A stretch of 64,000 nucleotides of DNA from Verrucomicrobiia bacterium (lineage in GTDB: Bacteria; Verrucomicrobiota; Verrucomicrobiia; Verrucomicrobiales; Akkermansiaceae): positions 1 through 64,000 of the forward strand of contig JAUIJB010000006.1 in NCBI GenBank assembly GCA_030430455.1, given 5' to 3'. Each line of letters starts with the position of its first letter. The stretch's first letter is position 1. Under the pieces are notes generated by a model, which was given only the letters and a program-made list of their open reading frames with translations, made no database searches and was not told the DNA's origin. A program made the position numbers and the translations under genes. Below are positions 1-64,000 of this stretch, one piece after another.

Positions 1-92
1 GTTCGATCATCGGTCGTTCCGAATCGGGCTACTTCTGCGGCACCTTCTGGGTCGGCAGGGGACCCAGGTTGAGCTTCCGCTGTGTATATATA

Positions 93-110
93 ATGCCAGG
101 CATATAATAG
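93..110 (+). promoter_or_regulatory. Conserved palindromic element upstream of RAYT copy 1
   Basis: The 11-bp palindrome ATGCCAGGCAT followed by AyAATAG lies about 45 bp before the transposase start. The same block with the same distal sequence occurs at 52275-52292 before the second copy. It may be a promoter region or a mark left by the element itself. The left-hand 90 bases before it contain no gene I can name. Confidence 0.45.
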
Positions 111-152
111 GTAGACGGCCGGTTCGGCATCTGGTAAGGACGTCACAAGTCG

Positions 153-1334
153 ATGAAAGCGAATGTGGAACGGGATGTGGAGGCGGTGAAGATGGCCGGC
201 TTGCCGACGGGGCTGTATCCGGGCGGATTTCGCCGCGGGACGGGCTCGGGGAGACGGCGGATCCTCGGGCCGGAATGGTGCTCGAACTGCTACCACGTGA
301 TGAGCCGGACAGTCGGCGGAGAGATGCTCTTGGGCACAGTGGAGAAGGAGGCTTTCTGCCGGATCATGCGACGACTGGAACGCTTCGCAGGCGTCGAGAT
401 CCTCACCCACGCGGTCATGGGCAACCACTTCCACCTCATGGTGCGGGTGCCTGAGCGGGCGAAGTTCCTGCTCCGCTTCGATGGAGAGGCGGGGGAAGTG
501 CGGCTGCTGGAACATCTGAAGCTGCTCTACTCGAAGGGCTATCTGAGTGCCCTGCGGGCTGAACTGGCCGATCTCCGCGAGAAGAAGATGACAGCGGCCG
601 CGGAGGACTTGCTGGACCGCTACCGCAAGCGCCTGTGCAACCTGGAGGTGTTCGTCAAGGAGCTGAAGGAGCGCTACTCGCGCTGGTTCAACAAGCACCA
701 CGGACGCCGCGGAACCCTCTGGATGGAGCGTTACAAGGCGGTGCTCGTGGAGAATGGAGAGGCACTGCGGACGATGACGGCCTACATCGATCTCAATCCG
801 GTGCGGGCCGGACTCTGCGAGGATCCGAAGGATTATCGCTGGTGCGGCTATGCTGAGGCGGTCGCGGGCAGCAAGCGCGCACGGCGGGGTCTGTGCCGGG
901 TGCTCGGGCGGCCGCTGGATTCATGGAACGAACGACCCGCGAAGGCGAGCCTGACAGCGGCGGAATGGTATCGCTGCTGGTTGTTCGAGGATGGTCAGGA
1001 AGTGCCCGAGGCCGCGGGGAAGCCGTCGAGGCAATCGGCGAGGAGCAGCATGGCGCAGACCATGAGAGGGAGAGGTCGCAAGGGGATCCGTGCGGAGGCG
1101 GTAAGGAAGGTGCGCGAGAGTGGCGGCAAGTTGTCGCGGGCGGAGCTGCTGCGCTGCCGGGTGAGGTATTTCAGTGACGGCGTGGCGATCGGCAGCCGAG
1201 ATTTCATCGAAGGGGTCTTCAGGGAGAGGCGCGAGTGTTTCGGCGAGAAGCGAAAGGACGGCGCGCGGCGGATCCGCGAGGCGGAGACGAGCCTCTTCTC
1301 ACTGAGGGCGTTGCGGGTCCAGGCGGTGGAGTAG
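153..1334 (+). CDS. REP-associated tyrosine transposase (RAYT, Y1_Tnp family), copy 1
   Basis: This is a single-domain HUH endonuclease related to IS200/IS605 TnpA. RAYTs cut and join single-stranded DNA at REP-type hairpins and are usually domesticated, single-locus genes. The HUH histidines are seen as NHFHLM (H92, H94). The catalytic tyrosine is seen in AYIDLNPVRAGL (Y211), aligned with Tyr115 of the E. coli RAYT. At 393 residues it is longer than the E. coli protein, with a basic C-terminal extension (about residues 255-393). It starts at ATG 153, inside a block conserved with copy 2 at 52335. The two proteins are near-identical except for the stretch around residues 285-310. No left or right IS ends are visible. 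The family call is secure; the DNA target is not known. Confidence 0.9.
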   Translation: MKANVERDVEAVKMAGLPTGLYPGGFRRGTGSGRRRILGPEWCSNCYHVMSRTVGGEMLLGTVEKEAFCRIMRRLERFAGVEILTHAVMGNHFHLMVRVPERAKFLLRFDGEAGEVRLLEHLKLLYSKGYLSALRAELADLREKKMTAAAEDLLDRYRKRLCNLEVFVKELKERYSRWFNKHHGRRGTLWMERYKAVLVENGEALRTMTAYIDLNPVRAGLCEDPKDYRWCGYAEAVAGSKRARRGLCRVLGRPLDSWNERPAKASLTAAEWYRCWLFEDGQEVPEAAGKPSRQSARSSMAQTMRGRGRKGIRAEAVRKVRESGGKLSRAELLRCRVRYFSDGVAIGSRDFIEGVFRERRECFGEKRKDGARRIREAETSLFSLRALRVQAVE

Positions 1335-1728
1335 GCGAAGTGGCATTGTGAGCAGGGAGCAGGAGGTCCCGGCCAAAGAGACTCCCGCAGTCGCTTCGGC
1401 CGTGCCTCGATGGCATGAGTCCCGGTTTCCGGCCAGTCGCGAAGCTGAAAACCGCCCCGAAGTGTTCCTCGGCAACGTCGGTATCGCTGCAGGGGGCCAC
1501 TCGCGCCAGAAGTGAGGTTCAAACCAGAGGTGGAGACATCCTCGTGCTGTGGATCAAGCATGTCATTTGCTGACCACCCCTGTGGATCGAGCCGCTACGA
1601 ACCGCCATCTGTCATCGAAGGTGGCGGGATCCAGGATGCGCGTTCCGAGATCGCGGTCCAGTGGGCGTGGGTGGCGGCATTGATGGCGTGACGGGGGATG
1701 CCCTTGTGGGGCGGCGTTGGCCTTGGCC
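1335..1728. other. Intergenic stretch without a recognised gene
   Basis: Between RAYT copy 1 and the glycosidase I see no credible coding frame, tRNA or clear terminator. The open frames on the minus strand here continue antisense into the transposase or glycosidase and have no family likeness. It is not similar to the sequence after the second transposase copy. Confidence 0.5.
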
Positions 1729-4503
1729 ATGATTCCGGCGATGGATCACCATGCCTCGACCCCAGGCTTCCTGCCCGCTTCCGCCAAGCGCCCATGGCTC
1801 GTCCTGTGGCTCCTTTTCGTCGGGGCCGGCCTGGGCCTGGAGGCTGGGGACGCACAGGAGCCGGAAGCCGGCCCACCGGCGCGGGTCGCGCACGGGGTGG
1901 AGGTTCTCCGCGCGGCCCTGAAGGAATCCGGCCTGGCAGTGGGTGCAGTCGAGCATCGCGATGATGGGGGCGCGGCTGGGCCGCAGCTGGGTTTCGACGC
2001 CGGCGACCCGGTCCGCCGGATCGAAGTCGTGGCGACGGGAAACTCGAACCGTGCCGAGGGGTTCTCGATCGAGATCCTCGCGGCCGGCGCCGATGGAGAC
2101 GACGGCCCGGCGCGGATCCGGGTGAGCGGGATGGGGCCGACCGGCGCGCTCTACGGCTGCCTCGAGCTGGCCGACCGGGTCCGCGGCCGGGGCGGCCTGC
2201 CGGCGGTGCTGGAGCTCGAGGAAGCGCCGGCCTTCAAGCTCCGCGGCGCGTGCATCGGCCTGCAGCTGACCTCGAAGCTGCCGGGCCGCGAGACCTACGA
2301 GTACCCCTACACGCCGGAGAACTTCCCGTGGTTCTACGACAAGCAGGCCTGGATCGACTACCTCGACCTGCTCGCCGAGCACCGCTTCAACACGCTCTAC
2401 CTGTGGAACGGCCACCCCTTCGCCTCGCTGCTGAAGCTCGACGACTACCCCGAGGCGCTCGAGGTTCCGGAGGAGACGCTGGCGCGCAATGTCGAGATGT
2501 TCCGCTTCCTCACCCACGAGGCCGACAGGCGCGGCATCTGGGTGATCCAGATGTTCTACAATATCTTCGTCTCCGCGCCCTTCGCCGAGCATCACGGGAT
2601 CGCCACCCAGCACCGCGCCGCGACCCCGCTGATCGCCGACTACAACCGCAAGTCGATCGCCGGCTTCGTCGAGCAGTACCCCAACGTCGGCCTGCTGGTC
2701 TGCCTCGGCGAGGCGCTGCAGGGGCAGGACAACCAGGAGGCGTGGATGAGCGAGGTGGTCATCCCCGGGGTGCGCGACGGGATGGAGGCGCTGGGCCTCG
2801 AGGAGGAGCCGCCGATCGTGGTGCGGGCGCACTCGGTGGGCGACGTGCCGGCGATGATGGCCTCGGCGCGGCGCCATTACTCGAACCTGTTCACCATGGC
2901 GAAGTACAACGGTGAGTCGCTGACCACCTGGCAGCCGCGCGGCGAGTGGCGCGGGATCCACAACGAGATGGGCCGGCTGGGCTCGGCGCACGTGGTCAAC
3001 GTCCACCTGCTCTCCAACCTCGAGCCGTTCCGCTACGGCGCGCAGGACTTCATCCGCCGCTCGACCCTGGCGATGCGCGATGAGCTGGGCGCCGAGGGTG
3101 TCCACCTCTACCCTCTGGCCTACTGGGACTGGCCGAACTCGCCGGACCGGACGGACCCGCTGCTCAAGCAGTACCGCCGCGACTGGATCTGGTTCGAGGC
3201 CTGGGGCCGCTACGCCTGGGACCCGGGTCGCGACCCGGCGGCGGAGAAGAGCTACTGGACGCGGCGCCTGGCCGAGCGCTTCGGAAATCGCGAGGCCGCC
3301 GCGCGGATCCTCGAGGCCCTCAACCAGGCGGGGGTCTGCGCGCCGAAGCTGCTGCGCCGCTTCGGCATCACCGAGGGCAACCGCCAGACGCTGTCGCTGG
3401 GAATGACCCTCGACCAGCTGGTCCGCCCGGAGGCCTACGGCGTCTACGCCGGCCTTTGGGAAAGCCACTCGCCGCCGGGCGAGCGCATCGATGTCTTCGT
3501 CGAGCGGGAGCTCGCCGGCCAGCCGCATGAGGGCGAGACGCCGGTGTCGGTGATCGAGGACGTGCTGGCCCGCTCGGGCCGCGCGGTCGCGATGATCGAT
3601 GCGGCGGCGCCGATGGTGCGCAAGAACGAGGAGGAGTTCGACCGCCTGCGCAACGACCTCCACTGCATCCGGGCGATGTGCGAGCACTACGCCGCGAAGG
3701 TCCGCGCGGCGATCGAGGTCAAGCGCCACGAGCACGACGGCGACCTCGCCCACCTGCGCGCCGCGCTGGGGCACCTCGAGGCCAGCGTCGAGGCCTACCG
3801 GAAACTCGAGGAGCGGACCCGCGAGGCCTACCGCTATGCCAACACCCTGCAGATCGGCCACCGGCGCATTCCGTTCCGCGGCGAGTTCGACGGCCAGCCT
3901 GCCTACTACCATTGGTCGCAGGTGCTGCCGGAGTTCGAGAAGGAGCTGGCGAGCTTCCGCGAGCGGGTCGGGCGCGAGGAGATCCTCGCCGCCGGGGGCA
4001 GCCTGCCGGAGGAGCAACGCCGGCTCGCCGCGCTGCCGTACCGGGCCGACGGGACCTACCGGCTCGAGGTCGGGGCGCGCCCCTTCGGCAAGGACGGGCC
4101 GGCGATCACCGCGCTGGCGCCGGAGCTCGAGGGACTGACCGGCGTGCGCTCCGGGGAGGAGGCCTTCCACGAGGACGGCGGGCGGGTGGTCGACTTCGAG
4201 GCCAGCCAACCGGCCAAGGTGCTGGTCGGGTTCTTCGATGCCGCCGACGCCGCCGACGCCCCGCGCTTTGCGAGGCCGCCGAATCCCGACATCGACTCAC
4301 GCTCGGCCGACCACGGCGGTGTTGAGGTCACCCTGCGACACGCGCTCACCATCGACGGCCTGCCGCCGGTGAACGTCCACGTCTTCGAGTTCGAGCCCGG
4401 CCCACGGCGCTTCGATCCGCGTGGCGAGGGGCTTTACCTGTTCCTGGGGCTCGTGCCGGGCGAGGCGACGATCGAGCCGCGCGACGTGGGACTGAGGGAG
4501 TGA
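1729..4503 (+). CDS. Secreted GH20/GH67-like glycoside hydrolase
   Basis: A large exported glycosidase. Basic residues and a hydrophobic run (about residues 16-33) form a signal peptide. Residues ~45-145 resemble the small alpha/beta domain that precedes the barrel in GH20 hexosaminidases and GH67 glucuronidases (TGALYGCLELADRV). A TIM barrel follows from about residue 160 (FKLRGACIG, then HRFNTLYLWNGHP). The barrel is rich in aromatic and acidic residues. Relatives are often named alpha-D-galacturonidase or alpha-glucuronidase-like, which would fit a pectin island, but I cannot fix the substrate. The start is uncertain: TTG 1717, ATG 1729 and ATG 1741 are all in frame, and 1729 or 1741 gives an ordinary signal peptide. 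The 3' end runs into an 8-bp tandem repeat that contains the stop codon. Confidence 0.7.
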   Translation: MIPAMDHHASTPGFLPASAKRPWLVLWLLFVGAGLGLEAGDAQEPEAGPPARVAHGVEVLRAALKESGLAVGAVEHRDDGGAAGPQLGFDAGDPVRRIEVVATGNSNRAEGFSIEILAAGADGDDGPARIRVSGMGPTGALYGCLELADRVRGRGGLPAVLELEEAPAFKLRGACIGLQLTSKLPGRETYEYPYTPENFPWFYDKQAWIDYLDLLAEHRFNTLYLWNGHPFASLLKLDDYPEALEVPEETLARNVEMFRFLTHEADRRGIWVIQMFYNIFVSAPFAEHHGIATQHRAATPLIADYNRKSIAGFVEQYPNVGLLVCLGEALQGQDNQEAWMSEVVIPGVRDGMEALGLEEEPPIVVRAHSVGDVPAMMASARRHYSNLFTMAKYNGESLTTWQPRGEWRGIHNEMGRLGSAHVVNVHLLSNLEPFRYGAQDFIRRSTLAMRDELGAEGVHLYPLAYWDWPNSPDRTDPLLKQYRRDWIWFEAWGRYAWDPGRDPAAEKSYWTRRLAERFGNREAAARILEALNQAGVCAPKLLRRFGITEGNRQTLSLGMTLDQLVRPEAYGVYAGLWESHSPPGERIDVFVERELAGQPHEGETPVSVIEDVLARSGRAVAMIDAAAPMVRKNEEEFDRLRNDLHCIRAMCEHYAAKVRAAIEVKRHEHDGDLAHLRAALGHLEASVEAYRKLEERTREAYRYANTLQIGHRRIPFRGEFDGQPAYYHWSQVLPEFEKELASFRERVGREEILAAGGSLPEEQRRLAALPYRADGTYRLEVGARPFGKDGPAITALAPELEGLTGVRSGEEAFHEDGGRVVDFEASQPAKVLVGFFDAADAADAPRFARPPNPDIDSRSADHGGVEVTLRHALTIDGLPPVNVHVFEFEPGPRRFDPRGEGLYLFLGLVPGEATIEPRDVGLRE

Positions 4504-4531
4504 GGGGGTGAGGGAGTGAGGGAGTGAGGCG
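4492..4531 (+). repeat. 8-bp tandem repeat across the stop codon
   Basis: About five units of GTGAGGGA (with slight variants) run in tandem. The first units encode the last residues and TGA stop of the preceding glycosidase. The unit length is not a multiple of three, so a change in copy number would shift the reading frame at the C-terminus. Confidence 0.7.
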
Positions 4532-4544
4532 GGATGGAAGGGCG

Positions 4545-4670
4545 GTTCGGCTGCAGGCTGAAGCCTGCGGTCCGATCGGAGCGCCGACCTCAGTCGGCTG
4601 GGAGGTGTGGATGCGGAGCGCAAGGGCGAATCGGGGAAGGCTGAAGCCTGCGGTCCGATCGCACGACGAG
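4545..4670. repeat. Dispersed intergenic repeat, family B, copy 1
   Basis: This contains two copies of the hairpin-forming GGCTGAAGCCTGCGGTCC block, separated by CCGACCTCAGTCGGCTGGG and GGATGCGGAGCG. The same arrangement occurs reversed at 34717-34801. It sits between two convergent genes, so it could also act as a bidirectional terminator. Confidence 0.65.
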
Positions 4671-4746
4671 GTGGATCTTCCCTCCACCATCCCCGCGAGG
4701 GGGGGGGTGGCTTTGGCGGCGAGCCAGCGAGGCGAGAGGACCCTGC

Positions 4747-5547
4747 CTACGGCTCCATCTCCACCGGGTTGGTGAGCTCGCCGATGCCCTCGATTTCCAC
4801 GCTCACGGTGTCGCCGGGCTTGAGCCAGCTGGGCGGCTTGGCGGCCATGCCGACGCCTTGGGGGGTGCCGGTGAGGATGACGGTGCCCGGGACGAGGGTG
4901 GTGCTGGCGCTGAGGAACTCGATCAGGGCCGGGACATCGAAGATCATGTCGTCGGTGTTCCAGTCCTGCACCCGCTCGCCGTTGAGGATGGTGGCGATCT
5001 TGAGCTGGTTCGGATCGGGCAGGTCCTCGGGGGTGACGAGGCAGGGGCCGAGCGGGGCGAAGGTGTCGAAGAACTTGCCGCGGCACCACTGGCCGCCGCC
5101 CCACTGGATCTGCCAGTCGCGGGCCGAGACGTCGTTGGCGCAGGTGTAACCGAGCACGTGGTCGAGCGCGTTCTCGCGCGTGGCGTTCTTGCAGGGCCGG
5201 CCGATCACGACGGCCAGCTCGCACTCATAATCGACCTGCTCGCTCGCCGCCCGGGTGGGGATCTGGATCGGGTCGCCCGGGTTCTGCAGCGCGCTGACCC
5301 CCTTGACGAAGAGGATCGGGTGCTCGGGCATCTTCGCGCCGGTCTCCTCGGCGTGGTGGCGGTAGTTCAGGCCGATGCAGAGGATCTGGGCCGGCACCAG
5401 CGGGGCGAGCAGCTTGGCGACGTCGGCCGCCTCGTCGGTGGCGGACAGCCCGGCGTAGAGGTCGCCCTTCGCGCGGAAGCTTCGGCCGTCCTTTTCGATG
5501 CCGTGGTGGACCTGATGGTTCGAGTCGAGGTAGCGGATGATTTTCAT
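4747..5547 (-). CDS. Fumarylacetoacetate hydrolase family protein, probable 2,4-diketo-3-deoxy-L-fuconate/rhamnonate hydrolase
   Basis: This is the last step of the non-phosphorylative diketo route for L-fucose or L-rhamnose. It cleaves the 2,4-diketo-3-deoxy acid to pyruvate and lactate in the cytoplasm. The 266-residue protein has the FAH core from about residue 55 (CIGLNYRHHAEE). Metal ligands appear as E108 and E110 in YECELAVV and D139 in CANDVSARD. The length is typical of the single-domain branch. It is the last gene of a minus-strand run, 13 bp after the SDR. The neighbouring SDR and lactonase make this role much likelier than tyrosine breakdown. Whether the sugar is fucose or rhamnose cannot be told from the sequence. 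Confidence 0.85.
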   Translation of the reverse strand: MKIIRYLDSNHQVHHGIEKDGRSFRAKGDLYAGLSATDEAADVAKLLAPLVPAQILCIGLNYRHHAEETGAKMPEHPILFVKGVSALQNPGDPIQIPTRAASEQVDYECELAVVIGRPCKNATRENALDHVLGYTCANDVSARDWQIQWGGGQWCRGKFFDTFAPLGPCLVTPEDLPDPNQLKIATILNGERVQDWNTDDMIFDVPALIEFLSASTTLVPGTVILTGTPQGVGMAAKPPSWLKPGDTVSVEIEGIGELTNPVEMEP

Positions 5548-5560
5548 GGGATGGGATCGT

Positions 5561-6334
5561 TCATTTTCCGGCGCTCCAGCCGCCGTCGATCAGCTGGCAT
5601 GAGCCGGTGATCATGGCCGCGGCGTCGCTGGCGAGGAACAGCGCCAGCGCGGCGACTTCCCCGGGCTGGACCATGCGGCCGTTGAGCTGGGTCGAGGCCA
5701 TCTCGCGCGCCGCGGCCTCGGGGTCGGGGTACTCCGCAATGCGGGCCCTCACGAAGGGGGTCTCGACGCGGCCCGGGCAGATCGCGTTGAAGCGCACACC
5801 GGTGTGGCTGTGGTCGAGCGCCAGCGCCTTGGTCATTCCGGCGACGGCGTGCTTGCTGGTGGTGTAGGCGAGCCGGTCGCGCACGCCGACCACGCCGCCG
5901 ATCGACGACAGGTTGATCACGCTGCCCGAGCCGCGCCCGAGCATCGCCGGGACGAAGGCCTTGCACAGGTTGAACACGCCGCGGACGTTGACGGCGAGCA
6001 GGCGGTCGAGGTCGTCGGCTCCGGTCTCGAGCAGGTTGCCGACGTGGCCGACCCCGGCGTTGTTGACCAGCACGTCGAGCGGCGGCAGCCGGCCGGCGAG
6101 GTCGAGGCCGGCCTCCGGGTCGGCGACATCGAGGGCCTCGAAGCTGGCGTCGCCGCCCGCCGCGGTGATCTCCGCGACGGTCGACTCGCCGGCTTCGGCG
6201 TCCCGGTCGACCACGATCACCCGCGCCCCGGCGGTGGCGAAGGTGGTGGCGATGGCCCGGCCGATGCCGGAACCGGCACCGCTCACGAGCGCGGTCTTTT
6301 CGGCGAGGTCAAACACGGTAGATGCGTTCGGCAT
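5561..6334 (-). CDS. SDR family dehydrogenase, probable 2-keto-3-deoxy-L-fuconate (or rhamnonate) 4-dehydrogenase
   Basis: A 257-residue classical short-chain dehydrogenase. The nucleotide-binding loop is SGAGSGIG (18-25), with NNAG at 91-94. The catalytic set is S143/S144, Y157 and K161 (YTTSK). Asp43 after the second strand suggests NAD rather than NADP. In the diketo route this enzyme oxidises the 2-keto-3-deoxy acid that its neighbour then hydrolyses. The frame stays open far upstream, but that part is antisense-like low-complexity sequence over the lactonase gene. The start chosen (ATG 6334) gives the usual SDR N-terminus and a 26-bp overlap with the lactonase stop. Confidence 0.85.
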   Translation of the reverse strand: MPNASTVFDLAEKTALVSGAGSGIGRAIATTFATAGARVIVVDRDAEAGESTVAEITAAGGDASFEALDVADPEAGLDLAGRLPPLDVLVNNAGVGHVGNLLETGADDLDRLLAVNVRGVFNLCKAFVPAMLGRGSGSVINLSSIGGVVGVRDRLAYTTSKHAVAGMTKALALDHSHTGVRFNAICPGRVETPFVRARIAEYPDPEAAAREMASTQLNGRMVQPGEVAALALFLASDAAAMITGSCQLIDGGWSAGK

Positions 6335-7148
6335 TGCGGTGGAAGAGGCGCGCGCGCTCGTCGTCGGAGGCGCCGGCGACCAGCGTGCGGGTGGCGTCGA
6401 CCCACTCGGAGAGGCTCGCCGAGAGGGTGCACACCGGCCAGTCGCCGCCCCACACGACGCGGTCCCAGCCGAAGCACTCGATGGCGTGGTCGAACCACGG
6501 CCGCAGGTCGTCGACGGTCCAACTTTCCGGGTCGGCGTAGGCGACGAGGCCGCTGAGCTTGCAGGCGACCAGGTTGTCGCACTCGGCGAGGGTGCGGATC
6601 TGGTCGCGCCACGGGTCGAGCCCGCCGCCCTTGACGTCGGGCACGCCGCAGTGGTCGAGGACGAAACGGACGCCGGGGCAGCCGCGGACCAGCTCGATCG
6701 CCACCGGCAGCTGCCGCGACAGCACGCAGAGGTCGAAGGTGTAGCCGTGGGCGGGCAGCCGCGCGAGGTTGTCGCGGAACTTCGAGCGCCGCGAGAGCTC
6801 GTCGGGCTGGGTGTGCAGCACCCGGCGCAGGCCACGGACGAGCGGAAGCTCACCGAGCGCCTCGAGGTGGGCCTCGAAGCCGTCCTCGTCCGGCCGGCAG
6901 GCGGCGACCATGCCGGCGATCGACGGGTTCGCCGCGGCCAGCCCGCCGACCCAGCGCGCCTCGTCGAGCAGGTGCGGCGGGTCGACGTCGCACTCGACGA
7001 AGACCGACTTGGTGATGCCGCTGTCGACGACGGCGGCGTGGTAGTCGTCGATGAGGAAGCTGCGGTGCAGCGCGGGAATGCCCTCGGTCCACGAGTAAGG
7101 GAAGCGCTCGAGGTCCCAGAGGTGCTGGTGGGTGTCGACGAGGTGCAT
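6309..7148 (-). CDS. Amidohydrolase-family lactonase (L-fucono-/L-rhamnono-lactonase type)
   Basis: A 279-residue COG3618 amidohydrolase-2 protein. It opens with HLVDTHQHLW, whose H7 and H9 are metal ligands, and carries VLDHCGVPD and VVWGGDWPV further on, as in L-fuconolactonases. It would open the lactone made by sugar dehydrogenase to give the aldonic acid. The start was set at ATG 7148 because the 27 residues upstream in frame are translated from a repeat (7188 onward) and lie outside the fold. It overlaps the SDR gene. The fuconate or rhamnonate dehydratase needed after it is not in the window. Confidence 0.82.
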   Translation of the reverse strand: MHLVDTHQHLWDLERFPYSWTEGIPALHRSFLIDDYHAAVVDSGITKSVFVECDVDPPHLLDEARWVGGLAAANPSIAGMVAACRPDEDGFEAHLEALGELPLVRGLRRVLHTQPDELSRRSKFRDNLARLPAHGYTFDLCVLSRQLPVAIELVRGCPGVRFVLDHCGVPDVKGGGLDPWRDQIRTLAECDNLVACKLSGLVAYADPESWTVDDLRPWFDHAIECFGWDRVVWGGDWPVCTLSASLSEWVDATRTLVAGASDDERARLFHRNAERIYRV

Positions 7149-7187
7149 GGCGAAATCAGTGAAGGGTCTCAGCAGTTCCTGAAAGGG

Positions 7188-7332
7188 AACCGCGAATGGA
7201 CGCGAATGGACGCGAATGCAGAGGGGCATGATGCCAAAGCCCCGTCCGCCGATGAGGACGAGCTTGTTCCCTGCAAGGGGTCCCGGAAGTGAAGTCTTGA
7301 TTGGCGTCCATTTGCGTCCATTCGCGGTTCAT
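7188..7332. repeat. Inverted GCGAATGGAC repeat pair, family C, copy 1
   Basis: AACC followed by three 10-bp units CGCGAATGGA (7188-7220) is mirrored by GCGTCCAT-TTGCGTCCAT-TCGCGGTT at 7302-7332. The two ~25-bp arms are about 80 bases apart and could form a long hairpin in the gap between the importer and lactonase genes. Related units occur at 41408-41478 and 60596-60640. Confidence 0.75.
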
Positions 7333-7351
7333 ATCCAGCGGCCCAACGGCG

Positions 7352-8443
7352 CTAGTGGCCGGTGGTTTCCTCGATGGGTTCGGCGGGCGAGGCCTCCTCG
7401 GCACCGAGGTAGTTGCCGTAGGTGATGATGCCGACGGCGACGAACAGGACGAACAGCGCGAGGTACATGCCGATCACCGTCTTGCGGCGCGCCTGTCTCC
7501 ACTCCCCGACGAGGAAGCCGAACAGGGCGCTGAGCAGGATCAGGATGGTCATGTGGATGGCCCAGCTGGAGAACTTGAACTCACCCATCCGCACGTGGCC
7601 GATTCCGTAGAAGAAGAACTGGCCGTACCACATCAGCCCGGTGGCGAGGGACAGCCCGTAGTTGCGCAGCAGCCCGGGCGAGCCGTCGCGGGTGCGCAGG
7701 AACTCGCCCCAGGTGTTCTGCCGCTGGGCGAGGAAGATGATGTAGACCAGGGTGGTGGTGAAGGCGCCGTTGTTCGAGAACAGGTAGATGACGAGGCCCT
7801 CGAACTGGCCGGCACCGTGCTCGCGGGCGACGTCGGCGACCGGCTGGGCGGCGTCGAGCGAGAAGCTGAACACCGCGGAGAGCACCCCGGCGACGATGCA
7901 GATCGGCAGGCCAACGTGGGCGTTGAACTTCGAGGGCGTGCCCTTCTCGCTCAGTTCGCGTTCCTTGCGGAAGCCGGCGATGCCGGTGAGTACGATGGCG
8001 ACCGCCCCGAGGATGACCCCGGCGATGACGTAGCTGCCGCCGGCCTTGCCCAGCGTCTCCGCCAGCACGCCCTTGTAGATCGGCATGGCGAGGGTGCCGA
8101 GTGCGCAGGAGATGCCGATGGCGATGGCGTAGGTCAGCGAGAAGCCGATGTAGCGGATCGAGACGCCAAAGGCGATGCCGCCGACGCCGTAGAGCACGCC
8201 GAGGAGGTAGGACTTGAGCATCGCGTCGCGCGGCGCCTCGGCGAGCACCGCGCCCAGCTCGGGGACCAGCAGCCAGGCGACGATCCACGGCAGGGTCAGC
8301 CAGCAGAAGAAGGCCTGGGCCAGCCAGTAGGTCTGCCAGCTCCATTGGTGCAGCGCCTTCTGCGGCGTGTAGCAGAGCGCGGCGCTACCCGCACCGATCG
8401 TGTGGAGCAGGGTTCCGAGGAGGGGTGCGGATTCGGGTGGCAT
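7352..8443 (-). CDS. rhaT: RhaT-family L-rhamnose/proton symporter
   Basis: A 363-residue membrane protein with about ten hydrophobic segments. RhaT features include LHTIGAGSAALCYTPQKALHQWSWQTYWL near the N-terminus and YGVGGIAFGVSIRYIG in the middle. The family imports L-rhamnose, and some members import related deoxysugars, across the inner membrane with a proton. It sits between the CoA-transferase gene (45 bp away) and the lactonase gene and points the same way, so it probably feeds this operon. The symbol marks family membership; fucose rather than rhamnose transport is possible. Confidence 0.85.
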   Translation of the reverse strand: MPPESAPLLGTLLHTIGAGSAALCYTPQKALHQWSWQTYWLAQAFFCWLTLPWIVAWLLVPELGAVLAEAPRDAMLKSYLLGVLYGVGGIAFGVSIRYIGFSLTYAIAIGISCALGTLAMPIYKGVLAETLGKAGGSYVIAGVILGAVAIVLTGIAGFRKERELSEKGTPSKFNAHVGLPICIVAGVLSAVFSFSLDAAQPVADVAREHGAGQFEGLVIYLFSNNGAFTTTLVYIIFLAQRQNTWGEFLRTRDGSPGLLRNYGLSLATGLMWYGQFFFYGIGHVRMGEFKFSSWAIHMTILILLSALFGFLVGEWRQARRKTVIGMYLALFVLFVAVGIITYGNYLGAEEASPAEPIEETTGH

Positions 8444-8488
8444 CGCTGGGCAGTCTGGGACCTTCGGGGCGGGCGCTGCAACCGGCGG

Positions 8489-9637
8489 TTATGACTGCAG
8501 CGAGAACTCGCTGTCGATCCGCGCGGTGTGCTGGCCGACCCGCGGGGAACCGGTCGAGCTGCGGTAGGGCTCACCGTCGATGGTGATCGGGCACCGGGTC
8601 GTGCGCAGCGTCGGGCCGTCCTCGCGGGCGACTTCCATGACGAAGTCGAGCGACTCGAAGGCCTCGCTGCGCCACAGCCGGTCCCAGGTCAGCACGTCGG
8701 CGCACCAGTAGTCGGCCGGCTCGAGCAGCCCGAGCCAGTGACTCGTCGGCTGGCTCGCCAGGTGGTCGGCGATGTGGCGCTTGATCTCGTCGCGCTTGGT
8801 GAACCACTCGTCGGCGTCGGTGTAAGCGGCCAGCGCGGGCAGCCCGATGAGCTCGCCGAGCCGGGTGATCGAGCCCATGGCGAGGGCGAGGTGGCCGTCG
8901 GCGGTGGGGTAGATGCCGTAGGGCGCGCCGAGGTAGGCGTGGGCGTTGCTCAGCGCGCTGCGCTCGGGCTGCTTGCCGCCGTCGTTGAGGAATGTGGTGG
9001 TCACCTCGAACTGCAGGTCGAGCACCGACTCGAGCAGGCTGACCTCGACGCGCGCGCCGCAGCCCTTCACTCCTCGCCGCACCAGCGCGGCGAGGATTCC
9101 CTGCACGAGGTGGGCGCTGGCGGTGAGGTCGGCCACGGCGAGGCCGCAGGGCGTCGGCGGCTGGTCGGCGTCGCCACTCAGCCAGGCGAGGCCGGAGAGC
9201 GCCTGGGCGAGCAGGTCCTGGCCAGGCTTGGCGGCCCAGGGTCCCTGGCGCCCGTAGCCGGTGACGGTGGCGTAGACGAGCCGCGGGTTGAGCGCCTCGC
9301 AGCTTTCGAAGTCGAGCCCGATGCGCTCCATCACGCCGGGCCGGAAGTTCTCGATCAGCACGTCCGCCCGGGCGACCAGCTGGCGGACCCGCTCGAGGTC
9401 GTCGGGGTCCTTGAGGTTGGCGGCGTAGCTTTCCTTGTTGCGGTTGATGCTGTGGAAGAGGGTGCTGTCGCCATCGAGCTCGAGGTTCGAGATGTAGAGG
9501 TGGCGGCAGATGTCGCCGCTCTCCGGGCGCTCGATCTTGATGACGCGGGCGCCGAGGTCGGCCAGCCGGGTGGCCGCCCAGGGGCCGGCGAGGAATTGCG
9601 AGAAGTCGAGGACGAGGAGGCCTTCAAGGGGTTTCAT
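8489..9637 (-). CDS. CaiB/BaiF family CoA-transferase
   Basis: A class III CoA-transferase of 382 residues. It has [19 protein letters not shown] at the N-terminus, [17 protein letters not shown] around 93-109 and the likely catalytic aspartate D170 in [10 protein letters not shown]. Such enzymes move CoA between carboxylic acids through an acyl-aspartyl intermediate. Its presence in a sugar-acid operon suggests that one acid is processed as a CoA thioester. Two starts are possible: ATG 9637, chosen for its family-like N-terminus, and GTG 9664, which overlaps the upstream stop by 4 bp and may be translationally coupled. The substrate is unknown. Confidence 0.85.
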
Positions 9638-9660
9638 GGATGGGAAATGGGCCGGGTGGA

Positions 9661-10821
9661 TCACGCGGACGGCAGCGACCCGAGGTAGAGCCGGTCGAGT
9701 TCGCGCAGGGTTTCTTTGTCGCCGGCCTCGCGCCGGAGGGCGCGGTGGAGCACCGGGCCGGCGGCCTCCTGGAAGCCGGTGTATCCGCAGTAGCGGGGCC
9801 GCAGCCAGGCGAGGTCGTGTGCCGGCAGGGTGTCGCGGAAGTAGCCGTGGGTGAGGATGTTGTTGGCCTCGTCGAGCCAGGCCGAACGGTGCCCGGGCTG
9901 GCCGCCGGCGGGCGTCGTGAGGGTCCGCTGGATCCTGCCGGATGCGGTGAAGGCGAGGTAATCGAGCAGTTCAGGTCCCGGTGGCCGCCGCCCCGACAGC
10001 GCCAGGCCGGTGCCGCCGAGGGTGGTGCGCAGGGGCACCCCCTTGAACGACGGCGGCAGGCCGAAGCGCAGCCGCTCCCCGGCGTAGCCGTCGCGGGCGT
10101 AGTTCGAGTAGCCGTAGGCCAGCGGGCAGTAGGCGAGGCGCTCGTTGGCGGTCGACGACAGCAGGTCGTGGGAGCCGATCGGGTTGGTCTCCCAGACCCG
10201 CGGGTCGCAGGCCTCGAGCAGCGTGCGCAGGTCGTCGAGCGCGGCCTGCATCACCTCGCCCGAGGCGATCCGCTCCGGGCCGGCGAAGGGCGCCTCGCCG
10301 TGCGCCACGCAGAGCGTGTAGAAGTTCATCAGGCAGTAGATCGGCGCACCCGGGAGGTGGACGTGGCCGGCCCTGGCGAGCTCGAGCACCGCCTCCCAGC
10401 TCGTCGGCACCTCGAGGCCGTGGCGGGCGACCAGGTCCTCGCGCCAGAAGGCGACCGGGGTGGCGGCGTCGATCGCCAGCGCCCACTGGTGGCCGTCCCA
10501 GTGGTAGCTGTCGTGCGAGCAGCCGACCTGGTGCCCGCGCTGGTCGGCGAGGAACTCGGCCGGCAGGTGCTCGTCGAGCGGCAGCAGCAAACGGTGCCTC
10601 GCGGCGTCGCCGACGAAGGGATGGTCGATCACCAGCAGGTCGTACTCCGCGGCGAGCTTCTCGACGGGAAACTCCTCGAAATCCTTCAGCGAGCGCTTGT
10701 CCCAGTGGACGCGGACCTCCGGGTGGAGTTCCTCGAAGCGCTGGGCCGAGGCGAGCAAGGGCACGGAACCCCGGCTGTGGTCCCAGGTCATGCCGCGGAG
10801 GTGGATCGTGTCGGTGCTCAT
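9661..10821 (-). CDS. Extracellular-solute-binding-like protein lacking a signal peptide
   Basis: A 386-residue protein with the fold signature of sugar ABC transporter binding proteins. Examples are [17 protein letters not shown] near residue 25, [27 protein letters not shown] in two parts, and a Trp/Tyr-rich C-terminal half. The N-terminus [15 protein letters not shown] enters the first strand directly, and there is no hydrophobic leader or lipobox. No permease or ATPase gene is near. It overlaps the oxidoreductase stop by 4 bp (ATGA) and ends at the CoA-transferase start, so it is made with cytoplasmic enzymes. A cytosolic ligand-binding or enzyme role is possible. The frame upstream of 10821 runs antisense-like over the oxidoreductase and was not taken. 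Confidence 0.75.
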
Positions 10822-11912
10822 GGTTCGAAGTCGATCGGGGTGGCGCCGCCGGCGCTGGATTCGTAGGCCGCCTCGACCACGGCCATGGTGTTGAAGGCGT
10901 CCTCGACCCGCGTCGGCAGCTCGTCGGTCTCGCCGCCGGCGAAGCGCTGCAGGCTGGCCATGGTGCCGACGAAGGCGTGGGGGTACCAGCTGCCGCTGAA
11001 ATCCACCGGCTGCCAGGGCCCGGGCCGGCCGTCCGCGTCGAGCCGGCAGATCTCCAGTGCGTCGGGCTCGCCCTCCGGGTAGTTCATCAGCAGGCCGAGC
11101 CGGGCCACGATCGCGCCCCCGGTGCCCTCCCACTTGACGTAGCTCTCCTGGTGGTCGAGGCCGAAGTCGTGGCCGTGGTTGGTGGTGATGTTGGCCCGCA
11201 CGAGGTCGCCGTAGTCGAGCGCGATGTTGGTCCGGGTCGAGGCCAGGTTGGCCGTGCGCGGGTGCTTCACCGTCCTGGCGTAAACGCCGGCGGGCTCGCC
11301 GAGGAACGAGCGGACCAGGTCGACGTAGTGGATGCTGTGGTAGAGGATCTCGACCCGCGGGATGCCCTCGAGGAAGGTCCACAGGTGCCACGGCATGTAG
11401 ACCGTGACGCGGACCTCGACGTCGTGGAGCTCGCCGATCGCGCCGGCGTCGATGAGCCTCCGCGCGGCGAGGATGTACGGCGCAAAGCGTAGTTGGAAGT
11501 TGACCGCCGCGCGGAGCCGCTTGCGGCGGCAGGTCGCCAGCAGTCCGCGGGCCTGTCCGAGGTCCTCGCCGAAGGGCTTCTGGATCAGCACCGGAGCCCC
11601 GTCGGGCAGCTGGTCGAGGATCCTGGCGATGGCCGAGGCCGGCACCGCGAGGTCGAACACCGCCTCGTCCGGGGCCTCGCCGACCGCCGCTGCCAGGCTG
11701 TCGAAGACCCGCGGGACGTCGAACTCCGCGGCGAGCTCGCGCGCCTTGGCGGGATCAATGTCGAACAGCCCGGCTACCGGGAAGCCGGCCAGCCGGTAGG
11801 CCGGCAGGTGGCCGTCCCGCACGATCCCGCCCGCACCGATCACCACGATCGGGCGCGGCTCGCGGGGCAGCGGCGGGCAGGGTTCGGGACGCGTCTGGGG
11901 ACTCGATGCCAT
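10818..11912 (-). CDS. Gfo/Idh/MocA family oxidoreductase
   Basis: A 364-residue NAD(P)-dependent sugar or polyol dehydrogenase family member. The N-terminal Rossmann motif is [18 protein letters not shown] (about 23-40). The usual EKP triplet appears as QKP in [12 protein letters not shown]-terminal alpha/beta domain follows. It is the first gene of the long minus-strand run and may oxidise the free deoxysugar or a derived acid. An AT-rich palindrome lies directly before its ATG. Its 3' end overlaps the next gene by ATGA. The exact substrate is not readable. Confidence 0.85.
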
Positions 11913-11947
11913 TTTGTTTGTAAAAAATGTTTTTATTCACAAAAACA
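11913..11947. promoter_or_regulatory. AT-rich imperfect palindrome between divergent genes (candidate IclR operator)
   Basis: The 47-bp gap between the oxidoreductase ATG and the IclR ATG is strikingly AT-rich against a GC-rich background. It carries an imperfect inverted repeat with arms of the form TTTGTnAAnAA. Its place between the regulator and its putative operon suggests an operator with overlapping promoters. This is inference from position and symmetry. Confidence 0.5.
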
Positions 11948-11959
11948 GGCAAGCTCCAA

Positions 11960-12727
11960 ATGACGAAGTCGCCCAACTACGCGGTCCCGGCGCTCGACCG
12001 CGGCCTCGACATCCTCGAGGCGCTCGCCGAGCTGGCGGTCCCGCAGTCGCTCAGCGACCTGGCGGCGCAGCTCGACCGCAGCGCGAGCTCGTTGTTCCGG
12101 GTGCTCAACGGCCTCGAGCGACGCCACTACGTGACCCGCGACCCGCTGTCCGGGAAATACGCCCTGTCGCTCCGGCTCTTCGCCCTGGCCCACACCCACT
12201 CGCCGGTCGAGGCGCTGCTGCGGGCGGCGCGGATGCCGATGCAGGCCCTGGCCACCGGGCTCGACGAGTCCTGCCACCTGAGCGTGCTCGAGCGCGGCCG
12301 GGTGCTGGTCGTCGCCCAGCAGCACAGCCCGTCGCCGGTGCGGGTGTCGATCGAGGTCGGCGGCGAGTTCGACCCATTGCTCGCCGCCTCCGGGCGCCTG
12401 CTGCTGGCCCAGCTCGACGACGACCTGCGGGGGGCGGTGCTGGACCAGTCGCCGGCCTGGCAGGCGGCCGGGCCGCGCCGGCGCAGGGAGTGGCAGGCGG
12501 CCATCGGCGCGATCCGCCGCAGCGGGTGGTCGCAGGGTCGCGACGACACGGTCGAGGGTTTGGAAGACCTCGCGACTCTGGTAGGAGGAAGGGGATCGCC
12601 GCTGCAGGCGGCGCTCGCGGTGACCCGTTTCCACGGCTCGCGGGCGCCGGCGAAGGCGACGAAGGTGCGCCGGTTGCTCAAGGAGGCCGCCGCCGCAATC
12701 ACCGAAAACCTAGGCATGAACCCATGA
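11960..12727 (+). CDS. IclR family transcriptional regulator
   Basis: A 255-residue regulator. A winged helix-turn-helix lies at about 8-70 ([12 protein letters not shown], then [20 protein letters not shown]). An IclR effector-binding domain follows, with [15 protein letters not shown] near 135-150. IclR proteins usually bind small acids or aromatic compounds and control the adjacent catabolic genes. The start was set at ATG 11960 rather than ATG 11927, because the upstream codons lie inside the AT-rich palindrome and add a Lys/Phe-rich tail outside the domain. The stop overlaps the MaoC start by ATGA, giving a two-gene unit divergent from the oxidoreductase operon. Confidence 0.88.
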
Positions 12728-13167
12728 AATCGATCTTCTTCGAGGACTACGTCGTCGACGAGTCCCGGACCTCCACCGGCCGCACGATCACCGAGGCCGA
12801 CGTCGTCCTCCACGCCGGGCAGTCCGGCGACTTCTACCCGCACCACATGGACGCCGAGTGGTGCAAGACCCAGGACTTCAAGCAGCGCATCGCCCACGGC
12901 ACGCTGATCTTCGCGGTCGCGGTCGGCCAGACCGCCGGCGAGATCAACCCGGAGGCCTTCTCCTATGGCTACGACCGGCTGCGCTTCATCCGCCCGGTGT
13001 TCATCGGCGACACCCTGACGACCCGTTGCACGGTGAAGGAGAAGCGCGACTTCAAGCGGCCGGAGCTCGGCGTCGTGGTCGAGCTGGTCGAGGGACTCAA
13101 CCAGCGCGGGGAGACGGTGATCGCTGCCGAGCACCTGCTGCTGGTGAAGCGGCGCGAGTCTGCCTGA
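12724..13167 (+). CDS. MaoC-like hotdog-fold dehydratase
   Basis: A 147-residue MaoC/(R)-hydratase protein. The hydratase motif is kept as GDFYPHHMD, with D36 and H41 in the catalytic Asp-x4-His spacing, followed by RIAHGTLIF. Such enzymes hydrate or dehydrate acyl-CoA esters, often 2-enoyl or mesaconyl/methylmalyl types. Coupled by ATGA to the regulator and facing a CoA-transferase gene, it suggests a CoA-ester step in the same pathway. A frame that stays open further upstream, over the regulator, is not a real N-terminus. The substrate is unknown. Confidence 0.85.
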
Positions 13168-16494
<3,327 letters not shown>

Positions 16495-16522
16495 GCGCCG
16501 CGCCGGCCACCCGCGCCGCCGG

Positions 16523-17860
16523 TCACGGTGACTCCTGCTCGACCACGCGATAATAGCGCCGGGCGGGCCGGCTGACCGGTCCGGCGAAGCTCTCGGCAAC
16601 CGCTTCGGTGCGGGTGGCAGGGTCCGGGGCGGCCTCGATTTCGGCCTGGAGTTCCATCCATTCCTCGCCCAGCTCGTCGACACCCTCGATGGCATACAGC
16701 TTTCCCGGGCTGCTCTCCCAGGTCAGGCTGACCTGGGTCTCACCGACCTCGACCCCGGTGATCGCGAAGCTGCTGGTGGCATCGACCAGGAAGTTGTTCA
16801 TGAGGTGGTAGATGTCGGTGTTGTCGATCGTCTCGCCGTCGATGTGCTCGGTCCCGGGCCCCCAGGCGAAGAGGTCGCAGTTGATTCCGGTATGGGCGTG
16901 GCCGCCCCAGTCGACCGTTGGCAGCACTCCGATGCCGTTGTCCTGGAGCACGGTGAGGTCGCCGCACTCGTGGTCGGCGGTGACCAGGATCATGGTGTCG
17001 CTGCGGTCTTGGGCCCAGTTGAGGACCGCCTCCACCGTGCGGTCCATCTCGACGACCTCGGGGACCATCTTGCCGGTCTTGGTCGGGTCGTTCTCGTTGA
17101 TGTGACCGGCCCGGTCGATCAGGCCGCTCTCGATCATGAGGAAGAAGCCGTCCGGGTCGCGCTCGAGGTTGGCGATGGCGGTCATCGCGATCTCGCTCAG
17201 CTTGGGCAGTCCGCCGAGGCCGTCGTAGAGGTAGGGCATGTGGCCGTCGCCGAAGGCTCCCAGCACGTACTCGGCGGTTGGCGCGATGCCCAGCATCTCG
17301 GCCCGCGTGCGGACGAGCTGGTAGCCGGTCGACTCGTCCCACAGGTCGAGGATCGAGTCGTGGCCGCCGCCCATCAGGACGTTCGGCCGGCTCTCGTTGA
17401 GGAAGTCGGCGGCGACGAGGGACGTTTGGCCGCGGTCGAAGACATGCGCGCCGAAGGCCGCGGGGGTGGCGTGGGTGATGTAGGAGGTGCTGACCAGCCC
17501 GGTGCTCCACCCGGCGTCCCGGGCGGACTCGAGGATGGTCTTCAGGTCATCGAGGTTGAAGTCCATGCTGACCATGTCGTTGAGCACCTTCTGGCCGGTG
17601 GCCATGGCGGTGGCCGCCGCGGCCGAGTCGGTCACGGCTCCGCCGAACGAGTGGGTTGTCACCGAGGCGTGGACGGGGAGCGTCTGCATCACCAGTTGCC
17701 CGTCGCTGCCGACATCGTAGAGGCGGCCGGCCTCGACCTGCTGCGGCCCCATGCCGTCGCCGATGACGAGAATGATGTTCTCCGCCTGGCCGGGGGAACT
17801 CAGGCAAGCCCAGTGCAGTCCGAGCGCGATGAGCACGTGGCGGGATGGAATGGCGTTCAT
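16523..17860 (-). CDS. Alkaline phosphatase, PhoA family
   Basis: A 445-residue periplasmic or exported phosphatase. A signal peptide ends near SSPGQA-EN (about 25-26). The first metal site is VIGDGMG (D35). The nucleophile is S79 in VTDSAAAATAM. Further metal ligands lie in MIESGLIDRAGHIN and VTADHECGD. A short C-terminal domain of about 80 residues (FAITGVEVGETQVSLTW) resembles an Ig/fibronectin-like extension common in this phylum. It releases phosphate from monoesters. It is convergent with the GH2 gene and divergent from the pectate lyase. The start at ATG 17860 is fixed by the signal peptide; upstream in-frame sequence is intergenic. Confidence 0.92.
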   Translation of the reverse strand: MNAIPSRHVLIALGLHWACLSSPGQAENIILVIGDGMGPQQVEAGRLYDVGSDGQLVMQTLPVHASVTTHSFGGAVTDSAAAATAMATGQKVLNDMVSMDFNLDDLKTILESARDAGWSTGLVSTSYITHATPAAFGAHVFDRGQTSLVAADFLNESRPNVLMGGGHDSILDLWDESTGYQLVRTRAEMLGIAPTAEYVLGAFGDGHMPYLYDGLGGLPKLSEIAMTAIANLERDPDGFFLMIESGLIDRAGHINENDPTKTGKMVPEVVEMDRTVEAVLNWAQDRSDTMILVTADHECGDLTVLQDNGIGVLPTVDWGGHAHTGINCDLFAWGPGTEHIDGETIDNTDIYHLMNNFLVDATSSFAITGVEVGETQVSLTWESSPGKLYAIEGVDELGEEWMELQAEIEAAPDPATRTEAVAESFAGPVSRPARRYYRVVEQESP

Positions 17861-18131
17861 GTTCGGGTTTGGCGGGGTTTTGATCGGGTTTCGGACTGCG
17901 CAAGATCTCGCCGTTCCCTTTCGGGCGCAAGGGGCGGCGGCGGCTCGATTCGGGAGAGGACTCAACAACCTACATGGTCTGCGGGCATTTTTGTCGCTCG
18001 AGTTTGACATGCTGCCCATCGGTCGACTCCGATCTGCCTGGTGTCCCGGGTGCGCACTGGAATAGGCGATTTGCAGTATTTTCAACGTCAGGCCTCCAAG
18101 TCCTGGGCGATACTGCGACAAACCCGTCCTG

Positions 18132-20126
18132 ATGATGATGCGAACCCTCCCGGCCATCCTGGCCCTTTGCCTCGCGGGCACCGCGTTTGGCACCACCGCT
18201 ACCAACCTGATCGTCAACGGCGACTTTGCCACCGGTGACCTGTCGGGCTGGCTCGCCACTCCCAACGCACCGACCACGATCACCCAAGACGCGTCCGAGG
18301 GTCTGCCGGCGGGATCGGCGCTGCTCGACCGCAACAGCGTCGGTGAGGTCAGCAACGGCAACCATCTCTACCAGGTGATCCCGGTCACCCCGGGCCAGCA
18401 GTACCGGCTCGATGCCGTCTGGAAGGGCGACCTCTACGCGGGGGGAACCGGGCGCAACTGGGCCGAGGTCTTCGTCTCTTTCGCCTCCAGTCCGACGGCG
18501 ACGCCGACCGAGATCGTCTACAAGAAGGCCTCCGACGGCGGACCGAACCAGCCGCCCGCCTCGGGCTGGGACTGGGAGAGCGTCCTGCTCTCGCCGAACG
18601 ACGCCGCCGCCCCCGCGGACGGGGTGTTCACCGCCACCGACAACTACATGGTGGTCGGCTTCAACCTCGGCGGCCGGGCCTCGTCCGATGGACCCGGCCC
18701 GGGCTTCTTCCACCTCGACAACGTCAGCGTGACCTCCTGGCCGCCGGAGGCGAAGCCGCGCTTCACCGACCTCTCGTTCAGCGGCGACGACATCGTCCTC
18801 GAGGGCGTCGACGGTCCCCCGGGAGGCGCCTTCCGGATGCTCGCCTCGGCCGACCTGGCCCAGCCGGCCGGGGACTGGCTCGAGCTCGGCATCGACGCCT
18901 TCGACCCGGCCGGCGGCTTCCTCTTCACCGCTCCCCGTCCCGCGGACCCGGCCGCCTTCTTCCAGCTGGAGGTGTTGTCCGACTCGAGCACGCCGGTGAT
19001 CGGCGAGCAGCCCCAGGAGCTGGTCGTCGCAGCGGGCGGATCGGCGAGCTTCAGCGTCACGGCCAGCGGCCTGGAGCCGCTGCAGTACCAGTGGTATCAC
19101 GACGGCGATCCGGTCCCCGGGGCGACCTCGGCGAGCCTGGTGCTGGACGAGGTCGATGGGGATGATTCCGGCGAGTACTTCGTCCGCATCAGCAACGCCC
19201 TCGGCGAGGTCGACAGCGAGACCGTGGTCCTCGAGGTGGTCACCGACCCGGCGGTGCCGGTGGCCGACGGCTACGCCACCCAGAACGGCGGGACGACCGG
19301 CGGTGGCAACGCGACGCCGCAGGTGGTCTCCACGGCGGAGGCGTTCCGGTCGGCGGTCGAGAATGACGACCCCGCGGTGATCATCGTCGACGGCCGGCTG
19401 GACGTCGGAGACGTCGACATCGGCTCGAACAAGACGATCCTCGGCGCGGACGAGGAGGCGGGGCTCTACGGCGGGACCCTCCGGGTGCGCGGCTCGAACG
19501 ACATCTTCCAGAACCTCAGCCTCGGGCCCTCCGGCAACGGTGGCGACGTGATGGAGATCAGCGGCGCCGAGAACGTCTACGTGACCCGCTGCGAGTTCCA
19601 CGACAGCGACGACGAGCTTTGCTCGATCGTGCGCGGTGCCGACTGGGTGACCGTGTCGTGGAGCAAGTTCTACTTCGACGACCCGGACAGCCACTCCTAC
19701 GCCCACCTGATCGGCAACGGCGACGACGTCACCTCGGACCGCGGCAAGCTGCACGTGACGCTGCACCACAACTGGTACTCGAGCGGTGTGCGCGGGCGGA
19801 TGCCGCGGGTGCGCTTCGGCCACGTCCACATCTACAACTGCTACTACAACAGCCCCGGCAACGGATACTGCGTCGGCGTCGGCAAGGAGTGCCACATCCG
19901 CCTGGAGGGCAGCCACTTCGACAACGTGAACGACCCTTGGGAGGACTACGGCGGCAGCAGCGACGGTGAGATCGGCTGGGCCGACCTGATCTTCGACGGC
20001 AGCACGCAGCCGACCTTCATGCCGAACTCGTTCCCGGTCTTCGATCCGCCCTACGCCTTCACCCCGGACCGTGCGGTGGAGGTCGAGGCGCTGGTCCGGG
20101 CCGGGGCCGGGAATGTCGCGCCGTAG
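18132..20126 (+). CDS. Secreted pectate lyase, PL1 family, with Ig-like domain
   Basis: A 664-residue exported lyase. A signal peptide (about 1-21) is followed by a carbohydrate-binding-like beta-sandwich (NLIVNGDFATGDLSGW, ~25-200). An immunoglobulin-like domain sits at ~290-375 (QYQWYHDGDPVPGA). The C-terminal parallel beta-helix is from ~395 to the end. PL1 signatures include ADWVTVSWSKFYFDD, with acidic calcium ligands, and LHHNWYSSGVRGRMPRVR, with the catalytic arginine region. It cleaves polygalacturonate by beta-elimination and is the clearest pointer to pectin as substrate. Three ATG codons lie in a row at the start. The 271-bp gap shared with the divergent phosphatase must hold both promoters; I could not place them. 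Confidence 0.92.
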   Translation: MMMRTLPAILALCLAGTAFGTTATNLIVNGDFATGDLSGWLATPNAPTTITQDASEGLPAGSALLDRNSVGEVSNGNHLYQVIPVTPGQQYRLDAVWKGDLYAGGTGRNWAEVFVSFASSPTATPTEIVYKKASDGGPNQPPASGWDWESVLLSPNDAAAPADGVFTATDNYMVVGFNLGGRASSDGPGPGFFHLDNVSVTSWPPEAKPRFTDLSFSGDDIVLEGVDGPPGGAFRMLASADLAQPAGDWLELGIDAFDPAGGFLFTAPRPADPAAFFQLEVLSDSSTPVIGEQPQELVVAAGGSASFSVTASGLEPLQYQWYHDGDPVPGATSASLVLDEVDGDDSGEYFVRISNALGEVDSETVVLEVVTDPAVPVADGYATQNGGTTGGGNATPQVVSTAEAFRSAVENDDPAVIIVDGRLDVGDVDIGSNKTILGADEEAGLYGGTLRVRGSNDIFQNLSLGPSGNGGDVMEISGAENVYVTRCEFHDSDDELCSIVRGADWVTVSWSKFYFDDPDSHSYAHLIGNGDDVTSDRGKLHVTLHHNWYSSGVRGRMPRVRFGHVHIYNCYYNSPGNGYCVGVGKECHIRLEGSHFDNVNDPWEDYGGSSDGEIGWADLIFDGSTQPTFMPNSFPVFDPPYAFTPDRAVEVEALVRAGAGNVAP

Positions 20127-20160
20127 GGTTCCAGGTGACCGGGTAGTGGGCGGTGAGGCG

Positions 20161-20561
20161 GTTCGGACCGGCTGGAAAGCGCGGGTTGGGTGGAGAGCGG
20201 CTGGGGGGTGGGGTGTCGTGGGGCCGGTTGGCGGTTCGGACCGGCTGGGAAGCGCGGGTTGGGCAATGAGTGGCTGGGGAGAGGTGGCGGAGCACAGGTG
20301 GCGGAGCACAGGGCATAGGACCTATGGGACCTATGGGACCTATATGGCGTGAGGCTGCGCCTCACCCTAGAGTTTTTGGACGGCTCCGGAAGGTGAGTTC
20401 CCGCCTCACCCATCTTCGCAGCGTCAGGACCGACACTGCTGAGCCTGGGAGATGCTCCCATAGGTCCTATAGGACCCATAGGACCTATTCCCTTTGCTCC
20501 GCCTGCTCTCGCAGTCGCTCACCACCCAACCCGCGCTTCCCAGCCGGCCCGCACCGCCAAC
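20161..20561 (+). repeat. ~400-bp MITE-like element with inverted ends, copy 1
   Basis: It begins with two GGACCGGCTGG(A/G)AAGCGCGGGTTGGG-like units (near 20165 and 20237) and ends with their reverse complement (20524-20552). The core holds clusters of CATAGGACCTAT and TAGGTCCTATAGGACC and a GTGAGGCTGCGCCTCAC hairpin. Copy 2 at 24499-24888 has the same ends and the core reversed. No coding frame inside is credible. It lies between convergent genes and may also end transcription. Confidence 0.75.
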
Positions 20562-20569
20562 ACGCCCCC

Positions 20570-23500
20570 TCAGTTCTCCTCGACCTCGAAGCGGAAGTAC
20601 TCCGCGTCCCCGATGGCCGGCAGCTCCAGCACCTGCGGCTGGCCGCTTGGCCGCGGGATGCCGTCGTTGCCGGCGGCGGGCCAGAGGTGCCAGTCGGTGA
20701 GGTTGGTGGACTGGAAGGCGCGCACGCGGCGGTTGCCGAGGCCGGGGTACTCGAAGCTGACCATCCCGTCGTGAAGCATCATCGTCGGCGACCAGTGGTC
20801 GAGGCGGTCCAGCGGGTGGGTGTTGGTGAGCCACTCGAGCTCGTTGTCGCTGGGGTCGCCATCGGGGTTGGCATCCCTTTCACCCTCGGCCGAGAAGGCG
20901 TCGCCGAAGTGCGCGATGCGCCAGGAGTCGTAGTCCGGGTACTCCTGCACCTCGGATCCGATCCACTCGGCGAGCAGCTCGAGCCCCTCGAGGTCGAGCT
21001 CGGTCGTCGCCAGCGGGGGCATCCGGTCGTAGCCGTTGGCAGCCGCGGCGCGGGTGTAGAGGAGCGAGTGGATGATGGACCCGGGGTCGACGAGAAGGTC
21101 GCCGGGGACCAGCGGCGGATGGGCCGGGGGCTCGTTGACCAGGCCGGTCAGGCTCAGCGGCAGGTGGGCGCGGCCGTCCCAGACGCCGCCGCTGCCGCCG
21201 CCGGGGCGGTGGCAGTAGGAGCAGTTGACGTCGATGTAGGACCGCACCCGGGCCTCGAGCGAGAACTGGTCCTCGTCGGGCCGAAGGTGCCGCGGCAGCG
21301 TCGCGGGATCGTCGGCCATGCCGGCCAGGTAGCCCGCCGAGGCCAGCAGGCCGATGAAGTTCCCCGAGCTTTCCGCGATCGACCCCTCGCCATTGAGCTG
21401 GCGGGTGTGGAAGGACAGCGCATGGCCGGCCGCCGGGTTGTGGCAGCTGAGGCAGGAGCTCCGCGAGGGGATGGTCCAGACGACGCTGGTCGGGGCCGAG
21501 TCGAGCATCAGGTCGACCTCGAAGCTTTCCCCACTGCTGCCCGACAGGTCGGCCTCGTCCTGCAATCCGGCGTTGACGTTGCGCCAGCGGTAGGAGACGC
21601 CGTAGGTGCCGGCGGCGTCGCGGACCAGGAAGCGGGTCTCGAGCCGGCGCCGCGGCGAGCCCGGGACCGGTCGCCGGTCGGTGACGGGCGCCCCGCCGAT
21701 CATCCGGGTGAAGCTCTCCCACTCGGTGGGCATGTCGAAGTGCTTGGCCCAGACCATTCCCTCGGGGAAGGTCCACGGCTCGTCGCGGGAGTAGCCGATC
21801 GTGTCGCTGTCGTTGCGGATCAGGAACCAGCGCCGCTTCTCGGCGAAGTCGGACCAGAAGCGGAGGTTCGGATCGTAGGCAATCCCGCCCGGCTGCGGGC
21901 CCAGCGTGGCGAGGTCGGCGAAAAAGCCGGTCTCGCTCAGGTTGACGGGAAACTCGCGGGCATCGTCGCCGAGGGTGAGGCGCTTGATGGTCGCCACGCC
22001 CTGGTCGGTGTGGAAGCCGCCGGCGCCGCGGTCGAGCACCAGGATGTCGCCGTTGGTGGGGTCCAGCTCGAAGGCGAGCAGGCCCTTCTCGCCGCCGAGC
22101 CGCTCCACCTCGGGCCCCTCCGCGCCGCGGGTCAGGGCCCAGAGGTTGCCCGAGGAAAAGTCGCCCATGATGAATTTCCCCTGCAGCCCGGGCATCGAGT
22201 CGCCACGGTAGAGGAAGCCGGCGATGACCGAGCGACCCTCGAAGGGACCATTGCCGCGCGGGTAGGTCCAGTAGGGCTCGACGAAGTTTGCCGCGGATTC
22301 CTCGGCGCCGTTGAGCAGGTCGCCGCTGCGGTAGCCCTCGGTGATCGACTCCCGCCAGGCCCAGCCGCCGTTGCCGCCGTAGGTGCCGCCATCGACCAGC
22401 GGAAAGGGGTAGATCGACAACTCCTCGCGGGTGCCGTGCGAGACGTCGCCGACCCAAAGTTCATCGACGCTGCCGTCGCCGTCGTGGTCCTCGGGCGAAA
22501 AGCTCCACGGGTTGCGCTGACCCATCAGCAGGATCTCGGTGCGGACCTGGTTGGGGTCCAGCGCCACGCCGTTGAAGCTGGTCACGCCGACGAAGGGGTT
22601 GTCGGGGGGAATGGCGAAGTGCGCCTCGCCACTGGTGCCGCCGCCGACCCGCGGGATCACCAGGTCGCCGTCGTTGTTGGTGCCCCCCGGGTCGGGACCC
22701 GGCGCGGGATTTGGATTCGGCACCAGACTGCCGGGCTTCTTGTCGACGTCGATGCGGATGATCGACGACCAGAAGTTGCGGTCGATGTGCTGCGAGTTGT
22801 CGCCGAGGTCCTCCTGGTCGCCGTCATCGCCGAAGCCGACGTAGAGGTAGCCGTCGGGTCCGAAGTGGCAGTGGGCGATGGTGTGAATCTCCTGGTCGGA
22901 GTCCTGGTCGATGAGGACCTGGCGGCTGTTGATGTCCGCGGTGTAGGGCGGACTGGTGCTGCAGGTGAAGCGGGTGACGTGGACGCGGTCGTCGGCGGTG
23001 TTGTAGGTCAGGTAGATGTAGCCGTTGTCGGGCCAGTCCGGGTGCACCGCGATCCCCTTGAGGGCGCGCTCGGTTTCCTCGAACTTGACCAGGCTGGTGA
23101 GGTCGAGGACCTCGACCTTGGTGGCCGGCTGAAGCCGCATGTCGGGGATCATCTGGACCCGCCCGGCCCCTTCGGCGATGAACAGCCGGGGCACCTCGCC
23201 GGTCACCGTGTCGAAGCCGTGGGGGCTGTCGAAGCCGAGCCCGGGAAAGGCGTCGACCAGCTCGTAGACCGTCGACGGGGCTTCGGCCGGGAACTTGGCG
23301 AAGTCGCTGTCGAAGCGGGGGCTGGCGGTGAAGGTGATGTCGACCGTGGCGGTCGCGGTCGAGGTCCCGGAGCTGTCGCTGATCTCGTAGTCGAGGCTGT
23401 CGCTCGCCGGGCTCCCGAGGGAGTGCTGGTAGAAGATGGTGCCGTCGGGGTGGGCGACGGCGTTGCCGGAGGCGGGCCCGGAGGTGACCTGGAGGCTCGC

Positions 23501-24415
23501 CAGATCCAGTGCGCCGGTGTCGTTGGCGGCGACGTCGAGGCGGAACTGGCCGCCGTGGTGCAGGGTGACGGCATCGTCGGCCGCCGCCACCGGGCCGCCG
23601 GGCGAGCTGCCGTCGTCGAATTGCGGCGACTCGAGGTCGTAGGCGTCTTCGATCTGCTGGGCGCTGAGCACCTCGTCGAGCACCTCGACCCTGGCGATCG
23701 TTCCGGTGAAGGGCACCGGGGTGGTGGTGGCGCTCCCCGCCTCGTTCTCCGCGCCGAGGGCGAGCGGGTTCGACTCGCCATGGATCGCCAGCTCGCCGTG
23801 GTCCTTCGAGTTGCTGAGTTGGCCGTCGATGTAGACGCGCGAGGTGCTGCCGTCGAAGGTGTAGGCGAGGTTCGTCCAGCGGCCGGCCGTCGCCGAGATG
23901 TCGGTGCCGTTGAGGTCGCCGTAGGCCACGTCGTGGCCCGCCCCCCAGTGTCCGACGGCGCCGTAGCTGCTGCTCGTTCCCTGGTGGAACCCGCAGTTCG
24001 AGCCGAAGGGACTCCCGCCACGTCTCCCCCAGGCGACGATGGTTTCCTCGCTGCTGAGGTCGGCGTTCCAGACCCAGGCGCGGACGCTGTGGACCTGGTT
24101 GCCGGAAAGGCCGAGCGTCGGGGCGAGGACCGCGGCGGTCATCTTGTCGCCACCGTCGAACTCGATCCCCTGGATGTAGGCTGAGGGGTCGTTGTTGGAG
24201 GGGTGGCTGGCGGTGATGACGGAGCCGGCCACGGTGGTGAAGGGTCCCGCGGAGCCGGGGTTGGCGATCACGGCAACCTCGCTGCCATCGGCGAGGCCGA
24301 GGGCGGTGGCATCGAGCTGGACGAGTTCGGCCGCGCGGAGCGGTGCCAGCATGACGGAGGAGGCGAGCAGGGCGGGGATTGCCTGTGATCGGCGGGAAAA
24401 CGGGGCGGAACTCAT
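20570..24415 (-). CDS. Secreted LamG / sugar-dehydrogenase propeller / dihaem protein
   Basis: A 1281-residue multidomain exported protein. After a signal peptide (~1-28) comes a LamG/concanavalin-like domain (~30-270; AWVWNADLSSEETIVAWG). Next is a short cadherin-like segment (~280-355; VAAADDAVTLHHGG). A glucose/sorbosone-dehydrogenase-type beta-propeller follows (~370-810; LKGIAVHPDWPDNGYIYL, MGQRNPWSFSP), as in PQQ-dependent sugar dehydrogenases. The C-terminal region carries two haem c sites, CLSCH (988-992) and CSYCH (1065-1069), with a conserved MPPLATTELD near the end. It probably oxidises a sugar outside the cytoplasm and passes electrons through the haems. The element copies at 20161 and 24499 bracket it. 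The exact substrate is unknown. Confidence 0.85.
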   Translation of the reverse strand: MSSAPFSRRSQAIPALLASSVMLAPLRAAELVQLDATALGLADGSEVAVIANPGSAGPFTTVAGSVITASHPSNNDPSAYIQGIEFDGGDKMTAAVLAPTLGLSGNQVHSVRAWVWNADLSSEETIVAWGRRGGSPFGSNCGFHQGTSSSYGAVGHWGAGHDVAYGDLNGTDISATAGRWTNLAYTFDGSTSRVYIDGQLSNSKDHGELAIHGESNPLALGAENEAGSATTTPVPFTGTIARVEVLDEVLSAQQIEDAYDLESPQFDDGSSPGGPVAAADDAVTLHHGGQFRLDVAANDTGALDLASLQVTSGPASGNAVAHPDGTIFYQHSLGSPASDSLDYEISDSSGTSTATATVDITFTASPRFDSDFAKFPAEAPSTVYELVDAFPGLGFDSPHGFDTVTGEVPRLFIAEGAGRVQMIPDMRLQPATKVEVLDLTSLVKFEETERALKGIAVHPDWPDNGYIYLTYNTADDRVHVTRFTCSTSPPYTADINSRQVLIDQDSDQEIHTIAHCHFGPDGYLYVGFGDDGDQEDLGDNSQHIDRNFWSSIIRIDVDKKPGSLVPNPNPAPGPDPGGTNNDGDLVIPRVGGGTSGEAHFAIPPDNPFVGVTSFNGVALDPNQVRTEILLMGQRNPWSFSPEDHDGDGSVDELWVGDVSHGTREELSIYPFPLVDGGTYGGNGGWAWRESITEGYRSGDLLNGAEESAANFVEPYWTYPRGNGPFEGRSVIAGFLYRGDSMPGLQGKFIMGDFSSGNLWALTRGAEGPEVERLGGEKGLLAFELDPTNGDILVLDRGAGGFHTDQGVATIKRLTLGDDAREFPVNLSETGFFADLATLGPQPGGIAYDPNLRFWSDFAEKRRWFLIRNDSDTIGYSRDEPWTFPEGMVWAKHFDMPTEWESFTRMIGGAPVTDRRPVPGSPRRRLETRFLVRDAAGTYGVSYRWRNVNAGLQDEADLSGSSGESFEVDLMLDSAPTSVVWTIPSRSSCLSCHNPAAGHALSFHTRQLNGEGSIAESSGNFIGLLASAGYLAGMADDPATLPRHLRPDEDQFSLEARVRSYIDVNCSYCHRPGGGSGGVWDGRAHLPLSLTGLVNEPPAHPPLVPGDLLVDPGSIIHSLLYTRAAAANGYDRMPPLATTELDLEGLELLAEWIGSEVQEYPDYDSWRIAHFGDAFSAEGERDANPDGDPSDNELEWLTNTHPLDRLDHWSPTMMLHDGMVSFEYPGLGNRRVRAFQSTNLTDWHLWPAAGNDGIPRPSGQPQVLELPAIGDAEYFRFEVEEN

Positions 24416-24498
24416 TGGGTTTCGGGGTGGGAACCGACTGCCACCACTAGCGCCGTGGCGGCAGCCGGCAAGTTTCCGCTGTGGCTTCGGGGTGGAGC

Positions 24499-24888
24499 GG
24501 GTTGGCGGTGCGGACCGGCTGGAAAGCGCGGGTTGGGTGGTGAGCGGCTGGGGGTGGAGGTGTCGTGGGGCGTGGTGGCAGTCCGGACCGGCTTTAAAGC
24601 GCGGGTTGGGCGGCCAAGCGGCTGGGGAGAGGTGGCGGAGCGAACGAAATAGGTCCTATAGGACCTATGGGAGCATCTCCTGGGCTCCGCAGTGTCGGTC
24701 CTGGCGCTGCGAAGATGGGTGGGGCGGGAGCTCACCTTCCGGAGCCGTCCAAAACTCAAGGGTGAGGCGCAGCCTCACGCCATATAGGTCCCATAGGTCC
24801 TATCGGTCTTATGCCCTGTGCTCCGCCACTTCTCCCCAGCCGCTTGGTCGCCCAGTCAGCGCCTTCCAGCCGGTCCGCACTTCCAACC
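24499..24888 (-). repeat. ~400-bp MITE-like element with inverted ends, copy 2
   Basis: It has the same terminal units as copy 1 (GGACCGGCTGGAAAGCGCGG at 24511 and its complement near 24863-24880). The core is in the opposite orientation: TAGGTCCTATAGGACC now comes first, and the GTGAGGCGCAGCCTCAC hairpin second. It fills most of the 482-bp gap between the dehydrogenase start and the esterase stop, so the dehydrogenase promoter must lie in its edge or in 24416-24498. Confidence 0.75.
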
Positions 24889-24897
24889 AGCTCCTCC

Positions 24898-26385
24898 TCA
24901 CTCTCCGCTGACCTCCCCGGGCTTCTCCCGCGTGTTCGCCACCGGCCAGTCGTCGCTGCGGTAAGGGACTGCCGGGAGTCCAGCGGAGTTCACCAGGTTC
25001 GGGGTCGCCGTCTCGTGCCAGGCGAAGCGCACCGCCACCGGCCGGGCCACCAGCGAGCTCACCACCTCGACGCGCCCGTCATCCACGATGCGGGCTTCGG
25101 CCGGGTGGAAATCCCGGCCCTTGCCGGCCAGCTCGAATTGGCCCAGCGGGTTGCCATCGGCGCGGGCGAGGCCGCCGCCGACGTGCTCGAACTCGAGCAC
25201 CACCCGGCCATCGTCGCCAAACTCGGCCGAGGCGACCCGCGGGCTGTGGACGACCCGGCGCTCGTCGCCGTAGGTTTCCCGCAGGGCGAGGTGAGCGAGA
25301 CGCAGGCCGACGTCGCGCTTGTTGGTCGGGTGGATGTCGCGGCCGTCGCCGGCGAGGTCGGTGGTGACGATCATCGCGGAGTGCGGGATCTCGTCGAGCG
25401 CGGCGGCCTGTGCCTCCCAGAACAGTGGCAGCCCGCGCGGCGTGAGCCAGGCCGGGAACGAGTCCCAGGCGGAGTAGTTGAAGGGCGCGAGCTGGACGTA
25501 GTAGAAGGGTGCTTCCGGGTTGGACCAGGCCTGGCGCCAGCCTTTGACGAGGGTGGCCAGCTTGGTCGCGTACTCCGCCGACTCGCCGGTCATCGCGTTC
25601 GCCTCGCCCTGGTACCACAGGAAACCGCGCAGCGTGTAGGGCACCAGCGGCTCGACCATGCTCCGCCACAATTCGGTCGCCTGGACGCCGTCGACCCAGG
25701 CGAAGTACTCGGTTTCCAGCACTCCCTCCAGCCGCGGCTCGGCCTCGATCGCCGCGCGGGGGGTCCAGGCCTCCACCATGGTGCCGCCGAAGCTGCTGTG
25801 GATCAGCCCGACCGGGACCTCCAGGTTGACCAGCAGCTCGCGGCCGAAGAAGTAGCCGGCCGCCGAGAATTCCGTGGCCACGACCGACTCCGGCGAGCAG
25901 GGCAGCCAGCGCATCTGCTGCTCCGGCCGGCTCACCTCGCCGTGGTGGGGGACTTGGAACAGCCGCATCCGCGGGTGCCGCGCCGCCGCGATCTCGCTGA
26001 GGTGGTTGTCGGTCGGCCGCTGGCCGCGCTTGTCACCCAGCGGCTTCTCCATGTTCGACTGCCCCGAGCACAGCCAGACTTCGCCGACCAGCACGTCGCG
26101 GAAGCGCCGCTCCTCGCTTCCGCTCACCACCAGCTCGCGCGGCTCGGCGCTGGCAGGCATCGCCGGCAGCTCCGCCTGCCACTGGCCCTCTGGGTCCGCC
26201 GTGGCCGTCGCGCGGTGCTCGCCGAAGCGGATGGTGATTTCCTCGCCCGCGTCGGCTTCACCCCACACGTTCACCGGCCGGTCGCACTGAAGCACCATGT
26301 GGTCGCTGAATACCGCGGGCAGCGAGACGGCTTGAAGCGGCCCGGCGGCGAGGGAGAGGGAGAAGAGGAGGGAAATGAATCGCAT
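24898..26385 (-). CDS. Secreted SASA-family (sialate O-acetylesterase-like) carbohydrate esterase
   Basis: A 495-residue SGNH-fold esterase with a signal peptide (1-19). The nucleophile is S110 in LCSGQSNME. The Asp/His part of the triad is in GRDIHPTNKRDVG. GTMVEAWTPRAAIE and LRGFLWYQGEAN are typical of the family. The family name is historical: in plant-polymer degraders such proteins remove acetyl groups from xylan or pectin side chains. With pectate lyase nearby, pectin deacetylation is likelier than sialic acid work (inference). The start is fixed by the signal peptide at ATG 26385. It is divergent from the first LamG gene. Confidence 0.88.
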   Translation of the reverse strand: MRFISLLFSLSLAAGPLQAVSLPAVFSDHMVLQCDRPVNVWGEADAGEEITIRFGEHRATATADPEGQWQAELPAMPASAEPRELVVSGSEERRFRDVLVGEVWLCSGQSNMEKPLGDKRGQRPTDNHLSEIAAARHPRMRLFQVPHHGEVSRPEQQMRWLPCSPESVVATEFSAAGYFFGRELLVNLEVPVGLIHSSFGGTMVEAWTPRAAIEAEPRLEGVLETEYFAWVDGVQATELWRSMVEPLVPYTLRGFLWYQGEANAMTGESAEYATKLATLVKGWRQAWSNPEAPFYYVQLAPFNYSAWDSFPAWLTPRGLPLFWEAQAAALDEIPHSAMIVTTDLAGDGRDIHPTNKRDVGLRLAHLALRETYGDERRVVHSPRVASAEFGDDGRVVLEFEHVGGGLARADGNPLGQFELAGKGRDFHPAEARIVDDGRVEVVSSLVARPVAVRFAWHETATPNLVNSAGLPAVPYRSDDWPVANTREKPGEVSGE

Positions 26386-26700
26386 CGGAGGGTCGGGGGT
26401 TTTGCTGTCAAAGATTGCGGGCACGGAGTTGCCGGCGTCGAGCCGGGAGGATGCCACCCGCCCGGATTGGCCGGCCACGGCCGCCCCTCGCCGGCATGTC
26501 CGAGAAATCGCTTGTCCCCACAAATGGGGTTTGAAAGCCTCTTAACCTCAAACTACATTCTTATAGAATGACACCGATGTCTTCATGTCCGGCATGAGGC
26601 GCGGTGGTTCCGGACCACGGAGGGAGCCGGGGATGATCTTCTTACCCATGCCGGCCTGCTCCGCGGACCTCAAACCCCGAAACATCCGCCCCGAAAACCC
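26386..26700. promoter_or_regulatory. Divergent intergenic region with a candidate promoter
   Basis: This 315-bp gap separates the esterase and LamG starts and holds no gene. On the plus strand TTGAAA (26531-26536) and TACATT (26554-26559) are spaced by exactly 17 bp in a locally AT-rich stretch. That would give a ~130-nt leader for the LamG gene. The last 20 bp before the LamG ATG match those before its duplicate. Confidence 0.4.
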
Positions 26701-28998
26701 ATGCAACCCATCCGATTCCGACGCTCCGCCTTTCCGCGGAAGCCCTCCCTCGCCGCGCTTGCCGCGGCCAACGGCCTGCTTGCCGGCACCGTCATGGCGG
26801 CCGTCCAGATTGACCTCGACGCCACCGACCAGCCGCTCGGTCCGCTCAGCAGCTGGACCAACGACGGCGCGATCGGCGGCACCTTCGACTCCGCCGGCAG
26901 CAAGATCCCGGACGTGATCGAGGTCGATGGCGTCAACGCGGTTTTCCTCAGCAACGACAACGACCCGGACAACGATCCCGGCACCGATCCGGTGGAGGAT
27001 CCCGACTCGACCTATTACGATGGCCCGAGTGCCTTCGGCGGCCCGCTGAGCGGCAACCGGACGATCGAGGCCTGGGTCCATGACGACGAGTTGGCGGAGT
27101 TCCAGAACGTCATCGCCTGGGGCACCGCCGGCACCAAGCGCGGGGCCGCCTTCTACGGCTACGGCACCAATCCCGCCGCGGGTGCGGCGATCCACTGGGA
27201 GGACGACAACGGCTACGGCCGCGACGTCCTGGTCACCGGCCGCTGGGCCCACGTCGCGGTGGTCTACAACAGCGCGGACCCGGAGCTCTTCGGGCCGGGC
27301 GTGCGGACCTATGTCGACGGCTTCCTCACCCGCCTCGAGCCCCTCAATGGCTCGCTGACCCCGCTCAACGGCGTGGTCGACGGCGGCGGCACCCCGGTGA
27401 TGATCCCCTACAGCGTGGGCCGCTGGCGGGACGGCGTCGGCGACATCGTGGAAACCGAGGACAACGCGGGCGTCGAGCCGATCAAGATCGGCCGCATCCG
27501 GGTCCACGACGAGGTGCTCGACCAGGCGACCCTGCGCGCCAGCGTCATCGCCGACGGCGCGGCCACCTTCTGGGCCGACACGGATTCGGACGGCATGCCC
27601 GACTGGTTCGAGGAACAGAGCGAGGGGCTCGACCCGAACGTCCCGGATGCGGGTGAGGACGCCGATTCTGACTTCCTGAGCAACATCGACGAGTTCAACG
27701 CCAACACCAACCCTAGCGACAACGACAGCGACGACGACGGGGCCTTCGACGGCGCCGAGGTTCTGGCCACCCTGAACGACGGATCGACCCCGACGGGCTT
27801 CGCGGCCACCGACCCGCTCTCCCCCGACAAGGACTACGACGGCTTGCTTGACGGTGCCGAAGTGGTGGCCGGCACCAACCCGGACGACCCGGATACCGAC
27901 CTCGACGGGGCCACCGACGCCCAGGAGGTGTGGTTCGGCACCGATCCCCTGGTGAATGACGGCAACCTGCCCGCCGCCGACCGCGGCCCGGTGATCGACC
28001 TCGACGCCACCGTGCTTGCCGAAGGGCCCGTCACCTCGTGGACCAACACCGGCGCGATGGGCCAGGCCTGGGTGCCCTTCTTCCCGGCGACCCCGCCTGC
28101 GGTGGCGACCCACGAGACCGGCGTCAACGGGCTCGTGCTCGATGGTCTCGACAATGTCCTGACCGGCCCGCCGGCGCCGATTCACATGGTTTTCGACGGT
28201 GCCCGCAGCGTCGAGGCCTGGGTCCTCAACCCCGAGGTCGGCTCGGAGGAAACCGTGGTTGCCTGGGGTTCCCGCGGTGGTGACGGCACCAACAGCTCGT
28301 TCAACCACGGCAGCAGCGGCAGCTTCGGAGCCTTCGGCGGCTGGAGCGACGACTTCGACATCGGCTGGGCCAACCAGATCTCCTTCGACCAGTGGACCCA
28401 CCTGGCTTGGACCTACGACGCGGACACCTTCGAACTCTCCGTCTACCGCGACGGCGAGTTGGCCGACTCCAAGATCACCGGCCCGGACGGCTCGCCACTG
28501 TCCCTGTTCACCGACCTGTTCGACCCCGCCGGCAACGCCTTCCCGATCATGATCGGGGCGCAGAACCAGAACAGCGGGGTTCCAGCCCGCCCAGCGACGA
28601 TGATCTACGGCAAGCTCAAGGTCTATGACCGGCCGCTGTCGGCGATGGAGGTCCTCGACAGCTACAACGCCGACAAGGACTCGTTCCCGATCGTCGTGCC
28701 GCAGCCCGAGGGAACGCCCCAGCTCACGATCGACTACGACCTCAGCCGTGATCCCGACATCGTGCGGCTCACCTGGGACTGGACCGACTTCCCGGTCGGC
28801 GCCGACCCGGTTCTGGAAGTCAGCCAGGACATGGCCCCGGGGAGCTGGATCGATGCCATGCAGGGCTTCGTCTTCACCGACAACGAGGTCGACTTCGTCC
28901 CGGTGGATCCGAACAACCCGGAGGACGAGGAGAACAACCCGATCTTCGATCCGAGCTGGAAGTTCTATCGCTTCAACTACACGGTTCCGGCTCCCTGA
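26701..28998 (+). CDS. Secreted twin-LamG protein with Asp-rich calcium-binding linker, copy 1
   Basis: A 765-residue exported protein of unknown exact role. A signal peptide ends near residue 34 (GTVMA-AVQ). Two LamG/concanavalin-like domains (~35-290 and ~425-660) flank an Asp-rich thrombospondin-type-3-like linker (~290-410; DTDSDGMPDWFEE, DNDSDDDGAFDGAEV). Such linkers bind calcium. A C-terminal beta domain follows (LEVSQDMAPGSWIDAM), ending NYTVPAP without any PEP-CTERM or anchor. LamG modules suggest glycan or surface binding. It is duplicated in tandem at 29432. A GC-rich hairpin follows the stop. Confidence 0.8.
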   Translation: MQPIRFRRSAFPRKPSLAALAAANGLLAGTVMAAVQIDLDATDQPLGPLSSWTNDGAIGGTFDSAGSKIPDVIEVDGVNAVFLSNDNDPDNDPGTDPVEDPDSTYYDGPSAFGGPLSGNRTIEAWVHDDELAEFQNVIAWGTAGTKRGAAFYGYGTNPAAGAAIHWEDDNGYGRDVLVTGRWAHVAVVYNSADPELFGPGVRTYVDGFLTRLEPLNGSLTPLNGVVDGGGTPVMIPYSVGRWRDGVGDIVETEDNAGVEPIKIGRIRVHDEVLDQATLRASVIADGAATFWADTDSDGMPDWFEEQSEGLDPNVPDAGEDADSDFLSNIDEFNANTNPSDNDSDDDGAFDGAEVLATLNDGSTPTGFAATDPLSPDKDYDGLLDGAEVVAGTNPDDPDTDLDGATDAQEVWFGTDPLVNDGNLPAADRGPVIDLDATVLAEGPVTSWTNTGAMGQAWVPFFPATPPAVATHETGVNGLVLDGLDNVLTGPPAPIHMVFDGARSVEAWVLNPEVGSEETVVAWGSRGGDGTNSSFNHGSSGSFGAFGGWSDDFDIGWANQISFDQWTHLAWTYDADTFELSVYRDGELADSKITGPDGSPLSLFTDLFDPAGNAFPIMIGAQNQNSGVPARPATMIYGKLKVYDRPLSAMEVLDSYNADKDSFPIVVPQPEGTPQLTIDYDLSRDPDIVRLTWDWTDFPVGADPVLEVSQDMAPGSWIDAMQGFVFTDNEVDFVPVDPNNPEDEENNPIFDPSWKFYRFNYTVPAP

Positions 28999-29431
28999 GT
29001 GGCTTCCGCCCGGGTTTGCCGGGTGAATCCCGATGATTCCGACTGCCGGGGGAGGTTTCCTTCCCCGGCAGTTTGCTGTTCGGGAATGAGTGTCCGACTT
29101 CCCTCGGTCCGGACGCCAGGCGGAGACGCTCGAGCTCAGCAACCTGTCGCCGATTCGGTCTCGCCCGACGCGAGGGAGCTCAAAAGCGCGATGAATCGGC
29201 ACGACGCCCGGGGACAGTTCCCGTGGGACTCCGTCGTGATGGAGTCGGCGTTCGTTCAAACAACCCGCCGGAAGACGCAAAATCTGATTGAGGGATGATT
29301 GGAATTCGTGGCATTCCACGGGAATCCGTACAGAAAATTTCTCTTTGGCGTGCGCCAGGGGTTGAAGTCGCCGCTGGATGATGAGTCTCAACCCCCAAAC
29401 ATCACCCCCCAAACATCCGACCCGAAAACCC
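28999..29431 (+). repeat. Intergenic part of the tandem duplication
   Basis: This 433-bp gap holds no gene. It is closely similar to 31754-32200 after the second LamG copy: the same hairpin, then CCCTCGGTC-CGGACGCCAGGC, CGAGGGAGCTCAA, GACGCAAAATCTG and GGATGATTGGAATTC-like blocks in order. The duplicated unit therefore includes the gene, its terminator and the leader of the next gene. Confidence 0.8.
29043..29071 (+). terminator. Probable rho-independent terminator after LamG copy 1
   Basis: The stem CTGCCGGGG pairs with CCCCGGCAG around GAGGTTTCCTT, followed by a weak T-containing tail. The same hairpin occurs at 31798-31826 after the duplicate. Confidence 0.6.
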
Positions 29432-31753
29432 ATGCAACCCATCCGATTCCGGCGCTCCGCCTTTCCGCGGACGCCCTCCCTTGCCGCGCTTGCCGCGGCC
29501 CACGGCCTGCTTGCCGGCTCCGCCATGGCGGCCGTGCAGATCGATCTCGACGCCACCGACCAGCCGCTCGGCCCGCTCAGCAGCTGGGCCAACGACGGTG
29601 CCATTGGTATGACCTTTGATTCCGCCGGCACCAAGGTTCCCGACGTGATCGAGGTCGACGGCGTCAATGCGGTCTTCCTGTCTAACGCCGAAGACTTTGA
29701 CGACGACTCGGACCCTGAAACCCCGCCGGTCGTCGACCCGGACAACACCACCTACTACGAGGGTCCCAGCGCTTTTGGCGGTACGGTCAATGGCGAGCGG
29801 ACGATCGAGGCCTGGGTCCACGACGACGAGCTGGCCCCGTTGCAGAACATCATCGCCTGGGGCACGCAGGGGTCGAAAGGCGGGGCTGCCTTCTACGGCT
29901 ATGGAACCGACCCGGTCGGGGGAGCCGCCATTCATTGGGAGGATGACAACAGCTACGGCCGCAGCACCTTGCCCACCGGACGCTGGGTTCACGTGGCGGT
30001 GGTCTACACCACCGCCGACCCGGACCTGTTCGGTCCGGGTGTGCGGGTCTACATCGACGGCTTCCTCACCCGTCTCGAGCCCGTGAACAATGCCCTGTCT
30101 CCGGTCAACGGCGTCGTCCCCGAGGGCGGAACCCCGGTGATGATCCCCTACAGCATCGGGCGTGTGCGGGATGGCGAGGGGGAGATCGTCGAGAACGCGG
30201 ATGACTCAGGCATCGAGCCGATCAAGATCGGCCGGATCCGGGTCCACGACGAGCCCCTCGACCAGGCGACGATCCGAGCGACCGTGATCGCCGATGGTGC
30301 CGCCACCTTCTGGCCGGACAACGACGGCGACGGGATGCCCAACTGGTACGAGGAGCTCCATCCCGGCCTCGACCCGGAAACCGCGGACGCAGGGGAGGAT
30401 GCCGACAGCGACTTCCTGACCAATATCGACGAGTACGACGGCAACACCAGTCCCAGCGACAATGACACCGACGACGACGGCGCCTTTGATGGGGCCGAGG
30501 TGAATGCCACGCTGAACGACGGCACGACTCCGACGGGCTTCGCAGCTACCGACCCGCTGCTGCCCGACAAGGACTACGACGGCCTGCTGGACGGGGCCGA
30601 GGTGATTGCCGGAACGAATCCGGATGATCCCGACTCCGACCTCGACGGCGCCACCGACGCGCAGGAGGTCTGGTTCGGAACCGACCCGCTGGTGAACGAC
30701 GGCAACCTGCCGGCCGACGACCGCGGCCCGGTGATCGACCTCGATGCCACGGGTCTCCCCGTGGGGCCGGTCACCTCCTGGGTCAACAGTGGCGCGATGG
30801 GTCAGGACTGGGTGCCCTTCAACATCGCGACGCCGCCGTCCGTGGAGACCCACGAGACGGGTGTCAAGGGACTCGTGCTCGATGGCGTCGACAGCGTCCT
30901 GGTCGGGCCGCCAGCCCCCATTCACATGGTCTTCGACGGTGCCCGGAGCGCCGAAGCCTGGGTCCTCAACCCCAATGTCAGCTCCGAGGAGTCGATCATC
31001 GCCTGGGGCTCCCGCGGCAGCCCGGACGGCAGCAACTGCTCGTTCAACCATGGCGACCGCGACGACTTCGGTGCCTTCACCGGCTGGGGCGATGCCTTCG
31101 ACATCGGCTACGGCGGGAAGGTCTCCAGTGACCAATGGACCCACGTCGCGATCACCTACAATGCCGACACCTTCCTGCTCTCCGTCTATCACAACGGCAT
31201 CCTCGCCAATTCCAAGACCACCGGTATCGAGGACGAGGGCGACCCTGCGCTTTCCCTGTTCACCGACTTGTTCGGCTCGACAGGTGAGGCCTATCCGATC
31301 CTGGTCGGCGGCCAGAACCAAGGCAGCGGGATCCCCGCTCGTGCGGCGAGCCTGATCATCGGCAAGCTCAAGGTCTATGACCGGGAACTCTCGGAGGAGG
31401 AGATCGAGGCGAGCTTCATTGCCGACGAAGCCTCCTTCCCGAGACCGGATCCGGAGGGCGGCTACAATCCCAGTCTGACGATCGGGTATGACGGTGAGGC
31501 GGACCCCAACTTCATTACTCTCGACTGGGACTATACCGAGTTTCCGCCAGGCGCCGATGTGATCCTTGAGGTCAGTCAGGACATGGCGCCGGGAAGTTGG
31601 ATCGATTCCGGGGAAGACTTCCTTCTCACCGACGATGATATCGCCTTGGTTCCGGTGGATCCGAACAATCCGGAGGACGAGGAGAACAACCCGATCTTCG
31701 ATCCGAGCTGGCGCTTCTATCGCTTCAACTACACCGTTCCGGCCGGTCCTTGA
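29432..31753 (+). CDS. Secreted twin-LamG protein with Asp-rich calcium-binding linker, copy 2
   Basis: A 773-residue tandem duplicate of the preceding gene with the same domain order. Signal peptide to about residue 34 (GSAMA-AVQ), LamG 1, Asp-rich linker (DNDGDGMPNWYEE, DNDTDDDGAFDGAEV), LamG 2 and the C-terminal beta domain ending NYTVPAGP. Similarity is highest in the signal peptide, linker and last ~40 residues. It is lower in the ligand-facing loops of LamG 2, as expected if the copies are drifting to different ligands. The start is ATG 29432, matching copy 1; an in-frame ATG at 29378 lies in the leader. The role beyond probable glycan binding is unknown. Confidence 0.8.
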   Translation: MQPIRFRRSAFPRTPSLAALAAAHGLLAGSAMAAVQIDLDATDQPLGPLSSWANDGAIGMTFDSAGTKVPDVIEVDGVNAVFLSNAEDFDDDSDPETPPVVDPDNTTYYEGPSAFGGTVNGERTIEAWVHDDELAPLQNIIAWGTQGSKGGAAFYGYGTDPVGGAAIHWEDDNSYGRSTLPTGRWVHVAVVYTTADPDLFGPGVRVYIDGFLTRLEPVNNALSPVNGVVPEGGTPVMIPYSIGRVRDGEGEIVENADDSGIEPIKIGRIRVHDEPLDQATIRATVIADGAATFWPDNDGDGMPNWYEELHPGLDPETADAGEDADSDFLTNIDEYDGNTSPSDNDTDDDGAFDGAEVNATLNDGTTPTGFAATDPLLPDKDYDGLLDGAEVIAGTNPDDPDSDLDGATDAQEVWFGTDPLVNDGNLPADDRGPVIDLDATGLPVGPVTSWVNSGAMGQDWVPFNIATPPSVETHETGVKGLVLDGVDSVLVGPPAPIHMVFDGARSAEAWVLNPNVSSEESIIAWGSRGSPDGSNCSFNHGDRDDFGAFTGWGDAFDIGYGGKVSSDQWTHVAITYNADTFLLSVYHNGILANSKTTGIEDEGDPALSLFTDLFGSTGEAYPILVGGQNQGSGIPARAASLIIGKLKVYDRELSEEEIEASFIADEASFPRPDPEGGYNPSLTIGYDGEADPNFITLDWDYTEFPPGADVILEVSQDMAPGSWIDSGEDFLLTDDDIALVPVDPNNPEDEENNPIFDPSWRFYRFNYTVPAGP

Positions 31754-32234
31754 GCGGTTTCCGCCCGGGATGACCGGGTGAATCCCACTGATTCCAGCTG
31801 CCGGGGGAGGTTTCCTTCCCCGGCAGTTCGTTTTTCGGGGATGGGTGTCCGGCCTCCCTCGGTCGGGACGCCAGGCGTGGGCTGGGCAGCTCTTGGTGTG
31901 CCCTGGGAGCCTGGGAGACACTCCAACTCAGCAACTTGTCGCTGATCCGGTCTCGCCCGGCGCGAGGGAGCTCAAGAAGAAGATGAATCGACGCGACGTC
32001 CGGGGAGGCCTCGCGTGGGAATCCGCCGTGACGGGCCCGACGTTCTTTCACGAACCCGCCCGAAGACGCAAAATCTGCTTGAGGAATGATTGGAATTCAT
32101 GGTTTTTAACGGGAGTCCATGTGGGAAAAGTCTGTCTACGGCAGGTGCCTGGGCGGGATTTTCCCGATGGATGACGAGTTCGAACCCAACAAACCCAAAC
32201 GAGAACCCCTGACTCTACCAACCCAAATCGAACC
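31754..32234 (+). repeat. Second copy of the duplicated intergenic region
   Basis: This 481-bp gap before the PEP-CTERM genes holds no gene. It repeats the order of blocks seen at 28999-29431, with a ~45-bp insertion (about 31875-31920). It supplies the leader of the next gene. Confidence 0.75.
31798..31826 (+). terminator. Probable rho-independent terminator after LamG copy 2
   Basis: The CTGCCGGGG / CCCCGGCAG stem, as after copy 1, is followed here by TTCGTTTTTC, a better T-tract. Confidence 0.65.
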
Positions 32235-33296
32235 ATGATTCGTTCCATGAAAAACCCCTACACCCCCCTCCTTGCTGGCGCTGCCTTGGCGGGCCTGCTG
32301 GCAACGCCGGCCCATGCGACACTCTTCGCCTACGAAGGCTTTGCAGGCGTGTCCGATGGCCCTCTCGCCGGTCAGGCCTCCACCGGCGGCCTTGGATTCG
32401 TCGGCAACAACTGGGTCATCACCAACGGCGCAGGTGGTGCCTCGACCACCGAGGCGGCTGGACTGAGCTACCCGGGAAGCTACCCGGGCATCAACACCTC
32501 CATCGGCGGCAACGGCCGGGTGACGGGTGTCACTGGTGACAATGCCTTCCTTGCCCTGAACTTCGACGTCTTCACCCAGCCCGCGATCGACGGCGCGAGC
32601 CAGATCCACATCAGCTGGCTGGCCCAGAACGTGGCCCAGTCCACGACCGACTACGGCCTGCTGGACGCCGGAACCCGGACCACCTTCAACCTGGCCGCGG
32701 AATACCCGCGCAACTCGGGCATCCGGATCAACAACACCGGCGGCACCAGCAACAACACCCTCGGAACCATCGGCAACTCCGGCAACTGGAATGGTAGTGG
32801 CGGTGGCGCTCCGACCCAGTCGCTGTTTGGTGACGGCGAGGTCGATCCCGAGGTGGTCGACACCTGGGGTGCCTTCAACTTCAACGACGTCAACAACATC
32901 TTCACCGGCAACGGCGGCACCCAGGCGGGCCCGGGCAGCGCCTTCTACAACCCGGCGGCTGCCAACTACGATGGCGTGGATCACCTCGTCCTCTCGATCA
33001 ACACCGCCACGAGCACCTACAACCTGCAGGTCAACCCGCAGCCGGATGGCTCGAACGATGGTGAACTCGTCTGGGTCCACACGGATGGTTCCGTGGTTCC
33101 CTTCGAATTCCGCGCCTTCGGTGTCGAGGCTGGCAACGACTCCAGCGAGCGGGCTCCCGGCGACATGGTCTTCGACGAGATCCGCATTGCCGACAGCTTC
33201 GCGGACGCCGCCGGCTTCAACCAGATCCCCGAGCCGTCGATCGCCCTGCTGGGCGGCCTCGGCCTGCTCGGCCTCGCGCGTCGCCGCCGCGCCTGA
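32235..33296 (+). CDS. PEP-CTERM sorting domain protein, copy 1
   Basis: A 353-residue exported protein. An N-terminal signal peptide ends near ATPAHA-TLF (residue ~31). The body is a Gly/Asn/Thr-rich beta-sandwich (FAYEGFAGVSDGPLAGQ; RTTFNLAAEYPRN) like LamG-type surface proteins. The C-terminus is a classic PEP-CTERM tripartite signal: PEPS, a hydrophobic leucine/glycine helix and a terminal RRRRA. Exosortase would process it at the PEP motif for surface or matrix delivery; no exosortase gene is in the window. The function of the body is unknown. It is one of a tandem pair. Confidence 0.85.
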   Translation: MIRSMKNPYTPLLAGAALAGLLATPAHATLFAYEGFAGVSDGPLAGQASTGGLGFVGNNWVITNGAGGASTTEAAGLSYPGSYPGINTSIGGNGRVTGVTGDNAFLALNFDVFTQPAIDGASQIHISWLAQNVAQSTTDYGLLDAGTRTTFNLAAEYPRNSGIRINNTGGTSNNTLGTIGNSGNWNGSGGGAPTQSLFGDGEVDPEVVDTWGAFNFNDVNNIFTGNGGTQAGPGSAFYNPAAANYDGVDHLVLSINTATSTYNLQVNPQPDGSNDGELVWVHTDGSVVPFEFRAFGVEAGNDSSERAPGDMVFDEIRIADSFADAAGFNQIPEPSIALLGGLGLLGLARRRRA

Positions 33297-33334
33297 TCGG
33301 CGTTGGCAGCAACCCGCGACGAATCCGATTCACA

Positions 33335-33366
33335 GCGGCACCCGGGAGACCGGGTGCCGCTTTTCC
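33335..33366 (+). terminator. Rho-independent terminator after PEP-CTERM copy 1
   Basis: The 11-bp stem GCGGCACCCGG / CCGGGTGCCGC is followed directly by TTTTCC. Confidence 0.8.
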
Positions 33367-33589
33367 TTGCCGCTGCCTTGGTGGCTCTTTCCCGATATGG
33401 GACCCCGCCTCGGTTCGAAGACTTGGAAAGATCTTGAGGAGTCGCGACGTTCCGTGGCATGGGTTGGAGATCCATTGATGGAACCGGGTTTCGATCCGGT
33501 GGGCAGCTGACACGAGATTGTTCGGCGGCTCTGCGAAGTCTCACGCATCAACCCAGCATCAACCCAAGGAACCACAACCCATCGAAACC

Positions 33590-34573
33590 ATGATCCACAA
33601 ATATCCGAATTCCCCGCTTCTTCTCGCCAGTGCCGCCTTGGTGGGGCTGATCGCAACGCCGGCCCACGCGGCACTCTTCGCCTACGAGGGCTTCAGCAAC
33701 GTCAGCGCCGACGGGCCGCTCGTGGGCAATCCCGCATCCGGAAGCGGATTCGTGGGCAACTCGTGGGTTGCGACGAATGGCGACGGTGCCGCCTCCACTG
33801 TCGAGGCTGCGGGTCTCAGCTACCCCGGAACCTATGCCGGAACGCACACGGCGGTCGGCGGCAATGGCCGCGCCACCGGCGACTCCGGCAGTGCCAACGT
33901 GGGCCTCGATTTCGATGTCTTCACCCAGCCCGCGATCGACGGGGCCGACGCCATCTACGTCAGCCTGCTGGCGCAACGGGTCGGTGACACGACGACTTCC
34001 GCCGGGCTTCTGGATGCCGGCACCCGCACCACCTTCAACCTGGCATCGGAGTATCCGCGCAACTTCGGACTCCGCTTCCTCAACGCCGGAACGGGCAGCA
34101 ACAGCTCGCTGGGCACCATCGGCAAGGGTTCCGACTGGAACAGCAACGGGGTCACCTTCGGCGACCCGAATCCCCTGGTCATCGACACCTGGGGCGCCGG
34201 TGGCTTCAACGACATCAACAACCTCTACACGGGCGCCGATTTCGCCGACGGGGTGGATCACCTGGTTCTTTCGATCGTCCCGGCAACGAGCACCTGGCGT
34301 CTCCAGGTCAACCCGCTGCCCGATGGCTCCAACGACGGTGAGATCAACTTCGTCCACACGGATGGAGGCGTCGTTCCGTTCGAATGGATGGCCTTCGGTG
34401 TCGGGGGCGGCAGCAACTCCTCGGATCGCCCGGTGGGTGACTTCGTGTTCGACGAGATCTACATCGCTGACTCCTTCGAGGAGGCGGCCGGCTTCTTCCA
34501 GGTCCCCGAGCCGTCGATCGCCCTGCTGGGCGGCCTCGGCCTGCTCGGCCTCGCGCGTCGCCGCCGCGCCTGA
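33590..34573 (+). CDS. PEP-CTERM sorting domain protein, copy 2
   Basis: A 327-residue paralogue of the preceding gene with the same signal peptide form (ATPAHA-ALF), the same beta-sandwich body and the same PEP-CTERM signal. It lacks about 25 residues present in copy 1 around the region QAGPGSAFYNPAAANYDG. The bodies have diverged clearly, yet the last 73 nt (34503-34575) are identical to 33226-33298. The start is ATG 33590, preceded by an A-rich leader resembling that of copy 1. Presumably a surface or matrix protein; its partner is unknown. Confidence 0.85.
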   Translation: MIHKYPNSPLLLASAALVGLIATPAHAALFAYEGFSNVSADGPLVGNPASGSGFVGNSWVATNGDGAASTVEAAGLSYPGTYAGTHTAVGGNGRATGDSGSANVGLDFDVFTQPAIDGADAIYVSLLAQRVGDTTTSAGLLDAGTRTTFNLASEYPRNFGLRFLNAGTGSNSSLGTIGKGSDWNSNGVTFGDPNPLVIDTWGAGGFNDINNLYTGADFADGVDHLVLSIVPATSTWRLQVNPLPDGSNDGEINFVHTDGGVVPFEWMAFGVGGGSNSSDRPVGDFVFDEIYIADSFEEAAGFFQVPEPSIALLGGLGLLGLARRRRA

Positions 34574-34613
34574 TCCGGCTGCGAAGGACGACCTTTTCCA
34601 AAGTAACCCTCAC

Positions 34614-34649
34614 GGCGGCACCCGGTTCTCCGGGTGCCGCCTTTTTTTT
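34614..34649 (+). terminator. Strong rho-independent terminator after PEP-CTERM copy 2
   Basis: The 12-bp stem GGCGGCACCCGG / CCGGGTGCCGCC with a TTCT loop is followed by eight T residues. The stem sequence is nearly that of the terminator after copy 1. Confidence 0.9.
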
Positions 34650-34716
34650 GGCGAAGTGTGCGGAATCCGATTTCCCGAACTCGGGACAAGGATGGATGGG
34701 ATGGGATCTTCATCGG

Positions 34717-34801
34717 ACCGCAGGCTTGAGCCTGCCCGGGTCGCCCTTTCGCTCCGCATCCCAAGCTCACAGCCGGCTGAAGTCGGCGGTCCGGGCGGGC
34801 C
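34717..34801. repeat. Dispersed intergenic repeat, family B, copy 2
   Basis: GGACCGCAGGCTTGAGCCTGC, CGCTCCGCATCC and AGCCGGCTGAAGTCGGCGGTCC-like blocks occur in the reverse order and orientation of those at 4545-4670. It lies just past the PEP-CTERM terminator and before the convergent GH2 stop. Confidence 0.65.
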
Positions 34802-34815
34802 CAATCTGGAGAGGA

Positions 34816-37194
34816 TTAATCGCCCGGCACCTCGATCACCCGCCGGGCCGGGGGCAGCCCCTCGCTGCTCACCGTCAGGGTGACCTCGCCCGCTTTCCCG
34901 CTGCTGCGAAGCACCGCGAGGGCGTGGCCTTCGAAGGTCTCACGCCGAGGGGAGGTGAAGCCCGGGCCCGCCTGTGACACGTCGTCGTTGCCGAGGGCGA
35001 CCAGCTTGGCCGGACCCTCGACCCGGCAGCTCAGCGGCAGCCGGGCGTGCGGGCAGGTCCGCCCCTCCGCGTCGACGACGCGGATCGTGACGTAGGCGAG
35101 CTCAAGGGGATCGGCCGATTCCATCTCCTCGCCGAGCTCGAGATGGAGGGCCGCCGGCTCGCCCGCGGTGGCCAGGACGAAGCGCCCGGCCGGCTGGCCA
35201 GCGGCGTCGAGTCCCTCGACGAGCAGCTCACCCGGGGCGTAGGGAATGGTCAAGGTGCTGCGAAAGTCCCCGCCGACTTCGGACTCCTCGAACACCTCGC
35301 CATTCAACGAGACCCGGACCCGCGGGTGGCGGCTCGCGATTTCCAGCCGCAGCGGCTCGCCCTCGTGGCCCGGCCAGGTCCAGCAGGCCCGGGCCGGCGG
35401 GATCGACCACGGGGTGAGGTTCCACGGCTCGCCGTCGGGCGAGGGAACCTCGACGGCGGCGTGCAGCGTGGTCCCCTGGTCCCAGACCAGCTCGCGGTAG
35501 AACGAGATCGGCTTGCGCCGGCCGCTGATCGTGAGGTCGCCGCAGGCCGCGCCGATCCACGGAAAGTGGCTGCCCTCCCAGTGCGGTCGGGCCTCCTCGG
35601 TCGAGGGAAACACCCGGCCGATGCCGGCCTCGCCGAGGTAGTCGATCGCGCTCCAGACGAAGTCGCCGATGACATGCGGGTGGGCCTCGACCAGCTGCCA
35701 GTTGTCGAAGGCCTCGCGCTGGTAGGACTCCGAGGCGTAGGTCACGCGGTTTGGCCGGCGCCGGTGGTCGGCCGCGTGGCGGGCGCCGAGCTCGTAGTTG
35801 TAACCGGCCAGGTCGAGGGCATCGAAGATCGGGTCGAGGCGGGTCCAGTCGCTGCCCTCGCCGAGGCCGTTGAGGCCGACGGTCACCGGGCGCGAGCGGT
35901 CGAGCGTGCGGACCAGCGCGGCCAACTCGTGGGCGCGCCGAATCCCCTCGGCGCTGCCGCGCTCGTAGACCTCGTTGCCGAGGCTCCAGGAGATGACGCT
36001 CGGGTGGTTGCGGTCGCGGCGGACCAAGGCACGCAGGTCGGCCTCCCAGTTTGCCGCGAAGTCCTCGCCGTAGTCGTGCTTCGTCTTCTTCGACTTCCAG
36101 CCGTCGAAGGCCTCGTCGATGACCAGCATCCCGAGGCGGTCGCAGGCCTCGAGGAAGGCGGTCGATGGCGGGTTGTGGGCGGTCCGCACGGCATTGTAGC
36201 CGGCCTCGAGGAGCAGGCGGACCTTGCGCTCCTCGGCGTCCGGCCAGGCCGCGGCGCCGAGCGGTCCGTGGTCGTGGTGGACGTTGCCGCCGCGCAGCAG
36301 GACGGGCTCGTCGTTGAGCAGCAGGCCGTCGGCGGCGGACCATTTCAGGGAGCGGATTCCGCAACGAACTTCCTGCTGGTCGCGCAGGGTGCCGTCGACC
36401 CACAGCCCGGCGCGCAGGGTGTGGAGGGCGGGTGCTTCCGGCGACCACAGTTGGGGTGTGGGGAGGCTCAGCTCGGTGGCGATGCGTTGTAGGCGGTCGG
36501 CCCTGAGTTCGGACGACTGCTCGGCGGTGGCCAGCTCCGACCCATCGGGGCCGAGGAGGGTGAAGCGGATGACCGCCGATTGCGCTTCACTCGCGCGGCA
36601 CTCGGCCGCGATGCTCAGGGTCGCCCCGTCTGCGCTGGCCGAGCGGGTCCAGACCTGCAGGCCGCCGGGTTCGAAGTGGACCGGATTGCGGAGCTCGAGC
36701 CACACCGGCCGGTAGAGGCCGGAGCCGGAATACCAGCGGCTATTCGGCTGCGGTTCGTTGTGGACGCGGACGAGGATCTCGTTGGTTTCGCCGTGGCGGA
36801 GCGCCTCATCGAGCACCACCCGGAAGGGGGTGTAGCCGTTGGCGTGGGTGGCGAGGCTCTCGCCGTTGCACCAGACTTCGGCGTTGCGGTAGGCGCCCTC
36901 GAAGTGGAGGGAGACCTGGCGCTTGCTCCACGCCTCCGGCGCGTCGAGCGAATGGCGGTACCAACCTTCGCCGGTGGGGAAGAACCCGCCGCCGCCACCG
37001 GAGGGGGCCTCCGGTTCCGGCGCCTCGCGGATGCTCCAGTCGTGCGGCAGGGTGACGGCCTGCCAGTCCGCCGCGGCGTCCTTCGGCCCGCGATGAAATT
37101 CCCAGCCCTCGATGAGCTGCTCCCGCTCGGCGGCGTGCAGGTTGGTGACAAGGAAAACGCTGAGGACGAACAGGGACCGGATCACGATCGGCAT
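34816..37194 (-). CDS. GH2 family glycosidase with C-terminal DUF4982-like region, secreted
   Basis: A 792-residue GH2 enzyme of the non-LacZ branch. It has a signal peptide (1-22), a sugar-binding jelly roll (GWYRHSLDAPEAW; GSGLYRPVWLEL), an Ig-like domain, a TIM barrel and a C-terminal extension (about 560-790) of DUF4982/Ig-like type. The acid/base is E408 in SLGNEVYE and the likely nucleophile is E489 in YASESYQ. It may be a beta-galactosidase, beta-glucuronidase or beta-galacturonidase; motifs alone do not decide. The start was set at ATG 37194 for its signal peptide; ATG 37221 is in frame. It lies 117 bp after GlcF on the same strand and could be co-transcribed with that operon. Confidence 0.87.
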   Translation of the reverse strand: MPIVIRSLFVLSVFLVTNLHAAEREQLIEGWEFHRGPKDAAADWQAVTLPHDWSIREAPEPEAPSGGGGGFFPTGEGWYRHSLDAPEAWSKRQVSLHFEGAYRNAEVWCNGESLATHANGYTPFRVVLDEALRHGETNEILVRVHNEPQPNSRWYSGSGLYRPVWLELRNPVHFEPGGLQVWTRSASADGATLSIAAECRASEAQSAVIRFTLLGPDGSELATAEQSSELRADRLQRIATELSLPTPQLWSPEAPALHTLRAGLWVDGTLRDQQEVRCGIRSLKWSAADGLLLNDEPVLLRGGNVHHDHGPLGAAAWPDAEERKVRLLLEAGYNAVRTAHNPPSTAFLEACDRLGMLVIDEAFDGWKSKKTKHDYGEDFAANWEADLRALVRRDRNHPSVISWSLGNEVYERGSAEGIRRAHELAALVRTLDRSRPVTVGLNGLGEGSDWTRLDPIFDALDLAGYNYELGARHAADHRRRPNRVTYASESYQREAFDNWQLVEAHPHVIGDFVWSAIDYLGEAGIGRVFPSTEEARPHWEGSHFPWIGAACGDLTISGRRKPISFYRELVWDQGTTLHAAVEVPSPDGEPWNLTPWSIPPARACWTWPGHEGEPLRLEIASRHPRVRVSLNGEVFEESEVGGDFRSTLTIPYAPGELLVEGLDAAGQPAGRFVLATAGEPAALHLELGEEMESADPLELAYVTIRVVDAEGRTCPHARLPLSCRVEGPAKLVALGNDDVSQAGPGFTSPRRETFEGHALAVLRSSGKAGEVTLTVSSEGLPPARRVIEVPGD

Positions 37195-37311
37195 GCTCGC
37201 CGGAAGGGAATGCCGACTCAAGGCGAGAGACGCCCGGACCGCGCGACCCCAGTCGCGCCCGGACGGCTTCGGGCTTCGGACTCACGGGCGCGACCGGGGT
37301 CACACGGTCCG

Positions 37312-38658
37312 TCACTCCGGAGCCCGCTCCCGTTCCCGCCGATACGCCTCGGCGAGCAGAACGACCGGGTGAACCACGCGGGGCTGGCGGCCGGCCTCGC
37401 GCAGGCCGTTGCCGATCTGCAGGTGACAGCCGGGATTGGCGGTGGCGATCACCTCGGCCCCACTGTCGAGCAGATGACCGACCTTGCGTTGCTGCAGGCG
37501 GGTCGCCGTCTCGGGCTGGGTCAGGTTGTAGATCCCGGCACTGCCGCAGCAGGTGGTCGCATCGGCGCTCTCGACCAACTCGACACCGGGCAGGGCGCCA
37601 AGCAGCTCGCGCGGTTGCCGGCTGACTCCCTGGCCGTGGCACAGGTGACAGGACTCGTGATAGGTGACCCGCCGCACCGCGGCCGCGGGGTCGAGCGGCG
37701 CCCGGAAACCGATCTCGACCAGCCACTCGTGGATGTCGCGCAGGCGTCGCGACCAGGCGGCCGCCCGCTCGCGATACTGCGGCTCCTCGGCAAGCAGCCG
37801 GTCGTAGTGGCGCAGGTGCGAGCCGCATCCGCCGGCATTGCTGATGATGGCATCGTAGCTCTCCGGGTCGATGGCATCGAGTTGGCGCCGGGCCAGCCGC
37901 TTGGCGGCCTCGATCTCGCCATTGTGGGCGTGCAGCGAGCCGCAGCAGTCCTGGGTCCGCGGTGTGACCACCTCGCAGCCGTTCTCGGCCAGCACCTCGG
38001 CGGTGGCTTGGTTGACGTCCGAAAACACCAGGTCCTGCACGCATCCGGTGAGCAGCAGGACGCGGTGGCGTCGCCCGCCCCGCGCCGGGGTGATCTCCTC
38101 GATCCGCTCGTCCGAAAAGCGCGCCTGGATCTCCGGCGTCAGCGGCTCGGCCTCGCGCAGCGGCCGGGGTAGCAGGCGGACCAGGCCGAGGCGGCGGCTG
38201 GCCGACTGCATCCCGCTCGCCTGCCACAAACGCAGCATCCGCCCGGCGGCACGCAGCAGGCGCGGGCGGAGGAACAGCCCGTGGATCGTCACCGCCCGCA
38301 CGGCGCGCCGCCACGGCGTGTCGAGCAGCCCGCGGTCCTCGACCTCGGCGCGGGCCGACTCGAGCAGGTGGGCGTAGTCGACCCCGGCCGGACAGGCGCT
38401 GGTGCAGGCGAGGCAACCGAGGCAGTAGCTCATCTCCCCGGCGAACTCGCGGCTGGCCTCGAGCTCACCGTCGGCGATGCCGCGCATCAGCGCGATGCGC
38501 CCGCGCGGCGAGTTCCGCTCGCGACCGGTCTCGTTGTAGGTCGGGCAGTCCGGCAGGCACATCCCGCAGTGCATGCATTGCTGCAGCACCGAGTAGTCGA
38601 GCCCGGCGAGGCGACCGCCGGGCTGCGTGGGCTTCGACGATGGCGTGGCCGCACTCAC
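37312..38658 (-). CDS. glcF: Glycolate oxidase iron-sulfur subunit GlcF
   Basis: A 448-residue Fe-S and CCG-domain protein. Two 4Fe-4S motifs are visible: CMHCGMCLPDC (C28, C31, C34, C38) and CLGCLACTSAC (C79, C82, C85, C89). Two CCG cysteine-rich domains follow (for example TQDCCGSLHAHNGE and ATTCCGSAGIYN). It takes electrons from GlcD during glycolate oxidation to glyoxylate at the inner membrane face. The start is GTG 38658, which overlaps the GlcD stop by 4 bp; in-frame sequence further upstream is antisense-like over GlcD. No separate GlcE is present, so this is the two-gene GlcD-GlcF form. Confidence 0.9.
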   Translation of the reverse strand: MSAATPSSKPTQPGGRLAGLDYSVLQQCMHCGMCLPDCPTYNETGRERNSPRGRIALMRGIADGELEASREFAGEMSYCLGCLACTSACPAGVDYAHLLESARAEVEDRGLLDTPWRRAVRAVTIHGLFLRPRLLRAAGRMLRLWQASGMQSASRRLGLVRLLPRPLREAEPLTPEIQARFSDERIEEITPARGGRRHRVLLLTGCVQDLVFSDVNQATAEVLAENGCEVVTPRTQDCCGSLHAHNGEIEAAKRLARRQLDAIDPESYDAIISNAGGCGSHLRHYDRLLAEEPQYRERAAAWSRRLRDIHEWLVEIGFRAPLDPAAAVRRVTYHESCHLCHGQGVSRQPRELLGALPGVELVESADATTCCGSAGIYNLTQPETATRLQQRKVGHLLDSGAEVIATANPGCHLQIGNGLREAGRQPRVVHPVVLLAEAYRRERERAPE

Positions 38659-40031
38659 GATTCGACGGGCTCGATGATCTTGCCCGGGTTGAGCAGGCCG
38701 TCGGGATCGAGCGTGCGCTTGATCATCCCCAGGAGCCGGTAGCTGGCCTCGTCGAATTGCTCGCGCAGCGCCTGCTTCTTCGCCAGGCCGACGCCGTGCT
38801 CGCCGGTGATCGTGCCGCCGAGTTTCATCGTCTGCGCAAAGATTTCCTCCAGCGCGAGCTCGACGCGGTGCATCTCGGCGGCGTTGCGCTCGTCGGTGAG
38901 GATGGTCGGGTGCAGGTTGCCGTCGCCGAAGTGCCCGAAGGTCGCGATCTCGAGCTGGTGGCGCGCGGCGACCTCCTCGATGAAGCGGATCATCCCGGCC
39001 AGCTCGCTGCGCGGCACGGTGACGTCCTCGAGGATGGTGGTGGGGCGAATCCGCGCGAGGGCTGAAAAGGCACTGCGCCGCGCGGTGGCGAGGCGGGCGG
39101 CCTCCTCGGCGTCGGCCGCCCGCGCGACGGTGGTCGCGCCGTGCTCGCGGGCCAGCTGCTCGATGCGTGCGGCCTCGTCGGCGACCGCCGCCGGGTGGCC
39201 GTCGGTCTCGACCAGCAGCAGCGCCTCGGCATCGCCGGGCAGGCCGACCTTGGCGAACTCCTCGACGCAGCGGATCGTCCGCCGGTCGAGGAACTCCAGC
39301 GTGCAGGGGATGATCGGCGAGGCGATGATCGCCGAGACCGTGGCGGCGGCGGTGTCCATCGCCTCGAAGGTGGCCAGCAGGGTCTGGCGCGCCGCCGGCT
39401 TGGGCAGCAGCTTCAGCAGCACCCGGGTGACGATCCCCAGCGTGCCCTCGCTGCCGATGAACAGGTCGCGCAGGTTGTAGCCGGCGACGTCCTTGACGCA
39501 CTTGTTGCCGAGCCAGCAGGTTGAGCCGTCGGCCAGCACCACCTCCATCCCCATGACGTAGTCACGAGTCACGCCGTACTTCAGGCCACGCAGTCCGCCC
39601 GAGTTCTCGGCGACGTTGCCGCCGATGGTGCTGATCTTCATCGACCCGGGGTCCGGCGGGTAGAACAGGCCGGCCTCGTCGGCGGCCGCGAAGATGTCCT
39701 GGGTGATCACCCCGGCCTCGACCTCCATGGTCAGGTTGCGGCGGTCGATCGCGAGAATCCGCTTCATGCGCTGGAGGCAGAGCACGACGCCCCCGGCGAC
39801 CGGCACGCTGCCGCCGCTCAGGCCGGTGCCGCTGCCGCGCGAGACGACCGGCACCCGCCGCTCGCGGCACAACTTCACGATCCCGGCGACCTCGCCGGTG
39901 TCGGCGGGAAACACGACCGCCGCCGGCCGCTGCTTCAGCGCGGCGGCGCCGTCGAAGCCGTATGGCACGACGTCCTCGGGCTCGGTGAGGACGTGTTCGG
40001 GCCCGAGGAGGGAGCGAAGCTCTTCAATCAT
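38655..40031 (-). CDS. glcD: FAD-linked glycolate (2-hydroxyacid) oxidase subunit GlcD
   Basis: A 458-residue FAD-binding PCMH protein. It has PVVSRGSGTGLSGG in the FAD-binding region (about 61-74), GGNVAENSGGLRGLKYGVT (~137-155), and a C-terminal FAD-oxidase domain with FGHFGDGNLHP and ITGEHGVGLAKK. It oxidises glycolate, or a related 2-hydroxyacid such as lactate, with GlcF as electron partner. It overlaps GlcF by GTGA and the transporter stop by 8 bp, so the three are tightly coupled. Position downstream of a RuBisCO-like protein and kinase suggests that glycolate is made by that pathway. Confidence 0.9.
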   Translation of the reverse strand: MIEELRSLLGPEHVLTEPEDVVPYGFDGAAALKQRPAAVVFPADTGEVAGIVKLCRERRVPVVSRGSGTGLSGGSVPVAGGVVLCLQRMKRILAIDRRNLTMEVEAGVITQDIFAAADEAGLFYPPDPGSMKISTIGGNVAENSGGLRGLKYGVTRDYVMGMEVVLADGSTCWLGNKCVKDVAGYNLRDLFIGSEGTLGIVTRVLLKLLPKPAARQTLLATFEAMDTAAATVSAIIASPIIPCTLEFLDRRTIRCVEEFAKVGLPGDAEALLLVETDGHPAAVADEAARIEQLAREHGATTVARAADAEEAARLATARRSAFSALARIRPTTILEDVTVPRSELAGMIRFIEEVAARHQLEIATFGHFGDGNLHPTILTDERNAAEMHRVELALEEIFAQTMKLGGTITGEHGVGLAKKQALREQFDEASYRLLGMIKRTLDPDGLLNPGKIIEPVES

Positions 40032-41331
40032 CGTCGCGGGCGGGGTGACGTTTCCAGTAGTTGGCGAGGATCGATCCCGAGATGTTCATCCACGGGCTGA
40101 AGATGGCGGCGGCGAGGCCGAGGGTGGCGAGCTTGCCGAGGTCGCTGGCGATTCCGAAGGCCATGCCGCCGTTCTGCATGCCGACCTCCATCGCCACCGT
40201 GCGGGCGTCGTTGCGCTTGAGGCCCATCGCCCGGCTGAGCCAGTAACCCAGCAGGTAGCCGATCGAGTTGTGCAGCACGGCGGCGACGCACAGCAGCAGG
40301 CCGATGGCGAGCAGCGCGTCGCGCCCGGAGGCCGTGGCGATGGCGGTGAAGTAGATGATGCCGAACATCGAGAACACCGGCATGAAGCCGTCGAGCCCGG
40401 GCAGCACCCGGGTGAGCTGGTGGTAGGCCAGCCCGACCAGCACGGCGGCGAGCAGGAAGCCCGCGACGGTGACCGTGTTGAGCAGCGCGGGCGCGGGGAT
40501 CGACGCCTCGATGGTGGACCAGCCGATGGTGGAAATGGTGACGAGCCAGACCAAGGCCACGACGGCAAGGATGCGGATGATCAGCCGGCCACCTCGAGCC
40601 GCGCGCTTCAGGTAGTCGTGGACCAGCGCGGCGCCGATCGGAGCGACGACGATCTTGAAGATCGACATCATCGCCGTGACGAAGTCGAAGCGGCTGGTTT
40701 CCCCACTGACCGGCGTGCCGAGCTGGGTCAGCCAGAACGGAGTGACGAAGGGGGCGAGCGCGGTGGCGCAGGCGGTGAGGGTGATCGACAGCGGCAGGTT
40801 GAGCCGTCCCATGTGGGCCATGACGTTCGAGGCCAGGCCGCTGGAGCAGGAACCGATCAGCACCAGCCCGGCACCGATCTCCGGCGGGAAGCCGAGCATC
40901 CGGGCCAGCCCGAATCCGACCAGTGGCATGATCGAGAATTGGCAGATCAGGCCGACGATGACGCCGTGCGGCATCTTGGCGACCCCGGCGAAGTCGCGGA
41001 TGCTCATCTGCGTGCCCATGCCGAACATCACCAGCTGGATGATGATCAGCACGGCCCAGGGGTTCTTGAAGTTAATCGCCAGCGACTCGGTGATCTGCGG
41101 GCTGAGGAAGGCCTCGGGATAGAGCAGCGGGCAGACGACGGCGAAGACGATCCACGCGGTGAACCGGTAGCCGCGCAGGGCCGGGATGGCTCCGAGCCCG
41201 ACCGGCAGCGTCGTCACCGCGACCGCCCCGGCGGCGCGGGCGAGCCCGTCCTGGCCCAGGGCCAGGCCGGTGAGGGCCACGACGAGAGCCAGGCCGAAGA
41301 TGCCGAGGCAGGCTTTGCGGATCCGGGTCAT
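40024..41331 (-). CDS. Bile acid:sodium symporter (BASS)-like transporter
   Basis: A 435-residue integral membrane protein with about ten hydrophobic segments and an extra N-terminal helix. It shows the BASS features FGMGTQMSIRDFAGV and IGSCSSGLASNVMAHMG, with a polar kink and an inverted-repeat-like second half (MEVGMQNGGMAFGIAS). It is longer than usual BASS proteins (about 300-330) because of the N-terminal region and a mid insertion. Relatives carry organic acids with sodium. It overlaps GlcD by 8 bp, so it likely moves a substrate or product (apionate-like acid, glycolate or lactate) of this operon; which one is unknown. Confidence 0.75.
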   Translation of the reverse strand: MTRIRKACLGIFGLALVVALTGLALGQDGLARAAGAVAVTTLPVGLGAIPALRGYRFTAWIVFAVVCPLLYPEAFLSPQITESLAINFKNPWAVLIIIQLVMFGMGTQMSIRDFAGVAKMPHGVIVGLICQFSIMPLVGFGLARMLGFPPEIGAGLVLIGSCSSGLASNVMAHMGRLNLPLSITLTACATALAPFVTPFWLTQLGTPVSGETSRFDFVTAMMSIFKIVVAPIGAALVHDYLKRAARGGRLIIRILAVVALVWLVTISTIGWSTIEASIPAPALLNTVTVAGFLLAAVLVGLAYHQLTRVLPGLDGFMPVFSMFGIIYFTAIATASGRDALLAIGLLLCVAAVLHNSIGYLLGYWLSRAMGLKRNDARTVAMEVGMQNGGMAFGIASDLGKLATLGLAAAIFSPWMNISGSILANYWKRHPARDDD

Positions 41332-41407
41332 TGCGTTCCTTTCGGTGGGTTTCCGGTGGCGGTGCGATCGAAGGAGCAAGAGGAGCTTGCCGGGTCGTTT
41401 GGGGGAA

Positions 41408-41478
41408 AACCACGGTTGAACACGGATGAACGCAGATGCTCAAATCCATCTGCGATCATCGGTGTCCATCTGCGGTTC
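41408..41478. repeat. Inverted CGCAGATG repeat pair, family C, copy 2
   Basis: AACCACGGTTGAACACGG and GAACGCAGATG are mirrored imperfectly by CATCTGCGATCATCGGTG and TCCATCTGCGGTT. This could form a ~30-bp imperfect hairpin. It sits in the 186-bp gap inside the operon, between the racemase-fold gene and the transporter. Confidence 0.6.
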
Positions 41479-41517
41479 ATCATCATAGGGTGGCATGAGC
41501 CGTTCGCCCGGGTGCAC

Positions 41518-42177
41518 TCAGTCCGCCATCACCTTGGCCAGGTGGGCGATGGCGATCGGCGGGCTGGCCAGGATCGGGACGGTCTTCTCCGCCTCGTCGA
41601 GCGTGTCGACCACCCGCGCCATCGAGGCCTGGGCGAGCAGGACGACCTCGACCTCGCCGACCAGCTCGCGCAGCGCCGCGGCCACCAGCGAGTCGTGCTT
41701 CTCCGCATCGCCGGCCATCAGCGCCTCGAAGGCGCCCTCGCAGAGCCGGGCGGTGAGCTGGATCTCGCGGCCGGCCGCCGCCGCGCGCCGCCGCACCAGG
41801 TCGCTGGTCGGGTCGAGGGTCGTCGGCAGGGTGGCGATCACGCCGATGCGGGTGCCGCCGGCGACCGCCTCGTCGACCATCGGCCGGTCGACCCGCAGCA
41901 CCGGGATGCCGACGAAGGGTTCCGAAGCCTCGACGGCCGGGCCGATCGACGAGCAGGTGACCAGCACCTGGTCGGCGCCGCCGGCCTCGGCCGACTCGAT
42001 GTAGCTGCCGACGCGGCGGGTCAGGTCGGCGGTCAATTCACCGCGCTCGCCGATCTGCCGCACCAGGCTGTCGTCGACGATGTTGAAGGTGGCGACGCCG
42101 GGGAGCTGCTCGCTGCAGAGTTGCTGGAAGACCGGGACGAGGGTGGCGGAGGTGTGGACGAGGGCGAGGGTTTTCAT
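41518..42177 (-). CDS. Asp/Glu-racemase superfamily protein lacking the second catalytic cysteine
   Basis: A 219-residue protein with the aspartate/glutamate/hydantoin racemase fold. The first cysteine site is intact, C75 in LVTCSSIGP. The second half, where racemases carry another cysteine, reads LLAQASMARV with Ser at 185. A two-base racemization is therefore unlikely. A one-base isomerase, lyase or decarboxylase-like activity is possible, as known for single-cysteine members such as arylmalonate decarboxylase. It is spaced 14 bp from the kinase gene in the same operon, which suggests action on the same acid-sugar intermediates. The start ATG 42177 gives the usual N-terminus; further upstream is antisense-like. 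Confidence 0.8.
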   Translation of the reverse strand: MKTLALVHTSATLVPVFQQLCSEQLPGVATFNIVDDSLVRQIGERGELTADLTRRVGSYIESAEAGGADQVLVTCSSIGPAVEASEPFVGIPVLRVDRPMVDEAVAGGTRIGVIATLPTTLDPTSDLVRRRAAAAGREIQLTARLCEGAFEALMAGDAEKHDSLVAAALRELVGEVEVVLLAQASMARVVDTLDEAEKTVPILASPPIAIAHLAKVMAD

Positions 42178-42191
42178 GAAATACGATGGGT

Positions 42192-43562
42192 TTAGGAGTT
42201 CGGGCATCCCCGGAGCAGGCGGGGGAACAGGTCGGCGGCGCCGACCTGGCCGCCCTTGAAGACGATCTCGCGGCCGGCCGCCGGCGAGTCCGGCGCATGG
42301 ATGCGGCACAGGGGCGCGCCGGGCGTGAAGGTGGCGGTCATCTCGACCGCCTCGATTCCGAGGGCCCGGGCGGCGTGGCTCGACGAGTCGCCGCCGGCGA
42401 TCATCAGGCGCCGGATGTCCGATCCAGCCAGTACTTCGCGTCCGATCCGGCCCAGCGCCCGTCCGAGCAGCTCGCCGGTGATGGCCGCGGCGCCGCTCTT
42501 GCCCATCCCGCCGAGGTGCTCACCGACGAGGTCCTGTCGCGGGTCGCCGGGGCCGCGGCTGGTATGGACGACGACGGAGGACCCCTGGGCGAGCAACTCG
42601 CCGGCGCGGGCCATGGCTTTGGCCACCTCGCCCGGGTCCTCGCGGAGCAGGGCGACGGGATCGAGCGCCACCTCGGCGAAGCCCGCGGCGAGGGCGTGCT
42701 CGATTTGCGCTCCAGTGACCGGCGAGCAGCTGCCGGAAAGGACCAGCACCGGGCCATCCGCGGGAGTGGCGGGCGGGGGCGTTGGATCACCGGACCCGAG
42801 CTGCCCCGCGAGCGCCATTTCGACGCCGGACGAGCCGATGATGAACAGCGGGGACTGGCGCTCGGTGAGATCCTCGAGCACGCCGCCGATGGCCTCGAGA
42901 TCGGACTCGTGCAGTCCGTCGACCAGCACCGCCCTGGCGCCTTCGTTCAAGGCGCAGTCGAGCAGCTTGTGGATTTCGGCCGGCGGCTGCTGCAGCTGGA
43001 GGATATCGAGCAGCGCGCAGGGCAGCTCGGTCTGCCGGGCGAGGTGAAGCCGCAGGTCGCTCTCGTCGGCCGGCGTGACCGGGTGCTGGTGCATTGCCGG
43101 GTGGCGGTCGAGGCGGTGGATGGCGCCCTCGCTGCCGATGCCCATGCGGGCGAAGAGGTTGCCGAAGACGCAATGGCGGCCGAGGGCCGGCGCGGCGACA
43201 ACGATCGGAACCAGCGGGGTGCCGAAGGCGGCGATGCCGGCCTCGAGGGCGCAGCCGATGCTGCCGATTCGCGGCGAGGAGTCGAAGGTCGAGCAGACCT
43301 TGTAGTGAACCTGCCGGGGATTGAGCGAGCGGAGCGCGGCAAAGGCAGAGTCGAGGACCGGCTGCATCCGCTGCGGCGGCAGCGAGCGGGTCAGCCCGGC
43401 GACGCCGATGGCGTCGAACTCGCCGAATCGCTCAAGTGTCTCAGGTGTCGGCGGGTCGAGGAACAACACGGCGCGACCACCCGCACGCGCCAGCCACTCG
43501 AGGGCATCGGTCGACCCGGTGAAGTCATCACCGTAGAACGCGAAGGGAAGGGAGGTGGCCAC
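42192..43562 (-). CDS. oiaK: DUF1537 four-carbon acid sugar kinase family protein, probable 3-oxo-isoapionate kinase
   Basis: A 456-residue member of the OtnK/DUF1537 family. The N-terminal domain begins FAFYGDDFTGSTDALEW (residues ~7-23) with the acid-sugar-binding aspartates. The C-terminal nucleotide-binding domain has VLSGSCSPVTGAQIEHA and IAGGDSSSHAARALGI. The family phosphorylates D-erythronate, D-threonate, L-threonate or 3-oxo-isoapionate. The pairing with a RuBisCO-like protein 15 bp upstream is the arrangement of the D-apionate pathway, in which OiaK makes 3-oxo-isoapionate 4-phosphate. No OtnC or DenD aldolase or dehydrogenase partner is present. The family is certain; the substrate is inferred from context. 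Confidence 0.85.
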   Translation of the reverse strand: MATSLPFAFYGDDFTGSTDALEWLARAGGRAVLFLDPPTPETLERFGEFDAIGVAGLTRSLPPQRMQPVLDSAFAALRSLNPRQVHYKVCSTFDSSPRIGSIGCALEAGIAAFGTPLVPIVVAAPALGRHCVFGNLFARMGIGSEGAIHRLDRHPAMHQHPVTPADESDLRLHLARQTELPCALLDILQLQQPPAEIHKLLDCALNEGARAVLVDGLHESDLEAIGGVLEDLTERQSPLFIIGSSGVEMALAGQLGSGDPTPPPATPADGPVLVLSGSCSPVTGAQIEHALAAGFAEVALDPVALLREDPGEVAKAMARAGELLAQGSSVVVHTSRGPGDPRQDLVGEHLGGMGKSGAAAITGELLGRALGRIGREVLAGSDIRRLMIAGGDSSSHAARALGIEAVEMTATFTPGAPLCRIHAPDSPAAGREIVFKGGQVGAADLFPRLLRGCPNS

Positions 43563-43577
43563 GGGCGGGGTCGGGAT

Positions 43578-44813
43578 TCAGGCGAACTTTTCCACCGAGG
43601 CGAGAAGCTCCGGGTAGCGGGCGGTTGCAGCGTCGAAGTCGAGCCCCTCGACGGCGGCCTGCCACCAGGTCTGCAGCGAGCGGACCCCGGCGGCCGGGCC
43701 CTCCGGGTGGGCCATGATGCCGCCGCCGGCCATGTAGAGCAGGTCGACCGTGCCGGTGCGGCGGAAGGTCTCGGGCGCCTGACCGCCCCACTGGCCGGAG
43801 GAAACCACCGGCAGCAGCGGCCGCCCGAGCGGCTCGGCGGCGAGGCAGGACCCGATCGAGCGCACCACCGAGTCGTCGTCCTCCCAGAACTTGTTGGCGA
43901 TGCCGTTGACGTGGAGCTGGTCGACGCCGGCGAGGCGCCAGAGCTTCTGGTAGGCGGGAAACTCGATGCCGAGCAGCGGGTGGCGGTTGAGCATCCCCCA
44001 GCCGTTGCGATGGCCGTGGATCGCGAGCTCGCCGCGGTCGCAGATCTTCTTGGCTCCGGCCAGTCCCACGCTGTTCAGGCTGATCATCGCGCAGCACCCG
44101 CCGCTGGCGACCACCTTGTCGTAGTGGCGCTGCATCGCGTCGAGCTCGTCGCTGACGTTGAAGGCGTACATCACCCGCTTGCCGCTGCGCTGGGCGTGCT
44201 CGTCGAGGACCTGCATCACCGCGTCGACCCGCTCGTCGAAGGGCGAGTGCGGCGGGTTGGCCATCAGCTCGTCGTCCTTGATGAAGTCGATCCCGGCCGC
44301 GGCGAGGGTCCCGGCCAGCTCGGCGGTTTGGGCGGGGGACATGCCGATGCTCGGCTTCATGATCGTGCCGATCAAGGGGCGCCCGTGCACGCCGGTGAGC
44401 TCGCGGCAGCCGTCGATGCCGAAGGCCGGCCCGCGAAAGGCCGCCGCGAAGTCGTCCGGGAAATCGAGGTCGAGCAGCTTGAGGCCGGAGAATTGGGCCA
44501 GCTCGTAGAGGTTGCCCTGCACGGTCGAGACCAGCGTGGGCAGGTTGTGGCCGAAGTTCTCCGTCGACCAGGAAACGCTGACCCGAGCCCGTTGCAGCGA
44601 ACCCTCGCCGCGGTGTCCGGGCAGCGAGGGTGAGTCGACCGTCTCCAGACCGGTGATCTCCTCGACCCGCGCGGCGAAGCGCTGCTTCAGCTCGGCGGTT
44701 TCGCCGGGCACGGCGACGAAGGTTCCCGACGACTGCTCGCCAGCGAGCGAGGCCGCCGCGTCGGCGGGGTCACGCGGGGTCTCGACGAGGTAGTGGGCGA
44801 CGACGCGGTCCAT
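43578..44813 (-). CDS. RuBisCO-like protein, probable 3-oxo-isoapionate-4-phosphate transcarboxylase/hydrolase or decarboxylase (OiaT/OiaX type)
   Basis: A 411-residue RuBisCO large-subunit homologue. The active-site lysine is K153 in GTIMKPSIG. The metal-binding loop is DFIKDDE, with K179 (carbamylation position), D181 and E182. Loop 6 is altered to HGHRNGWG (H266-H268). No small subunit or phosphoribulokinase is near, so it is not a CO2-fixing RuBisCO. RuBisCO-like proteins beside DUF1537 kinases act on 3-oxo-isoapionate 4-phosphate. One type yields 3-phosphoglycerate and glycolate, the other erythrulose phosphate and CO2. Glycolate oxidase in this operon favours the first (inference). The start ATG 44813 is the first gene of the operon; the in-frame ATG 44906 would add a non-family tail. 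Confidence 0.85.
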   Translation of the reverse strand: MDRVVAHYLVETPRDPADAAASLAGEQSSGTFVAVPGETAELKQRFAARVEEITGLETVDSPSLPGHRGEGSLQRARVSVSWSTENFGHNLPTLVSTVQGNLYELAQFSGLKLLDLDFPDDFAAAFRGPAFGIDGCRELTGVHGRPLIGTIMKPSIGMSPAQTAELAGTLAAAGIDFIKDDELMANPPHSPFDERVDAVMQVLDEHAQRSGKRVMYAFNVSDELDAMQRHYDKVVASGGCCAMISLNSVGLAGAKKICDRGELAIHGHRNGWGMLNRHPLLGIEFPAYQKLWRLAGVDQLHVNGIANKFWEDDDSVVRSIGSCLAAEPLGRPLLPVVSSGQWGGQAPETFRRTGTVDLLYMAGGGIMAHPEGPAAGVRSLQTWWQAAVEGLDFDAATARYPELLASVEKFA

Positions 44814-45030
44814 GCAGTGGGTGGGTTCCGGGAATTCCCTCCGCGCGATCCGGCGGGCGGGGGAATCTCCCCGCTCCAGCCAACCAGCCCGCCGATCCCC
44901 CGGCAAGGAGGCAGCAAGACTTCATTCGGCCTTCCCCGACATGAATCGGCCTTGCGCTGCGGGCTGAGGATCTGTTGGGCTTGCGAGAAGCGGAGTCGGC
45001 GCCTGGCCCGATTCCCAACCGGATCCTGCC

Positions 45031-46422
45031 ATGACCATGCGTGCGCGCATCTTGCACACTTCCCGAATCCTCGCCCTTGCCGCCATCGCGACCCTCGCCG
45101 GCCGGGTGCAGGCCGACCCGGCCCAGGACGCCCGGATGGCCTGGTTCCGCGAGGCGAAATTCGGCATGTTCATCCACTGGGGCCTCTATGCGATCCCGGC
45201 GGGGCAGTGGAAGGGCGAGCGCATTCCCGGTTTCGGCGAGTGGATCATGTCCCACGCGAGGATTCCCGCGGCGGAGTATGCCGGCTTGGCGAAGCAGTGG
45301 CAGCCGCGCCACTTCGATGCCGATGCCTGGGTGCGGCTGGCGAAGGACTCGGGGATGAGGTACATCGTCTTCACCGCGAAGCACCACGATGGCTTCGCGA
45401 TGTACGACTCCCCGGTCAGCGAATTCGACGTGACGGATGCGTCCCCATGGGACCGCGACCCCCTTCGCGAGCTGGCGGAGGCCTGTGCCCGTCACGACAT
45501 CCGGCTGGGGATCTACTACTCCCAGGCGCAGGACTGGCACGAGCCCGGCGGTGCCGGAAACGACTGGGACTTCGGCCCGGACGCGGAAAAGGACCGCGAC
45601 GGGTCCTACGACCGCTACCTGCGGGGGAAGGCCGAACCCCAGGTGAGCGAGCTGTTGACCCGCTACGGCCCGGTGAGTTGCATCTGGTTCGACACCCCCG
45701 ACCTGATCACCCCGGAGCGCGGCCAGCGCTTCGTCGACCTCGTCCGCGAGCTGCAACCCGACTGCCTGATCGACGGCAGGCTGGGATCGGCCGGCGACTA
45801 CGTCACCACCGACGACAACACCATCCCGAACCTCGCGGCCAAGGGCGACTGGGAGACGCCGATGACCACCAACCACAGCTGGGGCTACCGTTCCGACGAC
45901 CACGACTGGAAGTCACCCACCGAGATTCTCTTCAAGCTGGCCGACATCGTCAGCAAGGGCGGCAACTTCCTCCTCAACGTCGGCCCCGACGCGGACGGCC
46001 GGATCCCGCAGGTCTGCGCGGACAACCTGCGCTTCTGCGGCGAGTGGCTGAAGGTCAACGCGGAGGCCGTCTACGGGGTCGGCCGGTCGCCCTTCGGTGG
46101 CGAGTTCGGCGAGTTCAGCCCGACCACTCGCGACCGCCACGGCAACCCGGTGTTCCTCACCCGCAGCCTGTGGCGCTGCACCACCCGCCCGGGAAAGCTC
46201 TACTTCTTCTACTTCGGCGACCGCCGCTCGACCCTCGAGCTGCCACCCTTCGAGAACGAGATCCGCAAGGCCTACATCATCGGCGACCCGGACCGGAAGC
46301 CCTGCCGCGTCGAGGTGATCAACGGCGTGCGCACCGTGTGGATCCACCGCCAGGGCTGGCACGCCACCGCCCAGGTCCTGTGCCTGGAGATCGAGGGGGA
46401 CACCGTGCGCTTCAAGGACTGA
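45031..46422 (+). CDS. GH29 alpha-L-fucosidase, secreted
   Basis: A 463-residue retaining fucosidase with a signal peptide (1-28). GH29 features: KFGMFIHWGLYAIP near residue 45, FTAKHHDGFAMYDS, and the nucleophile D221 in IWFDTPD. A C-terminal beta-sandwich starts near residue 350. The length is usual for subfamily B-like enzymes. It would free L-fucose, including from pectin side chains, for the 6-deoxyhexose routes coded nearby. It is divergent from the RuBisCO-like operon across 217 bp (44814-45030) and converges on the aldolase gene with only 7 bp between the stops. Confidence 0.93.
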   Translation: MTMRARILHTSRILALAAIATLAGRVQADPAQDARMAWFREAKFGMFIHWGLYAIPAGQWKGERIPGFGEWIMSHARIPAAEYAGLAKQWQPRHFDADAWVRLAKDSGMRYIVFTAKHHDGFAMYDSPVSEFDVTDASPWDRDPLRELAEACARHDIRLGIYYSQAQDWHEPGGAGNDWDFGPDAEKDRDGSYDRYLRGKAEPQVSELLTRYGPVSCIWFDTPDLITPERGQRFVDLVRELQPDCLIDGRLGSAGDYVTTDDNTIPNLAAKGDWETPMTTNHSWGYRSDDHDWKSPTEILFKLADIVSKGGNFLLNVGPDADGRIPQVCADNLRFCGEWLKVNAEAVYGVGRSPFGGEFGEFSPTTRDRHGNPVFLTRSLWRCTTRPGKLYFFYFGDRRSTLELPPFENEIRKAYIIGDPDRKPCRVEVINGVRTVWIHRQGWHATAQVLCLEIEGDTVRFKD

Positions 46423-46429
46423 GCTGGGT

Positions 46430-47332
46430 TCACGGAGCCCCCAGCGCATCGAGGATGGCCGCGACTCGCACCCGCTCGGGTGCCTTGAAGCGGTGGAAGG
46501 GCTCGGCCATGAAGTCGTTGCAGACGCCGAGGATCGACAGCGCGCTCTTGGTCGCCTTGATATGGCGCGAGGCGTACTTGCCGATCTCGTAGATCGCCTG
46601 GAGCGCCTCGATGCGGGCGACCAGCGGGGCGAGGGCTTCGTCGTCGCCGCCGGTGGTGGCCTTCCAGGTATCGACGAAGAGTTCGGGAAAAAGGTTGGCA
46701 CCGCCGTTCACGCCGCCGTCGCCACCCAAGCCCACAGCCGTCGGCAGCAGGTGCTCGGGGCCCATGAAGACGCTCCAGTCCGGGCGTTGTTCCTTCAGGG
46801 CGACCAGCCTGGCGAAGTAGTCGAGGTCGCCGCTGCTGTCCTTGAGGCCGGCGATGCCCCCGAGGTCACTGAGCTCGCGCAGCGTCTCCGGCTCGAACCA
46901 GACCTTGGTCAGCGCCGGCATGTTGTAGAGCATCAACGGCAGCGGCAGCTCCGGCACGAGGTGGCGGATGTACTCCTTCAGCTCCGTCTGGCCGGCCGGG
47001 AAATAGTACGGCGTGGCAAGAACCAGCATCGTGGCACCGGCATCCGCGGCGAATCTTGCCAGCGCCACCGACTCCTCGAAGGCGGTGTCGGTGATGCCGA
47101 CGAGGACCGGCACGCGATCGTCGACCTGTCGGCAGACGCGCTCGATGAGTTCGCGGCGCAGGCGGTAGCTGAGGCTCGGGGCCTCGCCGGTGGTGCCGAG
47201 GAGGAACAGGCCGCTGACGCCGCCGTCGACGATGCGGTCGACAAGCCGTTCGAGGCCGGGGTGGTCGAGTTCGTCACGCGCCGCGAGCGGCGTGATCATC
47301 GGGGGCACGATGCCCTGGAGGCGCTGGATCAT
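46430..47332 (-). CDS. DHDPS/NanA-family aldolase (candidate 2-keto-3-deoxy-acid aldolase)
   Basis: A 300-residue class I pyruvate aldolase fold. It has the GTTGE motif (46-50), Y136 in LYNMPA and the Schiff-base lysine K164 in GLKDSSGD. The family includes dihydrodipicolinate synthase, sialic acid lyase and aldolases for 2-keto-3-deoxy sugar acids, including that from L-rhamnonate. It is coupled by ATGA to a sugar symporter and lies opposite a rhamnosidase, so a 2-keto-3-deoxy-L-rhamnonate or galactonate aldolase is likelier than lysine synthesis (inference). The start is ATG 47332. The further open frame is antisense-like over the symporter. Confidence 0.85.
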
Positions 47333-48822
47333 GCGGTCTTTCCTGCTTTCAGTTTCGCGACCATCATGCCGACGAGCAGGATGGTGAGGGTGCCGACGAC
47401 CACGGTCATCAGGCCGTCCAGCGGCGTGCGCAGGGACTCGGGCATCCAGTCGGCGTCGGCGAAGGACATCCAGGCGATGACCAGCACGCCGATCGTGACC
47501 CCGGTGACGCCCGCGGCGCGGTCGGCATGGCGGGCGATCCGGCCGAGCAGGAACAGGCCGAGCATGCCGCCGGCGAAGATCCCGGAGAGCGTCCACCAGA
47601 CGTCGAGGATGTTGCCGTCGTCGTAGGTCAGGGCCACCGCCACCGCCGTGCCGATGAAGCCCCAGAACAAGGTGGCGAGGCGCAGCACGCGCATCTCGCG
47701 GCGGCCGGGATCGGCGGCGACCTGGCGGTGGAAGATGTCCTTCAGGGTGATCGTGGCCGAGCTGTTCAGGCTGGTGTCGATCGTGCTCATCGCCGCGGCG
47801 AACAGCGCGGCGACCATCAGCCCACCGACGCCCGGAGGCAGGTGGTTGGCCATGAAGTGCGGCAGCGCGTTGTCGCCGGCGGGACGATCGGTCGCCGCCT
47901 TGAGGGCCTCCAGCTCGGCCATTTCCGCGAGGTGGATGTCGGCGTGGTAGAACCCCCACAGCAGCGTGCCGATCAGGAAGAACAGGGCGGAGACCGGGAT
48001 GTAGACGACCGCGCCCAGCCACAGCGAGCGGCGCGCGTCGGCCAGCGAGCGCGCGGTGTGGTAGCGCTGGATGTAGTTCTGGTCGATGCCGAAGTTGGTG
48101 AGGTTGATGAAGATCCCGAACAGCAGGATGACCCAGAAGGTCGGCGTGGTGAGGTCGAGGGCAAAGCTGCCCAGCGAGAACTTGTCGGCCTCGGCGGCGC
48201 GCGAGAACAGCTCGCCGCCGCCCGGCTCGCCGAGCAACAGGACGGCGAGGACGATGACGGCGCCGACGCTGAGCACGAGGGCCTGGACGACGTCGGTCCA
48301 GATCACCGCCTCGATCCCGCCGACCAGGGTGTAGGCGGTGACGAGCACGCCGGTGGCGATGATGATGCTGCGGATGTCCCAGCCGGTCACCGCGTGCAGG
48401 CCGATCGAGACGCCGACCATGATGGTGCCGCTGCGGCTGACCTGGGTGAGCAGGTAGCAGATGACCGTGTAGACCCTCGCCCAGCGACCGAAGCGCTCCT
48501 CGAGGTGGGTGTAGGCCGAGATGAAGCCGGACTCGCGGTAGAAGGGCACGAACCAGCGCGACGCGACCCAGGCGCCGAAGGGAATGGTCAGGCTGAAGAC
48601 GAAGAAGCTCCAGTTCGACGAGAAGGCCTTGCCGGGGTTGCCGATGAAGGTGTTGCTCGACAGGTAGGTGCCGAACAGCGACAGGCCGATCGCCCAGCCG
48701 GGCAGGCGTCCGCCGGCGGCGGTGAACTCGGCGGTGGTCTGGCTGCGCCGGGCAAACCAGAAGCCGACCGCCACCACGGCGGCGACGTAAACGATCAGGA
48801 TGGTCAGGTCGAGTGACTGCAT
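47329..48822 (-). CDS. SSS family sodium:solute symporter
   Basis: A 497-residue membrane protein with about 13 hydrophobic segments. SSS features are [19 protein letters not shown] near residue 50, [13 protein letters not shown] (~150) and [16 protein letters not shown] (~330). It imports a sugar, sugar acid or similar solute with sodium. The 4-bp overlap with the aldolase start suggests they handle the same substrate. It is divergent from the GH78 gene across 180 bp. The real N-terminus is [13 protein letters not shown]; in-frame codons further upstream are antisense to the rhamnosidase and were excluded. Confidence 0.88.
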
Positions 48823-49002
48823 GGCGGGATCATTCGCCGGCTTCGGGCCGGGTGATGAACTGGATTTCCATTCCTGTGACCATTGCAGGGATTCCCGCGC
48901 CTGGCGGTCAAGGAGCAATGGTGTTCCCGGCCGGCGATGTCGCAGGTGGCTGCAAGTTTCGCATCGTCGCCCCGCGTTGGCTTGCCTATCGATGGAAAAC
49001 CC

Positions 49003-52000
49003 ATGATTCCCCGACTCCATGCCGTCTGCCTGTGGCTCGCGACCGCGGGCCTTGCCGCCGCCACGCCGGCTGTTGACTTGAGGGTCGATGGCTGGACCTC
49101 GCCGCTTGGCCTCGACGACCCGCGACCGCGGTTCAGCTGGCGCATGGAGGCGGGTGGGAGCGGCGCGGCGCAGTTGGCCTACCAGGTCCGCGCAGCCAGT
49201 GCAGCTGACATGCTCGAGCAGGGCGAGGCCGACTTGTGGGACAGCGGCCGGGTCGAGTCGGCGGAGTGCCTGTCGGTGCGCTACGCGGGCAGGCCGCTCG
49301 AGTCGGGCCAGTCCGCCCACTGGCAGGTGCGGCTGTGGGACGCGAGCGACGGGGAAGGCGAGCCTGGTCCCTGGTCGGCGCCGGCGCGCTGGACGGTGGG
49401 GATCCTCGACGCGGCGGACTGGAACCCAGGGACCCGCTGGATCACCGACGCCAGCCTTCTCGAGCTGCGCCGGGAGAAGCTGGGCTACCGCTCGCGGGAG
49501 GCCGCGCCGGCCGACGAGAAGTGGGTCCAGCTCGACCTCGGCCGGGTCATCCCGCTCGACCGGCTGGTGCTGCGAGCGGTGCGCCACTCGGTCGAGGAGC
49601 GTATCGGTTTCCCGCGGCGGTTTCGTGTCGAGGTCGCCGATGAGCCCTCGTTCGATGATCCACGTGTCGTGGTGGCGGAGAAGGACGAGGACTTCAACCA
49701 GTGGATCGGCACCATCGACCTGCCACTGGACGGGGTGGCGGCGCGCTACCTTCGTTTCGTGGCGACCAGGCTCCGCGAGTCGCGCGACGGAACCTGCCTC
49801 GCGTTGAGCCAGGTCGAGTTGTGGTCGCAGGGGGAAAACCTCGCCCCTCAGGCGGAGTTCAGCGCACTCGATTCGATCGAGGACGGGCGCTGGTCGCTCG
49901 ATGCGATCAACGATGGGCTCGGCATTCCCGGCAGCAGCGCGGATGCCGCGAGGACGATTCGCCTGCGCCGCGAATTCACGGTGGCTCCCGGGATGCGCCG
50001 CGCCCAGTTGCGCCTTGCCGGGCTCGGCCACTACCAACTCACCCTGAATGGCGAGTCGATCGATGCCGACCAGCTGATGATCCCCGGGTGGACCGACTAC
50101 GCCAAGCGCTGCCTCTACCAGACACACGACCTCAGCGGGCACCTGCGCGAGGGCACCAACGTGCTCGGCATCACCCTCGCCGGCGGGTTTTTCAACGTGC
50201 CGGCGGTCAGGGGACGCTACCGCAAGCTGAGCACCGAGTTCCGCCCCCTGATGGCCTGGGGGGAGATTCAGCTCGACCACGAAGGCGGCAGGCGGGTCGT
50301 CATCCCGACCGACGAGCGCTGGGTGGTGAAGCCGGGACCGACGACCTTCGCGCACCTGTTCGGCGGCGAGGACTTCGATGCCCGGCTCGAGGAAGCCGGC
50401 TGGGCCTCGCCGGGCGCGCCGGATGAGGGATGGCAGCCAGTGACCACGACCGAGGGACCCGGCGGGGATCTGGCCGGAACCCGGGAGGCCTCGCCGCCAA
50501 TGCGGGTGCACGAGACCCTGAAGGTGCAGAATGTCCGCCGGATCGATGAGCGCGCCGCGGTGCACGACTTCGGCCAGAACGCCTCGATGATGCCGCGCCT
50601 GAAGGTGCGTGGGCCGGCGGGATCGGTGGTGCGGATGATTCCGGCCGAGCTGGTCCGCGACGACGGCCGGGTCGAGCGCGGCTCGGCCGGCGGCGGCTCG
50701 GCTTGGTGGCAGTACACCCTGCGGGGTGACAAGGATGGCGAGAGCTGGAGCCCGGCATTCTTCTATCATGGCGCCCGCTACCTACAGGTCGAGCTTGAGC
50801 CGGCCGATGGGGGCGGCGCGCTGCCGGTGGTCGAGTCCATCGAGGCGCGGGTGGTGCACTCGGACTCGGCGTCGATCGGCTCCTTTGCCTGTTCGAACGA
50901 TCTGTTCAACCGGATCCACCGCCTGGTGTGGTGGGCGCAGCGCAGCAACATGGCGCACGTGCTCACCGACTGCCCGCACCGCGAGCGGCTCGGCTGGCTC
51001 GAGCAGTACCATCTCAACGGGCCCTCGCTGCGCTACGGCTGGGACCTCGGCCGGCTCTACCGCAAGTGCTTCCGCGACATGGCCGCGGCCCAGCAAGCGG
51101 ACGGCCTGGTGCCCAACATCGCGCCGGAGTACGTCGTCTTCCACGGCGACTTCCGTGACGCCCCGGCCTGGGGCAGCGCCATCATCCTCGCGGCATGGCA
51201 GCACCACCTGTTCACCGGCGAGCTCGACCCGCTGAGGGAGAACCTCGCGGCGATGCAGGGCTACCTCGACTACCTCGGCAGCACGGCCGAGGGGCACATC
51301 GTCGACCACGGGCTGGGCGACTGGTATGACGTCGGCCCGAAGGCGCCCGGTCTCGCCCAGCTGACGCCGGTCGCCCTGACAACGACCGCTATCTACTATG
51401 AATGTGCGAGAACGCTGCGGCGCATCGCGGAGCTTTGCGGGGATCCGGAGCTGGCCGCTGAGCTCGGCGAACTCGCGGGCGAGATCGGCGCGGCTTTCAA
51501 CACGCGCTTCCTTGACGGGGAGAAGGCCAGCTACGCGACGGGTTCGCAGACCGCGTTGGCGATGCCGCTGGCGCTCGGCCTGGTGCCCGTGGAACTGGAG
51601 CCCCGGGTGCTCGCGGGCCTCGTTGGGCGGATCGAGGAGGATGGCTTCGCCGTCACCGCGGGCGACGTCGGCTACCGCTATGTCCTGCGGGCGCTGGCGC
51701 AGGGCGGGCGCTCGGACGTCGTCGTCCGGATGCTGTCCCAGCGCGAGCGGCCGGGCTATGCCTACCAGCTCGACCGCGGCGCGACCTCGCTGACCGAGGC
51801 CTGGAGCGCCAACCGGCGCAATTCGCAGAACCACTTCATGCTCGGCCAGGTGGTCGAGTGGTTCCATCACGACCTCGTTGGCCTGCAGCCCGACCCGGCG
51901 GCGCCGGGGTGGAAGCACGCCATCCTGCGGCCGGGTCCGGTCGATGGCGTGGAGTGGGCCGAGGCGAGTCATGAGGGGCCGTATGGGCGACTTTCGCTGC

Positions 52001-52140
52001 GCTGGGAGCGGCAGGGCGACCGGCTCGACCTGAGCATCACGGTGCCGCCGAACACCACCGCGACCCTGCAATGGCCGGAGGGGTGGGGTGACACGGTCAA
52101 GCTGGAGCCCGGCCAGCACCAGCTCAGCGCGGAGCGTTGA
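49003..52140 (+). CDS. GH78 alpha-L-rhamnosidase with an inserted discoidin-like domain, secreted
   Basis: A 1045-residue inverting rhamnosidase. Signal peptide (1-20), N-terminal Ig-like domain (GWTSPLGLDDPRPRFSWRM), then an F5/8 type C (discoidin) module at about 160-290 (KWVQLDLGRVIPLDRLVLRA in part). The GH78 beta-sandwich follows (GLGHYQLTLNGESID). The (alpha/alpha)6 barrel has DCPHRERLGWLEQ (656-668; E661 region catalytic), GDWYDVGP and the C-terminal beta domain. It removes terminal alpha-L-rhamnose. The start was set at ATG 49003 for the signal peptide rather than at ATG 48883. It is divergent from the symporter-aldolase pair, which may use the rhamnose released. Confidence 0.93.
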   Translation: MIPRLHAVCLWLATAGLAAATPAVDLRVDGWTSPLGLDDPRPRFSWRMEAGGSGAAQLAYQVRAASAADMLEQGEADLWDSGRVESAECLSVRYAGRPLESGQSAHWQVRLWDASDGEGEPGPWSAPARWTVGILDAADWNPGTRWITDASLLELRREKLGYRSREAAPADEKWVQLDLGRVIPLDRLVLRAVRHSVEERIGFPRRFRVEVADEPSFDDPRVVVAEKDEDFNQWIGTIDLPLDGVAARYLRFVATRLRESRDGTCLALSQVELWSQGENLAPQAEFSALDSIEDGRWSLDAINDGLGIPGSSADAARTIRLRREFTVAPGMRRAQLRLAGLGHYQLTLNGESIDADQLMIPGWTDYAKRCLYQTHDLSGHLREGTNVLGITLAGGFFNVPAVRGRYRKLSTEFRPLMAWGEIQLDHEGGRRVVIPTDERWVVKPGPTTFAHLFGGEDFDARLEEAGWASPGAPDEGWQPVTTTEGPGGDLAGTREASPPMRVHETLKVQNVRRIDERAAVHDFGQNASMMPRLKVRGPAGSVVRMIPAELVRDDGRVERGSAGGGSAWWQYTLRGDKDGESWSPAFFYHGARYLQVELEPADGGGALPVVESIEARVVHSDSASIGSFACSNDLFNRIHRLVWWAQRSNMAHVLTDCPHRERLGWLEQYHLNGPSLRYGWDLGRLYRKCFRDMAAAQQADGLVPNIAPEYVVFHGDFRDAPAWGSAIILAAWQHHLFTGELDPLRENLAAMQGYLDYLGSTAEGHIVDHGLGDWYDVGPKAPGLAQLTPVALTTTAIYYECARTLRRIAELCGDPELAAELGELAGEIGAAFNTRFLDGEKASYATGSQTALAMPLALGLVPVELEPRVLAGLVGRIEEDGFAVTAGDVGYRYVLRALAQGGRSDVVVRMLSQRERPGYAYQLDRGATSLTEAWSANRRNSQNHFMLGQVVEWFHHDLVGLQPDPAAPGWKHAILRPGPVDGVEWAEASHEGPYGRLSLRWERQGDRLDLSITVPPNTTATLQWPEGWGDTVKLEPGQHQLSAER

Positions 52141-52234
52141 GCTTTGGAGATCGGTTGCGGGGCCTTCCGAGGCGTTGGGCAGGGCGGCCCGCGGACTCCG
52201 CAACCCCTGCAGGGTTGTCGGTTTCACCGCAAAT

Positions 52235-52292
52235 GATGCCACGCGAACGATGCCGCAGATGATGCCAGCAGATGATGCCAGGCATACAATAG
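52235..52292 (+). repeat. GATGCC iterations and palindrome upstream of RAYT copy 2
   Basis: GATGCC occurs four times at 12-14-bp spacing (52235, 52249, 52261, 52274). The last forms ATGCCAGGCAT followed by ACAATAG, matching 93-110 before copy 1. It may be regulatory or a short terminal repeat of the transposase element. Confidence 0.5.
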
Positions 52293-52334
52293 ATTGACGG
52301 GCGGGTGTGAGTTTGGTAGGGAAGTCGTAAGTCG

Positions 52335-53489
52335 ATGAAAGCGAGTGCTGAACGAGATGCGGAGGCGGTGAAGGTGGCGGGGTTGCCGACGGGACTTTAT
52401 CCGGGCGGATTCAGGCGCGGGAAGGGGCCGGGGAGACGGCGGATTCTGGGGCCGGAGTGGTGCTCGAATTGCTACCACGTCATGAGCCGGACGGTCGGCG
52501 GTGAGATGCTCTTCGGGGTGGCGGAGAAGGAGGCATTCTGCCGGATCTTGCGACGCCTGGAGCGCTTCGCCGGGGTGGAGGTTCTCACCCACGCCGTGAT
52601 GGGGAATCACTTTCACCTCCTGGTGCGGGTGCCGGAGCGGGAGAAGTTCTTGCGGCGTTTTGACGGAGAGGCGGGGGGAAAGCGGCTGTTGGAGCACCTG
52701 AAGCTGCTCTACTCGAAGGGCTACCTGAGTGCGCTTCGGGCGGAACTGGCGGACCTCCGCGAGAAGAAGATGACGGCGGCGGTGGAGGAGCTGCTGGACC
52801 GCTACCGCAAGCGCCTCTGCAACCTGGAGGTGTTCGTGAAGGAGCTTAAGGAGCGCTTCTCCCGATGGTTCAACAAGCACCACGGGCGGCGCGGAACTCT
52901 GTGGATGGAGCGCTACAAGTGCGTGCTCGTCGAGAACGGCGAGGCGCTGCGGACGATGGCAGCCTACATCGACCTCAACCCAGTGCGGGCCGGCCTTTGC
53001 GAAGATCCAAAGGATTACCGCTGGTGCGGCTATGCCGAGGCGGTGGCGGGCAGCAAGCGTGCGCGACGGGGCCTGTGCCGGGTGCTCGATCGGCCGCTGG
53101 ACTCGTGGAGCGAGCGGCCCGCGAAGGCGAGCCTGACGGCGGCGGAATGGTATCGCTGCTGGCTGTTCGAGGATGGCATGGAAGTGCCCGAGGCCGCCGG
53201 GCAGAAGACGGGGCTGAAGGGCCGCAAAGGACGCAAGGGGATCCGTGCGGATACGGTGAGGAAGGTGCGAGAAGGCGGCGGCAAGTTGTCGCGGGCGGAG
53301 CTGTTGCGTTGCCGGGTGAGGTATTTCAGTGATGGTGTTGCGATCGGCAGTCGCAGCTTCATCGAGGGGGTCTTTCGGGAAAGGCGCGATTGCTTCGGCG
53401 AGAAGCGCAAAGACGGCGCGCGGCGGATCCGTGAGGCCGAGGCGAGTCTCTTTTCATTAAGGGAGCTGCGAGTGCAGGCGGTTGAGTAA
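52335..53489 (+). CDS. REP-associated tyrosine transposase (RAYT), copy 2
   Basis: A 384-residue near-duplicate of the gene at 153, in the same orientation 52 kb away. The HUH histidines (H92, H94 in NHFHLL) and catalytic Y211 (AYIDLNPVRAGL) are intact. It differs mainly in a shortened stretch near residue 285 (GQKTGLKGRKGRKG). The similarity of the two copies starts about 60 bp before the ATG and ends at the stop, so the unit that moved, or was kept by conversion, is the gene plus its short leader. Both copies look functional. Two RAYTs so close are unusual, as these genes are mostly single per genome. Confidence 0.9.
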   Translation: MKASAERDAEAVKVAGLPTGLYPGGFRRGKGPGRRRILGPEWCSNCYHVMSRTVGGEMLFGVAEKEAFCRILRRLERFAGVEVLTHAVMGNHFHLLVRVPEREKFLRRFDGEAGGKRLLEHLKLLYSKGYLSALRAELADLREKKMTAAVEELLDRYRKRLCNLEVFVKELKERFSRWFNKHHGRRGTLWMERYKCVLVENGEALRTMAAYIDLNPVRAGLCEDPKDYRWCGYAEAVAGSKRARRGLCRVLDRPLDSWSERPAKASLTAAEWYRCWLFEDGMEVPEAAGQKTGLKGRKGRKGIRADTVRKVREGGGKLSRAELLRCRVRYFSDGVAIGSRSFIEGVFRERRDCFGEKRKDGARRIREAEASLFSLRELRVQAVE

Positions 53490-53811
53490 TGTGAGGAGGC
53501 GTGACGGTGTGGTCTGATTGGTGGCCGGATACTGATGAGGTCGGGCATTTTCTGCACCCCTCCAGGGTACTTGGTTGTGGTGGGGAGCCTCGGTCCCGGG
53601 GATTCTCCCCGGGTTAAACTCCGGTAGGTCTTCAGCCTTCTTTCCGGGTGCAGGTGCTCGTGCCTGTCCTCGGCCTTGTTCTAGTCCCCACCGCAGCAGG
53701 GGATCTGGGAGGGAAGAGTTTTTCACAGAGGGAAACGAAGGCAAGTGCGGCGCTGGCCGCAGAGGTGAATGGGAGCAAGGCCTCCGGAATCCGAGGATGC
53801 CTACGGATGAA
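53490..53811. other. Intergenic region with a GC hairpin
   Basis: No gene is seen in this 322-bp gap between RAYT copy 2 and the GH95 stop. It contains a perfect 8-bp stem, CCCGGGGA (53595-53602) and TCCCCGGG (53606-53613), with a 3-base loop. A degenerate GC-rich sequence follows. The hairpin may be part of a dispersed repeat or a terminator for the convergent genes. Confidence 0.4.
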
Positions 53812-56217
53812 CTACGGTGATTCTACGACTTCGAGCTCGGCGTCGAGCCGGACTTGTTCGCCGGCGTCCAGGGTGAGCTTGCGGGTCTTTTCTCCGGCGA
53901 TCACCGTGAGCGACCCGGCCCGGGTGGCCTTGATGGTTGCTTCGCGGAGCTTTCCATCTCTCCACTCCAGCTCGACGAGGAAGCCGCCGCGTGTGCGCAG
54001 GCTGCTGACCGAGCCCTTCGGCCAGGCCGCGGGCAGGGCGGGGAGCAGTTCGATGGTGGTGGCCTCGATGCCACCGCTGCTCTGCAGCAGCATCTCGGCG
54101 ATCGCGGCGCAGCCGCCGAAGTTGCCGTCGATCTGGAACGGCGGGTGGGAGGTGAACAGGTTCGGGAAGCTGCCGCCGGTCCAGCGCTTGGTCTTGCCGG
54201 CGGTCACCGGCGCCAGCTGGGCGCACAGCAGCTTGTGGGCGCGGTCGCCGTCGTGGAGGCGCGCCCACATGGCGGTCTTCATCGCCAGGCTCCAGCCGGT
54301 GCCGCCGTCGCCGCGGCGGTCGAGCGTCCTGCGCGCTGCCTCGGCGAGCTCCGGGGTGGTCCGCGGGCCGATCTCGTCCCCGGGGTAGAGCGCCCAGAGG
54401 TGGGCGACGTGGCGGTGGTGCGGGTCGGCCTCGGGATACGGCTCGAGCCACTCCATCAGGCGGCCGTCGGGGCCGACCCGGTTCGGCGCGAGGCGCTCGC
54501 GGGCGGTGCTCCACTCGCGGCGCAGCCCGGGGTCGCGGTCGAGGATGGCGGCGGCGCGCCCGCAGGCATCGAAGAGGTAGCGCAGCAGCTGCTGGTCGGC
54601 GGTCGGTCCCATGCAGACGTGGACCGGCTTGTCGCTTCCCGGCAGCAGGAAGGCGTTCTCCGGCGAGTTCGACGGCGCGGTGACCAGCATCCCGGTCGCT
54701 GGGTCCTCGATGAGCATGTCGAGGTAGAACAGGCCGGCACCGCGGAGGATCGGGTAGGCCTGCTCGAGGAACCCGCGGTCGCCGGTGAACAGGAAGTGGT
54801 CCCACAGGTGCTGGCACAGCCAGGCTGAGCAGGACACGGTCGATCCCCAGCTGGCCGACTCGCCGGGCGAGGTGAACCCCCATGGGTTGGTGAGCAGGAA
54901 GCAGACCCAGCCACGGGAACCGTAGTAGGCCTGGGCGGTGCGGGTGCCCGGCTCGACCAGCGACCCGACCAGGGCGAAGAGCGGCTGGTGGAGTTCGGAC
55001 AGGCGGGTGACCTCGGCCGGCCAGTAGTTCATCTGGACGTTGACGTTGGCGTGCCAGTCGCCGTTCCAGGGGGTCTGGATCTCCTCGGCCCAGATCCCCT
55101 GGAGGTTGGCGGGCAGGCCGCCGGGGCGCGACGAGCTGATCAGCAGGTAGCGGCCGAAGTCGAAGAACAGCGCGGCGAGGTCGGGGTCGGCCTCGCCCGC
55201 CGCGAAGGCGGCGAGGCGCCCGGGGGTCGGGCGCGCGGGATCGGCCGCCGGGCCGAGGTCGAGCGTGGTGCGCGCGAAGTAGCGACGGTAGTCCTCGACG
55301 TGGCGCCGGCGCAGCTCGTCGAAGGACCGCGCGGCGGCCTTGGCGAGGTCCTCGGCCGAGGCCGCGCGGGCGTCGTCGACCTCGCGGCCGGCGAAGGTGT
55401 CGATGTCGCTGGCGGCTGCCTGCAGGATCGTCACCCGGTCGGCGGCGCGGACCAGCAGGTGGTCGTCGCCGGCGGAGACCTCGCCGCCCTCGGCGAGCAC
55501 GCGGACCCGCGCCGAGAAGCGAACCCCCTCGTCGCCCTCGCGGCCGTCGTTCAGCTGGCCGTGGAGCTCGAGGGTGTCGCTGCCGTGGACCCTGACCCCG
55601 GCGCGCTCCGGCCGGTCGAGCCGCAGGGTGAAGCTGATGGATCCGGGCTGGTCGGCGCTGAAGCGCTGGACGAAGACCTCGTCGGGCGCGCTGGTGAAGG
55701 CCTCGCGGTGGTGGGTGACCTCGCCATGCTTGAACTCGACCCGCGCCACCGCGGTCTCGAGGTCGAGCTCGCGACGGTAGCCGGTGGTTTCACCCTCCTC
55801 GGGCAGCTCGAAGTCGAGCCGCAGGTTTCCGAGCACCTGATAGCAGCCGTAGGGGAGGTTGGCGGACTGGCCGTGGCCCGATCCCTTGCCGGCGCAGGTG
55901 AAGGTGCGGTTGACGAGTTCCTCGGCCTCGGCATTGCGGCCGGCGAGCAGCAGCTTGCGGATCTCGGGAAGCGCCTTGGCGGCGTCCTGGCGGTCGGCGT
56001 CCTGCGGCGATCCCGACCACATGCCGCTCTCGTTGAGGACGATGCGCTCGTTCTCCGGGTTGCCGAAGATCATCGCACCGAGCCGGCCGTTGCCGAGGGG
56101 CGTGCTGGCGGTGAAGTGGTCGGCCGGCTCCTCGAGGAGGATGGTCCGCGCCATCAGCGGGGTCAGCGCGAAGATCGCCGCTGCGGCGAAGCAGCGGGTG
56201 ATGGAGGAGGGTGGCAT
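53812..56217 (-). CDS. GH95 family alpha-L-fucosidase/galactosidase, secreted
   Basis: An 801-residue GH95 enzyme. Signal peptide (1-23), N-terminal beta domain (PLGNGRLGAMIFG, LNESGMWSGSP), and an (alpha/alpha)6 catalytic barrel (WNGDWHANVNVQMNYWPAE; GRLMEWLEPYPEADPHHRHVAHLW split by a few residues). A C-terminal beta domain follows. Family members invert alpha-1,2-L-fucosides, and some act on alpha-L-galactosides as found in rhamnogalacturonan II. It starts at ATG 56217, 8 bp after the stop of the GH106 fusion, and is the last gene of the operon. The in-frame sequence upstream of that ATG is antisense-like. Confidence 0.92.
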   Translation of the reverse strand: MPPSSITRCFAAAAIFALTPLMARTILLEEPADHFTASTPLGNGRLGAMIFGNPENERIVLNESGMWSGSPQDADRQDAAKALPEIRKLLLAGRNAEAEELVNRTFTCAGKGSGHGQSANLPYGCYQVLGNLRLDFELPEEGETTGYRRELDLETAVARVEFKHGEVTHHREAFTSAPDEVFVQRFSADQPGSISFTLRLDRPERAGVRVHGSDTLELHGQLNDGREGDEGVRFSARVRVLAEGGEVSAGDDHLLVRAADRVTILQAAASDIDTFAGREVDDARAASAEDLAKAAARSFDELRRRHVEDYRRYFARTTLDLGPAADPARPTPGRLAAFAAGEADPDLAALFFDFGRYLLISSSRPGGLPANLQGIWAEEIQTPWNGDWHANVNVQMNYWPAEVTRLSELHQPLFALVGSLVEPGTRTAQAYYGSRGWVCFLLTNPWGFTSPGESASWGSTVSCSAWLCQHLWDHFLFTGDRGFLEQAYPILRGAGLFYLDMLIEDPATGMLVTAPSNSPENAFLLPGSDKPVHVCMGPTADQQLLRYLFDACGRAAAILDRDPGLRREWSTARERLAPNRVGPDGRLMEWLEPYPEADPHHRHVAHLWALYPGDEIGPRTTPELAEAARRTLDRRGDGGTGWSLAMKTAMWARLHDGDRAHKLLCAQLAPVTAGKTKRWTGGSFPNLFTSHPPFQIDGNFGGCAAIAEMLLQSSGGIEATTIELLPALPAAWPKGSVSSLRTRGGFLVELEWRDGKLREATIKATRAGSLTVIAGEKTRKLTLDAGEQVRLDAELEVVESP

Positions 56218-56225
56218 CGGCGGGT

Positions 56226-59200
56226 CTACGGGGCGGGCTTGGCGAGGTCTTTCGAGGTGGCCAGGGCGATGACGCGGCCCTGCTCGCCGACGCCGCAGTA
56301 GTAGTGGTAGACGACCCCGTCGTGCTTCAGAACCCACGGCTTGTGGGCGAACTCCCGGTCCCAGGGCACGCTTGGTTCGACGAGGTGCGGCCCGTCCCAC
56401 TTGGTCCAGTGGACGAGGTCATGCGAGGCGGCAAAGGTGTTGAATGCCTTCGGTTTCCAGAAGGCGCCGAAGTAGAACATCACCCAGACATCATCCATCC
56501 GCACGATCTGCGGGTCGCCGGTGATCGCCCAGGGGAGTTCGCCGCGGTTGTAGACGAGCCAGTCCTCGCCCATGCGCTGCCAGCGCTTCATGTCGCGGGA
56601 GACCGCCAGGCCGATCGCCTCGTGCCCGCCGCCGCCCTCTTCCTTGCCGTTGTAGAACATCAGGAAGGGCCAGCCGAGGCTCTCGGCGGGGTCGCGCATG
56701 ATGAAGGACTTGTAGAGCGTCTGCGCCTCGAAGGGGCGGGTGTGAGGCTGGCCGGGGCTGAGCACCGGATTGGCCTCGAAGCGCTGCCACGGCGCCAGGT
56801 CGACGGGATCCTCCGCGCTGGCGAGGCCGATCGACAGCGGATCGGTCTCGTAGCCCGCCTGGGCGCCGCCGATGTAGGACAGCCAGTGTCTTCCCTCGTG
56901 GGTGCCGAGCGTCCCCGGTCCGCCCCAGCGCGTGTCGGCGAAGGCCAGTCCGGCGGCGGACTGGCGTCGGTCCCAGCCCTCATCGGCGAAATCGAGGATG
57001 CAGCCGAGGCGCTTCCAGTTCAGCAGGTCATCGCTTTCCGCGAGGTAGGTCCGGTAGCCGACCTCGTCGGTGATGCCGATGAAGACCATGTACCACTTGT
57101 CGCCGTGGCGGAACACGTTCGGGCAGTCAAGCTTCTCGCCCTCCTCGCCCTTCAGGACGACGCCGAACTTGTGGGGCGTCCGCAGCTCATCATGGATCCG
57201 CTCCATCACCTTGCGGGAGACTTCGCGTTTCTCATCCACGACCTTGTCGGGAAGCGGCAGCACGGGCAGGGAAGGCAGGTGGGCCGGAATCTCGGCAAGC
57301 AGGACGACCGGACCGAGCAGGCCGGACTCGAGCAGCGGGCGATCGGCGGCTGGGTAGGGCGCGTTGGTCCAGGTGCGGCGTTCGTCCGCAGGCAGTGCCG
57401 CGTCGGCGACCAGCTGGTTCAGCCAGGTGTTGGTCACCTCGACCTCGAGGCGGTTGGTGCCTGGCTTGAGCCTGTCGCTGACATCGAGCCGGCACGGCTT
57501 CGCCCAGACGGTGCCGAGGGGCTCGCCGTTGAGCCGGACCTCGGCGATCTGGTCGACCTTGCCGAGGTCGAGGAAGACGCGGCCGGTCGCCGCGGCGGGT
57601 TCCCAGTCGAACTCGCGGGTGTAGCTGGCGGTGCCGGAGAAATGGCGCACGGCCGGGTCGTCGTGCTCGGTCCAGCTCGCGAGTGCGCGCGGGTAGTCGA
57701 CGGCTTCCTCGCGGCCGGGGAACTTCGCGCTCCAGTTGCCGGCGAGCCGCTGGACCGGAACCAGGCGCGGCGCGTTCTGCGGCGACAAGGTCGAGGCGGC
57801 CAGCGGACTGGCCGAGCCCGGCGGGCGGAGCAGGAGGAAGATCGAGCCATGCGGTGGCAGCGGCAGCGGCAGCTCGCAGCGGCCGTCGGCGGACTTGAAG
57901 CTGGCCGCCTGCTCGCGCCTTCCGCTGACCGCGTCCCACAGCTCGACCGCGCCGGCCTCGGCGCGCAGCGAGACCTGCAGGTCGCGATGGCGGTCCAGCT
58001 GGTTGGAAATGAAGTAGAGCTCGCCCCCGGTGGTGCTGCGGTGGGTCCAGGCGATGCCCTCGGCGCGATCGCCGCTAGGGGCCTCGAGGGCGAGGAAGTC
58101 CGGGGCGATGCCGAACTCGGAGAGGTCGGCGCCCTCGTGGCGGCCCTCGATGACCGGCAGGCCCTGCTCGCGCCACTGGTCGAGCCGGTCGCGGAGCTCA
58201 TCCGGGAGCCCGCCCGTCGGGTCCATCCGGCGCGGTCCGGGAATGACGAGCGCGGCGTAGCTGGCACCGCCGGGGAGGACCAGCCGCTTGTCCTCGACGC
58301 GGCCGCGGCCGAGCAGCGAGTGGAGGTTGATCGAGTCGTACTGGTAGCCCCGTAGCGGGTCGATCCAGTCGCGCGCGCCGGTGATGCCGGCGGAGGCCCT
58401 GACGCCGGGCGGTTCCTCGCGTCGCTCCTGGCCGACGTTGGCGAGGCGGTCGCGGTCGCGCTCGACCACCTCCCGCCCCATCAGCCCCGGCAGCACCTCG
58501 ACCAGGCGGTCGGGGGTCAGCGCGCGGCGCGGCATTTCCGCCCCGCTGAACACGGCGAGGTCGACCACCGGCCGGCCCTGCTGGAGCAGCGCCTGGCAGC
58601 GCGCGGCGTAGTCGACCCAGGCCCTGCCCGGCTTCCACCAGGTCTGGCCGCGCTGGAAGAACAGGCCGACACCGTTGAGCGCGACGCCCGGTTGGCGGTC
58701 CGCCCACGGCGTGTGCATGAAGACGTGGTAGGAGAAGCGGTTGATGCCGAGGGCGTAGTGGAGGTCGCCGAGCGGCTTGAGCATCGCCGGGTGCTCGTCC
58801 CACTGCATCCGCAGCTCGGTGAAGGCCTCGGCCTGGACGATGCGCTTGCCGTAGATGCGCGCGCCGGAGACCGCCTCGAGCAGGTCGTTCGGCTTGTCGT
58901 GGGTCGGGCTGCGCAGCCAGAACTCGCCCATCGGGATGTCGACGAAGTCGTGGTGGCGCAGGCCGTCGCCGAGCATCACCGGCGCGATGCTCTCGGCCGA
59001 GAAGGTCAGGCCCTGGGACTGGGTCCGCTCGCGCAGCGTGCCGAAGAAGTTCTCGGCGAGCAGGCGGCCGATCGTTTCGCGGAAGTCGCGCAGGACGCGC
59101 TCGGACCCCGCGGCGTCGGCGACCGGGTAGCCGGCGAGGGCGGGCAGCCAGCGAGTCAGGTCGTAGCCGTTCAGGGCGGCGAATTGGGCACGCATTCCCG

Positions 59201-60560
59201 GCGTCCAGTTCTGCGAGCCGCACTCCCAGCTGTCGGTGTGAAAGACCTTGAGCACGCGCTTGGCGAGCCCCGGGCCGATCTGGCGTTGGGCCTCGCCGAA
59301 CCAGCGGTCGAACTGCAGGGCCACCACCTCGCGGCTCAGCTTGTCGCACTCGAGCCCCATCGCCGCGGCGCCGAGGTAGTTGGTCTTGCCGGTCGAGGTG
59401 TGGCCGAGGCGCAGGATCGTCCAGTCGCCGGCGGGGGCGGTCCAGTCGAGGCGGCCGTCGGCATCGAGCTTGTCGCTGAGGTCGAGGACCTGCTCCGGGT
59501 CGATCGCCTGGTCGCCGACCCACGCCTCCTCGGTGACCGGCGACACCCGCCAGATCCTGCCGGACTTCCCCTCGTGGCCCTCGATGCGGGCGGCGCTGCC
59601 CGGCTCGAGGCTGCGGATCTTCAGCACCGCCTTCCACTTGGCCCAGTCGAGGTCCTCGGCGCCGGGCTCGCTGCCGGCCGGGTCCCAGGAAAAGCGGAAC
59701 ACCCGGGCGGTGGTCGGCGGCAGCGAGTAGCTCACCGGGATGCCCTCGGCCAGCCAGCCGTGGCGCGGCGGCACCAGCTCGCGGATGGGGCGGAAGGACC
59801 CGCCGTCCTCTCCATCGACTCTCGCCTCGACCTTGAGGCGCAGCGATCCGTAGTTGTTCCCCTGCGGGCGGACCCTCAGCGAGCGCAGGGTGACTTCCCT
59901 GCCGTAGTCGAAGTCGATCCAGCCGGCCTCCTCGGCGCGCAGGGCCTCCTCGTTCGCCGGGTCGGCGAGGCGGTCGAGATCCTCGCCGAAGCTCGAGCGG
60001 ATCTCGGGCACGGGTAGTACTTCCGTTTCCCCGGCCGGGGTGGGGAAGGCGAGCACGGCGATGTCGCGGTAGTGGTCGGCGACGCGCTCGGGTTCGTCGA
60101 GCTCGCCGGCGTCATCCCCGCCGGAGACCTGCTTGCGGGTCCAGACGAGTTGCTGCATCGACTGGGCCGGCTCGATCCACGGCCCGCCGGCGAGCGAGAA
60201 TCCGGCGGCGGCGTGCATGCCGAGGTCGATGCCGAGCCGGTCGGCCTCGCTGGCGGCGTGCCGGACCAGGTCCCAGAACTCGTCGCTCAGGGTGTCGACC
60301 GGGGGGTCGAGCATCGGGTCGTCGCCGGGCTCGATCAGGGGCATCAGGTAGGCGCCGCCGATGCCGTTGGCAGCCATCGCCTCGAGGTCGGCGGTGATGC
60401 CCTCCGCGGCGGTGGCGCCGCCGAGCCAGTACCAGAAGACCCAGGGCTTGGCTTCCCGCGGGGGCTGCTCGAAGGCCTGCTCGAGGGTTCCGCTCTCCCC
60501 CGTTGCCTTGATGGTGGTGATGGCCAGGACCGTGGCGGCTAGAAGTTGGCGGAGGGGCAT
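56226..60560 (-). CDS. GH106 alpha-L-rhamnosidase fused to a GH43-like beta-propeller
   Basis: A 1444-residue secreted protein with signal peptide (1-21). Residues ~25-1090 form a GH106 rhamnosidase: KPWVFWYWLGGATAAEGIT at the start of the barrel, DSWECGSQNWTPGM, FSAESIAPVMLGDG, and a C-terminal galactose-binding-like domain (TREFDWEPAAATGRVF). From ~1115 to the end a five-bladed propeller of GH43/GH117/GH130 style follows (CPNVFRHGDKWYMVFIG, YLAESDDLLNWKRLG, GDPQIVRMDDVWVMFYFG). The join near position 57,270 is in frame with no stop. The propeller has no second signal peptide, which argues for a true fusion rather than two genes. The start is ATG 60560; in-frame sequence upstream is a repeat and antisense-like. 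Confidence 0.87.
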   Translation of the reverse strand: MPLRQLLAATVLAITTIKATGESGTLEQAFEQPPREAKPWVFWYWLGGATAAEGITADLEAMAANGIGGAYLMPLIEPGDDPMLDPPVDTLSDEFWDLVRHAASEADRLGIDLGMHAAAGFSLAGGPWIEPAQSMQQLVWTRKQVSGGDDAGELDEPERVADHYRDIAVLAFPTPAGETEVLPVPEIRSSFGEDLDRLADPANEEALRAEEAGWIDFDYGREVTLRSLRVRPQGNNYGSLRLKVEARVDGEDGGSFRPIRELVPPRHGWLAEGIPVSYSLPPTTARVFRFSWDPAGSEPGAEDLDWAKWKAVLKIRSLEPGSAARIEGHEGKSGRIWRVSPVTEEAWVGDQAIDPEQVLDLSDKLDADGRLDWTAPAGDWTILRLGHTSTGKTNYLGAAAMGLECDKLSREVVALQFDRWFGEAQRQIGPGLAKRVLKVFHTDSWECGSQNWTPGMRAQFAALNGYDLTRWLPALAGYPVADAAGSERVLRDFRETIGRLLAENFFGTLRERTQSQGLTFSAESIAPVMLGDGLRHHDFVDIPMGEFWLRSPTHDKPNDLLEAVSGARIYGKRIVQAEAFTELRMQWDEHPAMLKPLGDLHYALGINRFSYHVFMHTPWADRQPGVALNGVGLFFQRGQTWWKPGRAWVDYAARCQALLQQGRPVVDLAVFSGAEMPRRALTPDRLVEVLPGLMGREVVERDRDRLANVGQERREEPPGVRASAGITGARDWIDPLRGYQYDSINLHSLLGRGRVEDKRLVLPGGASYAALVIPGPRRMDPTGGLPDELRDRLDQWREQGLPVIEGRHEGADLSEFGIAPDFLALEAPSGDRAEGIAWTHRSTTGGELYFISNQLDRHRDLQVSLRAEAGAVELWDAVSGRREQAASFKSADGRCELPLPLPPHGSIFLLLRPPGSASPLAASTLSPQNAPRLVPVQRLAGNWSAKFPGREEAVDYPRALASWTEHDDPAVRHFSGTASYTREFDWEPAAATGRVFLDLGKVDQIAEVRLNGEPLGTVWAKPCRLDVSDRLKPGTNRLEVEVTNTWLNQLVADAALPADERRTWTNAPYPAADRPLLESGLLGPVVLLAEIPAHLPSLPVLPLPDKVVDEKREVSRKVMERIHDELRTPHKFGVVLKGEEGEKLDCPNVFRHGDKWYMVFIGITDEVGYRTYLAESDDLLNWKRLGCILDFADEGWDRRQSAAGLAFADTRWGGPGTLGTHEGRHWLSYIGGAQAGYETDPLSIGLASAEDPVDLAPWQRFEANPVLSPGQPHTRPFEAQTLYKSFIMRDPAESLGWPFLMFYNGKEEGGGGHEAIGLAVSRDMKRWQRMGEDWLVYNRGELPWAITGDPQIVRMDDVWVMFYFGAFWKPKAFNTFAASHDLVHWTKWDGPHLVEPSVPWDREFAHKPWVLKHDGVVYHYYCGVGEQGRVIALATSKDLAKPAP

Positions 60561-60595
60561 GGTGGCGGGGCGGACTCTTGGATTGGAAGAAGGGA

Positions 60596-60640
60596 AACCG
60601 CAGATGGACGCAGATGGACGCAGATGGACGCAGATGGAGG
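60596..60640. repeat. 10-bp tandem repeat CAGATGGACG, family C, copy 3 (single arm)
   Basis: AACCG followed by four CAGATGGACG units lies in the 101-bp gap between the beta-helix gene stop and the GH106 start. It matches one arm of the inverted pairs at 7188-7332 and 41408-41478. The second arm is absent here. Confidence 0.8.
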
Positions 60641-60661
60641 AGGTGTCGTTGGCGGTGGTCT

Positions 60662-63600
60662 TCACTCCGGTTGCAGCCAGAGGACGGATTTGGCACTTGG
60701 AACGGTGAGGCGGACCGGCTTGCCGCCGTCGAGCTTGCGGCCGGTGTCGCGGGCGGTGCCACGCTTGGGGTCGATCTCGGCGATGGTGAACCGCCCGGCG
60801 GGAAGGGTGAGCAGGATCGGGTCGGCGGCACCTGCGTAGACCAGGCAGCCGGCATCGGTTGAGCCGATCGCCCAGGCGTCGCCGGACTCGACCTCCAGCG
60901 GCTGCATGCGGGGGATCGCGCTGAGCAGGGCCTTGTCGGTGCCAGCCGGCAGGTTCGGCAGCGAGCCGCCGGCGGCGGCGAAGGCCCAGCCGGCCGAGGG
61001 GAAGGCGGCGGTGACCGCCTTGTCGGGAAAGCGCTGGCGGTACTCGGCGGCCATGCGGGCGAGGTCCTCGTCGCCGGGCCGCCCGGCACCCCGCATCGTC
61101 TGGCGCGGCGCGAGGTTCTTGCCGCCGGGCGGGGCGAACTCGCCCTTGCCACGGCGCCACCAGTACTTGAACTCGATGACATCGACGGTCCGCGCCCGCC
61201 CGGGGTCCCCGAGGATGGCCTCCTGCACGTTCTTCGGCGTGCTCAGGGCGATGAGCGGGTTCCTGGCCTCCTCCCCCTGCTCCCTTTCCCACTCGGCAAT
61301 CGTGTCGACCCAGAACTCGACGAAGCTGGCCGGGCCGGTGAACTCCTCGCCGGTGGTGTGGATCACGTTGGGGTGATCGGCGAGGTTGGCGAGGCAGTGG
61401 CGGATGTAGCCGCGGTGGAGCTCGCGGCGGCCCGGGTGGGTGATGTCGTAGAATTCGTTGGCGAGGAAGATCCGCTTGGCGCGGCCGGGGATCTTCGGCT
61501 GGCTGCCGTCGCCCTCAAGGTAGGGCGGCGGCTCGGGAAGCCCGGTGTCGTTGAGGTTGTTGGCGGGCCGCCAGGGGAACGACGACCAGTGCGCGCCGGC
61601 CTCGAGCAGGTTGTGCTGGAAGAACATCTCGTCGACCAGCACCAGGCCCTTGTCCCCGGCGTGGCCGGCGAACTCGCGCAGGCGGCCGAAGTACCAGGGG
61701 TTGTAGCGGGTCAGGTCGTAGCGGGTCAGCCGGTCCCAGGCCTCGCCGTGCTGCGGCTGGCCGCTGCGCGCCCAGGGTTGCTCGAAGAAGGGCGGCCAGA
61801 CCTCGTCGTCGGGCCGGCGGGTGCGCTCGTGGTCGTCGCTGCGGCGGTCGTACCACAGGCCCCAGTGGTGGCGGAAGGCGGCCTGGTTGACCGCGACCAT
61901 GGCGTCGCTCAGCGCGTCGATGTCGTCGCTGAAGCCGAGCCCCTCGCGGCCCGGGACGTAGCGGGTGATCGCCGGGCCGACGCTGGCGGCGCGCACCGGC
62001 AGCAGGTGTCCGCGCCACCACGAGGTTTCCAGTTGGTTGCCGGCAAGAAGTCGGCCGCCGACCGTGAGCCAGCCGTTCTCGAGCGCAAGTGACCGGTCCT
62101 TCGGCGGCTCTTCGCTGGTCTGGATCGGCCCCAGCGGCTGAAGCTCGTGGGACGGTGGTACCGGCTGCGCGGCCAGGTTCCCGACGGCCTTCCTGCCGAG
62201 TCGCTCGGCAAGCTGGGCGCGGTAGAGGCTGACCGGATTGGTGAAGGCGCTCAGCTGGCTCCACTGGCCATCACCGACGAACTCGCCCCAGCAGGCGACG
62301 GCCCAGTTGGCGGCGCCCGGCGGCGTGCGGCAGACCAGTCGCGAGGCCGAGCACTGCCAGGCCATCGAGAAGGCGGTGTTCCAGCCGACGCCCTGGTTCC
62401 AGATCCCGAGGTTGTCGAGTCGCAGTTCGCCGCCGTCGACCGAGACCGTGTCGAACAGCAGCCCGCTGGCCCAGCTGCCGGTCGAGCCGCTGAAGCCGTG
62501 CGAGTTTCGCGCCTCGCAGTCGAGGAAGACGTTCGGCCCGGTGGTCAGCGGGCCGGCGCTGAAGTCGTTGCGGCCGTCATCCGAGCGGCAGCGCTGGAAC
62601 AGGGTGAGTTGGCCACGGGTGTGGAAGGCCAGGCGGCGGTGGCCGGCGAGTTCGGAGACCGGCTTGCGCGACCAGCAATCCTGCACGGTGACCCGGCGGC
62701 TGCCCTCGCCAACCAGCACCGCCGAGCTGACGAATTGCTCGGCGACCACTCCGTTGACCCAGGCGTCCTCGAGGTGGTTGAGCGAAACGGCGATCCAGGC
62801 GTGCTCCTCGTCGCGCGGCCGCTCGCGGTCGTGGGCGGAGACGCAGCGGAGGTGCTCGATGCCCACCTGCGTGATCCGCCCGGGCCAGTCGGAGCGCCGC
62901 AGCGTCCCGCCGCCGAAGCGCTTCTCGAGCGGCGTGGTCAGCGGCGCATCGAGGGTCACGGCATTGCCCTTCACCCCGACGACCGTGCGGTCCCACTCGA
63001 GGTCGAGCTGGCCGGCCTTCCAGCGGTGGGTGGTGCGGCCGGGGGCGATGTGCATGCCGGTGAACTCGACCCATTCCTCCGTGCTCGGCCGCCCGACCAG
63101 CACGCGGTCGCCCGCGTTCAGGCCACGGGTCGACTGCAGGCGGAGGGTTGGAGTTCCCACGGGGACGTGGTCGTCGGCGACCGCCAGCGCCATCTGGTCG
63201 ACGACGCGATCATCCTTCCCCTCGGCGACGATCAGCGCGCGGCGGCTGTCGCCGGTGGCGACCAGCACGGTGCCGTCCGGGCCGGAACCACCACCGCGGA
63301 GGACGATCCCCGAGGTCTCGATGCGCAGTTGGCCGGACACCTCGTAGCGGCCGGGGTCGAGCACGACCGCGCCGCGGAAGCCGTCGCTGCCGGGAGCCTG
63401 GCTCGCCAGGTGGTCGAGCGCCGCCTGGATGCGCCTGGTGTCGTCGCCGTCGCCGGGGACGACCCGGGCCCGCGCCGGAACCGGCGGGATCGCCACCCCG
63501 CCGCCGCCGTATCCGGCGTGGGAAAAGTCGGGCAGGCGGTTGCCTTGATCGTCGGGTCGGTATTCGAGCCCGTCCTGGCCCTGGGCGACCGGGGCGGGGC

Positions 63601-63673
63601 CCTCCAGGGCCATCGCGGGGAGGGCCGCCAGCAGGGCGGCGGTGAGCCAAGGGAACTTCAATCGCCGGGTCAT
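60662..63673 (-). CDS. Secreted parallel beta-helix protein with C-terminal barrel-like region (DUF6298-like)
   Basis: A 1003-residue exported protein. Signal peptide (1-22), then a right-handed beta-helix (~60-480) of pectate-lyase-like fold (TRRIQAALDHLASQ, VLDPGRYEVSGQLRIE, FQRCRSDDGRNDFSAG). A second large region (~590-900) is rich in Trp/Tyr/Asp and resembles a glycosidase-like TIM barrel (VVNQAAFRHHWGLWYDRR in part; LVDEMFFQHNLLE; TTGEEFTGPASF). A small beta domain ends the chain. The layout resembles proteins annotated with DUF6298 in glycan-degrading bacteria. No activity is assigned with confidence; GEE and DEMF acidic residues are candidates. Its ATG overlaps the upstream stop (ATGA), so it is co-translated with the lyase. 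Confidence 0.75.
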   Translation of the reverse strand: MTRRLKFPWLTAALLAALPAMALEGPAPVAQGQDGLEYRPDDQGNRLPDFSHAGYGGGGVAIPPVPARARVVPGDGDDTRRIQAALDHLASQAPGSDGFRGAVVLDPGRYEVSGQLRIETSGIVLRGGGSGPDGTVLVATGDSRRALIVAEGKDDRVVDQMALAVADDHVPVGTPTLRLQSTRGLNAGDRVLVGRPSTEEWVEFTGMHIAPGRTTHRWKAGQLDLEWDRTVVGVKGNAVTLDAPLTTPLEKRFGGGTLRRSDWPGRITQVGIEHLRCVSAHDRERPRDEEHAWIAVSLNHLEDAWVNGVVAEQFVSSAVLVGEGSRRVTVQDCWSRKPVSELAGHRRLAFHTRGQLTLFQRCRSDDGRNDFSAGPLTTGPNVFLDCEARNSHGFSGSTGSWASGLLFDTVSVDGGELRLDNLGIWNQGVGWNTAFSMAWQCSASRLVCRTPPGAANWAVACWGEFVGDGQWSQLSAFTNPVSLYRAQLAERLGRKAVGNLAAQPVPPSHELQPLGPIQTSEEPPKDRSLALENGWLTVGGRLLAGNQLETSWWRGHLLPVRAASVGPAITRYVPGREGLGFSDDIDALSDAMVAVNQAAFRHHWGLWYDRRSDDHERTRRPDDEVWPPFFEQPWARSGQPQHGEAWDRLTRYDLTRYNPWYFGRLREFAGHAGDKGLVLVDEMFFQHNLLEAGAHWSSFPWRPANNLNDTGLPEPPPYLEGDGSQPKIPGRAKRIFLANEFYDITHPGRRELHRGYIRHCLANLADHPNVIHTTGEEFTGPASFVEFWVDTIAEWEREQGEEARNPLIALSTPKNVQEAILGDPGRARTVDVIEFKYWWRRGKGEFAPPGGKNLAPRQTMRGAGRPGDEDLARMAAEYRQRFPDKAVTAAFPSAGWAFAAAGGSLPNLPAGTDKALLSAIPRMQPLEVESGDAWAIGSTDAGCLVYAGAADPILLTLPAGRFTIAEIDPKRGTARDTGRKLDGGKPVRLTVPSAKSVLWLQPE

Positions 63674-64000
63674 CGGGTCATCGCGTCGCGGGGGTCGACG
63701 TTGTTCTTCGGCTCGGACCAGTCGATTCTTTCAGCCCCCGGATCGAGCCCGTGGATGAACTCCTCGATGTGGGTGTAGCCGTCGCCATTGCGGTCGCCGC
63801 CGGCGTCGGCCGGGTCCGCGGGGTCGAGGCCGTGCTGCTTTTCCCAGTCATCGGGCATGCCGTCCTTGTCGGCGTCGGCGCAGGGTTCGCCGTGGTATTC
63901 CGGATAGCCGCCGACCTGGCTCGGCGTGGTGATGATCCCGAGCGGGATCTTGCTGGCGATGCGCTCGTTGAGCGACTCCGGGAAGCGGGCGACGTCCTGC
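63670..64000 (-). CDS. C-terminal part of a secreted pectate/polysaccharide lyase-like protein (5' end beyond the window)
   Basis: Only the last ~110 residues are inside the window. They end in a conserved tail: IPLGIITTPSQVGGYPEY, DADKDGMPDDWEKQHGLDP and NGDGYTHIEEFIHGLDPG. An Asp-rich DxDxDGMPDDWE calcium-binding tail after a GGYPEY motif is characteristic of secreted pectate-lyase-like beta-helix proteins of this phylum and Planctomycetota. The catalytic part is outside, so the family is provisional. It is the upstream gene of a coupled four-gene operon (lyase, beta-helix protein, GH106 fusion, GH95). Confidence 0.65.
   Translation of the reverse strand, partial: QDVARFPESLNERIASKIPLGIITTPSQVGGYPEYHGEPCADADKDGMPDDWEKQHGLDPADPADAGGDRNGDGYTHIEEFIHGLDPGAERIDWSEPKNNVDPRDAMTR

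Follow-up and report, generated by a model that had tools for sequence, protein, structure and literature searches.

A cassette of four genes, encoding a RuBisCO-like protein (RLP), a DUF1537 kinase, an Asp/Glu-racemase-fold protein (RAC), and a BASS-family transporter, is widespread and conserved in many plant-matter-degrading bacteria. On balance, this cassette probably constitutes a catabolic pathway for L-aceric acid, for which we infer the substrate, the RAC reaction, the products, and the role of an adjoining GlcD-GlcF pair. L-Aceric acid (3-C-carboxy-5-deoxy-L-xylose) is one of the sugar acids that occur in the pectin rhamnogalacturonan-II (RG-II). The proposal is based on the conservation of the cassette, the clade formed by its RLPs, the mutual exclusion of RAC and ApnO, the tie to GH127 enzymes, and the active-site signature of the RLP.

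The analysed stretch of 64,000 nucleotides (hereafter the window) corresponds to contig C52 of a draft genome (4.22 Mb, 150 contigs, 91% complete, GC 69%). Six genes on its minus strand, between positions 37312 and 44813, form one operon. The gene coordinates and firm Pfam assignments (RuBisCO_large, SBD_N/NBD_C (DUF1537), Asp_Glu_race, SBF, FAD_binding_4/FAD-oxidase_C, and CCG/Fer4) bear out the order RLP-kinase-RAC-BASS-GlcD-GlcF given by an earlier, sequence-only reading, as well as its spacing, with gaps of 15, 14, and 186 bp followed by overlaps of 8 and 4 bp. The RLP gene (43578 to 44813; 411 aa, RuBisCO_large 202 bits) contains the KDDE motif that had been reported for it. It is followed by an OiaK-like kinase of the DUF1537 (four-carbon acid sugar kinase) family with a GTG start (42192 to 43562), by RAC (41518 to 42177; 219 aa), and, after the 186-bp gap (41332 to 41517), by the BASS-family (SBF) transporter (40024 to 41331; 435 aa, PF01758 101 bits). 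A GlcD-like FAD subunit of a 2-hydroxyacid dehydrogenase (38655 to 40031) overlaps BASS by 8 bp, and a GlcF-like iron-sulfur subunit with a GTG start and CCG and Fer4 domains (37312 to 38658) overlaps GlcD by 4 bp. Within the RAC-BASS gap, a repeat-like stretch (delimited as 41410 to 41438 and, more broadly, as 41410 to 41490) includes the self-complementary words CGCAGATG / CATCTGCG and has the look of a dispersed repeat; no second copy was found elsewhere in the 64-kb window.

Across bacterial and archaeal genomes, 80 loci were found to encode an RLP 62 to 77% identical to that of the window. The order RLP-kinase-RAC, mostly followed by BASS, is kept in most of these independently retrieved loci, and the core of the operon is thus not a product of chance. 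RAC is found together with the RLP in 77 of 90 locus rows. Among 251 genomes of the Sphingobacteriaceae, the 34 that encode the RLP are precisely those that encode RAC, which marks RAC as dedicated to the RLP pathway. GlcD and GlcF are present in none of the 80 loci, and the pair was rejected as part of the cassette core. The sequence-only reading had counted RAC and the transporter, along with the glycolate oxidase, as extras joined to a described system; RAC and BASS are instead part of the conserved core, and GlcD-GlcF is the only part that is not conserved. In the taxonomic order of the source (289 genomes), a close RLP is present in only one other genome, where it is arranged RLP-kinase-RAC-BASS without GlcD.

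In line with the affiliation first read from its sequence, the RLP falls on the OiaT/OiaX side of its family and not with MtnW. It scores 485 bits against NF042437 (OiaX), compared with 135 and 167 bits against the MtnW models TIGR03332 (cut-off 514) and NF007095 (cut-off 409), neither of which is reached. In a tree, a check that the sequence-only reading had suggested, 46 RAC-type RLPs form one clade (support 100/99), with both OiaX and ApnO-type RLPs outside it, the OiaT type being set here by gene context (RLPs of ApnO loci without LerI/DerI) and not by the characterised Xanthobacter sequence. Lys175, Lys201, Asp203, Glu204, His327, Lys334, and Ser379 (RuBisCO numbering) are conserved in every RAC-type and ApnO-type RLP examined, and in the alignment RAC-clade and Apn-type sequences are separated by residues 96, 99, 231, and 299.

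NF042437 is the best-scoring NCBIfam model for the window RLP, as would be expected of a simple OiaX-type decarboxylase that leaves a ketose-1-phosphate to be split by an aldolase. However, the score is far below the equivalog cut-off of 700 and is equalled by an OiaT-context RLP (472 bits). In addition, all five OiaX-annotated decarboxylases examined have Gln at position 327 and, at 379, either Gly or Cys, whereas the RAC clade, including the window RLP, has His327 and Ser379. LerI/DerI homologues are absent near RAC cassettes, and a recurrent aldolase is absent from the neighbour clusters. Simple decarboxylation was lowered on the model score, residues 327 and 379, and the missing LerI/DerI partners, and we regard it as very unlikely. 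Chemistry of the OiaT type, HOOC-C(OH)(R)-CO-CH2OP -> 3-phosphoglycerate + R-COOH, is, with the OiaT type assigned by gene context, a fairly secure prediction for the RLP.

The kinase is nearest to OiaK, as had been proposed; NF042436 is its best-scoring family (388 bits, compared with 183 for OtnK), although the score is below the curated equivalog cut-off of 700. The OiaT-type signature of the RLP, together with this affiliation of the kinase, makes cleavage to 3-phosphoglycerate and a small hydroxy acid without loss of CO2 plausible.

RAC is a member of the Asp/Glu racemase superfamily (PF01177, 71.4 bits; gathering cut-off 31), which includes aspartate, glutamate, and hydantoin racemases and arylmalonate decarboxylase. 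No match to RAC was found by sequence among solved structures. Its AlphaFold2 model (pLDDT 95) superimposes on aspartate racemase 1jfl with a Z score of 22.0 over 207 residues at 2.4 A. A two-base racemase has two catalytic cysteines, of which RAC keeps one: Cys75 is the only invariant cysteine in alignments of 32 and of 77 sequences, and the region of the second cysteine, its place inferred from the motif, reads LAQASM. A one-base active site of this kind is better suited to a 1,2-proton shift than to racemisation with two bases, and we propose that RAC may be a ketol isomerase. To our knowledge, the Asp/Glu racemase superfamily has no known member with aldose-ketose isomerase activity.

Clustering of neighbouring genes identified GH127 as the commonest further partner of the cassette. 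Of 76 loci, 28 have a GH127 gene no more than 10 kb away (binomial estimate of about 1e-46 for a single-copy gene, treating the loci as unrelated). In 18 loci, spread over several phyla, the GH127 gene immediately precedes the RLP in the same orientation, with a gap of 3 to 151 bp. Two cassette-linked GH127 proteins score 790 and 846 bits against PDB 5mqo, which we take to be the aceric-acid hydrolase BT1003, versus 396 and 379 bits against the beta-L-arabinofuranosidase 4qjy. The GH127 of the source genome, on contig C56, is also closer to 5mqo (692 bits) than to 4qjy (368 bits). Enzymes of the 5mqo type are present in all 48 RAC genomes searched, at 602 to 1147 bits (the GH127s counted are 45 to 73% identical to the search query), and other GH127 paralogues reach at most 513 bits; the source-genome protein scored 679.6 bits in the same search. 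All 34 Sphingobacteriaceae genomes with the RLP are among the 82 of 251 with a 5mqo-type GH127 (Fisher p 1e-19, ignoring relatedness), and the enzyme is found without the cassette in 48 of 217 genomes of this family. Since other RG-II enzymes, including apiosidase, occur in many cassette genomes, the tie to GH127 could partly reflect general RG-II use. BT1003 is described as an aceric acid hydrolase in two papers, one of them on RG-II breakdown (PMC5698469, PMC10850190). We found no downstream pathway of aceric acid breakdown in the open-access papers searched; subscription papers may describe one.

The genes of the cassette can be arranged into a putative route. A BT1003-type GH127 would free aceric acid, and BASS, which we propose imports this branched sugar acid, would take it up with Na+. 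The best NCBIfam model for BASS is PanS (ketopantoate/pantoate), at 187 bits and under the cut-off of 400. RAC, with its one catalytic cysteine, would then move the carbonyl from C1 to C2, giving HOOC-C(OH)(CHOH-CH3)-CO-CH2OH, the methyl analogue of 3-oxo-isoapionate in which CHOH-CH3 replaces CH2OH. The kinase would phosphorylate the CH2OH adjoining the ketone, and the RLP, by OiaT-like transcarboxylation/hydrolysis, would release 3-phosphoglycerate and L-lactate with the configuration retained. We also considered 2,3-dihydroxybutanoate as the cleavage product, which was ruled out because the OiaT mechanism gives lactate. Such a route needs no oxidoreductase or lactonase, which would explain the missing ApsD, ApnL, and ApnO and matches a four-gene cassette that includes neither a dehydrogenase nor a lactonase. 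More tentatively, and with rather less confidence than we attach to aceric acid as the substrate, we propose that this is a redox-free, three-enzyme route not yet described, with the single-cysteine RAC as an aldose-ketose isomerase and the RLP producing 3-phosphoglycerate and L-lactate.

The sequence-only reading had proposed a branch from apionate to glycolate, after the OiaK and OiaT branch of D-apiose catabolism (PMC6302742). Of this, the OiaT/OiaK-type chemistry is supported and apionate as the substrate is not. In that scheme, 3-oxo-isoapionate would be made elsewhere, and the kinase and RLP, acting as OiaK and OiaT, would convert it to 3-phosphoglycerate and glycolate, the latter being oxidised by GlcD-GlcF, with RAC and BASS as accessories. 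The OiaT-type signature, the kinase affiliation, and the translational coupling of GlcD-GlcF to BASS are all consistent with it. Apiose is also an RG-II sugar, and an apiosidase-family enzyme (PF13204) is present in 40 of 49 RAC genomes. However, no apiosidase was detected in the source genome. It is one of nine RAC genomes, a complete Verrucomicrobia genome among them, in which the family is missing; all nine have a 5mqo-type GH127. ApnO, ApnL, and ApsD are all lacking within the cassette locus, and a targeted search for ApnO and ApnL elsewhere in the source genome (91% complete), where they had been thought worth seeking, returned no match for either. The absence of ApnL alone is weak evidence because the ApnL search matched nothing in the controls either. 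Of 48 RAC genomes, 47 lack ApnO, while both RAC-less controls have it, and RAC and ApnO never share a locus (77 loci with RAC, 7 with ApnO). The one RAC genome with ApnO (Phycisphaerae G047, loci L097 and L098) has the gene in two adjoining, overlapping pieces, and it is possibly broken. Apionate was lowered as the substrate on these absences from the source genome and on the distribution of ApnO. The apionate scheme also leaves the obligatory RAC unexplained, and GlcD-GlcF is in no related locus and scores below the glycolate-oxidase cut-offs. Overall, we consider it unlikely. On proteobacterial plasmids, RLP-kinase pairs are accompanied by a Gfo/Idh/MocA dehydrogenase, a D-apionate lactonase, and an ApnO-like protein, and the Rhizobium OiaX locus also has TIM-like and RpiB-like isomerases.

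The GlcD-GlcF pair, which is found with the cassette only in the source genome among those examined, had been read as removing the glycolate released by the RLP. This is not supported: GlcD scores 519 bits against TIGR00387 (cut-off 568), GlcF scores 258 bits against PRK11274 (cut-off 333), GlcE is absent from the operon, and related cassettes do not include the pair. One weaker GlcD paralogue is encoded elsewhere in the source genome. The coupling of GlcD-GlcF to BASS suggests a role on the released hydroxy acid, glycolate or lactate, and the pair could equally be a dehydrogenase of lactate or another 2-hydroxyacid. In the aceric acid route, it may oxidise the released 2-hydroxy acid as a last step, in the source genome only. 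The usual substrates of GlcD-type enzymes are glycolate or D-lactate; since L-lactate is the product expected from aceric acid, GlcD-GlcF fits glycolate at least as well.

The surroundings of the operon constitute a plant cell-wall set (GH2, GH29, GH78, GH95, GH106, and pectate lyase). General pectin enzymes as neighbours (GH2, GH28, GH78, GH95, and GH106) are also what would be expected if the cassette served another branched or 2-keto pectin sugar acid, an unlisted RG-II acid or an imported intermediate, by the same RLP chemistry with RAC catalysing an epimerase or isomerase step. The occurrence of RLP-kinase pairs in further contexts, such as one in Azospirillum with a neighbouring VOC protein and TRAP transporter, indicates that the module has more than one substrate and is consistent with such a reading. 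We nevertheless consider it rather unlikely, because the partner found closest and most often is specifically a 5mqo-type GH127, and because the chemistry of the kinase and RLP can accommodate aceric acid with no extra enzyme. The Azospirillum pair is on a plasmid (L146, 7444 to 10564), with no ApnO or RAC annotated nearby, and is perhaps a further substrate variant of the module. On a Croceibacterium plasmid (L084, 7175 to 11528), a beta-L-arabinofuranosidase-domain protein overlaps the start of the RLP and is followed by the kinase and a GDSL esterase; this locus includes neither RAC nor BASS, and a sialidase-family gene is nearby.

Other genes of the window were also noted. A second catabolic block (4747 to 12727) encodes an FAH hydrolase, an SDR, an L-fuconolactonase-like amidohydrolase, a RhaT transporter, a CoA-transferase III, a Gfo/Idh/MocA protein, and an IclR regulator. 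In locus L023, genes related to those for the CoA-transferase, amidohydrolase, RhaT, and Gfo directly adjoin the RLP cassette, and parts of the block are near the cassette in L015, L018, L022, L024, L026, and L033. Adjoining the operon, a DHDPS-family lyase overlaps a sodium:solute symporter (46430 to 48867), possibly a route for another RG-II acid, for example KDO or DHA. A DHDPS relative follows BASS in L056, and relatives of both genes are farther downstream in L055. A 928-aa open reading frame with coding-like composition (1717 to 4503) has no Pfam match, and two IS200-like (Y1) transposase-family genes (153 to 1334 and 52335 to 53489) flank much of the carbohydrate region.

Few pectins are as complex as RG-II. 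If the proposed pathway is correct, it would add one more sugar acid to the substrates of RuBisCO-like proteins and a new reaction to the racemase superfamily. It would also offer an explanation for a gene set, at present annotated only as "ribulose-bisphosphate carboxylase large subunit family protein" plus racemase, in many Bacteroidota, Verrucomicrobiota, and Planctomycetota.

Among known systems, the cassette resembles the OiaK and OiaT branch of D-apiose catabolism, reportedly the work of Carter et al. (2018, Nat Chem Biol), in having an RLP beside a DUF1537 kinase, OiaT-type catalytic residues, and a predicted type of substrate, a phosphorylated beta-keto, tertiary alpha-hydroxy acid that would release 3-phosphoglycerate. 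In contrast to that branch, it has an obligatory RAC and BASS in place of ApsD, ApnL, and ApnO, and its RLPs constitute a separate clade tied to 5mqo-type GH127. OiaX (NF042437) is on the same RLP branch (about 49% identity between the window RLP and Rhizobium OiaX), but the window RLP is under the equivalog cut-off, keeps His327 and Ser379, and is without LerI/DerI partners. RAC shares the fold (Z 22 to 1jfl) and the TCSS cysteine of the Asp/Glu racemase superfamily, and differs in its single invariant cysteine and the LAQASM at the second site. The GlcD-like and GlcF-like subunits are those of glycolate oxidase GlcDEF, whereas the pair in the window is under the curated cut-offs and lacks an adjoining GlcE. 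Compared with the cassette, BT1003 (GH127, Bacteroides thetaiotaomicron) only frees the sugar acid; relatives from its family are present in all cassette genomes tested and in the source genome.
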